From Rhodococcus spongiicola (GTDB lineage: Bacteria > Actinomycetota > Actinomycetes > Mycobacteriales > Mycobacteriaceae): a stretch of 64,000 bases of DNA. The translations under genes were made by a program, and so were the position numbers. The DNA lies in the NCBI RefSeq assembly GCF_004011835.1, contig NZ_RKLN01000001.1:434001-498000 (forward strand), given 5' to 3'. Under the pieces are notes generated by a model, which saw only the letters and a program-made list of their open reading frames with translations, searched no databases and was not told the DNA's origin. Shown piece by piece: positions 1 through 64,000 of this stretch. Position 1 is the stretch's first letter. Each line of letters opens with the position of its first letter.

Positions 1-280
1 GGTAGCAGGCAAAGCGGGAGAGATGAAAGTCGGTGCGTGTCGTCTTGGCGATCGCTTCCCGGATCCGGGAAGCGTTGGCGTCGACGTTGTGCCCTTGGGC
101 GCGCATCGAGGCGAGTGCTCGATCGACGACATCTTCGAAGCGCTCCCACTTCTCGTATCCGAGTAGTGGCATGAGTTCGCGGGCGGACCAGTACTCGGTG
201 CCATCCGGGTGACGGCGCCGGATCTGATCAAATGGGGACTCACCCCCGCTCACTACTGCTGGTGCGTTACTATCGGTCAC
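1..280 (-). CDS. DinD / phage antirepressor-like protein, 3' part outside the window
   Basis: Reading on the minus strand from a GTG at 280, the frame stays open to base 1, so about 93 N-terminal residues are visible and the rest is outside the window. The start has a good ribosome site (AGAGAGG, about 6 bases upstream). After about 14 residues comes the pattern FDQIRR..DGTEYWSARELMPLLGY..W..F, then a stretch with N-A-S-R, which I associate with the DNA-damage-inducible DinD / BRO-type antirepressor family. It lies in the integrated element defined by the integrase at 3228-4430. Family members are often SOS-linked or act against phage repressors, but the role here is inferred. A 5' segment like this one recurs in degenerate form near 1260-1360. 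Confidence 0.6.
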   Translation of the reverse strand, partial: MTDSNAPAVVSGGESPFDQIRRRHPDGTEYWSARELMPLLGYEKWERFEDVVDRALASMRAQGHNVDANASRIREAIAKTTRTDFHLSRFACY

Positions 281-310
281 GTCTACCTCTCTGGGTTGAG
301 TAGGGCTAGG

Positions 311-340
311 GGCCGCCAGTTGTTGGCGCAACTGGCGGCC
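311..340. terminator. Hairpin between the antirepressor-like and excisionase-like genes
   Basis: A 12-bp perfect stem (GGCCGCCAGTTG / CAACTGGCGGCC) with a 6-base loop is followed on the plus strand by GTTTT. It lies between two minus-strand genes, just after the stop of the upstream HTH gene. A near copy of the hairpin and its flank occurs at 1329-1358, so it may be a repeated element rather than only a terminator. Confidence 0.5.
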
Positions 341-344
341 GTTT

Positions 345-539
345 TCATGCGTCCGATTCCTCGTGTGCGGCAATGAACTCTGCGATCTGAGCGTCGGAGA
401 CCTTCCGACCCCTGCCTATGCCCGCGATGTATGCGAGGCGGCCCTCGTTCCACCACTCACGGACGGTCGAGGCGTGAACGCCGAGCAACTTCCCTGCTTC
501 GGTCGCTTTGTAGAGCCGGGTCGGGATGATCGTCGTCAT
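345..539 (-). CDS. Excisionase-like helix-turn-helix protein
   Basis: A 64-residue protein with one MerR/AlpA-type winged helix (HTH_17, excisionase family). Residues 9-31 form the helix-turn-helix (YKATEAGKLLGVHASTVREW), followed by a wing with a basic RGRKVSDAQIAEFI segment. Such proteins act as recombination directionality factors for tyrosine integrases or as small repressors. Its ATG overlaps the stop of the XRE gene upstream by 4 bases (ATGA), so the two are co-transcribed. It lies in the same element as the integrase at 3228-4430, which supports an excisionase role, though it is not next to it. It could simply be a regulator. Confidence 0.65.
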   Translation of the reverse strand: MTTIIPTRLYKATEAGKLLGVHASTVREWWNEGRLAYIAGIGRGRKVSDAQIAEFIAAHEESDA

Positions 540-796
540 GCGCGCGTCTCCTCACCAAAGAAGTCCTTGACATTGGCTCCGGTCAGCTTCGCGATGCGCA
601 CGAGATCCGATCCGGTGAGCGAGCTGACGCCACGCAATCGGCGGGCCAGCTTCTGCCGGGAGTAGCCGAGAGCCTTCGCAGCCTTCGTTTGGCTAATGTT
701 GGCGATTCGGAGGTAGAGACTTGCGCGTTCGGAGAGCGTGCGGTCGATGTCACCGACTGGATCCAGAATTGGTGTATCGGGTTTCATGTTGATCAT
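536..796 (-). CDS. XRE-like phage regulator
   Basis: An 86-residue protein. The chosen ATG at 796 has GGAG about 6 bases upstream; the frame is open further up to 823 and another in-frame ATG lies at 787. Residues 37-62 give a Cro/CI-type helix-turn-helix (ISQTKAAKALGYSRQKLARR), then SSLTGSDLVRIAKLTG, the helices typical of XRE proteins. It is transcribed away from the XRE gene at 898 across a short control region, the layout of a phage genetic switch. The product is probably a repressor or Cro-like protein. Downstream it overlaps the excisionase-like gene by 4 bases. Confidence 0.6.
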   Translation of the reverse strand: MINMKPDTPILDPVGDIDRTLSERASLYLRIANISQTKAAKALGYSRQKLARRLRGVSSLTGSDLVRIAKLTGANVKDFFGEETRA

Positions 797-881
797 AATG
801 CTCCAGTTCTGGACCCTTCGCAACTGCGACCCGCGCTCGTGTTCCCTGTATCGATTCAGTCACAAGATGTAGTGTTTGGGT

Positions 882-891
882 TCAGATCTGA
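882..891. promoter_or_regulatory. Possible operator between divergent XRE genes
   Basis: The 10-bp perfect palindrome TCAGATCTGA lies just upstream of the plus-strand XRE start, inside the 100-bp region separating the two divergent regulators. That is where a CI/Cro-type switch would have an operator. Only one clear copy is visible, so this is tentative. Confidence 0.3.
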
Positions 892-897
892 GCTAAT

Positions 898-1173
898 ATG
901 CTCCGCATGGAGACAGTGGGCCCCACATTTGGAGCAGATGAAGTCCGTACAGCCATCGCCGGCGAGATACGCGCCCTCCGCGGCCGGCGAGGAATGAGTC
1001 AGACCGAGCTACGCGAACGCGCGGGATTCAGCCGGTCGACTATGAGGCGCATCGAGAGCGGCGAGCGCGACGTGGAGATCGCCGAACTAATGGCGATCTC
1101 GACCGCACTCGGCATCAATGCCGCGGAACTGCTTCAAGCAGTTCAGGACTCACTCGAGGGCAAGCAACTCTGA
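898..1173 (+). CDS. XRE family transcriptional regulator
   Basis: A 91-residue protein with a canonical XRE helix-turn-helix: IRALRGRRGMSQTELRERAG, then FSRSTMRRIESGERDVEIAELMAISTALG, followed by a short tail. The family binds palindromic operators as a dimer, usually to control phage or mobile-element genes. It is divergent from the XRE/excisionase pair and is the likely opposing partner of that switch. The start is uncertain: ATG at 898 has no clear ribosome site and may be leaderless, and a second in-frame ATG is at 907. Confidence 0.7.
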   Translation: MLRMETVGPTFGADEVRTAIAGEIRALRGRRGMSQTELRERAGFSRSTMRRIESGERDVEIAELMAISTALGINAAELLQAVQDSLEGKQL

Positions 1174-1296
1174 CACTGGGCGCCCACTGCGTAGTGCGAA
1201 TAGAACAAGATCGGTAGCGTTCCGAGAATCGGTCGGCGAGATCTCGTCATCGCAGAGGTCTCGCGCGGAAGCTACATGTGCGTTATGGTCTGTCAC
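1150..1296 (-). CDS. Small ORF whose start copies the antirepressor-like gene
   Basis: A 48-codon frame from GTG at 1296 with a fair ribosome site (AAGAAGG). It begins M-T-D-x-N-A, like the DinD-like gene at 280 (MTDSNAPAV), and the DNA upstream is also alike, including the hairpin at 1329-1358 matching 311-340. After the first residues the similarity is lost. It overlaps the end of the plus-strand XRE gene by 24 bases. It could be a small gene or the decayed 5' end of a duplicated copy; I recognise no domain. Confidence 0.25.
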   Translation of the reverse strand: MTDHNAHVASARDLCDDEISPTDSRNATDLVLFALRSGRPVSELLALE

Positions 1297-1328
1297 GCCT
1301 ACCTTCTTCTTGGATCGGGCTGAACTAG

Positions 1329-1358
1329 GGCCGTCAGCTGCTGCAACAGCTGGCGGCC
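1329..1358. repeat. Second copy of the element hairpin
   Basis: GGCCGTCAGCTG / CAGCTGGCGGCC with a 6-base loop and one G-T pair, followed by GTTCT. Both the hairpin and about 40 bases before it resemble 275-340, so the two places look like diverged copies of one segment. Confidence 0.5.
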
Positions 1359-1557
1359 GTTCTGCGTTTCAGGATGACTTGCGACTACTGCTCGCGAGAA
1401 TGAAATACCCCCCCTCCCTTACGGGTTCTGGCTGGCCTCCGGCCCGCACTCCCCCCTGCCATCCCCCGCACTGCGGAGTGCGACAATGGCTGCACAGTCC
1501 GTGCTGTGCATCACTACGAACATTAGCGACCGGACGGTAGGTAAAGAAAGCAAAACC

Positions 1558-1597
1558 GGTCCCCCAATTTTGGGGGACCGCCCTGGTTGGGTCCCCC
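1558..1597. promoter_or_regulatory. Operator-like repeats upstream of the MmyB-type regulator
   Basis: A near-perfect dyad GGTCCCCCAA-TT-TTGGGGGACC spans 1558-1579, and a third half-site GGTCCCCC follows at 1590-1597, about 45 bases before the ATG at 1641. Three copies of one half-site directly upstream of a helix-turn-helix gene suggest autoregulation. The rest of 1359-1640 shows no gene I can support; it is C-rich, with a CCCCCCCTCCC run near 1410. Confidence 0.45.
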
Positions 1598-1640
1598 TTA
1601 GTAAGTGTGTCCTAACCCCTAGTGCCTGCGGGAACCAAGT

Positions 1641-2348
1641 ATGACGACTCCACCTCCCCCGCAGCCATTCACCCCGGGACGCCTGGTTCGCGAGATGCGC
1701 GAGTCCCGTGGAGTGAAGCGAAAGGAGCTAGCCCGACTGGCCCCGATGAGCGAGGGATACTTGGAAAAGCTTGAGACCGGGGCACGGCCGATGTCAGTGC
1801 GGTCCGCGGACAAGATCGGGAAAGCTCTGGGCGTGGACGATAATGAGCTCGCCTACTTGCGCGCCATCTCGCGAGATGGCCGGCTCCCGAAAGCAGCCCC
1901 CACACAGGACGACCTCGACCCCCTCGGTGATCACTTGGTCGCCGTCCTCGACAACTCCCTCACCATCACCGCGATCACACCGGGCGTCGAGCGCCTGCTG
2001 CCCGGCCTGACATACAACACATCCCTGCTCCGCTGGCTATTCACAGATCCCCAGTCGCGGATCAAGCTTCCTACTGCATGGAAGGACGTTGCGGACGTGG
2101 CCTTGCGGCTACTGAAGTGGCGGCTGGCTAGGTACGGCGCCGAACCGCCGATGTGGTCCTACCGGCTGCTCGCCGAACTCAATGAGGCGCAGAGCTTCCA
2201 CGGCCGATGGGTTGGATCCGGCTTCGCGCCGGTCCCACCTCTCTTCAACATGCCGATCCGGCGACCGAGCCGGGCCGAGAGAATCATCGACAACTACATC
2301 GTGATGGTCGCCGAGGCAGGCGGTCAGGTCATCCTGATATGGCTTTGA
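1641..2348 (+). CDS. XRE regulator with MmyB-type ligand-binding domain
   Basis: A 235-residue protein. Residues 12-70 form an XRE helix-turn-helix (RLVREMRESRGVKRKELARL, then MSEGYLEKLETGARPMS), and residues 90-230 match the actinobacterial MmyB-like domain (a PAS-like fold in which residues such as LLRWLFTDP are typical). MmyB proteins are thought to bind fatty-acid-like ligands and often control a nearby oxidoreductase or hydrolase. Here the neighbour is a convergent alpha/beta hydrolase whose 3' end overlaps this gene by 20 bases. The operator-like repeats upstream suggest self-control. The ligand and targets are unknown. Confidence 0.8.
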   Translation: MTTPPPPQPFTPGRLVREMRESRGVKRKELARLAPMSEGYLEKLETGARPMSVRSADKIGKALGVDDNELAYLRAISRDGRLPKAAPTQDDLDPLGDHLVAVLDNSLTITAITPGVERLLPGLTYNTSLLRWLFTDPQSRIKLPTAWKDVADVALRLLKWRLARYGAEPPMWSYRLLAELNEAQSFHGRWVGSGFAPVPPLFNMPIRRPSRAERIIDNYIVMVAEAGGQVILIWL

Positions 2349-3126
2349 GCCACACCCGAATCAGTGGGTTGACTATCTCGGGATGCGTCCAGCTCACGGC
2401 GTGAGAGGCGAGCGGGGCCTCGATCGTCTCGAGCTGCGTTTCGCCGCCGAGCTGGTCGCGCAACGCCCGCACGGCGGCGTCAGAGAAGGCTTGGTCGTAA
2501 CTCCCGCGGATGATGAGGCTCGGACAGGTGATCGCTGTAATCGCCGTCTCGACCGAGTCGCGCCGGATCAGGCAGTCCACCGCCCCCGCCAGTCGCGTCC
2601 GGTCATCCTCGCGCCACCTGTCGATCCACACCTGCTGCTGGTCCCGGGTGCCGCCAATCATCGACGACGCGAGTGTGAGCATCAGATCATCAACCACCGG
2701 ATCGGACACCCACCGGTCGAACACGAATCTGTATCCGGCCTTCTGCCTCTCGGTGTACTCCGCGCCGTCGGTGCCGATCAGGATCAGACCCGACACCATC
2801 TCGGGAGCGGTGAGTGCGATCCGGAGCGCGGTGAACCCACCTTGAGACATCCCCGCGAGAACAGCCGTCTTAACCTCGGCCGCGTCCATTACCGCGCGCA
2901 CATCCTCGGCCTGGTCCCAGAATGAGAACTCGTTGCCGAAGTCCTCGGTGAGCCCGTGCCCGCGCGCGTCCAGGCAAAGCACGCGGTACTCCGACGACAA
3001 CTCCGCCACCTGGTGCTCGAAGAACCGTGTGTCGAGGAGGAATCCGTGCATGAACAGGATCGTCGGCAGATCCCCGCCCGTGTCGGTGTAGTAGATGCGG
3101 GCCCCGGCAGTCTCAGCGAACGGCAT
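2329..3126 (-). CDS. Alpha/beta hydrolase
   Basis: A 265-residue single-domain cytoplasmic enzyme. The oxyanion-hole HG is at residues 27-28, the nucleophile elbow GMSQGG puts Ser94 in place, and Asp211 (after RGSYD) and His242 (SHAVSW) complete a likely triad. The arrangement fits the 3-oxoadipate enol-lactonase / haloperoxidase-like group of hydrolases acting on small esters or lactones. The substrate cannot be told. It lies inside the integrated element between the MmyB regulator and the integrase, so it is probably cargo. Confidence 0.8.
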   Translation of the reverse strand: MPFAETAGARIYYTDTGGDLPTILFMHGFLLDTRFFEHQVAELSSEYRVLCLDARGHGLTEDFGNEFSFWDQAEDVRAVMDAAEVKTAVLAGMSQGGFTALRIALTAPEMVSGLILIGTDGAEYTERQKAGYRFVFDRWVSDPVVDDLMLTLASSMIGGTRDQQQVWIDRWREDDRTRLAGAVDCLIRRDSVETAITAITCPSLIIRGSYDQAFSDAAVRALRDQLGGETQLETIEAPLASHAVSWTHPEIVNPLIRVWLKAISG

Positions 3127-3165
3127 GGACGCAAACTACCGGCCGTTACGCTGTTGCAACAAGAA

Positions 3166-3190
3166 GCCCCGCACCTAATGGATGCGGGGC
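3166..3190. terminator. Hairpin upstream of the integrase
   Basis: GCCCCGCA (3166-3173) pairs with TGCGGGGC (3183-3190) around a 9-base loop. It lies between the divergent hydrolase and integrase genes, about 40 bases before the integrase start. It may insulate int from upstream transcription or act in its leader; no T-run follows. Confidence 0.4.
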
Positions 3191-3227
3191 ATCTCGGAAT
3201 CTGGCGGATTCGAGAGGAAGTCTAACC

Positions 3228-4430
3228 GTGGCACGCCGACAGCTCCCCCCACAGATCAAGAAGATCGAACTCTCGACGCGCGAGCGCGGAAGGCCAGTGG
3301 TCCGCTACCAGCTCACAGTCGATGTCGGCGCAGACCCCGAGACTGGGCGCCGGAAGCAGATGCGCAGGCGGTTCAAGACTGAGGACGAGGCGCGCAGCGA
3401 GCTTTCCCGGATCCAGGCCGAGGTTTCTCAAGGCACCCATGTGCACGCTCGTGACACGACAGTCGCAACCGCCATCGACAAGTGGCTGCTCTCGAAGCAC
3501 TCACTTAAGCCGTCTACTGCCAACGGCTACAGGGTTGTCCTTGCGCCAGTTCGAGCCGAACTGGGAGACAAGGCGGTCCAGAAGTTGACTCGCAGTGATC
3601 TCGACAACCTCATCTCGAAGCTGCGGGCTGGGGGGCTCGCAAGCGAGAAGCACAGGACCCGGAAGCCGTGGAAAGCTCGCACGGTCAACTACATGCTGAC
3701 CGTCCTCGCAGCCGCCCTCGAAGGCGAGGTTAAGCAGGGCACCCTCGTCCGCAACGTGGCGAAATTGGTTGACAAACTCCCGGAGGCCGGCGAGCGGCCC
3801 GAGATGAAGACGTGGACCCCGGAGCATGTGGAGATGTTCCTCGAAAGCGCAGACGGCGACTCATACTCGCACGCATGGTGGCTGGCCCTCTGTGGGCTTC
3901 GACGCGGAGAGATCAGCGGGCTGCGTTGGGGCGACGTCGACCTCGCGAGCAAGGCTCTGAACGTATCGACATCGCGGGTATCGTTCGCGCAGACGATCTC
4001 CGAGGGAGTTCCCAAGTCGAAACGCTCGGCGCGAACACTGCCGATCCCTGACGATCTCGTGACCGCGTTGAAGGCCGCGAAGAAGCGGCAGGCAGCGGAC
4101 CGGCTGGCGGTCGGAGAAGCGTGGAAGGACACCGGATACGTCGTCGTGGACCGCACGGGAAATCCCCCAACGCCAAACACGCTCACCTACTGGTGGAAGC
4201 GATCCGTGGAGAAGGCCGGCGTGCCGGCGATCCGCCTGCACGACGCCCGGCACACATGCGCCACGCTCATGCACCTACGTGGCGTGCCGATCGCAGTCAT
4301 CGCAGCGTGGATGGGTCACGCTTCGGCCGCTTTCACCCTCTCCACGTACGCGCATTCTCAGGACCCTGCGCTGCTTCAGGCCGCGAGTTCCGCACCAGTT
4401 GTGACAATCCGTGACACTTTCGGACCGTAG
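3228..4430 (+). CDS. int: Tyrosine-type phage integrase
   Basis: A 400-residue site-specific recombinase from a GTG with GAGGAAG upstream. An arm-type N-terminus (about 1-75) is followed by a SAM-like core-binding domain (75-175) and the catalytic domain (195-385). The catalytic set is visible: Arg225 in GLRRGE, a Lys near 263-265, His338 and Arg341 in LHDARHT, His364 in MGHAS and the nucleophile Tyr374 in STYAH. The gene ends 37 bases from the 3' end of a tRNA on the opposite strand, the usual int-attachment layout. It therefore very likely integrated the element that extends to the left of the window; the excisionase candidate is at 345-539. Confidence 0.93.
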   Translation: MARRQLPPQIKKIELSTRERGRPVVRYQLTVDVGADPETGRRKQMRRRFKTEDEARSELSRIQAEVSQGTHVHARDTTVATAIDKWLLSKHSLKPSTANGYRVVLAPVRAELGDKAVQKLTRSDLDNLISKLRAGGLASEKHRTRKPWKARTVNYMLTVLAAALEGEVKQGTLVRNVAKLVDKLPEAGERPEMKTWTPEHVEMFLESADGDSYSHAWWLALCGLRRGEISGLRWGDVDLASKALNVSTSRVSFAQTISEGVPKSKRSARTLPIPDDLVTALKAAKKRQAADRLAVGEAWKDTGYVVVDRTGNPPTPNTLTYWWKRSVEKAGVPAIRLHDARHTCATLMHLRGVPIAVIAAWMGHASAAFTLSTYAHSQDPALLQAASSAPVVTIRDTFGP

Positions 4431-4466
4431 GAGCTGTCTGCCGGATCGCAAACAGCCCCTGACCAG

Positions 4467-4540
4467 TGCCCCCAGTGGGACTCGAACCCACACTTTGCGG
4501 ATTTTAAGTCCGCTGCCTCTGCCAATTGGGCTATGGGGGC
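4467..4540 (-). tRNA. tRNA with UAA anticodon (Leu), short variable loop
   Basis: A complete 74-base cloverleaf on the minus strand: acceptor GCCCCCA / TGGGGGC with discriminator A, D arm, anticodon stem GCGGA / TCCGC with loop CUUAAAA giving anticodon UAA (4504-4506), and T arm GTGGG-TTCGAGT-CCCAC. CCA is not encoded. UAA reads UUA (Leu), yet the variable region is only about 5 bases, whereas tRNA-Leu normally has a long variable arm. The 3' end faces the integrase, so this is the likely attachment site of the element on the left. Confidence 0.85.
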
Positions 4541-4612
4541 CCACCACCCGATTTCGGTGGCGACGGCATTGGAATCTCGGAAACAGTCTAGGCGGAATGC
4601 TGGTTGGCTAGT

Positions 4613-5569
4613 TCACGCCCTGCCTTTCGACACCGACATCGCAATCCCGTCGAGGATGTCGTGCTCACTCACGACGAGCTCGTCGATACCGGCGCGTCGC
4701 GAGAGTTCTTCTGCCAAAACGACCGTGATGATCGCGCCCCCACCGATCACATCGACCCGGCCAGGGTGCATCGGGCCCAAATCGGCCCGCTCGTCGTGTG
4801 TCATCGTCACCAGGCGATGCGTGACGTCGTGCAACTGCTCGAGACTGAGCCGTGACAGGTGGACGCGGTCGGCGCCGTACTCTTCGAGATCCTGGGCGAC
4901 GGCGGAGAGCGTCGTCATCGTCCCGGCAACCCCAACCCATGTGTGGGCCTGCTCGACGGGAACTCGTTCGAACGCCTCGGCGAGACGCACCGAAGCGAAT
5001 TCGCTTGCGGCGGAGATTTGCTCGGCGGTCGGGGGATCGTCGTGCAGGCAACGTTCGGTCACACGAACGCAGCCCACGTCGATAGAGCAGGCCGCGTGAA
5101 CACCTGTGTCGTCGCCCAACACGACCTCGGTGGATCCGCCGCCGAGATCGACCACGACGAAGGGCCCACCGGCGGGGTCGAGTTCACCGACCGCGCCGGC
5201 GAACGAGAGTCGTGCCTCCTCGTCGCCGGTGATGACCTCCGCCTCGGCACCGGCAATGACCGCGCCCAGCACCTCTCGGGTCATCGCGAAGAAGTCTTCA
5301 CGGTTTGTGGCGTCTCGCGCGGCCGAGGTTGCGACCATCCGCACGGCCGTCGCCCCGGTCTCGCGAATGATGTCGGCGTACTCGCTCAGAGCGACGCGGG
5401 TGCGCTCGATCGCCTCAGGAGCGAACGCACCGGTCGCATCGACACCCTGTCCGAGACGAACGATCCGCATCAGACGTTTCACGTCGGTCAGTCGCCCGTT
5501 CTCGTCGGCGTCTGCGACCAGCAGGCGGATCGAGTTGGTTCCGCAGTCTATCGCGGCGACCCTGGTCAC
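4613..5569 (-). CDS. ppx: Ppx/GppA family exopolyphosphatase
   Basis: A 318-residue protein of the sugar-kinase/Hsp70 actin-like fold. The phosphate-1 loop DCGTNSIRLLV is near residues 7-17 and the phosphate-2 motif VVDLGGGSTEVVLG is central; an adenosine-type motif follows (VIGGGAIIT). Family members hydrolyse inorganic polyphosphate or pppGpp. The GTG start (5569) overlaps the stop of the DUF501 gene by 4 bases (GTGA), so it is the last gene of the eno-ftsB-DUF501-ppx operon. It is about the length of the short mycobacterial Ppx enzymes, without a C-terminal HD-type extension. By position it corresponds to Rv1026. Confidence 0.9.
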   Translation of the reverse strand: MTRVAAIDCGTNSIRLLVADADENGRLTDVKRLMRIVRLGQGVDATGAFAPEAIERTRVALSEYADIIRETGATAVRMVATSAARDATNREDFFAMTREVLGAVIAGAEAEVITGDEEARLSFAGAVGELDPAGGPFVVVDLGGGSTEVVLGDDTGVHAACSIDVGCVRVTERCLHDDPPTAEQISAASEFASVRLAEAFERVPVEQAHTWVGVAGTMTTLSAVAQDLEEYGADRVHLSRLSLEQLHDVTHRLVTMTHDERADLGPMHPGRVDVIGGGAIITVVLAEELSRRAGIDELVVSEHDILDGIAMSVSKGRA

Positions 5570-6102
5570 TCGTGGTCCTCGGGTACAGGAGAGCTGGCGG
5601 CCTCGGGCCAATCTTCCGGAATCGCGGTGCCGCGCAGCCCACTTCGCGCAGCGAGCGCCACGGCTTCGTCGCCGAGCGGGTTGACTCCCGGCCCCTTCGC
5701 AAGTGAGTGCGCGATCAGTACGTGCAGGCACTTGACCCGGTCCGGCATGCCACCGCCACTGAAATCGGTTCCCAGTGAAGCGATTTCATTTCGTTCGGCC
5801 AGGTAGGATTCGTGGGCCTGTCGGTACGCGGCCGCGAGCTCGGAATCGGTACCGAGCCGCTCTGTCATCTCACGCATCACGCCTGCGGACTCGAGTCGGC
5901 TGGCTTCAGCTGTCAGCCGAGGGTCCGTCAGGTAGTAGAGCGTCGGGAACGGGGTCCCGTCGGGCAGACGGGGTGCCGTCTTGACCACGCCTGGCTGACC
6001 GTCCGGGCACCGGTAGGCGATCGCGAGGACGCCTCGCGGGACCCGCCCCAACTGGGTCGCAACTGCATCAAGATCTTCCTGGGGGACGGACGATTCGCTC
6101 AC
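5566..6102 (-). CDS. DUF501 protein
   Basis: A 178-residue cytoplasmic protein of the actinobacterial DUF501 family, which always sits between ftsB and ppx. Conserved segments visible are RGVLAIAYRCPDGQPGVV, the PTLYYLTDPRLTAEASRLES block and GGMPDRVKCLHVLIAHSLA. No biochemical function is known to me; the fixed neighbourhood suggests a link to polyphosphate or cell-division physiology. The GTG at 6102 overlaps the stop of the FtsB-like gene by 4 bases, and its own stop overlaps ppx by 4 bases, so translation is probably coupled on both sides. Confidence 0.85.
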   Translation of the reverse strand: MSESSVPQEDLDAVATQLGRVPRGVLAIAYRCPDGQPGVVKTAPRLPDGTPFPTLYYLTDPRLTAEASRLESAGVMREMTERLGTDSELAAAYRQAHESYLAERNEIASLGTDFSGGGMPDRVKCLHVLIAHSLAKGPGVNPLGDEAVALAARSGLRGTAIPEDWPEAASSPVPEDHE

Positions 6103-6814
6103 CCGGTAGGTACTCCTGGTTCTTCTGGTGCGGGAGCCGGTACCGCGGGGTTCTCCGGCAGAGTTCCTCGCTCGGGCTCGGTGGAGGGCGGCGGTCCGGC
6201 GAGCCGCTGCCACAGGTCACTGTGCCAGGCCCCGGTCGACGGCGGCGGGGGCGGCGCGTCCTCCTCCGGCGGCTTGTAGTCGCCCGGCAACTGAACCTTG
6301 TACGGGGTCTCCCCCGGCCGTACGAGGCCCAACCGCTCACGAGCTTGCGCTTCGATCCACGCTGGATCTTCGATCTGTTCCTTTTGACGCTGCAACTCGT
6401 CGAGCTCTCGCTCGAGGTCACGCTGCTCGGATGCCAGACGGTCGGCCTCGGCCCGCTGGGTGAGGTAGGTATGCATCGGCACGGCAAGCGTGAGGGCCAG
6501 CACGAAGATCACCCCTCCGAGAATGACAGCCCGCCTGGTCGAGAGCCCGAACAAGGTGTGCTGCGGCTTTGCCGGGGCCGCTGCCTGCCCCTTCCGCATC
6601 GTGCGCGCACGGGACGAGGTAGCGACCGTTTCACGCTCACCGGCCGCGTCGGAGTGCTCCGCGTCGATCGATTGGGTGCTGTCGGTAGCTGCGGCAGGAG
6701 TTCCGGAACGAATCCGCCGGCGCCTACGCGACACCCGATCCGATCCGGAACCGCGGCGAGCGGGCCGCCCACCCGGAGAGGGGCGACCCGACCGCGACCT
6801 ACCGCGCTGACTCA

Positions 6815-6815
<1 letters not shown>
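6099..6815 (-). CDS. ftsB: FtsB/DivIC-like septum formation protein
   Basis: A 238-residue bitopic membrane protein. A basic, disordered N-terminus (1-90, rich in R, S, G) is followed by one transmembrane helix (about 94-113, AVILGGVIFVLALTLAVP), then a coiled coil (115-150, LASEQRDLERELDELQRQ) and the FtsB/DivIC signature WIEAQARERLGLVRPGE. The tail is Pro-rich. FtsB links FtsL and FtsQ in the divisome. The long cytoplasmic tail is typical of actinobacterial versions. Its ATG overlaps the eno stop by one base (TGATG). Confidence 0.88.
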
Positions 6816-8314
<1,499 letters not shown>

Positions 8315-9151
8315 TCACCTTCGCACGCCGACCGAGTACGACGCCGCGCGCTCGCGCACGTCGAGAAGGTACTCGCCGGACGGGTTGTAGGCCATGAGGG
8401 CCGCGGTCCACCCGTCCGCGGTGGTCAGGTCGCCGCCACGGGCGCACAGGTACCGCGCTGCGGTGAGAGCCGCGTCGTCGATGTTGTCCGGGTCGACGAT
8501 GCCGTCTCCGTTCGCGTCGACACCCCAGCGTGTCCACGTCTCGGGAATGAACTGGAGGGGGCCCATCGCGCGGTCGTGGGTGGCGTCGCCGTCCATCGCG
8601 CCGTCGTCGGTGTCCGGGATCTCCGCGACTCCCGGTGATCCGTCGAGGGGGATTCCCCGGATGGGCGGATCGACCTGGCCGTCGCTCCCGACGCTTGCGC
8701 CACGGTAGGTGCCGTGTTTGCTCTCGACCGACCCGATGCCGGCGAGCGTCGTCCAACCGAGGCCGCAGTCCGGCTTGGTCGCTGCCATCACCGCAGCCGC
8801 GTAGCCGTAGGCCTCGAGGGCGGTCGGCGAGATCGCCAGGTTCTCCGACAGCGGGGCCGACCAATCGTGCAGCAGGTTCGCGGTCCTTCCGGGCGCATTG
8901 ACGTCGATCGGCGGCAGCGGAGCGCCCGGTCCCGGCGGGATACCGTCAGGTATCTCGATGTGCGGCGAACGCCGACTGAACTCGTCGAGCCTCGAGGCAA
9001 GTGAGAGGACAACGACCCCGACGAACACCGACGACATCAGCACCAGGAGGTTCCGGACCCGGCGCCGCGGCCGGGGTGGCATCCGATGCGGCGGCAGCCC
9101 CGCACCGTACGCCCTCGGGACCGGGTACGTGGAGGCGGCTCGTCTCGTCAC
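8315..9151 (-). CDS. MltB-like lytic transglycosylase, membrane-anchored
   Basis: A 278-residue protein with a short basic cytoplasmic tail, one transmembrane helix (about 30-53, NLLVLMSSVFVGVVVLSLAS) and an extracytoplasmic lysozyme-like domain (about 100-275). The catalytic Glu is in AGIGSVESKHG, and GPLQFIPETWTRWGVDANGDG is the usual MltB/SLT hallmark. It cleaves the MurNAc-GlcNAc bond of peptidoglycan to anhydro products. The start GTG overlaps the mazG stop by 4 bases. By synteny it corresponds to mycobacterial LpqU (Rv1022), but I see an anchor helix here rather than a lipobox. Confidence 0.85.
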   Translation of the reverse strand: MTRRAASTYPVPRAYGAGLPPHRMPPRPRRRVRNLLVLMSSVFVGVVVLSLASRLDEFSRRSPHIEIPDGIPPGPGAPLPPIDVNAPGRTANLLHDWSAPLSENLAISPTALEAYGYAAAVMAATKPDCGLGWTTLAGIGSVESKHGTYRGASVGSDGQVDPPIRGIPLDGSPGVAEIPDTDDGAMDGDATHDRAMGPLQFIPETWTRWGVDANGDGIVDPDNIDDAALTAARYLCARGGDLTTADGWTAALMAYNPSGEYLLDVRERAASYSVGVRR

Positions 9152-9834
9152 GGCGTCCAGTAGGTCTGCCACGCCGCGGCGTCGAGCCCACCCCACGGGA
9201 CTCCGTCAGCGTGCGCTGCGGACTCGGTGGCCCGGATGTGTGCGACGAATCGCAATGTCGCCTTGCGCAGTTCGTCCTCCGCGCTGGTCGGTTCGCCCAG
9301 CCGCACCACCCGTAGCTCGTCGGGGACAAGATTGTCCGGCAGCCCGGCCTTGCGGGCCCGCGACATCACCTTCTCGGCCAGTGCCAGCGCGGGCTGCTCG
9401 AGTGCGATGCCGTCGACGCAGGATTCGCGCGCCTTCTCGGCGGCCTTGCGGACCTCCCATGCCCTCTCCTGCTCGGCGATGTCCACCGGTCCTGTGATGT
9501 CGTCGGCCAGGTGTGGGCTGCGGTGGGCCAACTTCGCGATGAGCGTGGCAGCCACGTCGTCGACCGTGAACTCCCCCGCCGCCTCCGCAATACGGGAATG
9601 AAAGAGCACTTGCAGCAACAGATCTCCGAGCTCCTCGCGAATCAACTCCGGATTCCCATCCTGGATCGCGTCGAGTAGCTCGTACGTCTCCTCGAGCAGG
9701 TAGGACCGTAGCGAGTCGTGGGTCTGTGTCACTTCCCAGCCACCGAAGCTCCACAGACGGTCCATCACCTCGACGGCCTCGACCAACGCGTCACCCAAGC
9801 GCCAGCCCTCAGGGCGCTCGTCTCCTGCGCTCAT
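9148..9834 (-). CDS. mazG: MazG nucleoside triphosphate pyrophosphohydrolase
   Basis: About 228 residues with one all-alpha MazG domain. The metal-binding EExxE pattern is in LLEETYELLDAI and the downstream acidic pair in REELGDLLLQVLFHS. MazG hydrolyses (d)NTPs, including damaged ones, to monophosphate and pyrophosphate, cleaning the nucleotide pool. Mycobacterial MazG is likewise one-domain with a long C-terminal part. ATG at 9834 is preferred; a TTG at 9843 would overlap the mfd stop by 3 bases. The 3' end overlaps the transglycosylase start by 4 bases. Sitting behind mfd, it fits a nucleotide-quality and repair cluster. Confidence 0.9.
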   Translation of the reverse strand: MSAGDERPEGWRLGDALVEAVEVMDRLWSFGGWEVTQTHDSLRSYLLEETYELLDAIQDGNPELIREELGDLLLQVLFHSRIAEAAGEFTVDDVAATLIAKLAHRSPHLADDITGPVDIAEQERAWEVRKAAEKARESCVDGIALEQPALALAEKVMSRARKAGLPDNLVPDELRVVRLGEPTSAEDELRKATLRFVAHIRATESAAHADGVPWGGLDAAAWQTYWTP

Positions 9835-9839
9835 CCGCG

Positions 9840-12800
9840 TCAAACCCCGGCCCGCATGCCGGTCGCGGTCACATCCACCGCTCCCGCGGCCTTGCCGTCG
9901 AGCGCGAGCAGCAGATCCGCGACGTACTGCAGCAACTCGACGTCACGCATCCGGCCGGCCCCGATGCCACCGGAGCCCGCGCGCGGCACCGGAAGCTGGA
10001 TCATTCCTGTCGTCGCACGATACTGGGCGCTGGGATAGATCCGCTTGAGCCGCAACTGTTTCGAGTCCGGCAAGGCCATCGGAGAGATCTTCAGCTGGGT
10101 ACCCGTCACGGCGACCTCCTCGACCCCGTATTCACGGCAGAGCAGGCGGAGTTTGGCGACGGACACCAGCCGGCCCACCTCCTGAGGCAGTGGGCCGTAC
10201 CGGTCGACCAACTCGTCGACCACGCTCACGACCGCGTCCGAATCGGTCGCGGCGGCCAGCTTACGGTACGCCTCGAGGCGCAGCCGATCACTCGCCACGT
10301 AGTCCGGCGGAATGTGCGCGTCCACCGGAAGATCGATGCGCACTTCCTTGGGCGCCTCCTCGGAGGTGATCGGACGACCGTCCGCGACGGCCCGGTACGC
10401 CTCGACGGCCTCCCCCACCAGACGCACGTACAGATCGAAGCCGACACCCGCGATGTGGCCGGACTGCTCCGCGCCGAGGACGTTGCCGGCGCCGCGAATC
10501 TCGAGGTCCTTCATCGCGACCGCCATTCCCGCACCCAGATCGGAGTTCTGCGAGATGGTCGCGAGCCGGTCGTAGGCGGTCTCGGTGAGCGGCGTCTCCG
10601 GCGGGTAGAGGAAGTAGGCGTAGCCGCGATCTCGGCTGCGTCCGACACGGCCTCGCAACTGGTGCAACTGGGACAACCCCAGAGAGTCGGCCCGCTCCAC
10701 GATGAGGGTGTTGGCGTTCGAGATGTCGAGGCCGGTCTCGACGATCGTCGTGCACACGAGCACGTCGAACTCGCGCTCCCAGAATCCCTGCACGGTCTTC
10801 TCGAGCGTGTCCTCGTTCATCTGTCCGTGCGCAACCACCACCCGAGCCTCGGGCACCAGATCGCGAATCCGCTTTGCCGCCTTGTCGATCGAGCTGACCC
10901 GATTGTGTACGTAGAAGACCTGGCCGTCCCGTAGCAGTTCTCGCCGGATCGCGGCCGCCACTTGCTTGTCGGAGTATCCGCCGACGTAGGTGAGGATCGG
11001 ATGCCGCTCCTCCGGCGGGGTCAGGATGGTCGACATCTCCCGGATGCCGGCCATGCTCATCTCCAGGGTGCGCGGGATCGGCGTCGCCGACATCGTGAGC
11101 ATGTCGACGTGGGTGCGCAGCGCCTTGATGTGTTCCTTGTGCTCGACACCGAAACGCTGTTCCTCGTCGACGATCACCAGCCCGAGGTCCTTCCAACCGA
11201 CACCGGTCTGCAGCAGGCGGTGGGTGCCGATGACGATGTCGACTTCACCCTCAGCCATCTGGGCGATGATCTCCTTGGACTCCGCCGCGTGGGTGAAGCG
11301 GGACAGGCCGCGCACCTTCACCGGGAACGACGCCATGCGCTCGGTGAACGTCTGCAGATGCTGCTGCGCAAGCAAGGTGGTCGGGACCAGCATCGCGACC
11401 TGTTTTCCGTCCTGGACGGCCTTGAACGCCGCGCGGACCGCAACCTCGGTCTTGCCGTAGCCGACGTCGCCGATGACGACGCGGTCCATCGGCACCGGCT
11501 TCTCCATGTCCGACTTGACCTCGTCGATCACGGTCAATTGGTCGTGTGTCTCGGTGAACGCAAACGCGTCCTCCATCTCCTTCTGCCACGGCGTGTCGGA
11601 TCCGAACGCGTGACCCGGCGCCGCTTGTCGGGCGGCATAGAGCTGCACGAGCTCCCCGGCGATCTCCCGAACAGCCTTGCGTGCCTTCCGTTTAGTGTTC
11701 TGCCAGTCCGACCCTCCGAGCTTGGACAGGGCCGGCATCTCGCCGCCGACGTAGCGGGACAGCTGATCCAGCGACTCCATCGGCACGAACAGTCGGTCAC
11801 CTGGCTGGCCGCGCTTGCTCGCCGAGTACTCGATCACCAGGTACTCGCGTCGAGCTCCGCCGACGGTCCGCTCGACCATCTCGACGAACCGGCCGATGCC
11901 GTGCTGATCGTGCACCACCATGTCGCCCGCGGTGAGCGCGAGCGGATCGACCTGATTGCGGCGCTTGGCCGGGAGTCGTTTCCCATCGCCCGCCCCGGCG
12001 ACACGGTTGCCGGTGAGATCGGTTTCGGTGACCACCACCAGTCCCGGCTCCGAGTCGGAACCGGCCAGGACGAAGCCGTCCTGCAGGGCGCCGCGCATCA
12101 CACCCACCTGGCCACGCGGCGGCTGCGCACCCGGTTCGAGCTGCGCCGCGGGCACATCGGCCTCGTGTATTCGCTCGATCACCCGCTGCGCGGTTCCCGC
12201 ACCTGCGACGACGACGACCGCGCGACCGCCGGTGGTCACATGGGCTCGCAGGGTCACGAACAGTTCGGCAAGTAGTTCGTCCGAGCCTCGGACCTGCGGT
12301 GCCGCAGTGACGGCCAGTTCCATCTGGTCGCCACTGCCGGATGCGAGCGGTGTCATCGTCCACCACGGCTGCCCCTGCGCCTGGGCCGACTCGTGAACCT
12401 GGCGCAGGGACCGGTATGCCGAGGCCCCGAGATCGATTCCGGCGCCGAGCGTGGATGTGTCCACGGGCGCGGCTGCGCCCATCGACGCGGCAGTCCACGA
12501 CGCCTCGAGGAACTCCAGCCCGGTTCGGACGAGATCGGTCGCGCGGGTCCGGATCTTCTCGGGATCGCACAGCAAGACGTGCGTCGACGATGGAAGGACG
12601 TCGGTGAGGAGCTGCAGTTCTCCGGGGCGGACCACCGGCAGGAGCGCCTCCATGCCCTCGACGGGGATGCCGGCGGACATCTTGTCGAGCATCTCCACCA
12701 GGGAGGCGTCCGCCGGGTTGTCGGCCGCCAGCTGGGCCGCCCGGTCCCGCACGTCGCCGGTGAGCAGCAACTCCCGGCACGGGGGTGCGATGACGGTACC

Positions 12801-13493
12801 CACCTCGATCTCGGGCAACGATCGCTGATCGGCGACCGAGAAGGCACGCAGCTCGCTGACCTCGTCACCCCAGAACTCCACACGAACCGGGTGATCGGCG
12901 GTAGGCGGGAAGAGATCGAGGATGCCGCCCCGAACGGCGAACTCTCCCCGCTTCCCGACCATGTCGACGCGCGTGTAAGCCAGTTCCGCGAGCCGCTGGA
13001 TCAACCCCTCGAAGTCGAGTTCGCTTCCGACGCTCAGCACCACCGGGTCGATCTCGCCGAGCGCGGGGGCCATCGGCTGGACCAGAGAACGCACCGTCGT
13101 CACGATCACCTGCAACGGCGGGCCGTACAGCCGGTCGTCGGGGCGTGCCAATCTGCGGAGTACCTCGAGCCGGCGTCCGACGGTGTCGGCGCTCGGAGAC
13201 AGTCGCTCGTGCGGCAGCGTCTCCCACGACGGGAAATGCGCGACGCCGGCGCCGAGCATCTCTTGCAGCTCGGTAGTCAGATCGTCCGATTCCCGTCCGG
13301 TGGCCGTCACCACGAGCAGCTGGGCATGTTCGGCCAACGCCGCAGCGACAAGGGCGCGTGCGGGTTGCGGTGCAACGATGTCGACGTCGGTGCGTCCGAC
13401 CGCGTCGGCGATCCCGGCGAAGGCGCTGTGCTCCAGCGCCGTCTTCGCCAGTCCTTCGAGGGGGGTATCTGCTGCGGACGGCAGGGAAGTCAA
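9840..13493 (-). CDS. mfd: Transcription-repair coupling factor Mfd
   Basis: A 1217-residue DNA translocase that removes stalled RNA polymerase and recruits UvrA. In order: a UvrB-like damage-recognition module (about 30-350), the RNA polymerase-interacting CarD-like domain (about 500-570, [16 protein letters not shown]), the helicase core with Walker [14 protein letters not shown] near 675, the DEEQ box near 775 and [12 protein letters not shown], a second RecA domain with QLRGRVGRS, and the TRCF C-terminal domain. The length is normal for the family. It stands between the TetR gene and mazG, as in mycobacteria. Confidence 0.97.
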
Positions 13494-13731
13494 GAACGCA
13501 CTCCTGAGCGGTGACGACGAACTGCTGGCGAACGGCTCGGGGCGCGGACGAGCAGCGGTAGCGGGCGCGCGCCAGCCTAGTCGATTCTATGCGCATCCCG
13601 GCTCGGGGACGTGCGGCCCAAAGCCCTACTGAACAGACAGTTTCGGATGGCTCGGGCGGCAAGCTCGCCCGTCGTCGACGACGGCCGGGGCCCAACCCGT
13701 TCTCGGGCCGACCGCATGGTCACCGAACGCC

Positions 13732-14373
13732 CTATCCGCCGAGTTGCGGATCCGCCTCGAGGTTCGTCAGGCCGTTCCAGCACAGGTTCACGAGATGGGC
13801 GGCCACGACCTCCTTCGACGGAGCTCTCTCGTCGAGCCACCATGTCGCCGTGGTGGCGACCATCCCGACGAGCGCCTGCGCATACAGCGGCGCGAGTTCG
13901 GGATCGAAACCGCGGCGTTCGAAGTCACCGGCGAGGATGTGTCCCACCTGCCGGACCGCCTCGTTGAGCAGACTCGAGTAAGTGCCCTCGTCGGCGGTGA
14001 CCGGCGAATCGCGCACCAGGATCCGGAAACCGTCGGTGCGCTCATCGACGTAGGTCAACAGGGCCAGCGCCACTCGTTCGATCCTGATCCGTGACCGGTT
14101 CTGCGTCAGTGACGACGTGACCATCTCGAGCAGCTTCGACATCTCTCGGTCGACGACGACGGCGTAGAGCCCCTCCTTGCCGCCGAAGTGCTCGTAGACC
14201 ACAGGCTTGGAGACCTGCGCGCGGGCGGCGATCTCCTCGATCGAGGTAGCCTCGTAACCGCGTTCGGCGAACAGCGCTCGTCCGATCTCGATCAGCTGTT
14301 CACGCCGCTGCGTCCCGGTCATCCGGATGCGAGGAGATCGTTCGGGATTGCTGGACTCCCTTGGTCGCGACAC
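13732..14373 (-). CDS. TetR family regulator
   Basis: A 213-residue regulator. The N-terminal helix-turn-helix spans about 22-66 (QLIEIGRALFAERGYEATSI, IEEIAARAQVSKPVVYEHFG); the C-terminal ligand/dimer domain (80-210) is of an uncharacterised TetR type. It lies directly upstream of mfd on the same strand, 238 bases away, and matches Rv1019, reported to be an autoregulator in mycobacteria (from memory). The GTG start at 14373 has AAGGGAC upstream at a long spacing. I see no clear operator, and nothing else of note in 13494-13731. Confidence 0.85.
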   Translation of the reverse strand: MSRPRESSNPERSPRIRMTGTQRREQLIEIGRALFAERGYEATSIEEIAARAQVSKPVVYEHFGGKEGLYAVVVDREMSKLLEMVTSSLTQNRSRIRIERVALALLTYVDERTDGFRILVRDSPVTADEGTYSSLLNEAVRQVGHILAGDFERRGFDPELAPLYAQALVGMVATTATWWLDERAPSKEVVAAHLVNLCWNGLTNLEADPQLGG

Positions 14374-14495
14374 TCGCGGTGACCGTCCCTTCCGACACTC
14401 CGCAGCTTCAATTTCCCGAGCAGTTCGACGCGTGGGGCGCCGGCATGCGAGTATCGTTCCCGCGACCCTCGAGCGCCAGCTCGTCGGCGCAGCGT

Positions 14496-14566
14496 TCCGC
14501 CGTAGTGTAATGGCAGCACCTCTGATTTTGGTTCAGATAGTTCAGGTTCGAGTCCTGGCGGCGGAG
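14496..14566 (+). tRNA. tRNA-Gln (UUG)
   Basis: A 71-base cloverleaf: acceptor TCCGCCG / CGGCGGA with discriminator G, D arm from TAGTGTAATGGCAGCA, anticodon stem TCTGA / TCAGA with loop UUUUGGU giving anticodon UUG, and T arm with GGTTCGAGTCC. The A-free start (U1) is usual for tRNA-Gln. CCA is not encoded. It lies between the TetR gene and glmU. Confidence 0.93.
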
Positions 14567-14625
14567 CTCCCCGGTCCACCGGTTGTGATTCCCACCACGC
14601 ATACCAAACCTGACGGTCTGAACCC

Positions 14626-14642
14626 GTTAACTCTCCGTTAAC
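14626..14642. promoter_or_regulatory. GTTAAC-N5-GTTAAC dyad upstream of glmU
   Basis: Two GTTAAC copies, each self-complementary, are separated by 5 bases, giving an inverted repeat about 130 bases before the glmU ATG and 60 bases after tRNA-Gln. It could be an operator or part of the glmU-prs promoter. No regulator is evident nearby. Confidence 0.3.
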
Positions 14643-14772
14643 TTGCGAATCAGCGCAGCTGGTCTCGGGCTTATTGTCGTGGCGGGACCACCTCGCGATA
14701 ATCTTTCACCAGAACGCGCGACGAGTCCGGCCGCCCGAGCAGCCAAGCCTAAATAGACCTCGAGGGAGCTTC

Positions 14773-16251
14773 ATGCCACTGCAGACCGCCGTCATCGTCC
14801 TCGCAGCCGGTGCCGGGACGCGAATGCGGTCGAAGACCCCCAAGGTTCTGCACACTCTGGCCGGCCGATCGATGCTCGCCCACTCGCTGTATGCCGCAGT
14901 CGCGATCGAGCCCACCGAACTCGTGACGGTCATCGGTCACGACCGGGACTCCGTCGGCGCGGCGGTCGACGAGGTCGCTAAGGATCTCGAGTATGCGATC
15001 TCCTCCGCCGTCCAGCACGAGCAGAACGGCACGGGGCACGCCGTCGGCTGCGGGTTGAGCTCACTGCCCGACGATTTCGACGGCACGGTTCTGGTGACCT
15101 CGGCCGACGTTCCACTGCTCGACGCGGATACCCTGCGCGCACTGATCGACACCCACACCGCAGCACCGGCCGCCGCGGTGACCGTTCTCACCACCACTGC
15201 GTCCGACCCCACGGGGTACGGGCGGGTCTTGCGTACCACCGACGGCGAGGTCGCCGCGATCGTCGAGCAGGCCGACGCCACCGACTCGCAGGTCGCGATC
15301 ACCGAGGTCAACTCCGGTGTGTACGCCTTCGACGCCGCCACGCTCCGCGCTGCGTTGTCGTCCCTCAGCGCCGACAACGCGCAGGGCGAGCTGTACCTCA
15401 CCGACGTCATCGCGATCGCCCGGCAGGCCGGGAAAACCGTTCGGGCACAGCACATCGCCGACGAACTCTCGGTTGCGGGCGCGAACGACCGGGTCCAGCT
15501 GTCCGTGCTGGCGGGCGAACTGAATCGTCGGATCCTCGAACGGCACATGCGCGCCGGCGTCACCGTCGACGACCCGTCGAGCACGTGGATCGACGTCGAT
15601 GTCAGGATCGACCGCGACGTCACATTACGTCCAGGCGTGCAGTTGCGTGGCGCCACGAGCATCGGCGAGGACGCCGTGATCGGTCCCGACACGACGCTCA
15701 CCGATGTCACCGTCGGCGAGGGTGCCTCGGTGATCCGTACTCACGGCGAGGGCGCCGTCGTTGGACCCGCGGCGACCGTCGGGCCCTACACATACCTGCG
15801 GCCGGGCACCGTCTTGGGCGCGTCCGGCAAGCTCGGTGCCTTCGTCGAGACCAAGAACACCGACATCGGCGCGCATTCGAAGGTCCCGCACCTCACCTAC
15901 GTCGGTGACGCGACCATCGGTGAGCACAGCAACATCGGAGCATCCAGCGTTTTCGTCAATTATGACGGTGTGAACAAGAGTCGCACCGTCGTCGGTTCGC
16001 ATGTGCGGACCGGATCCGACACCATGTTCGTCGCCCCGGTCCATGTCGGTGACGGCGCCTATACGGGCGCAGGCACCGTCCTGCGCACCGACGTGCCACC
16101 GGGGGCGCTCGCAGTCTCGAGCGGCAAGCAGAGCAACATCGAGGGTTGGGTCCAGCGCAACAGGCCCGGCACTCCTGCTGCCGAGGCTGCGCAGCGAGCA
16201 CTTCAGCAAGAAACCGACCGGCGAGAACCGAAGGATGGCGAAGACCAGTGA
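14773..16251 (+). CDS. glmU: Bifunctional GlmU (acetyltransferase / uridyltransferase)
   Basis: A 492-residue enzyme that makes UDP-GlcNAc from glucosamine-1-phosphate for peptidoglycan and arabinogalactan linkage. The N-terminal pyrophosphorylase starts with [18 protein letters not shown], and the C-terminal left-handed beta-helix (about 255-460) shows hexapeptide repeats and the active-site region [21 protein letters not shown] Ser/Pro-rich tail follows. ATG at 14773 has AGGGAG upstream; a longer frame begins at 14674 but lacks homology. The stop overlaps the prs GTG by 4 bases, coupling the two genes. Confidence 0.97.
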
Positions 16252-17228
16252 GCGCGATATCCAGCGACGTGCAGAAGAACTTGATGCTCTTCTCCGGCCG
16301 CGCACACCCCGAACTGGCCGAGCAGGTGGCCAAGGAACTGGACATCCAGGTCACGCCGCAATCGGCTCGTGACTTCGCCAACGGCGAGATCTTCGTCCGG
16401 TTCGAAGAATCGGTGCGAGGTTCGGACGCGTTCGTGCTGCAGAGCCACCCGGCGCCCCTGAATCAATGGGTGATGGAGCAGCTGATCATGATCGACGCGC
16501 TCAAGCGTGGATCCGCCAAGCGCATCACCGCGATCCTGCCGTTCTACCCGTACGCCCGCCAGGACAAGAAGCACCGCGGTCGCGAGCCGATCTCGGCTCG
16601 TCTCATCGCCGACCTCCTGAAGACCGCCGGCGCCGACCGCATCATCACCGTCGACCTGCACACCGATCAGATCCAGGGCTTCTTCGACGGCCCGGTCGAC
16701 CACATGCACGCCCTGGGCCAGCTGGCACAGTACGTCCGCGAGAACTACGGCACCGAGAACATCTGTGTCGTCTCCCCCGACGCGGGCCGCGTGAAGGTCG
16801 CCGAGAAGTGGGCCGACGCCCTCGACGGCGCACCGCTGGCGTTCGTGCACAAGACTCGTGATCCGCTGGTTCCGAACCAGGTCAAGTCGAACCGCGTCGT
16901 CGGTGACGTCAGCGGTCGCACCTGCGTGCTCATCGACGACATGATCGACACCGGCGGCACCATCGCGGGTGCCGTCGAGATTCTCAAGAACGCCGGCGCC
17001 GGCGACGTCGTCATCGCCACCACGCACGGCGTGTTCTCTCACCCGGCCTCCGAGCGCCTCGCGAACTGCGGCGCCAAGGAGGTCATCACGACCAACACGC
17101 TGCCGATCCCCGAGGAGAAGCGGTTCCCGACGCTGACGGTGCTGTCCATCGCGCCGCTCCTGGCTCGCACCATCCAGGAAGTCTTCGAGAACGGCTCGGT
17201 GACGTCCCTCTTCAACGGGATCGCCTAG
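16248..17228 (+). CDS. prs: Ribose-phosphate pyrophosphokinase
   Basis: A 326-residue PRPP synthase, converting ribose-5-phosphate and ATP to PRPP for nucleotide, His, Trp, NAD and, in this group, arabinan precursor synthesis. Visible are the flexible-loop region [18 protein letters not shown], the metal-binding [12 protein letters not shown] and the PRPP-binding loop [13 protein letters not shown]. The GTG start overlaps the glmU stop (GTGA). A strong terminator follows at 17240-17279. Confidence 0.97.
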
Positions 17229-17239
17229 ATCGTTACTGC

Positions 17240-17279
17240 GCCCGTGCCCCGTTCACCCTCGGGCGAACGGGGCACGGGC
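17240..17279. terminator. Terminator after prs
   Basis: A 15-bp perfect stem (GCCCGTGCCCCGTTC / GAACGGGGCACGGGC) around a 10-base loop begins 11 bases after the prs stop and ends 14 bases before the DUF2461 start. It has no long T-run, as is common in high-GC actinobacteria. Confidence 0.75.
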
Positions 17280-17293
17280 GTAGTGTTTGCGAC

Positions 17294-17929
17294 GTGTTCT
17301 CCGGGTTCCCGACCGCCGCACTCGACTTCTACGAGGATCTCGAGGCCGACAACAGCAAGGCCTTCTGGACCTCCCACAAGTCGATCTACGACTCCGACGT
17401 GCGCGCACCGATGGTCGAGTTGCTCGCCGAACTCGAACCGGAGTTCGGGCCCGGCAAAGTCTTTCGTCCCTATCGGGACGTACGGTTCTCAAAGGACAAG
17501 TCGCCCTACAAGACCCACCAGGGAGGGTTTGTCGAGACGTGCCCAGGTGTCGGGTTCTACGTCCAGGTCGACGCCTCCGGGATGTTCGTGGCCGGGGGCT
17601 ACTACGCTCACACCCCGGAGCAACTCGCGCGCTATCGGGAGGCCGTCGACGACGAGCGCCGCGGTCGCGCTCTGCAGCGGATCGTCCGCAAGCTCGAATC
17701 GGCGGACTACGACATCGGTGGCGACCGTCTCGCCACGCGCCCGCGAGGTGTGGCACCGGACCATCCGCGCATCGAGCTGCTCCGGCATCGCTCGTTGACG
17801 GCGGGATCGAATCTGGGTTGCCCCGACTGGCTCGCCACCGCCGACGCGGCCGCCCACGTGCGGCTCGCCTGGCGCGATATGCGCCCCCTCATCGACTGGT
17901 TGACCGACGTCTTCGGCGATCGCGAGTGA
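17294..17929 (+). CDS. DUF2461 (TIGR02453) protein
   Basis: A 211-residue protein of the DUF2461 family. Family hallmarks present are the N-terminal FPTAALDFYEDLEADNSKAFW, RPYRDVRFSKDKSPYKTH, and the central GFYVQVDASGMFVAGGYY. No enzyme activity is established to my knowledge. GTG at 17294 directly follows the prs terminator. It seems to be a single gene; the next gene starts 130 bases later. Confidence 0.85.
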   Translation: MFSGFPTAALDFYEDLEADNSKAFWTSHKSIYDSDVRAPMVELLAELEPEFGPGKVFRPYRDVRFSKDKSPYKTHQGGFVETCPGVGFYVQVDASGMFVAGGYYAHTPEQLARYREAVDDERRGRALQRIVRKLESADYDIGGDRLATRPRGVAPDHPRIELLRHRSLTAGSNLGCPDWLATADAAAHVRLAWRDMRPLIDWLTDVFGDRE

Positions 17930-18059
17930 GAACAGCGCCGAGCGCAGAACTCATGCGGCACAAGACTTTGCCGCTACTGGCCGGTAGCCGTCATGAATTT
18001 GATCACCCCCGACGAGGAAATCGGGACCTCGATGTGGCCAGGCATGAACCGGTGCCCTA

Positions 18060-18788
18060 TTGTGGCTCGTCGTGATCGACGCTCAGCCCCGGGACGCAAG
18101 CTCTGAAATCTCGAACACCCAATCAGTTCGCCGGTGGACTCCCGGGTCTTGTGTGTGGTGCGGAAGCGACGAATCGATCGACTTGTTCCGCAACGAGCCG
18201 CGCTGTAGCACGTGCCGCGAGCAGGAGAGCGTCATCGACGCGGCGCGCAAGTTCATGGGTATGTACGGTCTCCGCCCGATCGGTGGCACGTTGCAGTCCG
18301 ACGACGAGGAGGAGCGCGAGTGGCGTGTTGCGGCCCGTGACGCGCGCTCAGCCCTCAATCAGATCCGCCTCGCCGAGCCCCCGGACCCGGCGATCGTCCG
18401 CAAGTCGCTGCGTCCCAAAGCCGCTCACATCGTGTCCGCGATCGAGACCGAGTCGGCTCCGGCAAGCAAAGCCCCGGCCGGCAAGGCCCCGGTCAACAAA
18501 GCCCCGGCGACGCGTCCCCGCACGAAGCCGACCAAACCTGCTCCCGCGCCGACCGCCGCCGTCGCACCCGCGAACCTGCCGGACCTCGCAGCCCTCGAGG
18601 AGCGTGTGACCGGCCTGCTCGACCAGCTCACCAAGGTCGACGCGCAGATCGAGCTCGCCGAGGCCGCGCAGGGTCTTGCCGCGCGCGCACGCCTCGACGA
18701 CCTGGGCCGCCAGAAGGCCTCGATCCTCCGCACTCTCGCCGCCCTCGAGAAGGCGCGCCGGAGCTCGGGTACGCAGGGCGCGAGTTGA
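18060..18788 (+). CDS. Zinc-ribbon and coiled-coil protein of unknown function
   Basis: Up to 242 residues. Near the N-terminus is a likely zinc ribbon, CVWC-x14-CSTC (about 31-52), followed by a helical stretch, a linker rich in Ala, Pro and Lys (about 138-175, with repeats like KAPA.KAPV.KAPA) and a C-terminal coiled coil (about 180-235, LEERVTGLLDQLTKVDAQIE). I do not recognise a family. The start is unclear: TTG 18060 or GTG 18072, both without a good ribosome site. The next gene begins one base after the stop, so they probably form an operon. The protein at 35609-36505 has a similar layout in reverse order. Confidence 0.6.
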   Translation: MWLVVIDAQPRDASSEISNTQSVRRWTPGSCVWCGSDESIDLFRNEPRCSTCREQESVIDAARKFMGMYGLRPIGGTLQSDDEEEREWRVAARDARSALNQIRLAEPPDPAIVRKSLRPKAAHIVSAIETESAPASKAPAGKAPVNKAPATRPRTKPTKPAPAPTAAVAPANLPDLAALEERVTGLLDQLTKVDAQIELAEAAQGLAARARLDDLGRQKASILRTLAALEKARRSSGTQGAS

Positions 18789-18789
18789 G

Positions 18790-19278
18790 ATGTTCGTCCG
18801 TGACGCCCTGATCAGCGATCTGCCCGAGATCCTCGAGATCCACAACGAAGCGGTCGCCAACTCGACAGCGATCTGGGACGAAACCCCCACCGACATCGAC
18901 GAACGGCGACAGTGGTTCCACGACCGCCACGCGAACGGGTTCCCGATCCTGGTCGCCGACATCGACGGCCACGTCGCAGGGTACGCAACGTACGGGGTGT
19001 GGCGCGCGAAGAGCGGTTACCGCTACACCGTCGAGAACTCGGTGTACGTGCACGTCGACTACCACCGCCGGGGTGTCGCGACGGCCCTGATGACCGCGTT
19101 GATCGAGCGGGCCCGTGCCGGTCACCTACACGTGATCGTCGCGAGCATCGAGTCGTCGAACACCACTTCGATCGCGCTGCACGAGCGTTTCGGCTTCCGG
19201 GTCGTCGCGCAGATGCCCGAGGTCGGTCAAAAGTTCGGCCGCTGGATGGACATGACGTTCATGCAGCTGATTCTCTGA
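18790..19278 (+). CDS. GNAT acetyltransferase, phosphinothricin/methionine-sulfoximine type
   Basis: A 162-residue GCN5-related N-acetyltransferase. The acetyl-CoA loop is YHRRGVATALMTALIERARA, preceded by ENSVYVHVDYHRRG; the N-terminus (IHNEAVANSTAIWDETPTDI) and NTTSIALHERFGFRVV fit the PAT/MddA (YncA) group, which acetylates methionine sulfoximine, methionine sulfone or phosphinothricin. It detoxifies glutamine synthetase inhibitors; the exact substrate is inferred. ATG at 18790 lies immediately behind the previous stop. Confidence 0.85.
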   Translation: MFVRDALISDLPEILEIHNEAVANSTAIWDETPTDIDERRQWFHDRHANGFPILVADIDGHVAGYATYGVWRAKSGYRYTVENSVYVHVDYHRRGVATALMTALIERARAGHLHVIVASIESSNTTSIALHERFGFRVVAQMPEVGQKFGRWMDMTFMQLIL

Positions 19279-19296
19279 CCAGCCTCGGCGAGCGGA

Positions 19297-20268
19297 TCAG
19301 GCTCGGCGAGCGCACACGAGCGCGAACCGATCGTCCGCGTCGGTCCAGGTCTGGGCGTCGGCGAATCCTGCGGCCGCGAGCTCGGCGCGGATGCCGTCTT
19401 CACGGAACTTCGCGGAGATCTCCGTGCGAAGCTGCTCCCCGTGCTCGAACGACACCTCGAGCCCGAGATCCGTTACCTGCACTGCCATCTCGGTCGTCGC
19501 CTCGAGCCGCATCTCGATCCATTCATTGACCGGATCCCAGAGTGCGACGTGCCGGAACCTTTCCAGGTCGAAGTCGGCGCCCAATTGTTTGTTCAGCACC
19601 GACAGCACGTTGAGGTTGAACTGAGCGGTGACGCCGGCCGCATCGTCGTATGCCGGCACCAGCACCGCCGGGTCGGTCACGAGCGCGACACCTAGCAGCA
19701 GGTAGTCGCCGGGCTCGAGGACGCCCGCGATGCCGGCGAGGAACTCGCGCCGCTCGTCCGGGACCAGGTTGCCGAGCGTGCCGCCCAGCAAGGCGATCAT
19801 CCGCCGGCCTCCGGCCGGTAGATGGTGCAGTGATTCGGTGAAGTCTCCGACGACACCGTGCACGCCGATCTGCGGGAATTCCGCAGCGATGCGTCGAGCG
19901 GCGTCCCGCAGCGCACTCTCGGAGACGTCCTGGGGGACGTACCGTTCGAGCGTGCCTCGCGCCCCCATTTCCCGGAGCAACAGAGCTGTTTTCTCGGAGG
20001 AGCCCGAACCGAGTTCGACGAGGATCTGCGGTGAGGCGATTCCCGCGATCTCGCCGGCGTAGGCCTCGAGCAGTGCCCGCTCGGTGCGAGTCGGGTAGTA
20101 CTCCGGAAGCCGCATGATCCGTTCGAACAGTTCACTTCCACGCGCGTCGTAGAACCACTTCGGCGGCAGCGATTTGGGTGACGACGTCAGCCCCCGCGCC
20201 GCATCGGCCCGTAGCGCCGCGGTCAGTTGCTCGGGTGCGATGTGGACCTCCAGGGTCGGTGCGCTCAT
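19297..20268 (-). CDS. egtD: Histidine N-alpha-methyltransferase EgtD
   Basis: A 323-residue SAM-dependent enzyme that trimethylates histidine to hercynine, the first step of ergothioneine synthesis. Features are the KSLPPKWFYDARGSELFERI block, the SAM-binding LVELGSGSSEKTALLL and the DUF2260/SAM_MT core with GTLGNLVPDERREFL. The start ATG at 20268 has GGGAGAGGA directly before it. It is the last gene of egtA-egtB-egtC-egtD on the minus strand, 38 bases after egtC. Confidence 0.96.
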   Translation of the reverse strand: MSAPTLEVHIAPEQLTAALRADAARGLTSSPKSLPPKWFYDARGSELFERIMRLPEYYPTRTERALLEAYAGEIAGIASPQILVELGSGSSEKTALLLREMGARGTLERYVPQDVSESALRDAARRIAAEFPQIGVHGVVGDFTESLHHLPAGGRRMIALLGGTLGNLVPDERREFLAGIAGVLEPGDYLLLGVALVTDPAVLVPAYDDAAGVTAQFNLNVLSVLNKQLGADFDLERFRHVALWDPVNEWIEMRLEATTEMAVQVTDLGLEVSFEHGEQLRTEISAKFREDGIRAELAAAGFADAQTWTDADDRFALVCARRA

Positions 20269-20306
20269 TCCTCTCCCATCCGAAGAACTCGTTTCTCGGG
20301 TAACCC

Positions 20307-21035
20307 TCACAGGGGGGTCGAGATCAGGTGGCCCGGCCGCGCGGTGACGAGGTGCCCGTCCGGGATCTCTTTCCATTCGTGGTTGCGGTCGTAGGGCTCC
20401 GAACTGATGACCGCGCGATCGTCGTCGACAAGTGTCGACAACGCGTGCTCCCATGTCGTGGCCCACAACTGCCGCCCGTCACCGAGGAGCATGTTCAACT
20501 TCGATCCGGGCGCTGCCTCCGTCACGAGGGTCGAGACCTGCATCAGCGCTAGCTCCGGGCTGTTGTCCCGCAGCGCGTTCCGCACGAGCATCCACAGCAG
20601 CGCCGCATCGGTGGGCGCCTCGAGACCCAGCAGGTCCACCATGGGCAGCCGCCCGGCCGGCTCGACCATCGATTCGGGCCATCCCGCGATCCGGCCGTTG
20701 AGGCTGAACGCCCAGTGTTTCGAGACGAACGGCGCGCACGCGCTGCGTTCGACCGGCATCCCCACCGTCGCCGAGCGGACTGCTGCGAGCACCGCGTGCG
20801 ACCGGACCTTCGACAGCATCTCGGGCAGTGCCGGGTCCGACCAGATCGGCATCGCGCTGCGGTACCGCGACAGTGTCGAACCCCACCAGGCCGCGCCGAA
20901 CCCGTCGGCGTTGATGGAGCCGCCACCTCGCATGTCACGCGGATCCCACGACTGCCGCAGCAGCGAGAACTCCCCCGCCGTGATGACCTCCCGCACCGAG
21001 CGAGTCGGTCCGATATAGCCCAGGTGCCGACACAT
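20307..21035 (-). CDS. egtC: Gamma-glutamyl hercynylcysteine sulfoxide hydrolase EgtC
   Basis: A 242-residue class II glutamine amidotransferase-type Ntn hydrolase. It begins M-C-R-H-L-G-Y, so Cys2 becomes the N-terminal nucleophile after Met removal. Typical segments are GGGSINADGFGAAWW, FVSKHWAFSLNGRI and AVISSEPYD. It removes glutamate from the EgtB product. The ATG overlaps the egtB stop by one base (TGATG). Confidence 0.94.
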   Translation of the reverse strand: MCRHLGYIGPTRSVREVITAGEFSLLRQSWDPRDMRGGGSINADGFGAAWWGSTLSRYRSAMPIWSDPALPEMLSKVRSHAVLAAVRSATVGMPVERSACAPFVSKHWAFSLNGRIAGWPESMVEPAGRLPMVDLLGLEAPTDAALLWMLVRNALRDNSPELALMQVSTLVTEAAPGSKLNMLLGDGRQLWATTWEHALSTLVDDDRAVISSEPYDRNHEWKEIPDGHLVTARPGHLISTPL

Positions 21036-22327
21036 CAGACATCCCTCGCGCAGCGGAAGCCGGCGAAGATCTGTCGCCGGATCGGGTGGTCCCAGTTCCG
21101 GAACGTGCCCCGGCACGCCACCTGGTCGGTGCCGAACGACCCGCCGCGAAGAACACGGTAGTCGCCACCGAAGAACACCTCCGAGTACTCCCGGTAGGGG
21201 AACGCTTCGAAGCCGGGATAACCGGTGAACGGCGACGAAGTCCACTCCCACACGTCACCGATCAGCTGACGCACCCCCGCCGGCGACGCTCCCTCCGGGT
21301 AGGACCCGACCGGTGCGGGACAGAGATGCCGCTGGCCGAGGTTCGCCCGAGTGTGGTCGGGTTCATCGTCGCCCCATGGGAACCGGCGGGACCGACCGCT
21401 CGCCGGATGCCAGCGCGCCGCCTTCTCCCACTCCGCCTCGGTGGGCAACCGCTTGCCGGCCCATCGCGCGTACGCCTGCGCCTCGAACCAGCACACGTGC
21501 ATCACCGGCTCGTCCGGCGGCACGGGTTCGAACACCCCGAACCGGCGCCGCCACCAGTGCTTGCCGCCGTCGGTCGTCCAGAACTGCGGGGATTCGAGCC
21601 CGCGCTCGACGCGATGCTGCCAGCCTCGCTCGCTCCACAGCTCCCGACGTCGGTAGCCGCCGTCGTCGATGAAGCACATGTAATCGGCGTTGCTGACCGG
21701 GACCGTGTCGATCGCGAAGGCTCCGACGTATACCCGATGCGATGGACGCTCGTTGTCGAGCGCCCACGGATCTTCGGACGTGCCCATCACGAATTGGCCC
21801 GCGGGAATGACCACTTCACGCTCGGACACCGGGGCAGCCGCGACGGGGACGGGCGGCGCCGCCAGTACCGCTGGCCCCGCTCGCAGCTGGTGCGTCGCGA
21901 GCATCGTCTCGTCGTGTTGTTGTTCGTGCTGGGCGATCATGGCGAACGCGAACCCGTTCGATTCCAGGCGACGACCACGGAACTTGCTCGCATCCAGCAC
22001 GTCCCACGTCTTCTCCCGAACCTGGCCTACATACCGACGCGCCTCGGAGGGGCCCAGCAGCGGAAGGGCAGGCCGGGAGGAGCGGGAATGCTTGAACGCG
22101 TCGTACAACTCGTCGATGTCGCTGCGGACGGGCTCACGTCCACCGACGTCGCGGACGAGCCACAGTTCCTCCTGGTTCCCGATATGTGCGAGATCCCAGA
22201 CGAGCGGACTCATCAGCGGCGAGTGCTGCGCCACCAGATCGGCCTCGTCGACGCACTCGGTGAGCGCGTCGCTACGCCGCCGAGCCCGCAACAGCGCCGA
22301 TTCGAGTGATTCGCGTAGCCCGGTCAC
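21035..22327 (-). CDS. egtB: Hercynine oxygenase EgtB
   Basis: A 430-residue non-haem iron sulfoxide synthase that joins gamma-glutamylcysteine to hercynine using oxygen. The N-terminal DinB_2 domain carries the iron ligands His48 (DLAHIGNQEE), His134 and His138 (AQHEQQHDET). The C-terminal FGE/sulfatase-modifying-like domain (about 170-428) has GQFVMGTSEDPWALDNERP, GKRLPTEAEWEKAARW and the ending RQIFAGFRCAR. The ATG overlaps the egtA stop by 4 bases. It belongs to the mycobacterial-type EgtB that uses gamma-Glu-Cys, in line with egtA and egtC beside it. Confidence 0.96.
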   Translation of the reverse strand: MTGLRESLESALLRARRRSDALTECVDEADLVAQHSPLMSPLVWDLAHIGNQEELWLVRDVGGREPVRSDIDELYDAFKHSRSSRPALPLLGPSEARRYVGQVREKTWDVLDASKFRGRRLESNGFAFAMIAQHEQQHDETMLATHQLRAGPAVLAAPPVPVAAAPVSEREVVIPAGQFVMGTSEDPWALDNERPSHRVYVGAFAIDTVPVSNADYMCFIDDGGYRRRELWSERGWQHRVERGLESPQFWTTDGGKHWWRRRFGVFEPVPPDEPVMHVCWFEAQAYARWAGKRLPTEAEWEKAARWHPASGRSRRFPWGDDEPDHTRANLGQRHLCPAPVGSYPEGASPAGVRQLIGDVWEWTSSPFTGYPGFEAFPYREYSEVFFGGDYRVLRGGSFGTDQVACRGTFRNWDHPIRRQIFAGFRCARDV

Positions 22328-23565
22328 GCTGTAGTCCCCCTCGCTTGTTCACCACGGGTCTGTTCACCACGCCGACATCGCCCGGCGGCCGATCCGAGTT
22401 CGGCTCCCAGCGCCGGGTCCGCAGCGTGCTCGGCCGCGAGTTCGAGCAGTGCTGCCGCGCCGGCACGCAGTTCGCCGTCGGCGAGGCCGTCTCGTGCGGC
22501 ATCCTTCCACCGCCCTCGGGTGTCTGCCGCGACGTCGGTCGCGTCCGGCGCGTCGAGCAGGGCCTCCACCGCGGCCACCGGCAGCCGCCACCGGTCCCCC
22601 GGTTGTGTGTCGAAGTAGCGCACCTCGAGGTGGCCGACCGCGCGCACGAGAGGGAACACCGTCGTGAGGTGATAGTCGAGGTCCGCTCGGGTCGGCCGGC
22701 GGCCCAGGTCGTCGTCGAGGGCGCCGTCGATCCAATCCGCGAACGTCGCGTCGGGCGGAGCCGTCCAGGACGGCCCGTCCCGGATCACACACAGCAGCGG
22801 CACGTCGAGTACCCAGCGCGCGTAGTCGCCGATCGGGTCATCCGTCCATTCCCCGGTGTCAGACGGCCCGCCGGTGCGGGGCGGATCGAGTTCGAGCCAG
22901 GTCCGCATCCGCTGAGACACCCACCGCCCCGGTGGAATCCCGTGAAGTCGTGGAGAGCATGCGAACGCCGCGATCAGGGCGGGGCCGATGGTGTGGAGCA
23001 GGTTCCACCGGCGAGCAACATCCGCCCGATCCACCCCGGCGTCGACGCTCACCTGGACGGCAGCGGTGTTGCACATCATGAGCTTGCCGAACGGACCGAC
23101 GCCCTCGAACCTCTCCTCCATGGCCCGATAGCGGGGCAAATGCAGCAGTCGCTCTGCCGACCGACGGGTGTCGGCGGCACGCGCGTGCGTGGTTATCGAG
23201 TGTTTCGCGAGAAGGGAGCACAGCGTCCGTTCGTCGGAGGCGAGGGCGTCGCAGAGGGCGACGGCACTATCGCGGGGAACGCTGGAAAGCTCGATCTGAC
23301 CGCCGGGTTCGACGGTGACGAGGCTGCCCGCAGGTAGAGGGCGGGCGGGGGAATCAGGAACGAGGGATCGCGGGGCGTGAGGCCCGAGAGCTGCGGCGAT
23401 CGAGGCAAGGTCTGGGCGGGTGAAAGCTTGACTGTCGTTTGCAGTAAGCCATTCGAGTTCGGCACCGATCAGTTTCGGTGGACCAAGTTTGAAGCACACC
23501 CCACCGAGGTATGCCTCGGCCGCCGGACGCGAGGTAAGACTGGTGGACTCGACTGCTACAACCAT
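22324..23565 (-). CDS. egtA: Glutamate-cysteine ligase EgtA
   Basis: A 413-residue ATP-dependent ligase of the GCS2 family making gamma-glutamylcysteine for EgtB. Matching features are IGAELEWLTANDSQAF near the start, the substrate region LPAGSLVTVEPGGQIELSS, and MCNTAAVQVSVDAG. It is the first gene of the ergothioneine operon. The 87 bases to the divergent PLP-enzyme gene at 23653 must hold both promoters. Confidence 0.93.
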   Translation of the reverse strand: MVVAVESTSLTSRPAAEAYLGGVCFKLGPPKLIGAELEWLTANDSQAFTRPDLASIAAALGPHAPRSLVPDSPARPLPAGSLVTVEPGGQIELSSVPRDSAVALCDALASDERTLCSLLAKHSITTHARAADTRRSAERLLHLPRYRAMEERFEGVGPFGKLMMCNTAAVQVSVDAGVDRADVARRWNLLHTIGPALIAAFACSPRLHGIPPGRWVSQRMRTWLELDPPRTGGPSDTGEWTDDPIGDYARWVLDVPLLCVIRDGPSWTAPPDATFADWIDGALDDDLGRRPTRADLDYHLTTVFPLVRAVGHLEVRYFDTQPGDRWRLPVAAVEALLDAPDATDVAADTRGRWKDAARDGLADGELRAGAAALLELAAEHAADPALGAELGSAAGRCRRGEQTRGEQARGTTA

Positions 23566-23652
23566 GCCATCCTCCCCTCGAGAGCGGTCGAACGTCCTCC
23601 TCGAGGGTAGAGCCCGCTTCCCGTCGTGGCTACCGCTGGAGAGGAATTGCCG

Positions 23653-24825
23653 ATGCTCGACCTCGAACAGCTTCGACGCGATACACCTGGGTGTCTCGAC
23701 CGGGTGTTTCTCGACAGCGCAGGATCATCCCTGCCGCCGCAACCAGTGCTCGCCACCGTGATCGGACATCTCCGGCGCGAGGCTGAGGTAGGTGGGTACC
23801 TCGCGGCCGCCGAACGTGCCGACGACCTCGCGGCAGTGCGTCGTTCACTCGCACACCTGATCGGAGCCGAGCCTGCCGAGATCGCCCTCGTCGACAGCGC
23901 CACCCGGGCGTGGAACGAGTTCGTCGCCGCGATCCGCTTCGTGCCCGGCGACCGAATCCTGATCTCTCGAGTCGAATACGCCAGCAACGCGATCACCGCA
24001 CTGCACCGTGCCCGCGCGGCTGGTGCAACCGTGGAGGTCATACCGAGCGACGCATCCGGTCGCATCGACCTGGACTCTCTCGAACGGATGCTCGACGACC
24101 GCGTTCGCCTCGTCTCGCTGGTTCACGTTCCGACCAATGGCGGGTTGATCAACCCGATCCGGGAGGTAGTGGAGATCGCGCACCGTCAAGGCGCGCTGGT
24201 CCTGCTCGACGCCTGCCAGTCGGTGGGCCAGCTCCCGATCGACGTGGCGGCTCTCGGTGTCGATGCGCTGTCGGCGACCGGCAGAAAGTGGCTTCGTGGA
24301 CCTCGTGGCACCGGATTTCTCTACCTGCGAGGAGAACTCGTCGAACGGCTGGACCCGGTTGCACTCGATCTGCGGAGCGCCGAGTGGACCGGACCTGACA
24401 CCTACCGGCCGGCGCCGAACGCGACACGCTTCGAACTGTGGGAGTACGACGTGGCGGCGCGACTCGGGCTCGGTGTCGCCGCCGACTATCTCCTCGACAT
24501 CGGAATCGACTACGTCGCACGCGCAATCGCCGAGAGGGCCGACGCGATGCGAACGGGGCTGAGCAGCCTGAAGGGTGTCACCGTTCGGGACCTCGGAACC
24601 GACCGCAGCGGCATCGTCACATTCACCGTCGACGGTATCGATGCGATGCGCGCTCGAGAACAACTGGTGGACAAACAGATAACGGTTACGGCGAGTCCCC
24701 GATCGTCGACCTTGTTGGACATGAGTGCTCGCGGACTCGACGCCGTCGTCCGCGCATCCCCGCACTACTTCGTGTCCGAGGGGGACATCGAGACCTTCCT
24801 GGAGGCCGTCGCGGGACTAGCCTGA
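23653..24825 (+). CDS. PLP-dependent class V aminotransferase-fold enzyme, EgtE-like
   Basis: A 390-residue protein from ATG 23653, set by GGAGAGGA 7 bases upstream (an upstream GTG at 23626 is less likely). The fold-type I signature is clear: the cofactor Asp187 in LVLLDACQSVGQL and the Schiff-base lysine Lys212 in SATGRKWLRGPRGTGF. The N-terminal segment REAEVGGYLAAAE resembles EgtE, the C-S lyase that finishes ergothioneine. In mycobacteria egtE follows egtD; here that place is empty and this gene diverges from egtA. It is therefore the best candidate for the missing lyase. Alternatives are a cysteine desulfurase or isopenicillin-N-epimerase-like enzyme. Confidence 0.75.
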   Translation: MLDLEQLRRDTPGCLDRVFLDSAGSSLPPQPVLATVIGHLRREAEVGGYLAAAERADDLAAVRRSLAHLIGAEPAEIALVDSATRAWNEFVAAIRFVPGDRILISRVEYASNAITALHRARAAGATVEVIPSDASGRIDLDSLERMLDDRVRLVSLVHVPTNGGLINPIREVVEIAHRQGALVLLDACQSVGQLPIDVAALGVDALSATGRKWLRGPRGTGFLYLRGELVERLDPVALDLRSAEWTGPDTYRPAPNATRFELWEYDVAARLGLGVAADYLLDIGIDYVARAIAERADAMRTGLSSLKGVTVRDLGTDRSGIVTFTVDGIDAMRAREQLVDKQITVTASPRSSTLLDMSARGLDAVVRASPHYFVSEGDIETFLEAVAGLA

Positions 24826-24845
24826 TCGTCCGTCACCCCCGCTCC

Positions 24846-24865
24846 ACCCGCTTACGGGTCCTTTT
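24846..24865 (+). terminator. Short terminator after the EgtE-like gene
   Basis: A 5-bp stem ACCCG / CGGGT with a CTTA loop is followed by CCTTTT, starting 21 bases after the stop. The remainder of the gap up to rplY (25063) shows no gene; it must hold the rplY promoter. Confidence 0.4.
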
Positions 24866-25062
24866 GCGATCGCCTCGGGCGTCCGGTAATGTACTTCGAG
24901 TTGTCTCGGCGAGGGCGATTCGCGCGGCACCGCGCAGTCACCGTGATCGACGCGGCCACGGCTCCGATAGAGCAGTTGCTCCGGCCGTTCGTGTCCGTTC
25001 GCCCCTCATCGCGACGAACGAAGTCAACGCATATCTCACGTGAGTTGTAGGAGCCGTTTCAC

Positions 25063-25677
25063 ATGTCTGACGAAGATCGTCTCGTAGCCGCCGTACGTAC
25101 CGAATTCGGCAAGGGCGCCGCCCGCCGTGCCCGTCGCGATGGCCAGGTTCCCGCCGTACTGTACGGCCACGGCACCGATCCGCAGCACCTGAACCTCCCG
25201 GCCCGTGAACTCGCCGGCATCCTGCGTGCCCACGGCACCAACGCCGTCATCAACCTGGATATCGACGGCAAGCAGCAGCTGGCGCTGACCAAGTCGGTCG
25301 TCGTTCACCCGCTCCGTCGCCACATCGAGCACGCCGACCTGCTCATCGTCCAGAAGGGCGAGAAGGTCTCCGTGGAGGTCCCCGTCGTCGTCACCGGCGC
25401 CGCGGCTCCGGGCGCCCTGGTCACCGAAGAGGTCACCGCGATCAAGCTCGAGGTCGAGGCCCTGCACATCCCCGAGTCGGTCGAGGTCTCCGTCGAGGGC
25501 GCCGAGATCGGCACCCAGGTCCTGGCCGGTGGCATTACGCTCCCGGAGGGCGCAACCCTGGCCGACGACGCCGAGTTGCTGGTCGTCAACGTCGTCGCCT
25601 CCCCGTCCGCCGCGGCTCTCGGTACCGAAGAGGAGACCGAGGAAGAGGCCCCCGAGGAGACGGCCGCCGAGGTCTGA
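25063..25677 (+). CDS. rplY: 50S ribosomal protein L25 (general stress protein CTC)
   Basis: A 204-residue long-form L25/TL5/CTC protein that binds 5S rRNA. The N-terminal L25 domain (about 8-95) shows [21 protein letters not shown] and [12 protein letters not shown]; the beta-rich C-terminal domain (100-185) is followed by an acidic tail ([11 protein letters not shown]). The ATG at 25063 has GTAGGAG upstream. It is followed by pth, as in most actinobacteria. Confidence 0.96.
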
Positions 25678-25697
25678 TCAGCCGCACGCTGACCGTC

Positions 25698-25737
25698 CAG
25701 CGGCGCGTCGACCCCAGTCGGGTTCGGCGCGCCGCTG
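25698..25737. terminator. Hairpin between rplY and pth
   Basis: CAGCGGCGCG (25698-25707) pairs with CGCGCCGCTG (25728-25737), followed by TTGT. It lies 20 bases after rplY and 39 before pth, so it is either a terminator or an attenuator lowering read-through into pth. Confidence 0.55.
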
Positions 25738-25776
25738 TTGTATGGAAGAGATGCGTATGGAAAGGATGCTCGACCA

Positions 25777-26355
25777 GTGAGTGAAGAGTCCGGGACGGCA
25801 ATCGTCGTCGGCCTGGGGAACCCGGGTCCCCAGTACGAGAAGACCCGCCACAACATCGGGTTCATGGTGGCAGACACGCTCGTCGGACGCCTGGGCGGAA
25901 AGTTCAGCGCCCACAAGCGCAGCGGCACCGAGATCGTCCAGACCCGACTGGTCGGCCGCCAGGTCATCCTCGCGAAGCCACGCTCATACATGAACCTCTC
26001 CGGCAGGGGAGTTTCGGGGCTGGCCCAGTTCTTTTCTGTCGAGCCGGGAAACATCGTCGTCATCCACGACGAACTCGACCTCGATTTCGGCACGATCCGA
26101 CTCAAGCAGGGCGGCGGTGAGGGCGGCCACAACGGGTTGCGTTCCATCTCGAACGCGCTCGGCACCAAGGACTATCTACGTACCCGGATCGGCATCGGAC
26201 GTCCCCCGGGTCGCCAGGATCCGGCCGACTTCGTCCTCAAGCCCTTTTCCAGCGTCGAGCGCAAGGAACTCGACCTGGTGTGCGAGCAGGCCGCCGACGC
26301 CGTCGAGCTGGTGCTGCATCTCGGGCTTGAGGCGGCGCAGAACCGGTTGCACTGA
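25777..26355 (+). CDS. pth: Peptidyl-tRNA hydrolase
   Basis: A 192-residue enzyme that frees tRNA from prematurely released peptidyl-tRNA. Visible are [20 protein letters not shown] with the catalytic His of the RHN motif, [39 protein letters not shown] and RIGIGRP. Start GTG 25777 has GGAAAGGA upstream. The last codons (NRLH-stop) already belong to the first unit of the 14-bp tandem repeat at 26341, so the C-terminus may vary between strains. Confidence 0.96.
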
Positions 26356-26438
26356 ACCGGTTGCACTGAACCGGTTGCACCGAACCGGTTGCACCGAACC
26401 GGTTGCACCGAACCGGTTGCACCGAACGGGATGCACTG
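26341..26438. repeat. 14-bp tandem repeat at the 3' end of pth
   Basis: Six units of AACCGGTTGCACYG (Y is T in the first two, C in the next four) are followed by one degraded unit AACGGGATGCACTG. The core AACCGGTT is itself palindromic. The first unit contains the end of pth including its TGA. Fourteen is not a multiple of three, so unit gain or loss upstream of the stop would change the Pth C-terminus. Confidence 0.95.
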
Positions 26439-26459
26439 CTTCCCATCAAGACCGCTGTC

Positions 26460-27320
26460 TCAGCCGAAGCGTAGGACGATCGCCTCGGCAATTCGGGCGG
26501 GAGCATCCTCTTGGAAGAAATGGCTCGCGTCGGGCAACTCCAACAGGACGTGATCGGGAAACGTGGCCTGCATGCGCGGAATCATGCGGTTGGGCTTGAA
26601 GGCGGAATCCTTCATACCCCATAGGATCAGCGCCGGCTTCGTTCCGAGCTTGATCGGCACGTCACGGGAAAGGCGCTCGAGCAGCGGACGGGCTGCCAGG
26701 ATCTGCTTGGGCATCTCCGCTACGCCCCGTCGCGCCTCCCGCGAGGGTTGAACTCCGCGATAGTGGGCCATCTCCTCGGGCTTCAGTGAGCGCGACGTTC
26801 CCAGCGGGATGATGCGTTCGACGAAGAAGTTGTTGTTCAGAATGGCGCGCTGCATGGGACCACTCGACATCACCCTGCTGAAGAGCTTCATCGTCGGGCT
26901 GTCCGCAGGCCAGAACCATGTGTTGCCCAAGACGACGCCCCGCACGCGATCAGCGCGCGCGGTGTCGACCGCCATGCTGATCGGACCACCCCAATCCTGA
27001 CCGAATGACACGTACCCGTCCAGGTCGAGGTGGTCGACGAGCGTACCGACGACGAATGCCTGCTCTTCGATGGAGTACCCGAAAGCCTCAGGGTGATCGG
27101 ACAATCCGAATCCAAGATAGTCAACCGCGATGCACCGGAAACGATCCCGCAGTCTGGTGATGATGTCGCGATACAGGAAGCTCCACGTCGGGTTGCCGTG
27201 GCAGAACAGGATCGGCGGGCCCGTGCCTTCGTCGATGTAGTGCACCCGTCCGTGCGGGCTCTCGAACCAGCGTGAAGTGAACGGGTACAGCTCCGGATCC
27301 GGTGTGAAATCGACCTTCAT
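26460..27320 (-). CDS. Haloalkane dehalogenase family hydrolase
   Basis: A 286-residue alpha/beta hydrolase. HGNPTW (41-46) forms the oxyanion/halide side, and the nucleophile elbow GQDWGGP has Asp109 rather than Ser, with Trp110 as a halide ligand. Asp238 in WGMKDSAF is the likely acid and His267 in ASHFFQED the base. An Asp nucleophile followed by Trp is diagnostic for haloalkane dehalogenases, which cut C-halogen bonds to alcohol plus halide. The start ATG has AGGAGG upstream. It lies at the left of accessory DNA, 50 bases after a DoxX gene on the same strand. Natural substrate unknown. Confidence 0.85.
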   Translation of the reverse strand: MKVDFTPDPELYPFTSRWFESPHGRVHYIDEGTGPPILFCHGNPTWSFLYRDIITRLRDRFRCIAVDYLGFGLSDHPEAFGYSIEEQAFVVGTLVDHLDLDGYVSFGQDWGGPISMAVDTARADRVRGVVLGNTWFWPADSPTMKLFSRVMSSGPMQRAILNNNFFVERIIPLGTSRSLKPEEMAHYRGVQPSREARRGVAEMPKQILAARPLLERLSRDVPIKLGTKPALILWGMKDSAFKPNRMIPRMQATFPDHVLLELPDASHFFQEDAPARIAEAIVLRFG

Positions 27321-27370
27321 CGTTCCTCCTGCGTCCTGGGGCTCGAAACGCACAATCCCGAACGGTCGAC

Positions 27371-27745
27371 TCAACCCCAGTTCGCGAATCGGCCAATCGC
27401 AACGAATACGGCCAGAGCCAGCAAGACGACGTTCACCGGCAGCATCTGAATTTCGTTGCGCCGGATGTGGAAGATCATTGCCCCGACCTGAACGATCGCC
27501 AGTCCGGTCGCCGCCAACGGCGTCAGCACCTCCGCGATGCCAGTGGCCTGCGGAAGGATGAGGCCGATTGCGCCCAGCAGTTCCGCTGTCCCGATCGCGC
27601 GGACCGATCTGGCGGACAGATCCCGGGCCCAAGCCGTTCTCGGGTTCTCGATGAGCTTCTCGTACGGCACCGCCACCTTCATCAGGCCGGCCCCCAGATA
27701 CACGACGGCCAGGACCACGGCGACGACCCACAGGGTGACGTTCAC
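27371..27745 (-). CDS. DoxX-family membrane protein
   Basis: A 124-residue protein with four predicted transmembrane helices, starting at GTG 27745 behind GAGGAGG. The DoxX pattern is seen in VYLGAGLMKVAVPYEKLIE, AIGTAELLGAIGLILPQ and the last helix VNVVLLALAVFVAIGRF. DoxX-like proteins occur beside redox and thiol-stress genes but mostly have no defined activity. It is likely co-transcribed with the dehalogenase 50 bases downstream. Confidence 0.82.
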   Translation of the reverse strand: MNVTLWVVAVVLAVVYLGAGLMKVAVPYEKLIENPRTAWARDLSARSVRAIGTAELLGAIGLILPQATGIAEVLTPLAATGLAIVQVGAMIFHIRRNEIQMLPVNVVLLALAVFVAIGRFANWG

Positions 27746-27842
27746 AGTTCCTCCTCAGGTCGGCTGAGATGCACTGCCCACCCGATTCTCCACCGCGAGC
27801 GCGCCTGATTGGGAGGAATCGCGAATCGTCGGAGTTGGGGAA

Positions 27843-27870
27843 GTCAGGCCGCGATGGTCGGCGCGATGAC
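27843..27870. repeat. Left copy of a 28-bp direct repeat (hsdR 3' end remnant)
   Basis: This 28-bp stretch equals 30826-30853 except for one base, in the same orientation. The right copy is the 3' end of hsdR, so this one reads, on the minus strand, as the last residues of HsdR including the stop. The pair encloses the DUF222 pseudogene and the whole toxin cassette (2.98 kb). Confidence 0.85.
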
Positions 27871-27985
27871 TTACATGGTTGTCGGCGCCGTAGAGTTGCG
27901 TCGCCGCTGTCTCTGTGGCTGGGCTTGTATCCCCGGTGTCTGCGTTGTGGTGGTCGGATTCGGGCGTCGAGGAGATAGTCGAGGT

Positions 27986-28464
27986 CTAGGTCGACGGGCG
28001 AGTAGTGGGGGTCGCGACGATCCGGCTGCCGGTGAGTCCGGCGAGGAGATCGTCGTCGATTCCATCGCGCAGGCAGCGGCCGGGTGTCGGGTCTCCGAGC
28101 TTCCCCTGGGGCTCGGTGATGGTGATCCGGGCGGTCGGGTCGACCCGTTCCAGCTGGCCCGGGCCTGCCCGACCTGCCTGGCGGTCCAATAGCCGAGGGT
28201 CTTGCGGCGTCTTGCGGCGGTGATACTTTCGGCATAGGCAGGCCAGGTTGGACTCGATGTCAGCCCGCCCGAAGCAGGATCGTCTTGTCCGCGCGGGGTG
28301 GGATTGACCGATATCGGCGCTCGGCCGCGGCGCCGGCGAGCCGCCCTGGTCGGCGTATGTGAGCGTCAGAGCCTGCCGCCATGTGGCGGCGGCAAGATCG
28401 CGAGCGCGGTCGGCGTCGATGGGGCCTTGGCCGATTGCCTTCAGTGCTTCTCGAAGTACCTGCT
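27986..28464 (-). pseudogene. Decayed DUF222 / HNH endonuclease gene
   Basis: The minus-strand translation keeps recognisable pieces of the DUF222-HNH (13E12 repeat) family C-terminal half: RARDLAAATWRQALT, then ESNLACLCRKYHRRKT, then DRQAG..GQLERVDPTARITITEP. The expected LDH-type catalytic segment between them has decayed (SCFGRADIES), the N-terminal DUF222 half is missing, and the C-terminus seems shifted in frame. No convincing start exists. Such genes are multicopy in rhodococci and mycobacteria. It lies directly downstream of the immunity gene. Nothing else is seen in 27746-27985 except the 28-bp repeat. Confidence 0.65.
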
Positions 28465-29166
28465 CTAGTTCCCGTATCCGAGCGCCCGCCGCACCGTGAG
28501 CGCGTCGTCGAAACTCGGGTCCGACGGGCTGCCGTGCAGTTCGATCCACACCCCCTCGGTCGTCTCGTCGACCCGGGCGAGGCCGGTCAGCGCCGCGCTG
28601 TCGAGGTCTATATCGTGGCCAACGTACGTCAGCCAGCCGACGGGGCGTTCGCCGCGTCGTGCGGCACGAGCGTTGATTCCCTGTGCCTTGCGGAAGGGGT
28701 GGGTAATGACAAAGCCGTAGTCGGCATCCCAGGGTTCGACGATTGCGGCGAGTGATTCGCGTAGCGCAATCGGGTCAAGCGACTCTGGCGAAGCCCAGTC
28801 TGGGTGCGGGAACTCGAGCAGGATATTGTTCCCCAGCGTGTCGTCTGCACCGCACCGGATTTCGAGTTTCACTGGGTGCCCATCGTGGAGCCGTGCGAAG
28901 CGCACTGTGAAGCCACCACCCGGCATGAGCTCGCCTCGGTCGTTACGCAGCGCTGTCGATTCCACGTAGTCCGCGAGGGCGTCGTCCGCAATCGGTACAG
29001 GGTGCAGATCCTCCGGGGCGCTGGCTTCGGGCTTTGAGATTCGCCAGCTGGTGTAATAGCCCTGGATGTCTGGAAGACCGGCGAGTGTGGCGCGGATTGC
29101 GTGCGCACACTCGAGCGGGGTCTGTGCGCGACCACCCCAACGGGCGTTCGAGTAGAGCCGTTCCAT
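28465..29166 (-). CDS. Imm52-like immunity protein
   Basis: A 233-residue protein starting at ATG 29166, 13 bases after the toxin stop. Features such as YYTSWRISKPEA, the acidic middle, FPHPDWASPESLDP, and GERPVGWLTYVG fit my memory of the Imm52 family, found next to Tox-REase-5 toxins. No signal peptide or membrane helix is visible, as expected for a cytoplasmic antitoxin that blocks a nuclease in the producer. The pairing with a Tox-REase-5-like gene directly upstream is the main support; the family name is from memory. Confidence 0.7.
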   Translation of the reverse strand: MERLYSNARWGGRAQTPLECAHAIRATLAGLPDIQGYYTSWRISKPEASAPEDLHPVPIADDALADYVESTALRNDRGELMPGGGFTVRFARLHDGHPVKLEIRCGADDTLGNNILLEFPHPDWASPESLDPIALRESLAAIVEPWDADYGFVITHPFRKAQGINARAARRGERPVGWLTYVGHDIDLDSAALTGLARVDETTEGVWIELHGSPSDPSFDDALTVRRALGYGN

Positions 29167-29179
29167 TTCTGCCCCTTCG

Positions 29180-30289
29180 TTACTCTGCCGGCACCCAAAC
29201 GACGTCGATTCCGTCGATTCCTCGTTCGTCAAGCAGGCGTTCGATCGCTTCCGCTGACTTCTCTTCAGCAACCCGCCACTCTATCGTCGCGTCCCCTCCG
29301 CTGGCTTCCACTGCGCGGATCTGACGTTGCGCTTGGTCTACAAGGCTTTCGTCGCCTTTCCACCAGGGTTGGAAATTGCCATCCTTGTCGAGGAACTGGT
29401 CATACCCGGGACCCTTAGCTTCGACTAGTGTCCCGGGCTCGTCATCTCCACCTGCTTCCCAACCGTCGAACTTGACACCTTCGACCTCGTACTCGGTGCC
29501 GGACGATGCGCCAGTGACCTGTTCCTCGTATGCCTTCGAGCGGTCGGAGACACCGTCCCGATTGACCTCAGCCCACTCCCCCGGCCCGTTGTCTGAGAGG
29601 AACTGTGAAGGGATGTGGGAGAGGATGTCTTCGATGGAAGCGATGCCGTCGAACTTGTCGATGAGGTAGGCGATGACAGCGGCACCGGTGACCACACCGG
29701 CTGCGACGAGCGCCCAGGCCGTGATCTCGACGGCTACACCGAGTCCAGCGATCGCGACCGGCAAGAACCCTCGAACGTTGCCGTTGGTGAGAGTCAGAAG
29801 TTCGATGGCCTGGTCGATCGCGGTGGCGGCGTCGGTGTCGGCTGTAGCGAGCGTTCCGAGGCCACTCGAGATTTCCTGCACCCACTCGTCGATGACGGCC
29901 TGATCGACGTCGCCGGAGCCGGGTGTGACCACCCAGTCGTCAGTGACGACGAGGCCCTCTGCTTCGGCGTATCGCGCTGTAGCGAGGAGTCGTTGTCGTG
30001 CGGTGTCGAGGTCCGCGATGGCGGTGATCCCGTTCTTGCGTAGCACGCGGAGGGCATCCGCGCGGTCGATGGCGTGGCCTCTGATCTGCGCCAATTTCTC
30101 GACAGCGGCGGCGTGCGCGTCTCCTGTCCATCCTCCGGTGTCGGGCAGGTTCGCCAAGCGCAGGTTGAGTGCTCCGAAATGGTCTTCGATCTGGTCGGCA
30201 AGGCCAGCGAGGGCTGAGAGTGCGTCATAGGGGACGTCGGGGTGCCAATTGGCTATCTGGTTCCGTCCGTAGCCCCCGGAAAGTTCCAT
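29180..30289 (-). CDS. Polymorphic toxin: WXG-like head, hydrophobic middle, Tox-REase-5-like nuclease
   Basis: A 369-residue protein. Residues 1-110 are helical with a W-x-G turn (GGWTGDAHAA, 53-60) like type VII substrates; 175-210 is hydrophobic (a membrane or translocation segment). Residues 265-369 look like the restriction-endonuclease-fold toxin Tox-REase-5: YEVEGVKFDGWE with Asp275, then GTLVEAKGPGYDQFL with Glu290-x-Lys292. This D...ExK set suggests metal-dependent DNA cleavage. It overlaps the small EspC-like gene upstream by one base (TGATG) and is followed by an immunity gene. It is probably exported by a type VII (ESX) system encoded elsewhere. Confidence 0.8.
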   Translation of the reverse strand: MELSGGYGRNQIANWHPDVPYDALSALAGLADQIEDHFGALNLRLANLPDTGGWTGDAHAAAVEKLAQIRGHAIDRADALRVLRKNGITAIADLDTARQRLLATARYAEAEGLVVTDDWVVTPGSGDVDQAVIDEWVQEISSGLGTLATADTDAATAIDQAIELLTLTNGNVRGFLPVAIAGLGVAVEITAWALVAAGVVTGAAVIAYLIDKFDGIASIEDILSHIPSQFLSDNGPGEWAEVNRDGVSDRSKAYEEQVTGASSGTEYEVEGVKFDGWEAGGDDEPGTLVEAKGPGYDQFLDKDGNFQPWWKGDESLVDQAQRQIRAVEASGGDATIEWRVAEEKSAEAIERLLDERGIDGIDVVWVPAE

Positions 30290-30591
30290 CAGCCGGGCTC
30301 GATCGCATTGAGGTTCGCTGTGGTGACATATTCGGTCGTCTCGTAATCATCGGCGGTGTCGGATAGGGCGGCGGTGGTCGCTTCGAGATGTTCGGTGAGT
30401 TCACCGAGCGTGACGGCAATGGCCGCATCTGCGTCGGAGAGTGCCCTGGCTGCGACTGATCCGGTCAGGTGCTCCGAGGCGCCGGCGAGGCGATCGATGG
30501 TGACCTCGGCAGCAAAGTAGTCGCGGGAATGAATGAACTCACTAGCGAGTGCGCGTAGTTGTGCCGGGTCGACTTCGAGCGGCGTACTCAT
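30289..30591 (-). CDS. Small EspC/WXG100-like type VII secretion partner
   Basis: A 100-residue, all-helical acidic protein from ATG 30591 with GGGGGATCC upstream. It begins LEVDPAQLRALASEFIHSRD and ends TADDYETTEYVTTANL, the pattern of actinobacterial type VII secretion target (EspC / DUF2580-type) proteins; YETTE near the end resembles the YxxxD/E export signal. It likely pairs with the N-terminal helical domain of the toxin and carries it to the ESX machine. It is the first gene of the three-gene cassette. Confidence 0.72.
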   Translation of the reverse strand: MSTPLEVDPAQLRALASEFIHSRDYFAAEVTIDRLAGASEHLTGSVAARALSDADAAIAVTLGELTEHLEATTAALSDTADDYETTEYVTTANLNAIEPG

Positions 30592-30825
30592 GGATCCCCC
30601 CAAGGACTTCGTGGCAGCGAGTATGTCAAGCGAGGAGAATTCGGACAAACCGCACCGTACGCGTCGAAGCGGCACGTGCGGCCAGCATCCGTGGTTTGGG
30701 CAGCGAGGACGCCGAAGCAAGCCAGGATCAACTTCCCGCATTCCAACGAGGTCTGTTGTCATGGCTACCAGCGGGCACGGGAGTAGAACCGAGTGTGCCC
30801 TGGCGAGAGGAATCTTGTCGACCAG

Positions 30826-30853
30826 GTCAGGCCGCCATGGTCGGCGCGATGAC
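30826..30853. repeat. Right copy of the 28-bp direct repeat, inside the hsdR 3' end
   Basis: One mismatch to 27843-27870. It covers the last eight sense codons and stop of hsdR. The 234 bases between this and the EspC-like gene show no gene and must hold the cassette promoter. Confidence 0.85.
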
Positions 30854-33800
30854 CTCCATCTGCTCGATCACCAGCTTGATGGCCTCGGGCTGACGGTCCG
30901 GCGGGTAGCCGTGTCGAGTGAGTAGTCGCTTGATCTGCGATCGTAGCCGCGCCTTGACGTCCTCCCGGACGGTCCAGTCGGTGGATGCGTCGCGCCGCAT
31001 CACCGCGACGAGGTCACGGGCGATGTCGGCAAGCTTGCCCTCTCCCTGCTCCTCGACCGCAGACTCGTTCTGGGCGACAGCGTCGTAGAAGGCGAGTTCG
31101 TTCTCGTCCAGCGGCGGTGTGAACTGGCTTCCTCGATCAGATTCGGCGGCGACTTCTTTGGCCATCTCGACCAGCGCGGTGATCACCTCCGCGGAAGTCA
31201 GTTGGCTGTTGGTGTACTTGACCATCAACGCCTGCAGTCTCTCCGAGAATGCGCGCTGGCGGACGACGTTGTGCTTCGCCGCCTTCCGGGACTCGTCCGT
31301 GATCAGCTTTCGCATTGCCTCGATCGCGAGGTTCGGGTTCTTCGCTTGCTGGGCCCGACGGACGAAGTCGACGTTGATGTCCTTCAGCGACGGCTTCGGC
31401 ATGCCGGCCGCGTCGTAGATGTCTAGAACCTCACCGGACTCGACGGATGCCGCCATCAACTGGCGCAGCGCCCGCTGCACGTCCTCCGGTACCGCCTGGC
31501 CTCGTGCGTAGCGATCCTCGGCGTCAAACTTGGCCATGTAGACGCGAACTTCCTCGAAGAACTTCGCGACCGGTGCCTGCTCCCGCAGCGCCTCGTGGCT
31601 GCCACAGATCGCCCACACCCGAGACAGCTGCGACGCGAACTTGCGGTAACGAGCCGCGAGGGTCTCCTGCCCCTCACCCACCTGGTTCTCTGGATTCCGG
31701 GGATCACGCAGGTAGTTGACGGTCGCGTTGGCGGCGTCGAAATAGGCGCGGGGACCGGGCCTGTGCAGCTGCTCGCGCCAGTCGAATCCGTGCAGGATGT
31801 TCTCGATAATCTTGATGAGGTTCTTGGCGGTGTCGACCGCGGCACCGATGTCCTTGCCGATCGGCTTGTTCGCACGGTCGGCCTCGGTGTATTCAGCGAG
31901 CGCCTGCGTGAGATTGTCGGCGACGGGCGCGTAGGCGACGAGAAGCCCGTCCTGCTTGCCGCGGAAGGTCCGGTTGACGCGGGCGAGCGCCTGCATCAGC
32001 AGCGCACCCTTGAGCGGCCGGTCCAGGTACATCGTGTGCAGTGGCGGCGCGTCGAAACCGGTGAGCATCATGTCCTTGACGATGACCAGTTCGAGTTCGT
32101 CGTCGATGTCCTTGAGCCGCTTTTTGATCGCCGCGTTCTCGGAATCGCGCCGTACATGGTCGATGATCGGCGATGTGTCGCTAGGGTTGCCGGAGTAGAC
32201 GACCTTGATCTTTCCAGTGGAAAGATCGTCGCTGTGCCAGTCGGGGCGCAGCGCCACGATCTCTCGATACAGGTTGGCGCAGATCTCCCGGGTCGCACCG
32301 ACGATCATCGCCTTCCCCGCCGCAGCCGGGTTCTTCTCCGAGCCTACGAACGGGTTCATCGCCGCACGCCGCGCCTCCCAGTGCTCGACGAGATCGCCGG
32401 CGAGCTTCTTCAATCGGGTCGGCGCACCGTAGACCGCGTTGATGACGGCGACGCTCTTCTCGATTCGGTCGCGCTCGGTGTCGTCGAGGCCGAACGTCGC
32501 CTCATCCGCCGAAGCGTCAATGTCCTTCTCCGAGACGTCCTCGGCGAAAGACACTTTCACGAGCCGGCTCTCGAAGTAGACCGGGACGGTGGCACCGTCC
32601 TCGACGGCGCGGGTCAGGTCGTAGATGTCAATGTAGTCACCGAACACGTCTCGGGTGTTGCGGTCCTCGAACGAGATCGGGGTTCCGGTGAAGGCGATCA
32701 GCGTGGCGTGCGGCAGCGCGTCACGAAGGTGCCGCGCGTACCCGTCGAGGTTGTCGTAGTGGCTGCGGTGCGCTTCGTCAACCATGACGATGACGTTGCG
32801 GCGATCGGTCAGCAACGGATGGCTGGCGCCCGAATGCCGTTCGTCTGCGGTCCGCCCGAACTTCTGCAGGGTCGTGAAGTAGATGCCGCCCGTGGTGCGC
32901 CCGGACAGCTCCTGTCGCAGCTCCTCACGCTTGCGGATCTGCTTGGGCTGCTCCGGCAGCAACCGGGACCGCAGGAAGGTCTCGTAGAGCTGGCCGTCGA
33001 GCTCGGTGCGGTCGGTGATCACCACGATCGTCGGGTTGGCCAGCTGCGGGTGCCGGATCACCTGATTCGCGTACAGCTCCATTTCCATGGACTTGCCCGA
33101 GCCCTGGGTGTGCCACACGACGCCGGCCTTGCCGCTGCTCCCGACGGCTTGCGCCGTGGAGCCCACTGCCTTGGTGACGGCAAAGTACTGGTGTGGCTTG
33201 GCGACTCGCTTGAGCAGTCCGTTCTCGTCGTGGTCGAACGCGGTGAAACTGCGTAAGAGCTGCAGGAAGCGTTCCTGATTGAACAGGCCGTGGAGGGCGG
33301 TGTCGAGCGGTGTCGCACCGTCGAGGGTGTCGGTGGTGACGGGTTTGCCGTAGTCGTCAACGTTCCACGGAGAGTAGTGGTTGAACGGGGTGAACGGTGT
33401 CCCGTAACGAGCGGTGATGCCGTCCGATATCAGGTTGAAGACAACGAACCTGAAGGCGAGCGGGAACTCCTTCAGGTAGGTGCCCAACTGCGCATGCGCC
33501 TGGACCAGCCCGGCATTCTCTGCGCCGGCCTTCTTGAGTTCGACGATGCTGACCGGCATCCCGTTCATATACAGGACGATGTCGAATCGCCGACGGTGAT
33601 CGCCCTTGACGATGGTCACCTGGTCGACCGCGAGCCAGTCGTTCTGGTCCGGGTCCTGAGACAGCAATCGGATGGTGGGCGTGACCTCCTCACCCGCGTC
33701 GTCGACGTAAGAGATCTTGCGCAGTCCCTCGGTGAGGAAGCCGTGGATCGTCTCGTTCTCGGCGATGGCGTCGCTCGACCGAGCATTCGCGATCTCAGCC

Positions 33801-34021
33801 ACGGCCTGATCGACGACGTGTTCGGGGAGGTCCTTGTTGAACCGCACGATCGCCTGCCTCAGCCGCGGCACGATCAGCAGCTCGTCGAGTGACGCACGCT
33901 CTTCGTTGCCCGGTGCGATTTCCGTCCCGCTGAGGTGCTTCCACCCCAGTTCCCCGAGGACGTCCAGAGCCATCTGCTCCCAATCGTTCTCGGTCAATCC
34001 ACGGCTCTCGATCACTGCCAT
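30827..34021 (-). CDS. hsdR: Type I restriction enzyme subunit R
   Basis: A 1064-residue restriction and translocation subunit. The N-terminal PD-(D/E)xK nuclease (about 10-200) has Asp147 in RRFDIVLYM and Glu161-x-Lys163 in VSIVELKK. The SF2 motor follows: Walker A TQGSGKS (305-311), motif II DEAH (415-418) in VMVDEAHRSHY, and SAT-like FTGTPI. A C-terminal helical domain binds HsdM. ATG 34021 has AGGGAGGG upstream; the frame is open further up. It is a separate unit, 4.4 kb from hsdS and 5.7 kb from hsdM, and shares an operator-like palindrome with them. Its stop lies in the 28-bp repeat. Confidence 0.95.
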   Translation of the reverse strand: MAVIESRGLTENDWEQMALDVLGELGWKHLSGTEIAPGNEERASLDELLIVPRLRQAIVRFNKDLPEHVVDQAVAEIANARSSDAIAENETIHGFLTEGLRKISYVDDAGEEVTPTIRLLSQDPDQNDWLAVDQVTIVKGDHRRRFDIVLYMNGMPVSIVELKKAGAENAGLVQAHAQLGTYLKEFPLAFRFVVFNLISDGITARYGTPFTPFNHYSPWNVDDYGKPVTTDTLDGATPLDTALHGLFNQERFLQLLRSFTAFDHDENGLLKRVAKPHQYFAVTKAVGSTAQAVGSSGKAGVVWHTQGSGKSMEMELYANQVIRHPQLANPTIVVITDRTELDGQLYETFLRSRLLPEQPKQIRKREELRQELSGRTTGGIYFTTLQKFGRTADERHSGASHPLLTDRRNVIVMVDEAHRSHYDNLDGYARHLRDALPHATLIAFTGTPISFEDRNTRDVFGDYIDIYDLTRAVEDGATVPVYFESRLVKVSFAEDVSEKDIDASADEATFGLDDTERDRIEKSVAVINAVYGAPTRLKKLAGDLVEHWEARRAAMNPFVGSEKNPAAAGKAMIVGATREICANLYREIVALRPDWHSDDLSTGKIKVVYSGNPSDTSPIIDHVRRDSENAAIKKRLKDIDDELELVIVKDMMLTGFDAPPLHTMYLDRPLKGALLMQALARVNRTFRGKQDGLLVAYAPVADNLTQALAEYTEADRANKPIGKDIGAAVDTAKNLIKIIENILHGFDWREQLHRPGPRAYFDAANATVNYLRDPRNPENQVGEGQETLAARYRKFASQLSRVWAICGSHEALREQAPVAKFFEEVRVYMAKFDAEDRYARGQAVPEDVQRALRQLMAASVESGEVLDIYDAAGMPKPSLKDINVDFVRRAQQAKNPNLAIEAMRKLITDESRKAAKHNVVRQRAFSERLQALMVKYTNSQLTSAEVITALVEMAKEVAAESDRGSQFTPPLDENELAFYDAVAQNESAVEEQGEGKLADIARDLVAVMRRDASTDWTVREDVKARLRSQIKRLLTRHGYPPDRQPEAIKLVIEQMEVIAPTMAA

Positions 34022-34099
34022 GCCCTCCCTCGAGTCATCACAACACGGCAAACAGTACCGGCCGGACACAAGCGGGTCTGACGGCAGCGGCAGACCAGT

Positions 34100-34117
34100 C
34101 GATAACCCCGGTTATCG
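34100..34117. promoter_or_regulatory. Palindrome CGATAACC-NN-GGTTATCG, site 1
   Basis: An 18-bp palindrome with 8-bp arms sits 79 bases upstream of hsdR and 39 bases upstream of the divergent gene at 34157. The same arms and spacing recur at 43508-43525 between the other two divergent units of the island. It has the size and symmetry of a dimeric-repressor operator. Confidence 0.6.
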
Positions 34118-34156
34118 GCGCAGCACTTGGCTCTGCATCCGAGTCGTTCGCAGGAT

Positions 34157-34696
34157 ATGGACATCACTTCGACCGAACCAGGGAGTCTGTCTGTGACTGT
34201 GCCTATCGACCCCAACCTTTCACCCGTTGCTCCAGTCGAGCCCGAGCAGCGGACGCCGGCTCGGCGCCCCTTCTGGCTGGGTGTGGGTGTCGGTGTCGTC
34301 GCAGCGGCGACCGTCGGTGGTATCGCGTTCGGCGCGGTCGCCGGTGTCCGCGCTCTGAGCGCGCCGGCGACGTTCGAGATCACCGGCACGCTCACGCTGA
34401 ACGGCAAAGCGACCACGACCGGACTGCCGACCGGATTCTCGTGCGCCGGCACCAGCGGTTACGACGACCTGTCTCCCAATGCCGCAGTGAAGGTTTCCGA
34501 CGAGTCCGGAACCCTGCTCGCGAAGGGCCACATGATCGGAAGCGTCGGAGGTTCCGGCTATTGCATCTTTGACTTCGCCGTCACCGACGTGCCCCGAGGC
34601 AGCAAGTTCTACGAGGTCGAGATCGCCCGCCGTGGCGGCCTCTCCTACACCGAAGTCGAAGCCGAAGAAGGTCTGTCGCTGTCGATCGGCGACTGA
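34157..34696 (+). CDS. Membrane-anchored protein of unknown function
   Basis: A 179-residue protein: a cytoplasmic Pro-rich segment (1-38), one transmembrane helix (about 40-68, [20 protein letters not shown]) and an external beta-rich domain (75-179) that starts [13 protein letters not shown] and has two cysteines (in FSCAGTSGY and GYCIFDF), possibly a disulfide. I do not recognise a named family. It starts a two-gene unit with the DUF4352 gene 41 bases downstream and diverges from hsdR across the palindrome. Confidence 0.65.
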
Positions 34697-34737
34697 CCAC
34701 CATCCCTCAACCCGTTCCATTTGAAAAGGACATCAGC

Positions 34738-35400
34738 ATGACCATTCCTCAGCAGCCCTTCCAGGGCCAGCCCGTGCCCCAAGCTCCTCAGCAGCCGATC
34801 AACAAGAAGTCCAAGAAGTGGCCGTGGATCGTCGGCGTGATCGCCGCATTCATCGTGATCGGCGCGGTCTCCGGCGGAGAGGACGACAAGAAGTCGACGG
34901 ACGCAGCGTCCCCTGCCGAGGTCGCCGCTGTCGACGCGGTCTCGTCCGCCGCCCCTGCACCAGCCGCCCCGGCTCCGGCACCGGCTCCGGCTCCGAAGCC
35001 GGTGCCCGGGATGGGCACGCCCGTGCGAGACGGGAAGTTCGAGTTCGTCGTCACCGATGTCGTCACAGGGCTGAGCACAGTCGGGGACAACCCGTTCCTC
35101 ACCGAGCAGGCACAGGGCCAGTTCGTGGTCGTGACGATGACGGTGCAGAACACGTCCGACAAGCCGAAGGGACTGAGCCCGGACAACCAGGAGATGTATG
35201 ACACGCAGGGCCGCAAGTTCACCGCCGACACGATGGCCGGCATCGCCCTCGATTCGGAAGTGTCGATCTGGGACGAGATCAACCCCGGCAACAAGGTGAC
35301 GATGAAGGTCGTCTACGACATGCCGGCCGACGCCGTGCCGGCCGAAATGGAACTGCACGACTCGATGTTCTCGGGCGGTACTCGCGTCGCCCTCAAGTAA
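34738..35400 (+). CDS. DUF4352 membrane-anchored protein
   Basis: A 220-residue protein. A short cytoplasmic part rich in Gln and Pro is followed by a transmembrane helix (about 28-45, [17 protein letters not shown]), a low-complexity Ala-Pro linker (78-90) and a DUF4352 immunoglobulin-like domain (95-220; [51 protein letters not shown]). DUF4352 domains lie outside the membrane and are thought to bind partners or ligands. It shares an operon with the gene before it and ends at the strong terminator at 35482-35523. Confidence 0.8.
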
Positions 35401-35481
35401 AGACTGGTCCTGGCGGGCGCGAGCGCTGGGGGGTGCACGCGCCCGCCAGGACCTCTTCGCAACACCCGGCGTCAGAGGGTG

Positions 35482-35523
35482 GGGCCTCGCCGAGGTGCCG
35501 ATTTCGGCACCTCGGCGAGGCCC
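35482..35523. terminator. Bidirectional terminator between convergent units
   Basis: A 20-bp perfect stem (starting GGGCCTCGCCGAGG at 35482) with a 2-base TT loop, followed by TTGT. It separates the plus-strand DUF4352 gene from the convergent end of the hsdM-hsdS operon at 35609 and can serve both directions. Confidence 0.85.
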
Positions 35524-35608
35524 TTGTCGTGTGCCGGATTCCGGCGTGTCGAGGCAGTGTGTCGTCGCCGGAAACCAGTCCGCCCTCCACGTCCGCGCGC
35601 GGGGACAC

Positions 35609-36505
35609 TTAGGTCGACGTGTTCCAGCGTTGCTTGAGGTCGTCCACGGTCGGGGTGGATGTCTGACGCTTCCCAGCGCCGGGCTTCGACGACTGCTTGC
35701 GCGGTCGCTGAGACCGCGGCGGTGTCATACCACGTTCTCGGCGCCGGGCAGCCAGCGCATACATCGCTTCGCGGCCTTCGGCACGAATCTTGGCCACACC
35801 CGGCACCTCGCTCGCTGCGGACACCGATTGTTCGAGTGGACGTGCGTTGAGCGCCGCGAGTGCCCTTCTTGCAGAAGCGACCTCGCGTTCGAGATGAAGG
35901 CATTCGGCACAGCACCATCGGTCCTCGAACCGCTCGAATCTGCCTTTCGGGGACTGGCATACACCGCACCTCTTGGGCTGAGGCATCTTCGACTGTTTGG
36001 CTGCCGGCGCCGATCGTGGCTGCGCACTCTTCTCCGGTACCGGGTCGGACTGCGCAGCCGCCGGAGGCGCTGACGGGGTCGGCTCAGTAGGCCCAGGTGG
36101 TGTGAGACTGGCAAGTTCCGCTCGGAGAAGCGAAATCTGCTCGCGCTTGACGACAATCAGATCGGAGAGTTCCGGCGCAAGACCTGCGGGCGATTCTTCG
36201 AGGTAGCGAAGTTCGTTCTGGGCCCGCGAGATCTCGGTCTCGAGATCGGTGAACCGCCGCCGTTTGGCAATCGCCTTCTCACACGCATCGAGGCCACCGT
36301 CCGGCAGGGTTGACTTGCCGAAGGCCGCCATCGCCAACTCGGTACGGGCCCGATTCCAATCCTTGACCAGCTGCTGGAGGTCGACCTCGAGGGATTCTTC
36401 TTCCCGGACGAGTTCGAGCGCGTACTCGAGTTCGTCGGCCAGTTTCTGCGCTGCCGCCCGCGCTTGCTGGAGTAGGACGTCGAGCTTGTCAGTGGGCGTC
36501 GTCAA
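35609..36505 (-). CDS. Coiled-coil and zinc-ribbon protein of unknown function
   Basis: A 298-residue protein from TTG 36505 behind GAGGGAGA; the frame is open further up without likely start signals. Residues 1-135 are strongly helical with heptads (LLQQARAAAQKLADELEYAL; ISRAQNELRYLEES), then a Pro/Ala linker, a likely zinc ribbon CGVC-x15-CAEC (about 185-207), another helix (REVASARRALAAL) and a basic tail. I recognise no family. It is the last gene of the operon begun by the M-like protein. Its layout mirrors the protein at 18060-18788. Confidence 0.6.
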   Translation of the reverse strand: MTTPTDKLDVLLQQARAAAQKLADELEYALELVREEESLEVDLQQLVKDWNRARTELAMAAFGKSTLPDGGLDACEKAIAKRRRFTDLETEISRAQNELRYLEESPAGLAPELSDLIVVKREQISLLRAELASLTPPGPTEPTPSAPPAAAQSDPVPEKSAQPRSAPAAKQSKMPQPKRCGVCQSPKGRFERFEDRWCCAECLHLEREVASARRALAALNARPLEQSVSAASEVPGVAKIRAEGREAMYALAARRRERGMTPPRSQRPRKQSSKPGAGKRQTSTPTVDDLKQRWNTST

Positions 36506-36543
36506 TTCGGGTCTCCCTCGCAATGGATGCGGTCGATGCTGGG

Positions 36544-37299
36544 TCAAGAGCAGTCGCCGGGCTCGCCGTGCTTGACGACGGAGAGCATCGCATCGCCCTC
36601 GTCGATCGGGATTCCCGGCGCCGGGCTCTGCTCGACGACCACCCAGTTGCGGTCGGATATCTGCATGCGTCCCTTGCCCGTCGCGTCCTGACTGCGAGAG
36701 AAGAAGACACCGGCTTCCTGAATCGTGTCCTGAGCGGCCTGCAGATTCATACACGTAACGCTTGGCATGAACACCTGTGCCGACGGCGTCGAGGCGGAGG
36801 CTGACGACTGTTCGGCGTTCGGGCCCGGTTCGGCGGGGGCAACCGGCATAGCCGCGGACGGAACAGCGGGCATCGGTGTTGCGGTGGTGCTAGACGGCGA
36901 CGCGGATGACGCGTCGTCAAGGCCATCACTGATGTCGCCGATGATGCCGATCAGGACCAGCGCAGCCGCCATGAGCGATGCGGCGACGACACCTTTCCGG
37001 ATGGGCCTCTTTGCCGGCGGCTCCGGTGGGGGCGCGAATGCTGCCGAGGCATCCCCGGCCAGGAACGCCTCGTGGCCGGCCTGCGCCCTGGCGGCCAGGG
37101 CATCGTTCTCGGCCTTGGCCCGAGCGAAATGGTCGCGGATCGGCCGGCCGATAGCGAGGTACCACAGCCCCGCGGCGAACAGCAGGAAGATCACGACGGA
37201 GCTGAGGTCGAGTTGGACCAGGCTCACGATCGCCAACCAGGTGCACACACCGGCGAAGAAGCCGGCGACGACGCGGAGATATGGACGGATGATGTTCAT
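36544..37299 (-). CDS. Membrane protein with C-terminal PASTA-like domain
   Basis: A 251-residue protein from ATG 37299 behind AGGAAGATC. Two N-terminal transmembrane helices (about 9-45) precede a cytoplasmic helical stretch (50-95) and a third helix (about 104-122, GVVAASLMAAALVLIGIIG), then a Ser/Ala/Pro linker. The last 75 residues form a PASTA-type fold: VFMPSVTCMNLQAAQDTIQEAG and VVEQSPAPGIPIDEGDAMLSV. PASTA domains bind peptidoglycan fragments outside the cell. The ATG overlaps the PLD gene stop by 4 bases. A cell-wall sensor inside a restriction operon is unexpected. Confidence 0.75.
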   Translation of the reverse strand: MNIIRPYLRVVAGFFAGVCTWLAIVSLVQLDLSSVVIFLLFAAGLWYLAIGRPIRDHFARAKAENDALAARAQAGHEAFLAGDASAAFAPPPEPPAKRPIRKGVVAASLMAAALVLIGIIGDISDGLDDASSASPSSTTATPMPAVPSAAMPVAPAEPGPNAEQSSASASTPSAQVFMPSVTCMNLQAAQDTIQEAGVFFSRSQDATGKGRMQISDRNWVVVEQSPAPGIPIDEGDAMLSVVKHGEPGDCS

Positions 37300-38396
37300 G
37301 ATCTTCCTGCTTTTGGATGCAGTTGGAGCGGACTGGTCTCCTTGTATTCGAGATCGGGCCAGAGACCTAGCAGCGCATCGACAAAGCGTTCTCGTACACA
37401 CTTTCCCCGGAAGTCCGGCCTCTCCCCCAGAGGCTCGAACGCCGATTCGATGTCAGGCACCGATACCGCGAACTCGGATCTCTGAACTAGGAGGTAGTAA
37501 TACCGGCGTGGTGGAAAGGCAAACGAGTCCAGATAGGTGTGGACGAGCCTGCCGGGTTCGCTGACGCCCCCGTTTCGGCGCGGACTACCGGTCTTGGTGC
37601 CGTCCACGAGGACGATGTACTCGTCGGTGTCGTACTTCACCGACTCCTCACCGTCCCGACTGAGTATGTCGATCTGGTAGTCAAGGCTGTCGACGATCCC
37701 GTACTTCTCGGAAAGCTCGTCGGCCCTGGCCTCCGCTTCTTCTGTCAGCTTGACGTCCCGGTCCACCGGGCACAGGTGTATGACAGTCGGGCGCGACGAC
37801 CTCTCGGCTCCGATGTCCGGCTCGGCGAGTTCTTCGTCATCGGGCTCGATCCCCGCTTCGTCATCGTCGTCGACGTCCGGTGACGCGGTTCGATCGATTC
37901 CGAACTGCTCGATGAGATGCTCGAGGTCGGCAAGCTTGAGTGGTGTTGCCGCGCTCTTCCATTCGATCAGCGCAGCACGAACCTCATCCAGGCACTCTCC
38001 ATCGGCGAGGGCGACCGATTCGAACAGTCTCGTTGCCGACGACTGCGACAGGTTCGCCGATCCGATCACTGCGAACGCGTCGTGTTCGGTGCCGACCGCT
38101 TCGGCCAAGATCATCTTGGCGTGCAATCCTTTCAGTGAGTACACCTTGACACCGGCTTTGACCCAGGCAAGCAAGACGCGCGGGTCTGTCGAGCCGGCCC
38201 GCACCGTCCTCCGGTCGGCGTCGACGATGATTGCGGATCCTCGTTGAAGATCCAGGACAGTTGACGCTTCACCGCCTACATAGGCGACGGCAGCGGTGAT
38301 CGACCTTGAATAGGGCTTGAGCAGAGGAGTCAGTTCGTCCCAGATGTTCTGGCCGGCAATGACCCGTGCGGTGCGGTCACCAAGTACATCGGACAT
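37296..38396 (-). CDS. Phospholipase D-like nuclease-family protein
   Basis: A 366-residue protein. Residues 12-135 form one PLD-like domain: the catalytic H-x-K is His92-Lys94 in LKGLHAKMILAE, followed by GSANLSQSS (112-120) with Asn115 and Glu126. One HKD motif per chain implies a dimer, as in Nuc/BfiI-type nucleases. The centre is acidic (DDDDEAGIEPDDEELAEPD, about 176-194) and the C-terminal half (200-366) is unknown. It follows hsdS by 62 bases and overlaps the PASTA gene by 4 bases. A nuclease acting with the restriction system is a natural guess; phospholipase activity is less likely for a cytoplasmic protein. Confidence 0.8.
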   Translation of the reverse strand: MSDVLGDRTARVIAGQNIWDELTPLLKPYSRSITAAVAYVGGEASTVLDLQRGSAIIVDADRRTVRAGSTDPRVLLAWVKAGVKVYSLKGLHAKMILAEAVGTEHDAFAVIGSANLSQSSATRLFESVALADGECLDEVRAALIEWKSAATPLKLADLEHLIEQFGIDRTASPDVDDDDEAGIEPDDEELAEPDIGAERSSRPTVIHLCPVDRDVKLTEEAEARADELSEKYGIVDSLDYQIDILSRDGEESVKYDTDEYIVLVDGTKTGSPRRNGGVSEPGRLVHTYLDSFAFPPRRYYYLLVQRSEFAVSVPDIESAFEPLGERPDFRGKCVRERFVDALLGLWPDLEYKETSPLQLHPKAGRS

Positions 38397-38458
38397 TCAC
38401 TGGCCTGCTTTCTGCTGAATCTCGGGGACCCGATCGACGCCTGTGATGCAGCTGTCGG

Positions 38459-39706
38459 TCACAGCACCGCCTCCACTTCGCGCTCCGCGTCGCGGACGCG
38501 GAGTTCGCCGGCCATCAGGCGTGGGAGGAGCGCATCGCGCGTGGCGGCGAGGGTTCGGGACTCGTCACGTGCGACACCGAGGCGCTTGACGAGTGGGACC
38601 GCGATTGCACCCCAGCGGTTCAGTGCTGTCGGTTCGACCGAGCAAAGTGGGTATTCAGTCAAGTCGTTTGCGGACAACCGCTGTCGGCCAGATGTCCCCA
38701 CCATATGCCGGATCGCGAAAGTTCGGAACCGTTCACTCGTCGCAAGGAAATACGATAGCTCCGAGGGTATTCCGGATTTAGATCGGATCACAATGTACTC
38801 AGTGGAACCAATCGCGACCTCCCCTTCGTCCAAGAAGTCGACGTAGCCAGTCTTCCTGTTCTGCAGACACGGCGTAATTCGGGCCAGAAGTGTGTCGCCG
38901 TTCATGAAACGCGCTCCACCCTTCGCCGGACGCGATTCCCAATCCTCGACCATCATCGAACTGGTCGGAAGCTTCTGCATGTCAACGTAGGTCGGTTCCG
39001 ATTCTGTGACACGCGGACATACCGGATTGAGGTCGAAGTACTCAGTGAGCGCGCTCGCGCGTTCACCGTCGACCCCTCTATCGAAGCCCAGGAGTTGAAA
39101 CTCCGCTGCAAGCACCGCCTCCGCCACGCCAGCGAGCTTGCGGTTCGCGGCAATCTTGTCGTCGAGGGCGCCGAGGACCTCGGCGATGGCGCGCTGCTCA
39201 CCGATCTCCGGCAACGTGATTGGTATGCCCCTCAACGAGCGAAGAGGCTGACCAATACCTGGCGTACCGACCGTGGAAGCGCGATCCAACAATTCCTGTC
39301 GACCACGGCCTCTGAAGTAGTAGAGAACATACTTGGGATCGGCAATTGCCTTGTCACAACTGAGCTTCATCATGCTGGATGACAACAGGCATTCCCTACC
39401 TCCCATCAGACCGACAGCGCCAATGGCACCTCGATGCGGGAACACCAAGTCATCCGGTCGCACGATCGCGCTTGAGAGCGAGCTCGCGACTTCCTCGGAA
39501 ACGAAGACAGGGTCATCGAGGCTTATATACGGTGCATCCTTGATGTCTTGACCACGGATGACCGGAACACCCTCTGTCGTGTACATGTCCGACTTCAATC
39601 TTGAACCGAATGGGCCAATCGCGACCGATCGAGCACCAGACGCCGCTATCGCGTCAATGACCGTTCGCCGCCACCCGTGCGGGAGATCAATCTGCCCTTG
39701 ACTCAC
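38459..39706 (-). CDS. hsdS: Type I restriction-modification specificity subunit
   Basis: A 415-residue HsdS with two target-recognition domains (about 10-165 and 210-385), each followed by a conserved helix. The first spacer helix is seen in LPEIGEQRAIAEVLGALDDK and the second near VARDESRTLAATRDALLPRL with LMAGELRV. HsdS sets the bipartite DNA target for methylation and cleavage. TRD1 DNA is visibly poorer in GC than neighbours (around 39200-39560), in keeping with exchange of recognition domains between strains. The ATG overlaps the hsdM stop by 4 bases. Confidence 0.93.
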   Translation of the reverse strand: MSQGQIDLPHGWRRTVIDAIAASGARSVAIGPFGSRLKSDMYTTEGVPVIRGQDIKDAPYISLDDPVFVSEEVASSLSSAIVRPDDLVFPHRGAIGAVGLMGGRECLLSSSMMKLSCDKAIADPKYVLYYFRGRGRQELLDRASTVGTPGIGQPLRSLRGIPITLPEIGEQRAIAEVLGALDDKIAANRKLAGVAEAVLAAEFQLLGFDRGVDGERASALTEYFDLNPVCPRVTESEPTYVDMQKLPTSSMMVEDWESRPAKGGARFMNGDTLLARITPCLQNRKTGYVDFLDEGEVAIGSTEYIVIRSKSGIPSELSYFLATSERFRTFAIRHMVGTSGRQRLSANDLTEYPLCSVEPTALNRWGAIAVPLVKRLGVARDESRTLAATRDALLPRLMAGELRVRDAEREVEAVL

Positions 39707-41325
39707 GACACCCTCCCCAACTGCTCACGCACTACAGCCTGCAGTCGCGCCGACTCGTCGAACTGCTCGAAGAGCTCCTTCTTCAACCGCTCCAACTTCT
39801 CGGCGATCGGCTCCCCATCGTCTTCGATCGGCGGAGCACCGACGTAGCGACCCGGCGTGAGCGCGTAGTCGGTTTCCTTGATCTCCGCGAGTGTGGCCGA
39901 GTAGCAGAATCCGGGCTCGTCTGCGTACTCGACTCCCTTTGCGGATTCCGTTCCGCGCCAGGCGTGGAAAGTGCCCGAGATCTTGGCGATGTCATCGTCA
40001 CTCAACGCTCGTTCGGCGCGGTCGACCATGTAGCCCAGGTTCCGCGCGTCGATGAAGAGCGCTTGGCCCTGTCGGTCGATCTTGCCCTTCGGTCCGACAG
40101 CTTTGTCCTTCGCGAAGAACCACACGCACACCGGGATACCGGTGCTGCGGAACAACTGCGTCGGCAGAGCGATCATGCACGACACCAGGTCGGCCTCGAC
40201 CAACCTGGCTCGAATGTCGCCCTCGCCACTGGAGTTCGACGACATGGACCCGTTCGCCATAACCACACCTGCACTGCCCCGCGCGGACAGCTTGGAGATG
40301 ATGTGCTGGATCCACGCGTAGTTGGCGTTACCAGCCGGCGGCACACCGAACTTCCAGCGCTTGTCATCTTCCTTGCGGGTCCAGTCCTTGATGTTGAACG
40401 GTGGGTTGGCAAGGATGTAGTCCGCCAACAGATCCGGATGTTTGTCCTGTGCGAACGTGTCCTCCCACCGGTCACCCAGGTTGCCGGTGATGCCGTGGAT
40501 AGCGAGGTTCATCTTCGCCATCCGCCACGTGCGCTCGTTCAGCTCCTGCCCGTAGACGGCCACCTCGCTCGGATTGCCGCCGTGCCGTTCTATGAACTTC
40601 TCCGTCTGCACGAACATGCCACCCGAACCGCAGCACGGGTCGTACACCCGGCCGCTGTACGGCTCGAGCATCTCCACCAGTACCCGCACCACGCTGGCGG
40701 GGGTGTAGAACTCGCCGCCCCGCTTACCCTCGGCGCGGGCGAACTTCTCTAGGAAGTACTCGTACACCTCACCGAGCAGATCCCGGGCCTTCGTGGCGCC
40801 GTGGCCGGTGAAGCGCGTGTCGTTGAACAGGTCGATCAACTCGCCGAGTCGGCGCTGGTCGACGTTGTCCCGGTTGAAGATCGTCGGAAGCGTGCCCGCG
40901 AGAGTCGAATTGGCCTCCATGAGCGCTCGCATCGCGGCATTGACCAGTTGGCCTACCGTCTGCCCCTCGACACCGGCCGTTTCCTGGATACCCTTTGCGT
41001 TCTGCGCCAGGAAGCCCCACCGCGCCGTCTCCGGCACCCAGAACACGCTGCTGCCCAGGTACTCGTCCTCGTCGTCGATCAACGTCGCGATCTGGTCCTC
41101 GTTCAGCCCGTCCGCGACCAGCTCCGCACGGATCTGCTCCCGCCGCTCATCGAACGCGTCGGAAACGTACTTGAGGAACACCAGACCCAAGATCACATCC
41201 TTGTACTGGGAAGCATCCATGGAGCCGCGCAACTTGTCCGCGGCCTTCCACAGCGTGTCCTTGAGTTCCTTCATCGTCGACGGCGCGGAGACCGTGTCCT
41301 TCGTGGTCTTTTTCCTCGGGGGCAT
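39703..41325 (-). CDS. hsdM: Type I restriction-modification methyltransferase subunit
   Basis: A 540-residue N6-adenine methyltransferase. The N-terminal HsdM_N domain (15-140) is followed by the Rossmann methylase with motif I DPCCGSGGMF (229-238), the X motif region GGEFYTPASVV and the catalytic motif IV NPPF (307-310). Methylation protects host DNA and HsdM2-HsdS forms the core enzyme. Start ATG 41325 lies two bases after the stop of the large M-like gene, so the two are co-translated. Intact motifs indicate an active methylase. Confidence 0.95.
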   Translation of the reverse strand: MPPRKKTTKDTVSAPSTMKELKDTLWKAADKLRGSMDASQYKDVILGLVFLKYVSDAFDERREQIRAELVADGLNEDQIATLIDDEDEYLGSSVFWVPETARWGFLAQNAKGIQETAGVEGQTVGQLVNAAMRALMEANSTLAGTLPTIFNRDNVDQRRLGELIDLFNDTRFTGHGATKARDLLGEVYEYFLEKFARAEGKRGGEFYTPASVVRVLVEMLEPYSGRVYDPCCGSGGMFVQTEKFIERHGGNPSEVAVYGQELNERTWRMAKMNLAIHGITGNLGDRWEDTFAQDKHPDLLADYILANPPFNIKDWTRKEDDKRWKFGVPPAGNANYAWIQHIISKLSARGSAGVVMANGSMSSNSSGEGDIRARLVEADLVSCMIALPTQLFRSTGIPVCVWFFAKDKAVGPKGKIDRQGQALFIDARNLGYMVDRAERALSDDDIAKISGTFHAWRGTESAKGVEYADEPGFCYSATLAEIKETDYALTPGRYVGAPPIEDDGEPIAEKLERLKKELFEQFDESARLQAVVREQLGRVS

Positions 41326-41327
41326 CG

Positions 41328-43406
41328 TCAGCCTTTCTCTGTGACGGTCTCTGGTGCCGGTGCGACGGTGAGCGCGCCGTGCGCCACACCGTCCACCAAT
41401 GTGGTGGTGAGGTCTTCGAGTGTGTCGAGCAGTGTGCGCGCGGTGGCGCGGCGGGTACGTAGGTCGGCGAGGGCTGCGGTGATCGCGGGCACCTCGTCTG
41501 GGTGCACCCGTGGGATCTCCCACTTCCGCCACGCCGATCCGTCACGGATCGCACCGGATGGCTTCTCTGTCGTTACTCGTGAACGGATATGTCGGGCAAC
41601 GAGTTCTGGGATCAGCCCCGAACGTTGTGGGTCGCTGATTCGCAGGATCCGCGCCGGTGACTGCACCACGGACGCTCCCTCGTGATCGACGAGCGTGCCG
41701 AACGACGAACCGACGCAGAAGACGATGTCACCCGGCTCGGTGTAGCGCGCACTCGCGTACTTCGCGGTCAGCGTCAGTCGGTCGATCCCCCGCTCGCCGA
41801 TAGCGCAGCGCCCGGTCACCTCGTCCACGCCGATCACCGGCACCGTGCCGTCCAACTCGATGTCGTCGGGGTCGATGCGGCACCCCGACACCACACGCAT
41901 CTCCTTCGTTTTCGCCAACTCCCCGGCCGTGAGCATTCGCCGGGCGTCGGACTCCCGGTACTCGACCCGCAGCCCGAGCCCTACCTCGATCCCGACGGCG
42001 GCGATGTCGGCGTCACCCACCAGTTCGAGCACCCGTGCGGCGGTCTCCGCCGGTATCGGCCGCAGACGGTGGACGCGGGGCAATGCGACGAGTGAACCGG
42101 AGTCCGCGAGAAGATCGGACGTCCGACGCGCATGACCGAATCGGAACGCGTGCGCCCGCACTGCCCGCGATGATCCCATCGCCGCCGCGACATCGGCCAT
42201 CACGCCGTCGATCACGTCGTCGGACAACTCGGCGGCGCCGAGATCGGCCAGCATCATGTGACGTTCCGCTGCCGGCACGGAATAGTCGACCGCGCCGAGG
42301 ACCCATAGCGCCATCGACGAGCCCGGCCGCGCCGGCAACAGCCCCTCCGGCAACCGGATCGCGGCACGCAGATGGCCGGACCGGAGCAACCCGGAACGGA
42401 TCGACGCGCACTCGCGATCACGCAGCGGATCGACCAGCACGGCGGCCGGACCGATGATCACCGCACGCTGACCCGGACCCATCTGCATGGCGATGTTGTC
42501 GATCTCGCCCAGGATCTCGGTGTCGGTGTAACCAATGGTCGTCGGCGACGGATACTGCGTCACGAACATCCCCGGCCGTTCGAGGCTGAACCCGTCCTCG
42601 AAGCCGCTCTCCGGGGATGGAATTCGCACCGCCCGGTGCACGGCCAGCCGCCGCCGCGCACGCCGCGCGCCGGCGGTGTCCGAGGCTCTGGTCATGACGG
42701 TCAGGTCGCTGAACTCTGGGAGCGAATCGCGCACGGCGACGAGTAGGTCCGTGCTCTCCGGTGCCGGGTCGACGAACAGTGGATGCTCCCCCTCGGCCAG
42801 CGCCACACACAACCGCGCACAGAGCGTGCGGGCGCCGGCGCCGAGGGTGGTGTCGGACAGGGCCGACCACCTTTCACGGAACCTTCTCGACATCAGCGCC
42901 TCGAACGCATGCGCCGGGGTGAAAGCGGCGTCGGCCATCTGATCCACGTGGGATGCAACCACGGCGAGCTGTTCGCCCAGCGCGTCGGCCTCGGAGTAGA
43001 GGAACTCGTCGTCCGGGTCGAGTTCGTCGACCTCGTCGAGCAGGTCGTCCGGGTCGAATTCACCCAGCTGCTCCCCCAGCAGGGCCTTGACGCACAGCAG
43101 CGCAGTGATGCCGTCGGCAACCACCACCGGATCGACCCCGGAGGCGTGCTCGAACGCCGCATACATCGCCAGGTCGCGAGCGAACGAGTCACTGTTGCCC
43201 AACCCGCGCGCTTGCACCCAGTCGGCGACTTCGTGCGCGTCGAACTTCTCGATGCGGCCGTCAACGGTGACCGGGTTCGGAAAGGGCTGATCGCCGCTAC
43301 GGGATCGCCTCACCCACGTCGTGACGACCGGGCGCTGCACCTTCGCGAGGGTGGCGATGTCTCGCTTGGTGAGGAGGAGCGTCGGCAACGCGGTCGTCTG
43401 CTGCAC
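41328..43406 (-). CDS. HTH / inactive N6-methylase-like / target-recognition fusion protein
   Basis: A 692-residue protein from GTG 43406 (GGAGGGGG upstream; another GTG at 43433 is possible). Residues about 12-65 look like an AlpA/MerR-type helix-turn-helix (TKRDIATLAKVQRPVVTTW, then FDAHEVADWV). Residues 150-375 follow the N6-methylase plan (FTPAHAFEAL; LRAAIRLPEGLLPARPGSS), but motif I reads DPAPES instead of DPxxGSG and motif IV reads QYPSP instead of NPPF, so SAM binding and catalysis are probably lost. Residues 490-680 resemble an HsdS recognition domain (GDIVFCVGSSFGTLVDHEG) with a closing helix. It opens the operon, two bases before hsdM. Confidence 0.7.
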   Translation of the reverse strand: MQQTTALPTLLLTKRDIATLAKVQRPVVTTWVRRSRSGDQPFPNPVTVDGRIEKFDAHEVADWVQARGLGNSDSFARDLAMYAAFEHASGVDPVVVADGITALLCVKALLGEQLGEFDPDDLLDEVDELDPDDEFLYSEADALGEQLAVVASHVDQMADAAFTPAHAFEALMSRRFRERWSALSDTTLGAGARTLCARLCVALAEGEHPLFVDPAPESTDLLVAVRDSLPEFSDLTVMTRASDTAGARRARRRLAVHRAVRIPSPESGFEDGFSLERPGMFVTQYPSPTTIGYTDTEILGEIDNIAMQMGPGQRAVIIGPAAVLVDPLRDRECASIRSGLLRSGHLRAAIRLPEGLLPARPGSSMALWVLGAVDYSVPAAERHMMLADLGAAELSDDVIDGVMADVAAAMGSSRAVRAHAFRFGHARRTSDLLADSGSLVALPRVHRLRPIPAETAARVLELVGDADIAAVGIEVGLGLRVEYRESDARRMLTAGELAKTKEMRVVSGCRIDPDDIELDGTVPVIGVDEVTGRCAIGERGIDRLTLTAKYASARYTEPGDIVFCVGSSFGTLVDHEGASVVQSPARILRISDPQRSGLIPELVARHIRSRVTTEKPSGAIRDGSAWRKWEIPRVHPDEVPAITAALADLRTRRATARTLLDTLEDLTTTLVDGVAHGALTVAPAPETVTEKG

Positions 43407-43504
43407 GCGACATACCCCCTCCGAAAAGCCCACGGCCCCGATTGGTGGCCGCCCGAGAAATCTAGCCGATCAAAGGATCCGACAGAACCCCTAGGTCACG
43501 CATG

Positions 43505-43528
43505 GCGCGATAACCCGGGTTATCGCGC
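43505..43528. promoter_or_regulatory. Palindrome site 2 (24 bp, core CGATAACC-NN-GGTTATCG)
   Basis: A perfect 24-bp palindrome whose central 18 bases (43508-43525) have the same arms and 2-bp spacer as 34100-34117. It lies 99 bases upstream of the M-like gene start and 72 bases upstream of the divergent RNase H-fold gene. The shared site suggests one regulator for both halves of the island. Confidence 0.65.
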
Positions 43529-43600
43529 TCTTTGCAGACTCTGTCGGATGGGCCAGGCACTGTGTCCAACATCCGGTCAATCAATGTGAAGGAGGCCCCG

Positions 43601-44524
43601 TTGCTCGCCGTCATCCACATCCGCCGATACTCGAGTACGCAAGACGACCTGGTCCGCGCCGTCGCCGCATGGCAGGTGAACGGCGCGGTTTCGACCCGGC
43701 AGTTCGAGTATGCCGACGCAACCGATGCGTCCTACTACCGTGCCGGTCTCGACGCCTTCGCGCTGCTCCTCGATATGTCGACGGTGACGTCGGAACCTAT
43801 CCTCCTCCACATCACCGACAACAAGCTCCGCAACGAAATCGACGCCGTCGTCGAGTCTTTCCCGTCGGTGACGATCGTCGACGTCGCTCGCGGCGCGGTA
43901 CTGGATCTCACTCACGCCGCGCTCGACACCCTCGTTTCGCACCACCGCTACCTCGTGGCGGCCGACGAGGAACTCGAGCGCGCGGCGGCAGAGGAAGAAC
44001 GTGCGCGTGTGGCGGCGGAAGAGGAACGAGAGCGTGAGCGGATCACCGCGCTGCCGGTGCTGACCGTCGCCACCGACGCGTCCAAGTCACGCCGCCGGGG
44101 AGTCGGCGTGGCCTGTGTCAGTGAGGACGGCGTCCGGCACCAGAAGATGGTCCCGAACGTCACGACGGTGCTCGAGGGTGAGTTGCTCGCGATCGAGCTC
44201 GCCATCGACCGCTTCGCCGAGCGGCGGCTCCACATCCTCACCGACAGTCAGAGAGCCTTGCAGCACCTCGGTGTCCTGCAGACTAAACGGTGGCCGCTGC
44301 GCCTGACCGTCGGCGAAAAGGCCGCCGTGGCCCGTATCCAGGAGGCGATGCAGGGCCGCAAGATCCGGCTGTCGTGGGTTCGCGGACACGACGGACACCT
44401 GCTCAACGAGACCGCTCACCGGCTCGCCATGGCGGTGCGCCGCGCCCACGAGGCCCGCATCCCTGCGGAGACCCGGCGGGCCATCGCCGAGCAGATCGTC
44501 GAACCGCTGCGTGTTGCGGCCTGA
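43601..44524 (+). CDS. RNase H-fold protein with coiled coil
   Basis: A 307-residue protein from TTG 43601, set by AAGGAGG. Residues 1-120 form an unknown alpha/beta domain, 122-148 a charged coiled coil (EEERARVAAEEERERER) and 152-285 a ribonuclease HI-like domain. Catalytic residues Asp159 (VATDAS), Glu194 (LEGELLAIELA) and Asp215 (LTDSQ) are in place; the fourth position, Asp in the usual GHxGxxxNExxDxLA, is His273 here. Activity on RNA-DNA hybrids may be weak or altered. It diverges from the M-like gene across palindrome site 2 and so belongs to the island. Confidence 0.75.
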   Translation: MLAVIHIRRYSSTQDDLVRAVAAWQVNGAVSTRQFEYADATDASYYRAGLDAFALLLDMSTVTSEPILLHITDNKLRNEIDAVVESFPSVTIVDVARGAVLDLTHAALDTLVSHHRYLVAADEELERAAAEEERARVAAEEERERERITALPVLTVATDASKSRRRGVGVACVSEDGVRHQKMVPNVTTVLEGELLAIELAIDRFAERRLHILTDSQRALQHLGVLQTKRWPLRLTVGEKAAVARIQEAMQGRKIRLSWVRGHDGHLLNETAHRLAMAVRRAHEARIPAETRRAIAEQIVEPLRVAA

Positions 44525-44606
44525 GCGCTCCCTGAGTGCTCCTTGCCGAGTTCGCTCAGCCAGAAGTACCGTCCGCGAATGTTTTACGACCGAGACGGTA
44601 TCTCGC

Positions 44607-45632
44607 TCAGCTTCGGCTCGGATCGACGATCACGATCGCCTTGCCGGCGACCGCGCCCCCGACCAGGTCTGCCAAGGCTCGTGGCATCTCGTCGAGTGCA
44701 TAACGGTGGCCGACCATCGAGACCACCGAGCCGGCCACTAGGAACTCCGCGAGCCGCTCGAGGTGTTCTCGACGCTCGGCGCTGATGAACGTCGTCAGCC
44801 GCTGCCGCACAAAGGGCGAGAGCGATACGGCCCGGAACTGACGGCCGACGCCGCCGGTGAAACGGCCACCGTTCTCGCCGCCGCAAATCACGAGCGTTCC
44901 GGTCGGCTCGAGGATGCGACGAAGCCGATGGACCGGCGTGTTACCCCCGATGTCGACGATCAGATCGAATCGGCCGGGGAGGCTGGTGACTTCAAGCTCC
45001 CGGTAGTCGATGACCGAATCGGCACCGAGCGACCGCACAAGGTCGAGTTTGGCGGCGCTGGCCACCCCGGTCACGTGGGCACCGAGCGACCGCGAGATCT
45101 GGACAGCGAACGAACCGACGCCACCCGAGGCGCCGAGCACCAACACACGCTGGCCGGCGCGAATGCGTCCGACATCGACGAGCGCAAGCAAAGCGGTAAT
45201 CCCCGAAACCGGTGCAGCTGCCGCTTGATCGAACGGGATCCGAGCCGGTTTGCGGGCGAGCTTGCCCGGATCGGCGACGGCGTACTCGGCGTACGAGCCG
45301 TCGGCGACGCCGAAAACCTCATCGCCGACAGCGAAGTCGGAGACATCGGCACCGACAGCCTCGATGATGCCGGCCACGTCGGAGCCCAGCACCGGCTGTT
45401 TCGGACGGCGGACCCCGAACCCTGCAAGGCGCACCAGATAGGGCAGGCCGGTCGCCAGGTGCCACACGCCGCGGTCGACTCCGGCCGCGACGACGCGAAC
45501 GAGCACCTGGTCGGGTCGGATCGACGGACGGCGTACCGCGGCGATCTCGACGGCTTCGGGACCTCCGTACTCCCGGCGAATGGCGGCGCGCATCGACGTC
45601 GGCCGATCGAGGGCGGGGCGGGACTCGGTCAT
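44607..45632 (-). CDS. MDR family NAD(P)-dependent quinone oxidoreductase
   Basis: A 341-residue zinc-free medium-chain dehydrogenase/reductase. Residues 15-130 form the GroES-like domain (LGSDVAGIIEAVGADVSDF, GDEVFGVADGSYAEYAV) and 140-290 the Rossmann domain with the nucleotide loop VLVLGASGGVGSFAVQIS. Zinc-ligand cysteines are absent, as in quinone oxidoreductases. ATG 45632 has GGAG upstream. It diverges from a TetR gene, with two identical operator-like sites between them, so it is very likely that regulator's target. Confidence 0.88.
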   Translation of the reverse strand: MTESRPALDRPTSMRAAIRREYGGPEAVEIAAVRRPSIRPDQVLVRVVAAGVDRGVWHLATGLPYLVRLAGFGVRRPKQPVLGSDVAGIIEAVGADVSDFAVGDEVFGVADGSYAEYAVADPGKLARKPARIPFDQAAAAPVSGITALLALVDVGRIRAGQRVLVLGASGGVGSFAVQISRSLGAHVTGVASAAKLDLVRSLGADSVIDYRELEVTSLPGRFDLIVDIGGNTPVHRLRRILEPTGTLVICGGENGGRFTGGVGRQFRAVSLSPFVRQRLTTFISAERREHLERLAEFLVAGSVVSMVGHRYALDEMPRALADLVGGAVAGKAIVIVDPSRS

Positions 45633-45665
45633 CTAGGGGCTCCTCTCATGCTCGGTTGACCGTGG

Positions 45666-45678
45666 CGTACTTAGTACG
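45666..45678. promoter_or_regulatory. TetR operator copy 1 (CGTACTTAGTACG)
   Basis: A 13-bp palindrome with a central T, identical to the copy at 45701-45713, 35 bases apart (centre to centre). Both lie between the divergent oxidoreductase and TetR genes. A partial copy (GGTACTCTAGG) lies between them. Confidence 0.75.
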
Positions 45679-45700
45679 GCTCACCCTCCGGTACTCTAGG

Positions 45701-45713
45701 CGTACTTAGTACG
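45701..45713. promoter_or_regulatory. TetR operator copy 2 (CGTACTTAGTACG)
   Basis: Exact repeat of 45666-45678, ending 30 bases before the regulator's GTG, so bound protein would block its own transcription. Confidence 0.75.
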
Positions 45714-45743
45714 TTCTGTAAACCGTTGAGGTTGGAGGGGCCC

Positions 45744-46433
45744 GTGACCGACGAACCGACGACCGCCGCAGGAGCCGTCAGGCGGGCACGTCTCACCCGC
45801 GACCGGGTGATTCTGGGCGCTGTCGAACTGGCCGACCAGATTGGCGCGGACCAACTCACGATTCGCCGACTCGCCGCCCATCTCGGAGTGAAGCCGATGG
45901 CCATCTACCACCACGTCACCAACAAGGACGAAATCCTCGACGGCATGGTCGACCTCGTGTTCGGCGAGATGAAGCGCCCACCCGTCGAACAGCCCTGGAA
46001 GGACGCGATCCGGGTGCGGTGCCAATCGGCACGAGAGGTGTTGCGGCGGCACCCGTGGGCAACTCCCCTACTCGACGGACGCAGTGCGCCGGGGCCGGAA
46101 ACCATCGGCCACCACGACGCCGTGCTGGGCTGTTTCCGGCGGGGAGGTTTCTCGATCCGGCTCACCGCCCACGCCTACGCTGTCGTTGACAGCTACCTCT
46201 ACGGCTTCGCGATTCAGGAGGCGTCTCTGCCCGCCACCGGGGGCGACGACATGAGGGCGCTCGCCGAGGATATGATCGAGGCCTTCGCCGGCGCGCCGCA
46301 TCTCGCGGAGCTGACGATGCAGCACGTCCTGCAGCCGGGCTACGACTTCCGGGACGAATTCGACTTCGGGCTCGAACTTGTCCTGGGCGGCCTCGAACGT
46401 GCCCTCGCAGACGAATCTTCCGGACCCCTCTGA
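45744..46433 (+). CDS. TetR regulator (TetR_C_1 type)
   Basis: A 229-residue regulator from GTG 45744 behind TTGGAGGGG. The helix-turn-helix is at about 19-66 (LTRDRVILGAVELADQIGAD, LTIRRLAAHLGVKPMAIYHH) and the C-terminal ligand domain resembles the tetracycline-repressor TetR_C_1 family (PWATPLLDGRSAPGPETIGHHDAVL; HAYAVVDSYLYGFAIQE). It probably represses itself and the divergent oxidoreductase through the two CGTACTTAGTACG sites. The inducer is unknown. Confidence 0.88.
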   Translation: MTDEPTTAAGAVRRARLTRDRVILGAVELADQIGADQLTIRRLAAHLGVKPMAIYHHVTNKDEILDGMVDLVFGEMKRPPVEQPWKDAIRVRCQSAREVLRRHPWATPLLDGRSAPGPETIGHHDAVLGCFRRGGFSIRLTAHAYAVVDSYLYGFAIQEASLPATGGDDMRALAEDMIEAFAGAPHLAELTMQHVLQPGYDFRDEFDFGLELVLGGLERALADESSGPL

Positions 46434-46450
46434 CCCCCATCAACCGGGTG

Positions 46451-48079
46451 TCACAACAACCCGATCGAACTCGACCTCCGCAACTTGCCCGACGACGTTT
46501 TCGGCAGAGACCCCGGACCGAGGACTGCAACGGTGCGGGGTCGCACACCGACCTCGGCAACGATGGCGTGCGCGACGTCGCGCTCGATCCGTTTGACCTC
46601 CTCCGGATCGTCAATTGCGTTGGTCTCCACCGCAACAGCGAAACTCTCCCGCTTGTCGTTGGCATCGAGACGGATGGCGACCGCATTGCCGGCGCGCACA
46701 CCTTCGACCGACCCGGCCGCACGTTCGATATCGGTGGGATAGATGTTGCGGCCGCCCATGATGATCACGTCCTTGACGCGCCCGCACACGACGACGAGAC
46801 CGTCCTCGGTGAAGTATCCGATGTCGCCGGTGTTGATCCAGCCATCCTCGTCCTGCGTCGCAACCGGCCCGTCGACGGTGAGATACCTAGGGGTGACTGA
46901 CTTTCCGCGCAACTCGATCACCCCGACCGCACGCCGCGGCAACTCCAGGCCATCCCGCGCGACGACCCGCCCCTCGAGACCGGGAACGAGTGGCCCGAGT
47001 GTGGCCATGGGCCGGGCGTTCGCCCGGTCGGAGCGCACCGCCAGACTGGCGGCTTCGAGCAGGTCCGGGTCGACATGGTCGAGGACCAACCCCTGCCCCG
47101 GTTCGGGCACCGACACCGCCAGGGTCACCTCGGCCATACCGTATGTCGGTGCGAGAGCCAGCGGGTCAAGGCCGAAGCGGGCGCCGGCCTCGGCGAGCGC
47201 GACCATCGTGTCGGGGTCAACAGGTTCGGCTCCGTTGAGCATGCACCGCATCGAAGACAGGTCGTACTCTCCGGGACCCGACTGCGCGAGCCGGCGCGCC
47301 AACAGCGAGTACGCGAAGTTCGGTGCGGCGGTAACGGTTCCGCGGTACTTGCCCATCAGCTCGGCCCACAGCAGGGGCGTCTTGAGGAAGTCCAGTGGAG
47401 TGATGTGGACGGTGGTGGCGCCGACCTGCATGGGGACGGTGAGGAACCCGATCATGCCCATGTCGTGGAACAGCGGCAACCAACTGATCATCACGTCGCG
47501 TTCGGTGTTGAACTTGACGCGGTCGATCATGGCGTAGGCGTTGGCGTAGAAGTTGCCATGCGTGAGCTGCACAGCCTTGGGCGATCCGGTGGACCCGGAT
47601 GTCAGCTGCTGCAGCGCGATGTCGGTCTCGGCTGGGTCGATCGGATCGATCTCGCGGCCCGCCCGCATCGTCTCGATCGGGATGACCTTGATGCCGCGTT
47701 CGGTGAGCAGCGGTACGGCCGCCTCGAACGGCGCGGCGACGATCACCGCCGCCGCCGAGATCATCCGGATGACCGTCTCGGTGTCCTGTGCCCACACCTC
47801 CAGATCGGTGCGTGGGGTCGGCTGGTGCAGCATCGTCACCGAGGCACCACGCATCCACGTGGCCTGACAGGCCGGCGCGATGTCGGCGGGCATCCCGGCG
47901 AGGACCCCTATCGCGTCGCCGTGACCGATGTCGGCGTCGGCCAACGCCCCGGCCATGCGGCGGGCGATGGCGTGCACATCACGCCAGGACTGTCGGAGCG
48001 GCGCATCCGGCTCACCCGTGATCAGGGCCTGCGAACTGGTCGCCGCCGTGGCATACATCTCGTCGGTGAACTTGCTCAT
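46451..48079 (-). CDS. pks16: Fatty acyl-AMP ligase / acyl-CoA synthetase (Pks16-like)
   Basis: A 542-residue adenylate-forming enzyme. The ATP loop is [16 protein letters not shown], then the AMP motif region [19 protein letters not shown], the hinge [24 protein letters not shown] and the C-terminal Lys in [12 protein letters not shown]. Overall it fits the FadD/Pks16 group (Rv1013), which activates fatty acids for lipid or polyketide assembly. In mycobacteria the gene is next to pth; here about 20 kb of accessory DNA separates them. It is convergent with the TetR gene and divergent from prfC. Confidence 0.88.
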
Positions 48080-48238
48080 CCAAGGCTCCTACCGTCCTCT
48101 GCGGACACTACGACCCACTGCCGTTCTGTGGGACGTATCTCGACAAGCGGTGCCGACCTGTTACCGCAGTTCTCAGCCCGCGTACCCTGGTGGCGGTTCT
48201 CACCAATCCCCCGGCCCCGACTTCCGAGAGGTTCACCG

Positions 48239-49957
48239 TTGAACAGCGCGCCCGACTCGGCCGAGATCACCACCGCCGAGAAGGCGTCTTCGACGGGTGG
48301 CCCCAGCGGCACGGCCGGTAGTGGCCCCAGCGGTACGGCGCCGACATCCCTCGCGGCCGAGGCCGCCCGTCGCCGCACTTTCGCCGTCATCTCGCACCCG
48401 GACGCCGGTAAGTCCACGCTCACCGAGGCTCTTGCGCTCCATGCGAAGGTCATCTCCGAGGCCGGTGCCGTGCACGGCAAGGCCGGTCGCAAGTCGACCG
48501 TGTCCGACTGGATGGAGATGGAGAAGGCACGAGGCATTTCGGTGTCGTCGACGGCCCTGCAATTCAACTACCACGCCGAGGGCACCCCCGAGGACCAGAT
48601 CAACGTCGTCAACCTGGTCGATACCCCCGGCCACTCCGACTTCTCGGAGGACACGTACCGCGTCCTGACGGCCGTCGACGCGGCGGTGATGCTCATCGAC
48701 GCCGCGAAGGGCCTCGAGCCGCAGACGCTCAAGCTGTTCCAGGTTTGCCGCCACCGCGGCATACCGGTCATCACGGTGATCAACAAGTGGGACCGGCCCG
48801 GCCGTACCCCGCTCGAACTGCTCGACGAGATCGACGAGCGCATCGGCCTCACGCCGACACCGCTGTTCTGGCCCGTCGGAATCGCGGGCGATTTCCGTGG
48901 TCTGCTCCGCCGTGGTGATGACGGAGTTGCGGAAGAGTACATCCGGTTCACCCGCACCGCAGGCGGCGCCAAGATCGCTCCCGAGGTACGGATGACGCCG
49001 GACGAGGCTTCCGCGCAAGAGGGATCGGAGTGGGCGACCGCGGCCGAGGAGAGCGAACTCCTCTCGGCCACCGGACAGGACCACGACCAGGAACTGTTCC
49101 TCGCCGGCCAGACATCGCCGGTGATCTTCGCCTCCGCGATGCTCAACTTCGGCGTCCGACAGATCCTCGACACCCTCATCGCGCTCGCCCCCGCACCGGG
49201 CGCCCGCAAGGACGTCGCCGAGGGTGCCCGCGAGGTGACCGACCCATTCAGCGCGGTCGTGTTCAAGGTGCAGGCCGGCATGGACGCCGCCCACCGCGAC
49301 CGGTTGGCGTTCATGCGTGTCGTATCCGGCGTGTTCGAGCGGGGCATGGTCGTCACCCACGCCCAGACCAGCAAGCCCTTCGCGACCAAGTACGCACTGA
49401 CGGTGTTCGGCCGTGACCGCTCCACCGTCGAGAACGCCTACCCCGGCGACATCGTCGGCCTCGTCAACGCGAACGCGCTCGCGCCCGGGCACACGCTGTT
49501 CACCGACAAGAAGGTCGAGTTCCCGCCGATTCCATCGTTTGCGCCCGAGCACTTCTCGGTTCTGCGGGCCGAGAGCGCGAGCAAGTACAAGCAGTTCCGC
49601 CGGGCCGTCGACCAGCTCGAATCCGAGGGCGTCGTGCAGATCCTGCGCAACGACATCCGTGGTGACGCCTCCCCGGTCATGGCGGCCGTCGGCCCCATGC
49701 AGTTCGAGGTGGTGGCCGCACGCATGAAGGCCGAGTTCAACGTCGAGGCGCGGATGGAACCGCTCGGCTACGCCCTCGCACGGCGCACCGACGCCGCGTC
49801 CGCGACCGAACTCGGGAGACAGCGCGGCGTCGAGGTCTTCACCCGCACCGACGGCGTGCTGCTGGCGCTGTTCAGCGACAAGTGGCGGCTGCAGTACATC
49901 CAGAAGGAGATGCCCGAGCTCACGCTCGAACCACTGGTCGCCGCGGGCGATCAGTGA
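48239..49957 (+). CDS. prfC: Peptide chain release factor 3
   Basis: A 572-residue translational GTPase from TTG 48239 behind CGAGAGG. After a Ser/Thr/Gly-rich extension of about 45 residues come G1 SHPDAGKSTLTE, switch II VDTPGHSDFSEDTYR, G4 INKWDRPG, the EF-Tu-like domain 2 and the RF3 C-terminal domain (VGPMQFEVVAARMKAEFNVEA; ALFSDKWRLQYIQKEMP). RF3 removes RF1/RF2 from the ribosome after termination. The N-terminal extension is longer than in E. coli. Confidence 0.93.
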   Translation: MNSAPDSAEITTAEKASSTGGPSGTAGSGPSGTAPTSLAAEAARRRTFAVISHPDAGKSTLTEALALHAKVISEAGAVHGKAGRKSTVSDWMEMEKARGISVSSTALQFNYHAEGTPEDQINVVNLVDTPGHSDFSEDTYRVLTAVDAAVMLIDAAKGLEPQTLKLFQVCRHRGIPVITVINKWDRPGRTPLELLDEIDERIGLTPTPLFWPVGIAGDFRGLLRRGDDGVAEEYIRFTRTAGGAKIAPEVRMTPDEASAQEGSEWATAAEESELLSATGQDHDQELFLAGQTSPVIFASAMLNFGVRQILDTLIALAPAPGARKDVAEGAREVTDPFSAVVFKVQAGMDAAHRDRLAFMRVVSGVFERGMVVTHAQTSKPFATKYALTVFGRDRSTVENAYPGDIVGLVNANALAPGHTLFTDKKVEFPPIPSFAPEHFSVLRAESASKYKQFRRAVDQLESEGVVQILRNDIRGDASPVMAAVGPMQFEVVAARMKAEFNVEARMEPLGYALARRTDAASATELGRQRGVEVFTRTDGVLLALFSDKWRLQYIQKEMPELTLEPLVAAGDQ

Positions 49958-50050
49958 GCCCGCTGCCCAGCTGTTCCTACCCCGCGTGTTCCTGCGCCAC
50001 GTATTCCTACCCCACGGAATGAACCACCGACCGGTCCGGTTGGATCCGGT

Positions 50051-50953
50051 ATGGCAGAAGTGACACATGACACAGCGACACACGACACAGTCACACACGA
50101 CACAAAGGGAACGCCCAGCTACGGAAAGTTCGGGGTGTGGCGGCATGCTCTCGGATTGAGACCCGAGGTGGGTGCGGAGATCGAACGGCTCGGCTACGGA
50201 GCCATCTGGGCGGGCGGATCGCCGCCGGCCGATCTCCAGGTGATCGAGGATCTCATCGCCGGAACCGAGAGCATCACCGTCGCGACCGGCATCGTCAACA
50301 TCTTCTCGGCTCCCGCTGACGAGATCGCGAAGTCTTACCACCGGATCGAATCCCGTCATCCCGGACGTTTCGTGCTCGGTATCGGCGTCGGCCACCCCGA
50401 GGTACCGGGAATGGGTGCCGAAAAGCCGTACGACGCGCTCGTCCGCTATCTCGATGTCCTCGACGACGCGGGCGTCCCGAAGGAGCGCCTCGTGCTGGCC
50501 GCGCTCGGCCCCAAGGTGCTGAGGCTCGCAGCCGAACGATCCGCCGGCGCCCACCCGTACCTGACGCCGCCCGAGCACACACGGCAGGCCCGCGAGGTCC
50601 TCGGTCCCGGCGTGCTGCTCGCCCCCGAACACAAGGTGGTCCTGTCCACCGACACCGACGCCGCCCGCGCGGTCGGACGCGAGGCCGTCGAGAACCCCTA
50701 CCTGCACCTGCGAAACTACCGCCGTAACCTCGAACGCCTCGGCTTCCCGACCGCGGAACTCGACGGCGGCGGCAGCGATCGCCTTATCGACGCCCTCGTC
50801 GCCCACGGCGACGCCGAGACCGTCGCGTCTCGCCTCACTGCACACCTGGACGCGGGAGCCGACCACGTCTCGGTGCAGGTGCTTCCGATGGCCGGTGATC
50901 CGATTCCCGCCCTGCGGGAACTGGCGACGGCCTTGGAACTGGCCAGAACCTAG
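50051..50953 (+). CDS. LLM-class F420-dependent oxidoreductase (TIGR03620-like)
   Basis: A 300-residue luciferase-like monooxygenase-fold enzyme. After a repetitive N-terminus it starts GKFGVWRHALGLRPEVGAEI and shows ATGIVNIFSAPADEIAKSYH, PGRFVLGIGVGHPEV and a C-terminal segment VSVQVLPMAGDPIPALREL, typical of the actinobacterial TIGR03620 branch thought to use F420. The substrate is unknown. Residues 5-19 are three THDT(A/V/K) units encoded by 15-bp repeats, unusual for the family; translation may start at the GTG at 50060. It is a single gene between prfC and a secreted-protein gene. Confidence 0.85.
   Translation: MAEVTHDTATHDTVTHDTKGTPSYGKFGVWRHALGLRPEVGAEIERLGYGAIWAGGSPPADLQVIEDLIAGTESITVATGIVNIFSAPADEIAKSYHRIESRHPGRFVLGIGVGHPEVPGMGAEKPYDALVRYLDVLDDAGVPKERLVLAALGPKVLRLAAERSAGAHPYLTPPEHTRQAREVLGPGVLLAPEHKVVLSTDTDAARAVGREAVENPYLHLRNYRRNLERLGFPTAELDGGGSDRLIDALVAHGDAETVASRLTAHLDAGADHVSVQVLPMAGDPIPALRELATALELART
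50063..50107. repeat. Three 15-bp in-frame repeats
   Basis: Units ACACAYGACACARNN at 50063, 50078 and 50093 encode THDTA, THDTV and THDTK at the N-terminus of the LLM enzyme. The period is a multiple of three, so copy number could vary without frame loss. Confidence 0.8.
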
Positions 50954-51128
50954 ACCCGCGCCGGATTCTCACGAGACCCTCTCCAAGAACCCCTGCCTCG
51001 CGAAACCCTTTCTCACGAAACCCTAAGGACTCGTCAAGAAGAACCGAGGTTCGCGCACCTAACTTCGTCGCTGTGGAAGCAGCCCGGACCACCAAACCAG
51101 CCCGGACCACAGTGCACGAGGAGAACAC

Positions 51129-51614
51129 ATGCGAATCAACGCCTTCAGTAAGACGACTCGACGCAACGCGACGATTGCCGCAGCCTGCCTCGGTGCTGCC
51201 GCGATCGCGGCTCCCGGCTTCGCCTGGGCCCAGAATCCTATCGCCGACACCTCCCCCGAAGTGGTCACCGCCGACGCTGCGGCCATTGGCGATGCAGCGG
51301 TCACTCGCGATGCGGTGGTCACTGGCGATGCAGCGGTCACTGCCGCTGCCCAGTGGATGGAAATCACCGACCCCGGCAATGCCCCTGAAGGCTGCTACTC
51401 GATGGTGGAGGTCGAGATTCCCACAGAAAAAGAGATTGCTGCGGAGGACGTACAGCTCCTGATCCCCGAGGACGTCCTCGAGGAGTCCGATCTCGCAGGC
51501 AAGATAGCCGAGTTCGGTGACGTGGAAGTGCTCCCCGGAACCGAACATGGAGTCCAGCGGTATCAGCTCATCGACGGGGAGACGAACACGCCCATTGCAA
51601 CGGCCATCTGCTGA
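51129..51614 (+). CDS. Secreted protein of unknown function
   Basis: A 161-residue protein with a Sec-type signal peptide: basic [10 protein letters not shown], hydrophobic [18 protein letters not shown], and a likely cut after AWA (about 34/35). The mature part starts [10 protein letters not shown], carries three six-residue repeats ([18 protein letters not shown] at about 54-71) and a compact acidic domain with two cysteines ([11 protein letters not shown] and the terminal Cys). I recognise no family. It ends at a strong terminator. Confidence 0.7.
51288..51341. repeat. Three 18-bp in-frame repeats
   Basis: Units starting at 51288, 51306 and 51324 (GGCGATGCAGCGGTCACT and a variant) encode [18 protein letters not shown] in the secreted protein. 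Units 1 and 3 are identical. Confidence 0.8.
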
Positions 51615-51628
51615 GCACCCCCCGAACC

Positions 51629-51657
51629 GGTGCTGCGTACTCGAAGTACGCAGCACC
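51629..51657 (+). terminator. Terminator after the secreted-protein gene
   Basis: A 12-bp stem GGTGCTGCGTAC / GTACGCAGCACC around TCGAA, followed by GTCTTT, 15 bases after the stop. A second small dyad GTACT-CGAA-AGTAC at 51683-51696 follows and lies in the prrA promoter region. Confidence 0.8.
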
Positions 51658-51768
51658 GTCTTTGGTGAATGCAACACACTCGGTACTCGAAAGTACTTCC
51701 AATGGACGGCGATCCAACCCCACTCCTTTGGGACTGGCAACGACGCTGGAACTCCTGATGGAGGCATG

Positions 51769-52470
51769 ATGGATCGAGTGACAGACAGTGCCCGCATCCT
51801 GCTCGTCGACGACGACCCCAAAGTCCTCACCTCCCTCACCCGGGGGCTCCGACTGTCCGGTTTCGAACTCGAGACCGCGGAAGACGGAGCTGCTGCGTTG
51901 CGGGCAGTCGCGGCCTCTCGTCCGGACGCGATCGTGCTCGACGTGAACATGCCGGTGCTCGACGGCGTCGGCGTGGTCACCGCATTGCGGGCGATGGGCA
52001 ACGACGTTCCGATCTGCGTGCTCAGCGCACGCAGTACCGTCGGCGACCGGATCGCGGGCCTCGAGGCCGGCGCGGACGATTACCTCACCAAGCCATTCGA
52101 ACTCGGCGAACTGGTCGCTCGCCTGCGCGCGCTATTGCGCCGGGCACCCCGCACCCCGACACCAGCGGGCACGGTCACTGTCGGCTCTCTCGAAGTCGAC
52201 GTTCCGGGTCGGCGGGTCCACGTCAGCGGCGAACGCATCGAACTCACCAAACGAGAGTTCGACCTGTTGAGCGTCCTCGCGGAGAACGCTGGGATCGTGC
52301 TCAGCCGGGTTCGGCTCCTGGAACTGGTGTGGGGCTACGACTTCGACGCAGACACCAACGTCGTCGACGTGTTCGTGACCTACCTACGGAAGAAGCTGGA
52401 GGCCGACGGGATGCCACGGGTGCTGCACACTGTTCGCGGAGTCGGGTTCGTCTTGCGGGAGCAGCCGTGA
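51769..52470 (+). CDS. prrA: Response regulator PrrA
   Basis: A 233-residue OmpR-type regulator. The receiver domain has the acidic pocket LLVDDDP, phospho-acceptor Asp58 in [12 protein letters not shown] and Lys108 in DYLTKPF; the DNA-binding winged helix is at about 135-230 ([40 protein letters not shown]). It is very similar to what I recall of mycobacterial PrrA. ATG 51769 has GGAGG 4 bases upstream; ATG 51766 and GTG 51778 are alternatives. The stop overlaps the prrB GTG by 3 bases. Confidence 0.93.
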
Positions 52471-53777
52471 GCACGCGCCGCCGCTCCGTGTCGCTGCGCA
52501 CGCGGGTGGCACTGGTCTCCGCGCTGGCCGCCACCATCGTCATCGCCGCGATCGGCGTGGCGTTCGCAGTCTTCCTGCGAGTCAACGGGTCCGAGCAACT
52601 CGACAGCACCCTGGATTCGGTGTCGTTGAGCTCTCCGACATCGTTGGGCTCCGCCCCAGGGATTCCCCCTCAGCAGTACAACCTGGTGATACCCGAACCG
52701 GGCGCCCCTGTCGACTACAACACGGTGCGGACAGAAGTCGTCGACGGCAGGCAAGTGCGCCTACGAGAAGTTCCCGTCGCCGGGGTCAATGACGCATACG
52801 TCGAGGTCTCAATTCCCGAAGATGCCCTCAGTCGCGCGATTCACGAGCAGCAGTGGCGGGTCGCGGGGGCCTCGCTCGCGGCCATCGCGGTTGCCGCTGG
52901 TCTGGGCTGGCTGATGGCCGGACGAGCAGTGAGACCGCTCGAGCGACTCGCCGCCGCCACCCACACGGTGGGCGACGAGCTACCTGCGGCGCTACCGGAC
53001 GTCCACGGGGCCCGTGAGGCCGAGGAACTCGCAGATGCCATTCGGCACATGCTCGAACGAATAGGCAAGGCCCAGAGCCGGACCCAGGAGGCACTGGGTG
53101 CGGCGCGTGACTTCGCGGCGGTCTCGGCGCACGAGCTGCGTACGCCGCTCACCTCGATGCGGACGGACCTCGAGGTCCTCGCGACGATGCGCCTGACGGA
53201 GGAGCAACGTACCGAGATCCTGCGCGAGCTCCGGGCAACGGAACGACAGATCGAGTCGACCCTCACCGATCTGGAAAGCCTGGCCGTCGGGGATCTGTCC
53301 GACACTATCGATCTCGAGGACGTCGACCTGGCGGAACTCGCCGACCGCTGCATACAGGAGGCGTCCCGGCGTCTGCCCGACGTGGCCCTCGAACTGTCGG
53401 CACCCCAGTCGCTGCCGATACGTGGGCTGCCGTCGGGGCTTCGCCTGGTCCTCGAGAACGCGATCACCAACGCTGCGAGGCACGGACGTGCCGATCGGAT
53501 CGTGGTCACTGTCGCGGAGAATGACGTCCGCGGCTACACGGTGACGGTCGACGACAACGGAATCGGCGTTCCCGAGCGCGAGAGGGCGACGCTGTTCGAA
53601 CGATTCGCGCGAGGATCGTCCGCCCACCCCGACGGATCCGGACTGGGTCTCGCGCTCATCGCGCAGCAGGCGTCGCTCCACGGGGGCACCGCCGAACTGA
53701 CCGACGGCCCACTCGGTGGTGCACGCCTGCGACTCGACCTGCCCGCGGCCCAGGGCCCCGGGACCCCAGAGCGATGA
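52467..53777 (+). CDS. prrB: Sensor histidine kinase PrrB
   Basis: A 436-residue membrane kinase. Two transmembrane helices (about 15-38 and 133-152) enclose an external sensor domain (40-130), followed by a HAMP linker (153-205), the HisKA domain with phospho-acceptor His222 in [11 protein letters not shown], and the HATPase_c domain with [13 protein letters not shown] (N box), DDNGIGVP (G1) and [10 protein letters not shown] (G2). It phosphorylates PrrA. The GTG lies inside the prrA stop, coupling the two genes. Confidence 0.93.
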
Positions 53778-53792
53778 CTACTCGGCGGCGGA

Positions 53793-54815
53793 CTACTCGG
53801 CGGCGCGGGCAGCCTGAATGAACAACGCGTCGATCGCGATCGGGTCGATCTCGTCGACGGTCGGCGGGTTCCAGCGCGGGTTGCGGTCCTTGTCCACCAG
53901 CAGCGCCCGCACACCTTCGATGAAGTCGTGGTTGCGGGTTACCTCCGCGCCCAGCGCAAGTTCGAATGCCAGGCACTCTTCGAGCGACTGCTCAGCACCC
54001 TGACGGATCAGCTTGGCGGTAACCCACAGGCTGCTCGGCGACGGCGACATCATGGCCTCGCGGGTACGGACTGTCCACTCGTCGTCACCGGTCAGGCGCG
54101 CGAGCATCTCCGGGACCGTGCCGGATCCGAAGACGCGATCGATCTCGTCCAACTGCTCTGCCAGCTCGGAGGGCGGCGCGTCCTCCGTGTGGGCGGCCAG
54201 CGCGGCCGAGACGTCGCCCTTACGGATCTCGTCGGCTAGTGCCCCGAGCTGCTCCGACGGGACGAAGTGCGTCGCCAGCCCCGCGGTGAGGGCGTCGGCC
54301 CCCGTTGCACGAGCCCCGGTGAGACCCAGGTACATCCCGGTCGACCCGTTCAGACGCGGCAGGAAGTAGCTGGCGCCGATGTCGGGGAAGAAGCCGATCG
54401 CAGGCTCCGGCATCGCTAGAGAGGCGCGTTCGGTGACGACACGCACGGAGCCGTGGACCGAAATGCCCAGCCCACCACCCATCGCGTGCCCGTCGATGAG
54501 CGCGACGTAGGGTTTCGGATACTCGGCGATGAGCGCGTTGAGCCGGTACTCGGCGGCGAAGAACTCGTGCACCGCATCGTGATCGCCATCCAGCGACGCC
54601 TGCCGCACCGACTTGATGTCGCCGCCCGCGCAGAAGGCACGTTCGGACGAACTGGTCACCAGAACCGCGTCGATCGCGTCGTCGTCCCGCCACTGCATCA
54701 GCGGGGTGTACATATCGCGGATCATGCTCGTGTCCAAGGCATTGAGGGCGTCGGGCCGGTCGAGCACGATCTCCGCGACGGAGCCGTGCACGTGGGTCTG
54801 GATGAACGAGGTCAT
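53793..54815 (-). CDS. 3-hydroxyisobutyryl-CoA hydrolase family protein
   Basis: A 340-residue crotonase-fold enzyme. The oxyanion hole is seen in RAFCAGGDIKSVRQ and the catalytic region in HAMGGGLGISVHGSVRVV, MPEPAIGFFPDIGASYFL; the long C-terminal ECH_2 part with SLWVTAKLIRQGAEQSLEECL and DKDRNPRW is diagnostic for HIBYL-CoA hydrolases rather than plain enoyl-CoA hydratases. It serves valine breakdown. ATG 54815 has AAAGAGAGA upstream; a longer frame is open without homology. It is convergent with prrB. Confidence 0.9.
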   Translation of the reverse strand: MTSFIQTHVHGSVAEIVLDRPDALNALDTSMIRDMYTPLMQWRDDDAIDAVLVTSSSERAFCAGGDIKSVRQASLDGDHDAVHEFFAAEYRLNALIAEYPKPYVALIDGHAMGGGLGISVHGSVRVVTERASLAMPEPAIGFFPDIGASYFLPRLNGSTGMYLGLTGARATGADALTAGLATHFVPSEQLGALADEIRKGDVSAALAAHTEDAPPSELAEQLDEIDRVFGSGTVPEMLARLTGDDEWTVRTREAMMSPSPSSLWVTAKLIRQGAEQSLEECLAFELALGAEVTRNHDFIEGVRALLVDKDRNPRWNPPTVDEIDPIAIDALFIQAARAAE

Positions 54816-54840
54816 CGCGTCTCTCTTTCCATCGAACGAT

Positions 54841-55545
54841 TCACGGCCACAACGCGTCGGGGCGCCACCGGACGCCTTCACCCTGTGGGGTGCGCCGGTA
54901 GAGAACACGCAGGTGCCGCCGGTCCGGATCGGCATGCCAGAACTCGACCGTGTCCGGAACCAGGCACCAAGCCTGCCAGGTACCCGAAACCGATGACGGA
55001 TCGGCCTCCACTTCTGCCACTGCCGCCCCGACCGCATCGTCGTACTCGGCGACGTCGGCGAGGATCTCGCTCTGCCTACTCGCCGCGGCGACCGCGCGGG
55101 CCGTGACCGACCGGTCCCGGAAGTCCCGCGCGCTCACGTCGGCGTCGCCGCGTTCGACTGTGCCGCGCACCCGCACCTGACGACCGTGTTCGCGCCAGTA
55201 GAACGTCAGCGCCGCAGCCGGGCTCGCGAGGAGTTGCCGCGCCTTGGGCGAGCGTAGATCCGTCGAGAACCACCACCCTCGGGCGGTGACGTCCTTGAGT
55301 AACAGCGTGCGGGCATCGGGAACCCCGGCGGCGTCGACAGTCGAGAGCGTTGCGACGTGGGGTTCGACGACCCCGGCGGCGGTCGCCTCCTCGAGCCACG
55401 ACAGGAACAGCGCGACCGGGTCGGCGGGCAGTTCCGAATCGCCCGGCATCGGCAGGCCGGTGCTCGGCGGCGACGCTCGCGCCCCTGGGAAGGCGCGGAT
55501 CCAGCTGCGGGTGTCCGGGAACGAGGCGCGCGATGGAACGGTCAC
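54841..55545 (-). CDS. Pyridoxamine 5'-phosphate oxidase family protein
   Basis: A 234-residue FMN-binding split-barrel protein. Features are HVATLSTVDAAGVPDARTLLLKDV, RGWWFSTDLRSPKARQLLA, ALTFYWREHGRQVRVRGTVE and a C-terminal RRTPQGEGVRWRPDALWP close to the PdxH ending (WxxxRLxP). It may oxidise pyridoxine/pyridoxamine phosphate to PLP, or be one of the related general oxidases of actinobacteria. The start is a GTG 9 bases after the truncated VOC gene. Confidence 0.8.
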   Translation of the reverse strand: MTVPSRASFPDTRSWIRAFPGARASPPSTGLPMPGDSELPADPVALFLSWLEEATAAGVVEPHVATLSTVDAAGVPDARTLLLKDVTARGWWFSTDLRSPKARQLLASPAAALTFYWREHGRQVRVRGTVERGDADVSARDFRDRSVTARAVAAASRQSEILADVAEYDDAVGAAVAEVEADPSSVSGTWQAWCLVPDTVEFWHADPDRRHLRVLYRRTPQGEGVRWRPDALWP

Positions 55546-55554
55546 CGGGCGACC

Positions 55555-55848
55555 CTATCGGTCGGGTGCCTCCGCCGTCGGACCCGACAATATCCAGCGG
55601 GGCAGCACCAGAGTCACCGACGTCGCACCGGCCCCGGGCGCCGTCAACCCCATTCCCGGGAACTCCTCGGCCAGGTAGATCATCCCGGCCTGCAGCCGCA
55701 GCTCGGCGTGCCCGATTTGACCGTCTTCCAGGACGAATGGCTCCCCGTCCAGTTCGGCCCCGAATGTCTTGCCATACCATTCGATGGCTTCCCTCGCCCC
55801 GCGGACTGTCAGGTACGGCAGGGCCCCCGATGCCGGAAAATCAGTCAC
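55555..55848 (-). CDS. Truncated VOC/glyoxalase-like protein
   Basis: A 97-residue frame from GTG 55848, overlapping the preceding stop by 4 bases (GTGA). It contains the first beta-alpha-beta-beta-beta half of a VOC domain: ALPYLTVRGAREAIEWYGKTFGAELDG, IGHAELRLQAGMIYLAEEFPG, SVTLVL. The normal second half (to about 130 residues, with the RSARLxDPFGH-type ending) is missing: after SVTLVL come 14 unrelated residues and a stop, 9 bases before the next gene. It may be a 3'-truncated remnant. Confidence 0.6.
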   Translation of the reverse strand: MTDFPASGALPYLTVRGAREAIEWYGKTFGAELDGEPFVLEDGQIGHAELRLQAGMIYLAEEFPGMGLTAPGAGATSVTLVLPRWILSGPTAEAPDR

Positions 55849-56336
55849 GGCGCGATCTTGGACCCCGACTGCGGCGACCCGATCAGAGCCCACCGGTTGG
55901 AGGTGAGCCGGAAGCTGGGCAGGTCCGCCAGCGAGTACACCGACTCGTAGGTCCGCTCGTACTCCGTGTGCGCGATCTTCCACCGTCCCGCCGCGTCCTT
56001 CGCATAGCGGTCCTGGTAGAACGCCGCGCCATGCATCATCAACTGGTCACCGGGCACCACAACCGTGTCGGAGAGGTACCAAATGCCCGTCGCGGTGTCG
56101 CCGTGCACGTCTATCTCCGGATGCCCACAGTGGTGTTCGGTGATGACGTGCGGACCGAGCGTGTCCTGCATAAACGACACGAATCCATCCCGCGAGTCGA
56201 ATCGCAGATGCTCGGCGTAGGTTGCCGTCGCGTCCGGCATGAGCGTGTCGGCGAACTCCGCCCACGACTTCGTGTCGAGGGCACGCACATACCGGTACTT
56301 GAGCCGAGTGATCTCGGCAATCGCCTCCAGATCCAC
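55845..56336 (-). CDS. SnoaL/NTF2-like protein
   Basis: A 163-residue cone-shaped NTF2-fold protein from GTG 56336 behind GGAGGGCGGG. It shows the usual EAIAEITRLKYRYVRALDTKSW, FADTLMPDATATYAEH, HHCGHPEIDVHGDTATGIWYL and a C-terminal IAHTEYERTYESVY. Family members are small dehydratases, cyclases or isomerases; this SnoaL_4 branch often goes with steroid or aromatic degradation. The substrate is unknown. It overlaps the VOC gene by 4 bases. Confidence 0.8.
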   Translation of the reverse strand: MDLEAIAEITRLKYRYVRALDTKSWAEFADTLMPDATATYAEHLRFDSRDGFVSFMQDTLGPHVITEHHCGHPEIDVHGDTATGIWYLSDTVVVPGDQLMMHGAAFYQDRYAKDAAGRWKIAHTEYERTYESVYSLADLPSFRLTSNRWALIGSPQSGSKIAP

Positions 56337-56472
56337 AGTGCCCGCCCTCCACCCCGTGTATACGGTACAAGTGCAGGCTAACCGGCCTCGTAGCTTCTTG
56401 GGGTGTGTAGCGGCACTATCGTTGCCGTGCAGCGACACCAGTACGCATCTGGGACAGCAGCGACTCGGGTGA

Positions 56473-58263
56473 TCACTCGAGTTCGGAGGCGAGTTCCATC
56501 CACTGCTCCTCAGCAGCCTCCTTCTCGGCCACGATCTGTTTGAGTTCGACGTCGAGGGCCATCAGTTTCTCCGGATCTGTCGCGGCCTCTGCCAGTTGCG
56601 CGTGCAACTGTTCCTCCCGGTCGGCGAGCTTGGACACCACTCGTTCGAGCCGCGCGAGTTCCTTGCGGGCCGCCCGGTCGGCGGCCCCGTTCGGAGCTGA
56701 CTTCGGCGCGGCCGTCCCGGCGTTCGACGCCACCGAAGGAGCCGTCGCCTGTGCCCTTTCGGCGAGAATCGCGCGTTTGCTGAGGTATTCCTCGATGCCG
56801 CCGGGAAGGTTGGTGAGCTTGCCATCTCCGAACAGCGCCCAGGTGGAGTCACAGATCCGTTCGATGAGGTAGCGGTCGTGGGAAATCACTACCAGCGTGC
56901 CGGCCCAACCATCGAGCAGATCCTCGAGTTGCTGCAGTGTGTCGATGTCGAGGTCATTGGTCGGCTCGTCGAGCAAGAGCACGTTCGGTTCGCTCATCAG
57001 CATCCGCGTCAACTGCAGCCGACGACGTTCGCCACCGGACAGGTCAGCGACCGGCGTCCGCTGACGCGCCGGTGAGAATCCCAGCCGTTCAGCGAGCTGG
57101 CCGGCCGAGATGTCCTTGTCACCGAGAGTGATCCTCTCGGCAACGTCCCTGACAGCCTCGAGCACCCGCATGTCCGTCGGTAGATCGTCGAGTTCTTGGC
57201 GGAGCCATCCGATCTTGACGGTCTGGCCCTGAACACGTTTACCCTCCGCCGGCATCAACTCCCCCGCCAGGGTGCGGAGCAGCGTCGTTTTGCCGGAGCC
57301 GTTCACCCCGACCAGACCGACGCGTTCACCGGGCGCGAGGCGCCACGTCAGGTCGCGGACCAACTCCCGACCGTCAGGCGTGACGAGCTGCACGTTCTCG
57401 AGTTCGACGACTACACGCCCCAGCCGGCGCTTGGCGAACGACGAGAGGGCTATCGAGTCACGTGGCGGCGGGACGTCGGCGATGAGCGCCTCGGCCGCCT
57501 CGACCCGGTATCTCGGCTTGGAGGTGCGGGCCTGCGGCCCGCGGCGCAGCCACGCGAGTTCCTTGCGCGCGAGGTTCCGGCGGCGCTCCTCCGCCGCGTC
57601 GGCCTGGCGGGCCCGCTCGGCACGCGCGAAGATCCAATCGTTGTAGCCGCCGTCGTAGCTCTCGACACTGCCGTGCACCACCTCCCACGTGCGGGTGGCG
57701 ACGGTGTCGAGGAACCAGCGGTCGTGAGTGACGACGACGAGGGCGGACCGTCGCGACACGAGGTGTTCGGCCAGCCACTGCACGCCCTCGACATCGAGGT
57801 GGTTGGTGGGCTCGTCGAGCACCAGTAGATCCAGATCCTGGACGAGTGCGGCGGCCAGCGCTACGCGGCGACGCTCCCCGCCGGAGAGCTCGTCGACGTT
57901 GGCGTCGAGGCCGAGGTTGTCGATCCCGATACCCCCGAGAATGCCGCGGATGCGGGCGTCGCCTGCCCACTCGTGGTCCGCGACACCGAGCGGGCCGAGA
58001 ACCACCTCGCCGACCGTCGAACCCGATGGCAGCACGCCACGCTGGGTGACCACCGCCATGCGCAGCCCGCCGACACGGCTGACCCGGCCCGAGTCAGGTT
58101 CCTCGATCCCCGCCAGCACCTCGAGCATCGTGGTCTTGCCGCCGCCGTTGAGTCCGACGACTCCGATGCGTTCACCCTCCTGCACGCCGAGCGAGACGGA
58201 ATCGAGCAGCGGCTTGATGCCGAAGGATTTCGAAACCTGCTCGAGATTGATCAAATTCGCCAT
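56473..58263 (-). CDS. ABC-F family ATPase (Uup-like)
   Basis: A 596-residue soluble protein with two ABC domains and no membrane part. NBD1 has Walker A GLNGGGKTT, signature LSGGERRRV and DEPTNHLD; NBD2 has GVNGSGKTT, LSGGERRRLQ and DEPTNDLD. A linker with positively charged helices joins them (EERRRNLARKELAWLRRG), and a C-terminal coiled coil (530-596) follows. ABC-F proteins act on the ribosome, in translation quality control or antibiotic protection; the C-terminal coiled coil favours Uup. The ATG overlaps the ispE stop by one base. Confidence 0.9.
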   Translation of the reverse strand: MANLINLEQVSKSFGIKPLLDSVSLGVQEGERIGVVGLNGGGKTTMLEVLAGIEEPDSGRVSRVGGLRMAVVTQRGVLPSGSTVGEVVLGPLGVADHEWAGDARIRGILGGIGIDNLGLDANVDELSGGERRRVALAAALVQDLDLLVLDEPTNHLDVEGVQWLAEHLVSRRSALVVVTHDRWFLDTVATRTWEVVHGSVESYDGGYNDWIFARAERARQADAAEERRRNLARKELAWLRRGPQARTSKPRYRVEAAEALIADVPPPRDSIALSSFAKRRLGRVVVELENVQLVTPDGRELVRDLTWRLAPGERVGLVGVNGSGKTTLLRTLAGELMPAEGKRVQGQTVKIGWLRQELDDLPTDMRVLEAVRDVAERITLGDKDISAGQLAERLGFSPARQRTPVADLSGGERRRLQLTRMLMSEPNVLLLDEPTNDLDIDTLQQLEDLLDGWAGTLVVISHDRYLIERICDSTWALFGDGKLTNLPGGIEEYLSKRAILAERAQATAPSVASNAGTAAPKSAPNGAADRAARKELARLERVVSKLADREEQLHAQLAEAATDPEKLMALDVELKQIVAEKEAAEEQWMELASELE

Positions 58264-59198
58264 CAGTGGCTGCCTTCCCGCTCGGGATCGATCACGCGCG
58301 CTCCCGACACGGGCCCACTCGCGACGCGTACGGTGCGGCACACTCCCGCACCCGAGAGTTCCGCCCCCACCGTCACCGCGGACTCCGCGTCGGCGCACAG
58401 GAACGCGCACGTCGGGCCGGAGCCCGACACGACGCCGGCCAACGCGCCGGCGGTCACACCGGCCCGGAGCGTGCGCCGCAGTTCCGGGGCCAGCGAGAGC
58501 GCCGCCGGTTGGAGGTCGTTGCCGAGCAGCGGCGCCAGCGCGGTGGCGTCGCCGGACGCGAGGGCATGCATCAGGTCCGCGGCGTCGCCGACGCGCGGCG
58601 GGTGGCCTTCGGCCCGCAGCTGGTCGAGTTCCCGGAACACCGTGGGCGTCGACAGTCCCCCCTTGGCCAGGGCAAGCGCCCAGTGGAAGGTACTGCGAGA
58701 CAGGACGGGCAGCAGTTTCTCCCCGCGCCCGGTGCCGACGGCGGTGCCGCCGTGCAGGCTGAAGGTGACGTCGCTGCCGAGCCGTGCCGCGAACCGGTCG
58801 AGGGCGGGCCGGTCCAAACCCAGCCCCCACAGATCGTTCAGCGCCACCAGCGCGGCCGCGGCATCGGCGCTGCCGCCGGCCATGCCGCCGGCGACCGGGA
58901 TTCCCTTGACGATCGAGATCTCGACGTCGGGTTCGATGCCGGCTTCAGCGGCGAGCATCTCGGCGGCCTTCCAGACCAGATTGGTGTGATCCGTGGGCAC
59001 CGAGTCGGCCCCCTCCCCGCGCACTCTCACCGCAAGTGTCTCAGCGGGGAAGACGGACACGTCGTCGGTGAGCGAGAGCGCCTGGAAGACCGTTGTCAGT
59101 TCGTGGTAGCCGTCCTCACGCAGGTCACCGACGGCCAAGTGGAGGTTGACCTTGGACGGCGCCCGCGCGGTGACGGAACGTGGAACAACGGAGAGCAC
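58263..59198 (-). CDS. ispE: 4-diphosphocytidyl-2-C-methyl-D-erythritol kinase
   Basis: About 311 residues of the GHMP kinase family, phosphorylating CDP-ME in the MEP pathway to isoprenoids. Conserved blocks: [22 protein letters not shown], the ATP loop [40 protein letters not shown] and [11 protein letters not shown]. The start is uncertain: GTG 59198 is chosen; TTG codons at 59210/59207 or a later GTG are possible. It is followed by the ABC-F gene with a one-base overlap. By order it is the Rv1011 equivalent. Confidence 0.93.
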
Positions 59199-59270
59199 GA
59201 GTTCCAACAATAGGCGCTCGACGTGAGGCGCCGAGTACGCGCCTCACCGGCCACACCACCACCTAGTGCG

Positions 59271-59741
59271 CTACGACGGGGTCCGGCCCGGGACGTCCAG
59301 CCAGTGTCCGCCGACGTCGTTGCGGATCCACTCGACCTCGAGCCGCCGGTCGGCTATCGCCCACCGCCCGTCGCGACGCTCGAACCGGTCGAGGTATCGC
59401 AGCCAGACGGTGAGGAAGCCGCGGTTCGGGTTGCCCGCATCGGCCGCGTTGGTGTGCTGCGCCATCGCGTAGGTCTCGGTATCGGCCGTGTCCCCGGCCA
59501 GCTCGATCAGCTGATTCCCGGCAAAGTGGAAAGTGCGGTCGAACAATCCGAAGCCTGCCGGGTCGGCCAGGAACTGCATGAAGTTGTCGACATCACCCTG
59601 ATAGAACGGCGCATAGTTGTTCTGCGCGTCGTCGTGGAAGCAGCGTCGAACCAGCGCCCAGTCCCGCCGGTCAACGCCCCGGAAGTAGCGGAGCAGCACG
59701 TCACCGATCTCGGCGCGATCGCTGAGTTCTTCGGGCGTCAC
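59271..59741 (-). CDS. NTF2-like protein (SnoaL_4)
   Basis: A 156-residue protein from GTG 59741 with AAGGAG upstream. It shows IGDVLLRYFRGVDRRDW, VRRCFHDDAQNNYAPFYQG, FHFAGNQLIELAGDTADTETY and DRFERRDGRWAIADRRLEVEW, the standard NTF2-fold pattern. It is a different branch from the protein at 55845-56336. The catalytic role is unknown. It lies 61 bases downstream-facing into ispE, same strand, but may be its own unit. Confidence 0.8.
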   Translation of the reverse strand: MTPEELSDRAEIGDVLLRYFRGVDRRDWALVRRCFHDDAQNNYAPFYQGDVDNFMQFLADPAGFGLFDRTFHFAGNQLIELAGDTADTETYAMAQHTNAADAGNPNRGFLTVWLRYLDRFERRDGRWAIADRRLEVEWIRNDVGGHWLDVPGRTPS

Positions 59742-59835
59742 ATCGACTCCTTCCCTCTCTTCGGGTGTTGCCGAACACTAACGCCGACGGGCGCCGCCGA
59801 GGAGACGAATCGGGACACGACTCCCGGATACGCGA

Positions 59836-59869
59836 AACGGGGCACTACTCGTGCGAGCAGCGCCCCGTT
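59836..59869 (-). terminator. Terminator after cspA
   Basis: Read on the minus strand, AACGGGGC ... GCCCCGTT forms an 8-bp stem with an 18-base loop, ending at TTTCGCG, 24 bases after the cspA stop. Confidence 0.6.
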
Positions 59870-59893
59870 CACATCGCAAGATGCGGATGGATG

Positions 59894-60097
59894 TCAGATA
59901 GTGGTGACGTCCGTAGCCTGCGGGCCCTTGTTCCCCTGGCCGATCTCGAAGCGCACGCGCTGGTTCTCCTCGAGGGTGCGGAAGCCGGAGGTCTGGATCG
60001 CCGAGTAGTGGACGAAGACGTCGGCGCTGCCGTCGTCAGGCGCGATGAAGCCGAAGCCCTTCTCAGCGTTGAACCACTTGACGGTGCCTTCTGCCAT
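59894..60097 (-). CDS. cspA: Cold-shock domain protein CspA
   Basis: A 67-residue OB-fold nucleic acid chaperone. RNP1 is KGFGFI and RNP2 is VFVHYSAI; the ending [11 protein letters not shown] is typical of the major actinobacterial Csp. The ATG has a weak AAAGAA-type ribosome site (GGTGAGAAAGAAAC). Like other csp genes it seems to have a long 5' leader. Confidence 0.97.
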
Positions 60098-60355
60098 GTT
60101 TCTTTCTCACCTTGTCCGAGTGCGAACTCGGGAACCCCGGTCGGGGCCCCGGGCCGGTGTCACACGGCGGCTTGCTCGAATCTCCCAGTGGAGATCCGTC
60201 CGCCCGCAACTTCAGGATTTGCGAGCGTGGACTAACACAAACACAAAAACTACGACCGTGGACAAGTGAACCACAGCGGAGTCCGGGCCCTCGCGGCGCA
60301 CCTGCCTAAGTCTCCCGAGACGTGATGATCATCTCTTCCGAGCTCTTGCCAAGCC
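60098..60355. other. Divergent control region cspA / copZ
   Basis: No gene is visible here. The cspA-proximal 140 bases probably encode its untranslated leader; an AT-richer stretch (ACTAACACAAACACAAAAACTACGA, cut here into view around 60230-60260) is the likely promoter zone. The copper operator starts at 60356. Confidence 0.4.
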
Positions 60356-60372
60356 ATACCCCCGGGGGGTAC
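60356..60372. promoter_or_regulatory. CsoR/RicR-like copper operator
   Basis: ATACCCCCGGGGGGTAC matches the G/C-tract palindrome bound by copper sensors of the CsoR family (TACCCC...GGGGTA). It lies about 50 bases before the copZ ATG, over the likely promoter. A second, weaker GGGGTA half-site follows at 60387. No csoR gene is visible in the window. Confidence 0.65.
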
Positions 60373-60419
60373 TTTGATACCTGCACGGGGTAGTGGTACC
60401 AACGAATAAGGAGAACAGA

Positions 60420-60629
60420 ATGAGCACTGCCGAGTACACCGTCACGGGCATGACCTGCGGGCACTGCGTCGCCTCGGTGAAGGAAGAGGTCGGCGCTATC
60501 GCCGGCGTCACCGACGTGGCCGTCGACCTGCCGTCGGGCCGCTTGACCGTCGCGTCCGCTGCCCCGCTCCCCGAGTCCGCGGTCACCGCCGCCGTCAAGG
60601 AAGCGGGCTACACGGCCCAGCCGATCTGA
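60420..60629 (+). CDS. copZ: Copper chaperone CopZ
   Basis: A 69-residue heavy-metal-associated (HMA) domain. The metal site is GMTCGHC (Cys13, Cys16), and the fold ends VTAAVKEAGYTA. It carries Cu(I) in the cytosol to CopA. ATG 60420 is set by AAGGAGA. It is the first gene of the copper operon, 112 bases before copA. Confidence 0.95.
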   Translation: MSTAEYTVTGMTCGHCVASVKEEVGAIAGVTDVAVDLPSGRLTVASAAPLPESAVTAAVKEAGYTAQPI

Positions 60630-60741
60630 GAAAACCGATGCCAAGGTCGATCGCGCCCAGCTCCCACGCCAGGGAGCTCGCGATCGCCTTCCCCGCGAGC
60701 CTCGGCGCGGGCTCCGGCGATAGCCAGTAAGGAGGACTCTG

Positions 60742-63000
60742 ATGCCTGTCAGCGATCTCGCTGCCAGTCGTAGCGACACCATCGAGCTCTCGATCGGCGG
60801 AATGACGTGCGCCTCATGCGCGGCGCGGATCGAGAAGAAGCTGAACAAGCTCGACGGTGTCACCGCAACCGTCAACTACGCCACAGAGAAGGCGAAGGTC
60901 GCGTACGACGACACGGTCAGCACCGACGACCTGGTCGCGACCGTCGAGAGTGCCGGATACACCGCCACTCTGCCGGCGCCCCCAGCCACCGACGAATCCG
61001 GCGCCGACGAGGACTCGCAAGACCGTGAACTCGGGGCGTTGCGGACCCGCCTGATCGTCTCCGCCGTCCTGTCGGTTCCTGTGATCGCGATGGCGATGAT
61101 TCCCCCGCTGCAGTTCACGAACTGGCAGTGGCTCTCGCTGACGCTGGCCGCACCGGTGATCGTGTGGGGCGGTCTACCGTTCCACCGCGCGGCGTGGACC
61201 AACCTGCGCCACCGCACCGCGACCATGGACACCCTCATCTCGCTGGGCACGTCCGCAGCATTCGTGTGGTCGGTGTACGCCCTGTTCTTCGGCACGGCCG
61301 GCACCCCCGGCCTGAGGCACGCGTTCGAGTTCACCATCAACCGGATGGACGGTTCCGCGAACATCTACCTCGAGGTCGCTGCCGGCGTCATCACGTTCGT
61401 GCTCGCGGGACGGTACTTCGAGGCCAAGTCGAAGCGGACCGCGGGCGCCGCGCTGCGCGCGCTGCTCGAACTCGGAGCCAAGGAGGTTTCGGTTCTACGC
61501 GGCGGTGTCGAATCACGAATCCCCGCAGACCAGTTGCGAGTGGGCGACCTGTTCGTCGTGCGCCCAGGGGAGAAGGTCGCCACCGACGGCGTCGTCGTCG
61601 AAGGTAGCTCCGCGGTCGACATGAGCATGCTGACCGGCGAATCGGTGCCTGCCGAGGTGGGCGTGGGCGACGAGGTCGTGGGCGCCACCGTCAACGCCGG
61701 CGGACGACTGGTCGTTCAGGCACGTCGAGTGGGCAGCGACACACAGCTGGCCCAGATGGCCGCGCTCGTCGAGGACGCTCAGAACGGCAAGGCCGAGGTC
61801 CAGCGTCTGGCCGACCGGATCTCCGGGGTGTTCGTACCCATCGTGATCGTGATTTCGATTGGCGCGCTGGTGTACTGGATCGCCACCGGCAGCCCGCTCC
61901 AGGCGGCGTTCACCGCGGCGGTCGCGGTGTTGATCATCGCGTGCCCGTGCGCATTGGGTCTGGCAACCCCGACGGCGCTGCTTGTCGGAACTGGACGCGG
62001 CGCCCAGCTGGGTGTGCTGATCAAGGGTCCGGAGGTGCTCGAGACCACGCGGGGCGTCGACACCATCGTGCTCGACAAGACAGGCACCGTCACCACCGGC
62101 AAGATGACGCTCGTTGACGTGATCACCACCGATGGCGTCGACCGTGACGAGGCACTGCGACTGGTTGGCGCCCTCGAGAACGCATCCGAGCACCCGATCG
62201 CGCAGGCAGTCGCCACCGGCGCAACCGACAACGTCGGACCGCTACCCGCCGTGGAGGACTTCGTCAACGTCGAGGGCAAGGGTGTGCAGGGTGTGGTCGA
62301 CGGCCACGCCGTCGTCGCCGGGCGGGAGGCGCTGCTGGCCGACTGGTCACTGCACCTGCCGGACGACCTCGCCCGCGCCAAGCTTGAGGCCGAGAAGCTG
62401 GGCCGGACCGCGATCGCGGCCGGATGGGACGGCAGAGCTCGTGCGGTGTTCGTGGTCGCCGACGCCATCAAGGACACCAGCGCCGAAGCGGTGCGACGCT
62501 TCAGGGCACTGGGCCTGACCCCGGTGCTGCTGACCGGCGACAACGAAGTGGTCGCCCGGACTGTCGCAGCACAGGTCGGGATCGACAGCGTCATCGCCGA
62601 GGTGTTGCCCGGTGACAAGGTCGATGCGGTCAAGGGACTGCAGGCCGACGGCAAGGTGGTCGCGATGGTCGGTGACGGCGTCAACGACGCGGCCGCACTC
62701 GCGCAGGCCGACCTGGGCCTGGCGATGGGTACCGGCACCGACGTGGCGATCGAGGCCGCCGACATCACCCTGGTCCGCGGTGACCTTCGGGCGGCCGCCG
62801 ACGCGATCGAGTTGTCCCGCAGAACCCTTCGCACGATCAAGGGCAATCTGTTCTGGGCCTTCGCCTACAACGTGGCGGCGATCCCGCTCGCGGCGGCAGG
62901 CCTGCTGAACCCAATGCTCGCAGGTGCGGCGATGGCGTTCTCGAGCGTGTTCGTCGTCAGCAACAGCCTGCGGCTGCGGCGATTCAGCCCGTCCGCATAA
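60742..63000 (+). CDS. copA: Copper-exporting P1B-type ATPase CopA
   Basis: A 752-residue copper pump with one N-terminal HMA domain (GMTCASC, Cys23 and Cys26), eight membrane helices, the actuator motif LTGESVP, the ion-site CPC (401-403) in [16 protein letters not shown], the phosphorylation site Asp445 in DKTGT, a nucleotide domain with SEHPIAQA and the hinge [10 protein letters not shown] near 644. CPC with one CxxC domain indicates Cu(I)/Ag(I) export. ATG has AAGGAGGA upstream. A strong terminator lies 15 bases after the stop. Confidence 0.96.
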
Positions 63001-63015
63001 ACCGCGCGACAGTCG

Positions 63016-63047
63016 AAGGCCCGGAGGGAGCTATCCCTCCGGGCCTT
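63016..63047. terminator. Bidirectional terminator copA / lipoprotein gene
   Basis: AAGGCCCGGAGGGA / TCCCTCCGGGCCTT, a 14-bp perfect stem with loop GCTA, flanked by A-rich and T-rich ends so it can stop both converging genes. A related hairpin occurs at 63853-63888. Confidence 0.85.
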
Positions 63048-63061
63048 CCCGCTGTCCGCTG

Positions 63062-63664
63062 CTACGCGCGAACCGTTTCGGCACAGACCGTGAACAGGCG
63101 TTCGTCGTAGACGAACCCTCCCTCCGGGCACACCGTGGGATCGGAGACACCCTCGATGATCTCTGTCACCCGCTCGACGCTGGACGCGTTCGGGTCGTCG
63201 CAGTCCACACGCTGCGGATCGTCGTCGTTGGTGGCGGGCAGGCTCATGCACCCGCCCTCGACCCAATCGACGTCGAGACACAGGACGCCGACATCACTGC
63301 CGAACATGCTCTCGGAGTAGATCTGGTCGACGTCCGACGGACACTGCTCGGAGTCCTTCGCCTTGGCCACCACCTTGTAGTTGGACCCCTCGCTGGCGCA
63401 GACAGCTTCGGCGATCGTTGCGGAATCCATGGTTCCACCCAGACGCACGCAGTCACCGATCTCGACATCGAGGTCGACCCGGCCACCACGGTCGCTGCCT
63501 TCCTGGCCCGCGATTGCCGATTCCGACGTGCTCGGTGAGGAGGACTCAGACGCTGCGTCTGCCGCCGTCGCCGTGCCCTCCGCGGATCCGCCGCAGGCCG
63601 CGGCCAGCATCGTCGCCGCCGCCACAGCGCCGGCACCGACCGATCGTCTCACTAACGTCCACAT
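63062..63664 (-). CDS. LppU-like lipoprotein, copy 1
   Basis: A 200-residue exported lipoprotein: basic LVRRS, hydrophobic core and lipobox LAAACG (Cys24 lipidated). A Ser/Thr/Ala linker (25-55) precedes a domain of the LppU/SCO3897 type: VDLDVEIGDCVRLG, ATIAEAVCASEGSNYKVV, SEQCPSDVDQIY, VLCLDVDWVEGGCMSL and VFT-like ending FVYDERLFTVCAETVRA. Six or more cysteines suggest disulfides. The function is unknown. A paralogue starts 239 bases upstream on the same strand. Confidence 0.8.
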   Translation of the reverse strand: MWTLVRRSVGAGAVAAATMLAAACGGSAEGTATAADAASESSSPSTSESAIAGQEGSDRGGRVDLDVEIGDCVRLGGTMDSATIAEAVCASEGSNYKVVAKAKDSEQCPSDVDQIYSESMFGSDVGVLCLDVDWVEGGCMSLPATNDDDPQRVDCDDPNASSVERVTEIIEGVSDPTVCPEGGFVYDERLFTVCAETVRA

Positions 63665-63852
63665 TGCTCGTCAAACCTTCCCCTCAACCACTCCGGCGGA
63701 GACCAAGCCCCGGCGATCGTTCACGCAGCGATCGCGCGCATCATTGTGATAGAAGGAAACCGTTCGGCACGAATCGTGCAGGTCGAGCGGGCTACCAGGT
63801 CGAGCGGCTGGGGGGCGTTCGGTGCGGTTGCGGGGAGCCAAGCGATAAGCGA

Positions 63853-63888
63853 AGGCCCGGAGGGCGACGTTCGATCCCCTCCGGGCCT
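63853..63888. terminator. Terminator after the second lipoprotein gene
   Basis: AGGCCCGGAGGG / CCCTCCGGGCCT, 12-bp stem with a 12-base loop. Its stem is the same as that at 63016-63047, so gene and terminator were duplicated together. Confidence 0.75.
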
Positions 63889-63903
63889 GCCCACTGGTCG
63901 CGG

Positions 63904-64000
63904 CTACGCGCGAACCGTTTCGAGGCACACCGTGAACCGTCGTTCGTCGTAGATGAATCCTCCCTCCGAACACGGCTCGATGCCGGTAGCACCCTCGACT
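63904..64000 (-). CDS. LppU-like lipoprotein, copy 2 (5' part outside the window)
   Basis: The minus-strand frame is open from the window edge to a TAG at 63904 and gives 31 residues ending CSEGGFIYDERRFTVCLETVRA, nearly the same as the end of the 200-residue lipoprotein at 63062 (CPEGGFVYDERLFTVCAETVRA). The rest lies beyond base 64000. Confidence 0.75.
   Translation of the reverse strand, partial: VEGATGIEPCSEGGFIYDERRFTVCLETVRA

What the first reader, a model, noticed from the sequence alone, without database searches (positions are those of the whole stretch)
30827..44524. Type I restriction-modification island with shared operators and non-standard subunits
hsdR, hsdM and hsdS are split into two minus-strand units. 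The hsdM-hsdS unit also carries an HTH/methylase-like/recognition fusion, a one-motif PLD protein, a PASTA membrane protein and a zinc-ribbon coiled-coil protein, joined by 2-62 base gaps or 4-base overlaps. Two envelope-type genes and an RNase H-fold gene diverge from the two units. The tight packing suggests one system. A defence device joining DNA restriction with envelope sensing would be new to me.
Basis: partly seen in the sequence, partly recalled or inferred. Interest (0 to 1): 0.85.

Follow-up and report, generated by a model that had tools for sequence, protein, structure and literature searches.

The report
Type I restriction island with pseudo-methylase switch
A bacterial DNA-restriction island carries the same control site at each of its two paired promoters, and probably a regulator built from worn-out restriction-enzyme parts, so that restriction genes, an RNase H-like gene and exported proteins seem to be switched together.

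Summary
The genes are as described. hsdR, hsdM and hsdS look intact. The gene before hsdM, here called HMS, is an HTH + an HsdM-like domain without catalytic motifs + half an HsdS. Of 57 HMS loci, 50 have it upstream with at most one mismatch; shuffles give 0.02. It lies midway between two back-to-back promoters at fixed distance from -10-like boxes. All 17 complete window-type hsdR genes examined have it, facing a membrane-anchored or DUF4352 gene. The 21 best DUF4352 hits among 201 genomes are the 21 window-type HMS genomes. RNase H faces HMS in 19 of 21; PASTA, PLD and zinc-ribbon genes are in 15, 6 and 5. Best reading: HMS is a dedicated autoregulator, more likely activator than repressor, of a two-promoter regulon joining type I restriction to exported proteins. 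Envelope sensing, DNA binding, direction of control and defence are untested. Nearest published: RptR and type II HTH-methylase regulators.

The parts
30827..34021 (-). hsdR, type I restriction subunit (1064 aa)
   Evidence: TIGR00348 481 bits, Pfam HSDR_N, SWI2_SNF2, T1RH-like_C; start by codon-usage caller
34099..34118 (.). operator 2, TCGATAACCCCGGTTATCGG, between hsdR and the exported-protein gene
   Evidence: same place in all 17 complete window-type hsdR promoters examined
34193..34696 (+). membrane-anchored exported-protein gene (no family)
   Evidence: one hydrophobic N-terminal segment; homologue found in 13 of 21 window-type genomes by tblastn; no Pfam hit
34738..35400 (+). membrane-anchored DUF4352 protein (220 aa)
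   Evidence: PF11611 6.8e-27; hydrophobic segment 26-49; top 21 hits = the 21 window-type genomes
35609..36505 (-). zinc-ribbon, coiled-coil protein (298 aa)
   Evidence: CxxC pairs read by eye; in 5 of 21 genomes
36544..37299 (-). membrane protein with C-terminal PASTA-like domain (251 aa)
   Evidence: PASTA 9.7e-5, just under cut-off; three hydrophobic segments
37296..38396 (-). PLD-like protein with one HxK motif (366 aa)
   Evidence: PLDc_2 6.3e-5, under cut-off; motif read by eye
38459..39706 (-). hsdS, specificity subunit (415 aa)
   Evidence: Methylase_S 1.2e-6; PADLOC Specificity_I
39703..41325 (-). hsdM, type I methylase subunit (540 aa)
   Evidence: N6_Mtase 2.3e-110, HsdM_N; catalytic motifs DPCCGSGG and NPPF read by eye
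41328..43406 (-). HMS: HTH + HsdM-like domain without catalytic motifs + half-HsdS; likely regulator (692 aa)
   Evidence: no family; profile finds HsdM structures; C-terminus aligns to HsdS; motifs lost
43505..43528 (.). operator 1, perfect palindrome GCGCGATAACCC/GGGTTATCGCGC, between HMS and the RNase H gene
   Evidence: HMS family: 50 of 57 loci with at most one mismatch
43562..44524 (+). RNase H-fold gene, divergent from HMS (320 aa)
   Evidence: RNase_H 4.4e-13; divergent from HMS in 19 of 21 window-type genomes

Best explanation
A type I restriction-modification island run by its own regulator. HMS is a retired M/half-S protein: an N-terminal HTH, an HsdM-like body without catalytic motifs and one HsdS-like half. 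Probably as a dimer, it binds the 16-bp operator midway between two back-to-back promoters. The window has two such bidirectional promoters: HMS-hsdM-hsdS-PLD-PASTA-zinc-ribbon opposite RNase H, and hsdR opposite the exported-protein/DUF4352 pair. HMS thus sets its own level and switches modification, restriction and exported proteins together. Fixed spacing to -10-like boxes, an operator centred near -53 and weak -35 boxes favour activation with positive feedback (about 60 to 40 over joint repression). HsdMSR does ordinary type I modification and restriction; the other genes are co-regulated helpers of unknown action. Shown by sequence: gene order, operators, spacing, co-occurrence, loss of motifs. 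Inferred: dimer, binding, direction of control, defence.
For: HMS stands directly before hsdM in 33 of 35 loci. Operator upstream of HMS: 37 of 57 strict, 50 of 57 with at most one mismatch, 53 of 57 by either rule; shuffles 0.02. Only two sites in the own genome. 17 of 17 complete window-type hsdR promoters, 16 strict. TAnnnT 48-51 bases from the operator start in 44 of 52 HMS promoters (shuffled mean 1.55, maximum 6); AnnnT at the mirrored place in 42 of 52 (shuffled mean 6.4, maximum 14); 28 of 32 also hold among HMS under 45% identity, whose spacers are only 27% identical. HMS keeps an HTH and a conserved TRD (62-78%) where hsdS of the four closest loci is only about 30% identical. DUF4352 in 21 of 21.
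Against: No binding or expression data. The complete mirrored -10 (AnnnTA) is in only 2 of 52 HMS and 0 of 19 hsdR promoters; only the weaker AnnnT is common. -35 matches are weak but above chance (11 of 44 with 4 or more of 6, 4 expected), so activator dependence is not proved. L069 has no site; L042 has it only inside a called start, L071 and L073 only before a preceding gene. The bare motif is also in 61 of 171 family genomes without full-length HMS, and 68 of 1199 other genes in the loci have a strict site upstream, divergent partners not separated. DUF4352 hits fall off smoothly (228 to 219 bits). No HMS structure was obtained.
Confidence: 0.68

Rival explanations
1. HMS is a repressor (RptR-like): bound to the operator it keeps both bidirectional promoters low and is released on infection or when free HsdM/HsdS compete for its half-S arm.
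For: One operator at both promoter pairs. A dimer of so large a protein could cover both -35 regions (inference). RptR and the HTH-methylases Ecl18kI and SsoII are described as repressors of restriction genes.
Against: The operator lies about 33 bases before the -10-like box rather than over it, at fixed spacing, with weak -35 boxes.
Confidence: 0.3
2. HMS is a structural subunit: a dead M/half-S partner that joins HsdM or HsdS and changes target or activity, while another protein binds the operator.
For: It keeps HsdM-like and HsdS-like parts, is almost always next to hsdM, and L071-L073 keep methylase motifs.
Against: It carries an HTH that is its best-kept part in the three most distant relatives compared (44-46%), and the operator goes with HMS. 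I did not scan all neighbours for another HTH protein present in all loci.
Confidence: 0.15
3. Chance neighbours in a defence hotspot: the operator serves only the hsd genes and the other genes are passengers.
For: The stretch between window 25777 and 46451 varies in the genus, with remnants of PASTA (G011, G013) and of the exported-protein gene (G009) beside absent HMS. PASTA, PLD and zinc-ribbon genes come and go.
Against: The operator is shared with divergent RNase H and exported-protein/DUF4352 genes, also where their module lies on another contig than HMS (G012, G302, G860, G892), and DUF4352 co-occurs 21 of 21.
Confidence: 0.12

Closest known systems
RptR, repressor of type I restriction islands (PMC12255303; abstract, passages and section 25 seen)
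   Same: A regulator encoded first in a type I hsd locus, with a palindromic site in its own promoter conserved across genomes, and a slot between hsdS and hsdR for other defence genes.
   Different: RptR is a 79-aa helical protein of Gammaproteobacteria with repeated TAGCTA sites over the -10 box. HMS is about 690 aa, made of HTH + HsdM-like + half-HsdS, in Actinomycetota, with one 16-bp site between two divergent promoters.
HTH-fused type II methylases M.SsoII, M.Ecl18kI, M.EcoRII (review PMC12707154, passages seen; PMC3978073 and PMC6100179, search listing only)
   Same: N-terminal HTH on a methylase-derived protein, binding site between divergent modification and restriction promoters.
   Different: Those are active single-chain cytosine or type II enzymes. 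HMS derives from adenine HsdM with a half-HsdS and has lost the catalytic motifs in the window.
C proteins, including one beside a Mycoplasma gallisepticum type I hsd locus (review PMC12707154, passages seen)
   Same: Autoregulation of a restriction operon from a symmetric operator upstream of the promoter; activation by C proteins of type II loci.
   Different: C proteins are separate small HTH proteins, not built from M and S parts (recalled, apart from the review's passages).
Type I hsd loci with extra genes between hsdS and hsdR (RptR paper section 25; others recalled)
   Same: Relatives carry changing genes in that slot: YhcG/DUF1016, Schlafen-type, PLD.
   Different: In window-type loci hsdR has its own operator-bearing promoter, shared with exported-protein genes.

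Membership tests
Type I restriction-modification system | HsdR, HsdM and HsdS encoded together | tested here: met
   hsdM-hsdS adjacent, hsdR 4.4 kb away in the same island
Type I restriction-modification system | intact methylase and nuclease/helicase motifs | tested here: met
   Pfam domains over cut-off; HsdM DPCCGSGG and NPPF, HsdR DEAH read by eye in the translations
Type I restriction-modification system | sequence-specific modification and ATP-dependent restriction | not testable with these tools
   needs methylome and phage or plasmid assays
HTH-fused regulatory methylase (SsoII/Ecl18kI kind) | N-terminal HTH on a methylase-derived protein with its site between divergent restriction promoters | tested here: met
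   HTH_17 in relative L071 under its cut-off
HTH-fused regulatory methylase (SsoII/Ecl18kI kind) | catalytically active methylase domain | tested here: not met
   window lacks motifs I and IV; of 36 members 7 match motif I, 3 match motif IV and 2 match both
RptR | 79-aa helical protein with TAGCTA sites | tested here: not met
   HMS is 692 aa and its site is GATAAN6TTATC
DISARM | DrmC and DISARM partners over cut-off | tested here: not met
   PLD protein scores 16 bits to DrmC, cut-off 133; no DISARM model among the listed PADLOC hits of ten island and flanking proteins (HsdS and HsdM lists cut at 25)
MADS (mad1-8) | MAD proteins over their NCBIfam cut-offs | tested here: not met
   HsdM to MAD2 41.5 bits, cut-off 720; HsdS to MAD5 14.4 bits, cut-off 400; PADLOC mad2 matches HsdM at 162 bits, as a fellow methylase

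The most novel reading that the evidence does not exclude
HMS is a type I methylase turned transcription switch that reads its operator as type I enzymes read DNA: GATAAN6TTATC is a split, symmetric site of the kind expected for a dimer of half-HsdS, so the old recognition domain, not only the HTH, reads it. By sharing HsdM- and HsdS-like surfaces it would compete for partners and so sense how much free modification enzyme the cell has. Through two bidirectional promoters it would fire restriction, an RNase H-like enzyme and exported proteins as one response.
Probability: 0.2. Interest if true: 0.85.

Novelty: new variant of a known kind. Interest (0 to 1): 0.66.

Why it matters
Control of type I restriction systems is poorly known; the dedicated regulators I saw in print are RptR and a Mycoplasma C protein. 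This would be a regulator built from the restriction enzyme's own parts, with an operator that can be tested at once in many genera. The operator also gives a sequence-based way to tell which neighbours belong to a defence system: here it ties DUF4352, a membrane-anchored protein and RNase H to restriction, while PLD, PASTA and zinc-ribbon genes ride in the operon of some lineages only.

Tried and rejected
Rejected: DISARM and MADS membership. Rejected: PLD, PASTA and zinc-ribbon as core parts. Rejected: an hsdM start at 41532; the codon-usage caller puts it at 41325. Inconclusive: whether HTH or TRD reads the operator; residues that follow the C or G variant of the site are spread over the whole protein and confounded by ancestry. 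The outer repeats ATCCGACAGA at 43477 and 43540 are exact, but such matches with one mismatch allowed are at chance frequency in the window. Five HTH-methylases of genus g88 (L136-L138, L140, L141; inferred Streptomyces because contig G732:C2 has the length of NZ_CP101138.1) sit in other gene settings and show no GATAA-type palindrome upstream. The genome-contig scan gave one locus. Plasmids: 5 HMS records annotated 'hypothetical protein', of which the two opened hold HMS-M-S-R. Phages: one partial match. Literature, listings seen only: aimed at such a regulator or gene set and none of the titles listed described it, apart from RptR as the nearest; one search held 84 papers of which 10 were listed; (2,295 papers, 12 listed) was too broad; one search was background on HTH-methylases. 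The 'Zn' query was out of frame; zinc-ribbon counts come. The HMS structure job had not finished, so no fold search was run.

Rows dropped before counts: L010 (same contig as L115); L178 (same genome as L124) from the HMS counts and later; HMS matches of 60 bits or less (L070 among them) from then on; seven HMS loci without an N6 site of at most one mismatch (L042, L047, L048, L056, L069, L071, L073) from the spacing counts. Of 52 labelled hsdR genes 19 had a site and entered the spacing counts.
Full report
What is there. The window lies in a 3.97-Mb genome. Its nearest named relative here is Rhodococcus marinonascens (HMS 79%), so the order is Mycobacteriales (recalled). hsdR, hsdM and hsdS match their families. 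The gene upstream of hsdM, called HMS here, matches no family in Pfam, PADLOC or NCBIfam, but the profile of 36 relatives finds HsdM structures (3lkd 3.6e-9, EcoKI M 2.9e-5, EcoR124II M 7.8e-5), and the C-terminal part aligns with HsdS over 126 columns (probability 89%, E 2e-6, 19% identity). Relative L071 has N6_Mtase over its cut-off and HTH_17 under its cut-off. In the window motif I reads DPAPESTDLL and motif IV is not found; of 36 members, 7 match motif I, 3 match motif IV, and L071 and L073 match both.

HMS is a family. At E 0.001 it was found in 5 of 14 genus genomes, 37 of 397 order genomes and 34 of 201 family genomes. Of the 34, 21 are 47-100% identical over nearly the whole length ('window-type'), 9 more are 29-38% identical over most of it, and 4 are short matches. 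In 35 loci HMS stands directly before hsdM in 33; L047 and L048 have an amidase gene between. Outside the window-type the usual order is HMS-hsdM-hsdS-(slot)-hsdR. Slot and divergent side carry changing genes: YhcG/DUF1016 nuclease, a Schlafen-type protein, an SMC-like ATPase, a coiled-coil protein with a PD-(D/E)XK-like motif (by eye; no Pfam hit). In the four closest loci HsdM is 89-92% and HMS 63-79% identical, while the best long HsdS match is 30-31%; the HMS TRD is 62-78% identical. So HsdS changes target while HMS, TRD included, does not.

The operator. A perfect 24-bp palindrome lies between HMS and RNase H and a copy between hsdR and the exported-protein gene. They are the only two in the genome with 2 mismatches allowed. 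Of 57 HMS loci, 37 have a strict site (N4-N7 or inverted) from 400 bp upstream to 60 bp inside the called start, and 50 have GATAAN6TTATC with at most one mismatch; 53 meet one rule or the other; simulated sequences give 0.02 for either. L047 and L048 have an N5 form; L056 and L057 an inverted one. Of the four without, L042 has the site inside a probably miscalled start, L071 and L073 have it before the preceding gene, and L069 has none. As a check, 68 of 1199 other genes in these loci have a strict site upstream, divergent partners included and not separated. Consensus from 52 promoters: YGATAAS-N4-STTATCR.

Two bidirectional promoters. A -10-like TAnnnT begins 48-51 bases after the operator start in 44 of 52 HMS promoters (shuffled mean 1.55, maximum 6) and 11 of 19 hsdR promoters (0.7, maximum 4). 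On the other side AnnnT, read from that strand, lies at the mirrored place in 42 of 52 (shuffled mean 6.4, maximum 14) and 17 of 19 (2.1, maximum 6). The full mirrored hexamer is rare: 2 of 52 and 0 of 19. Among 32 loci with HMS under 45% identity, 28 have the right-hand box and 23 the left-hand one, although the spacers are only 27% identical. The operator is thus centred between back-to-back promoters, about 53 bases before the starts predicted from the boxes. -35 matches are weak but above chance (11 of 44 with 4 or more of 6, 4 expected). This favours an activator that touches RNA polymerase on both sides; it does not prove one.

Which neighbours belong. In the 21 window-type genomes RNase H is divergent from HMS in 19, not found in the fetched stretch of G828 and G888; G263 has two small genes between and G805 a broken-looking copy. 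DUF4352 is in 21 of 21: the 21 best of the hits in 201 genomes are these genomes, though the score step to the next is small (228 to 219 bits). The exported-protein gene was recognised in 13. All 17 complete hsdR genes carry the operator, 16 strictly, and face the exported-protein gene (11) or DUF4352 (6); in G011 the site lies inside the called start of DUF4352. G860 and G920 were not counted because hsdR is cut by the stretch, and the hsdR regions of G828 and G888 were not fetched. In G012, G302, G860 and G892 the DUF4352 module is on another contig than HMS and still has the operator; these are drafts, so contig breaks may be the cause. PASTA is in 15 of 21 fetched sets and, full length, in 7 genomes without HMS. 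PLD is in 6 and zinc-ribbon in 5. RNase H homologues of 149 bits or more without HMS: G005, G846 and G856, the last with a broken PASTA beside it, like a scar; weaker RNase H matches are common (86 of 201 genomes have any). The bare motif GATAAN6TTATC is in 27 of 30 family genomes with HMS over most of its length and in 61 of 171 others, so alone it is not diagnostic.

The site. All 14 genus genomes have a close homologue (84% or more) of the CoA-ligase gene at window 46451. In nine of them fetched at that place, eight lacking HMS and G011 having it elsewhere, the stretch from window gene 25777 to 46451 varies, from nearly empty (G007) to remnants of PASTA (G013, G011) or of the exported-protein gene (G009). 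The island comes and goes.

Mechanism. HMS and HsdM are the constant genes, and HMS has the HTH; the simplest reading is that HMS binds the operator and sets the level of the whole system. Positive feedback would resemble C proteins; repression would resemble RptR (PMC12255303) or M.SsoII and Ecl18kI (PMC12707154). Loss of motifs suggests that it no longer methylates. What it senses is unknown; competition with HsdM or HsdS for partners is possible because it keeps both kinds of surface. The exported proteins and RNase H should be made together with HsdM and HsdR; what they do is not known.

Novelty. Restriction regulators, HTH-fused methylases and extra genes in hsd loci are known kinds. A catalytically dead M/half-S regulator with a symmetric two-promoter operator in a type I system was not among the titles listed in my searches (open-licence library only). 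I call it a new variant of a known kind.

Noticed in passing
window 28465-30591 (-): Downstream of hsdR: a protein with a WXG100-like start and a Tox-REase-5 domain (29180-30289), a small gene before it and an Imm52-like gene after it, which looks like a toxin-immunity cassette.
   Followed up: partly
window 35406-35453 and 35482-35523: Two long inverted repeats (19 and 20 bp) between the convergent ends of DUF4352 and the zinc-ribbon gene, perhaps a two-way terminator; no T-tailed terminator was found by the pattern scan.
   Followed up: partly
L049:12485-13951, L059:11307-12728 and five other loci: A coiled-coil protein of about 470 aa (402-488) with a GD...E(A/M)(K/T)-like motif stands divergent to HMS where the window has RNase H; no Pfam hit for the two members scanned.
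   Followed up: partly
L136-L138: HTH-methylase relatives with intact motif I beside a protein kinase and a MazG-domain gene, a different gene set (kinase and MazG scanned in L136 only).
   Followed up: partly
L071:3750-9308 and L073: HMS members with both methylase motifs, preceded by a GGDEF-EAL protein gene (scanned in L071) with the operator between.
   Followed up: no
window 43562-44524: The RNase H proteins carry D or H at the fourth catalytic position, and the N-terminal half looks by eye like a second, worn RNase H fold.
   Followed up: no
L047 and L048: An amidase gene sits between HMS and hsdM, and an extra N5 operator lies before the amidase-hsdM unit.
   Followed up: no
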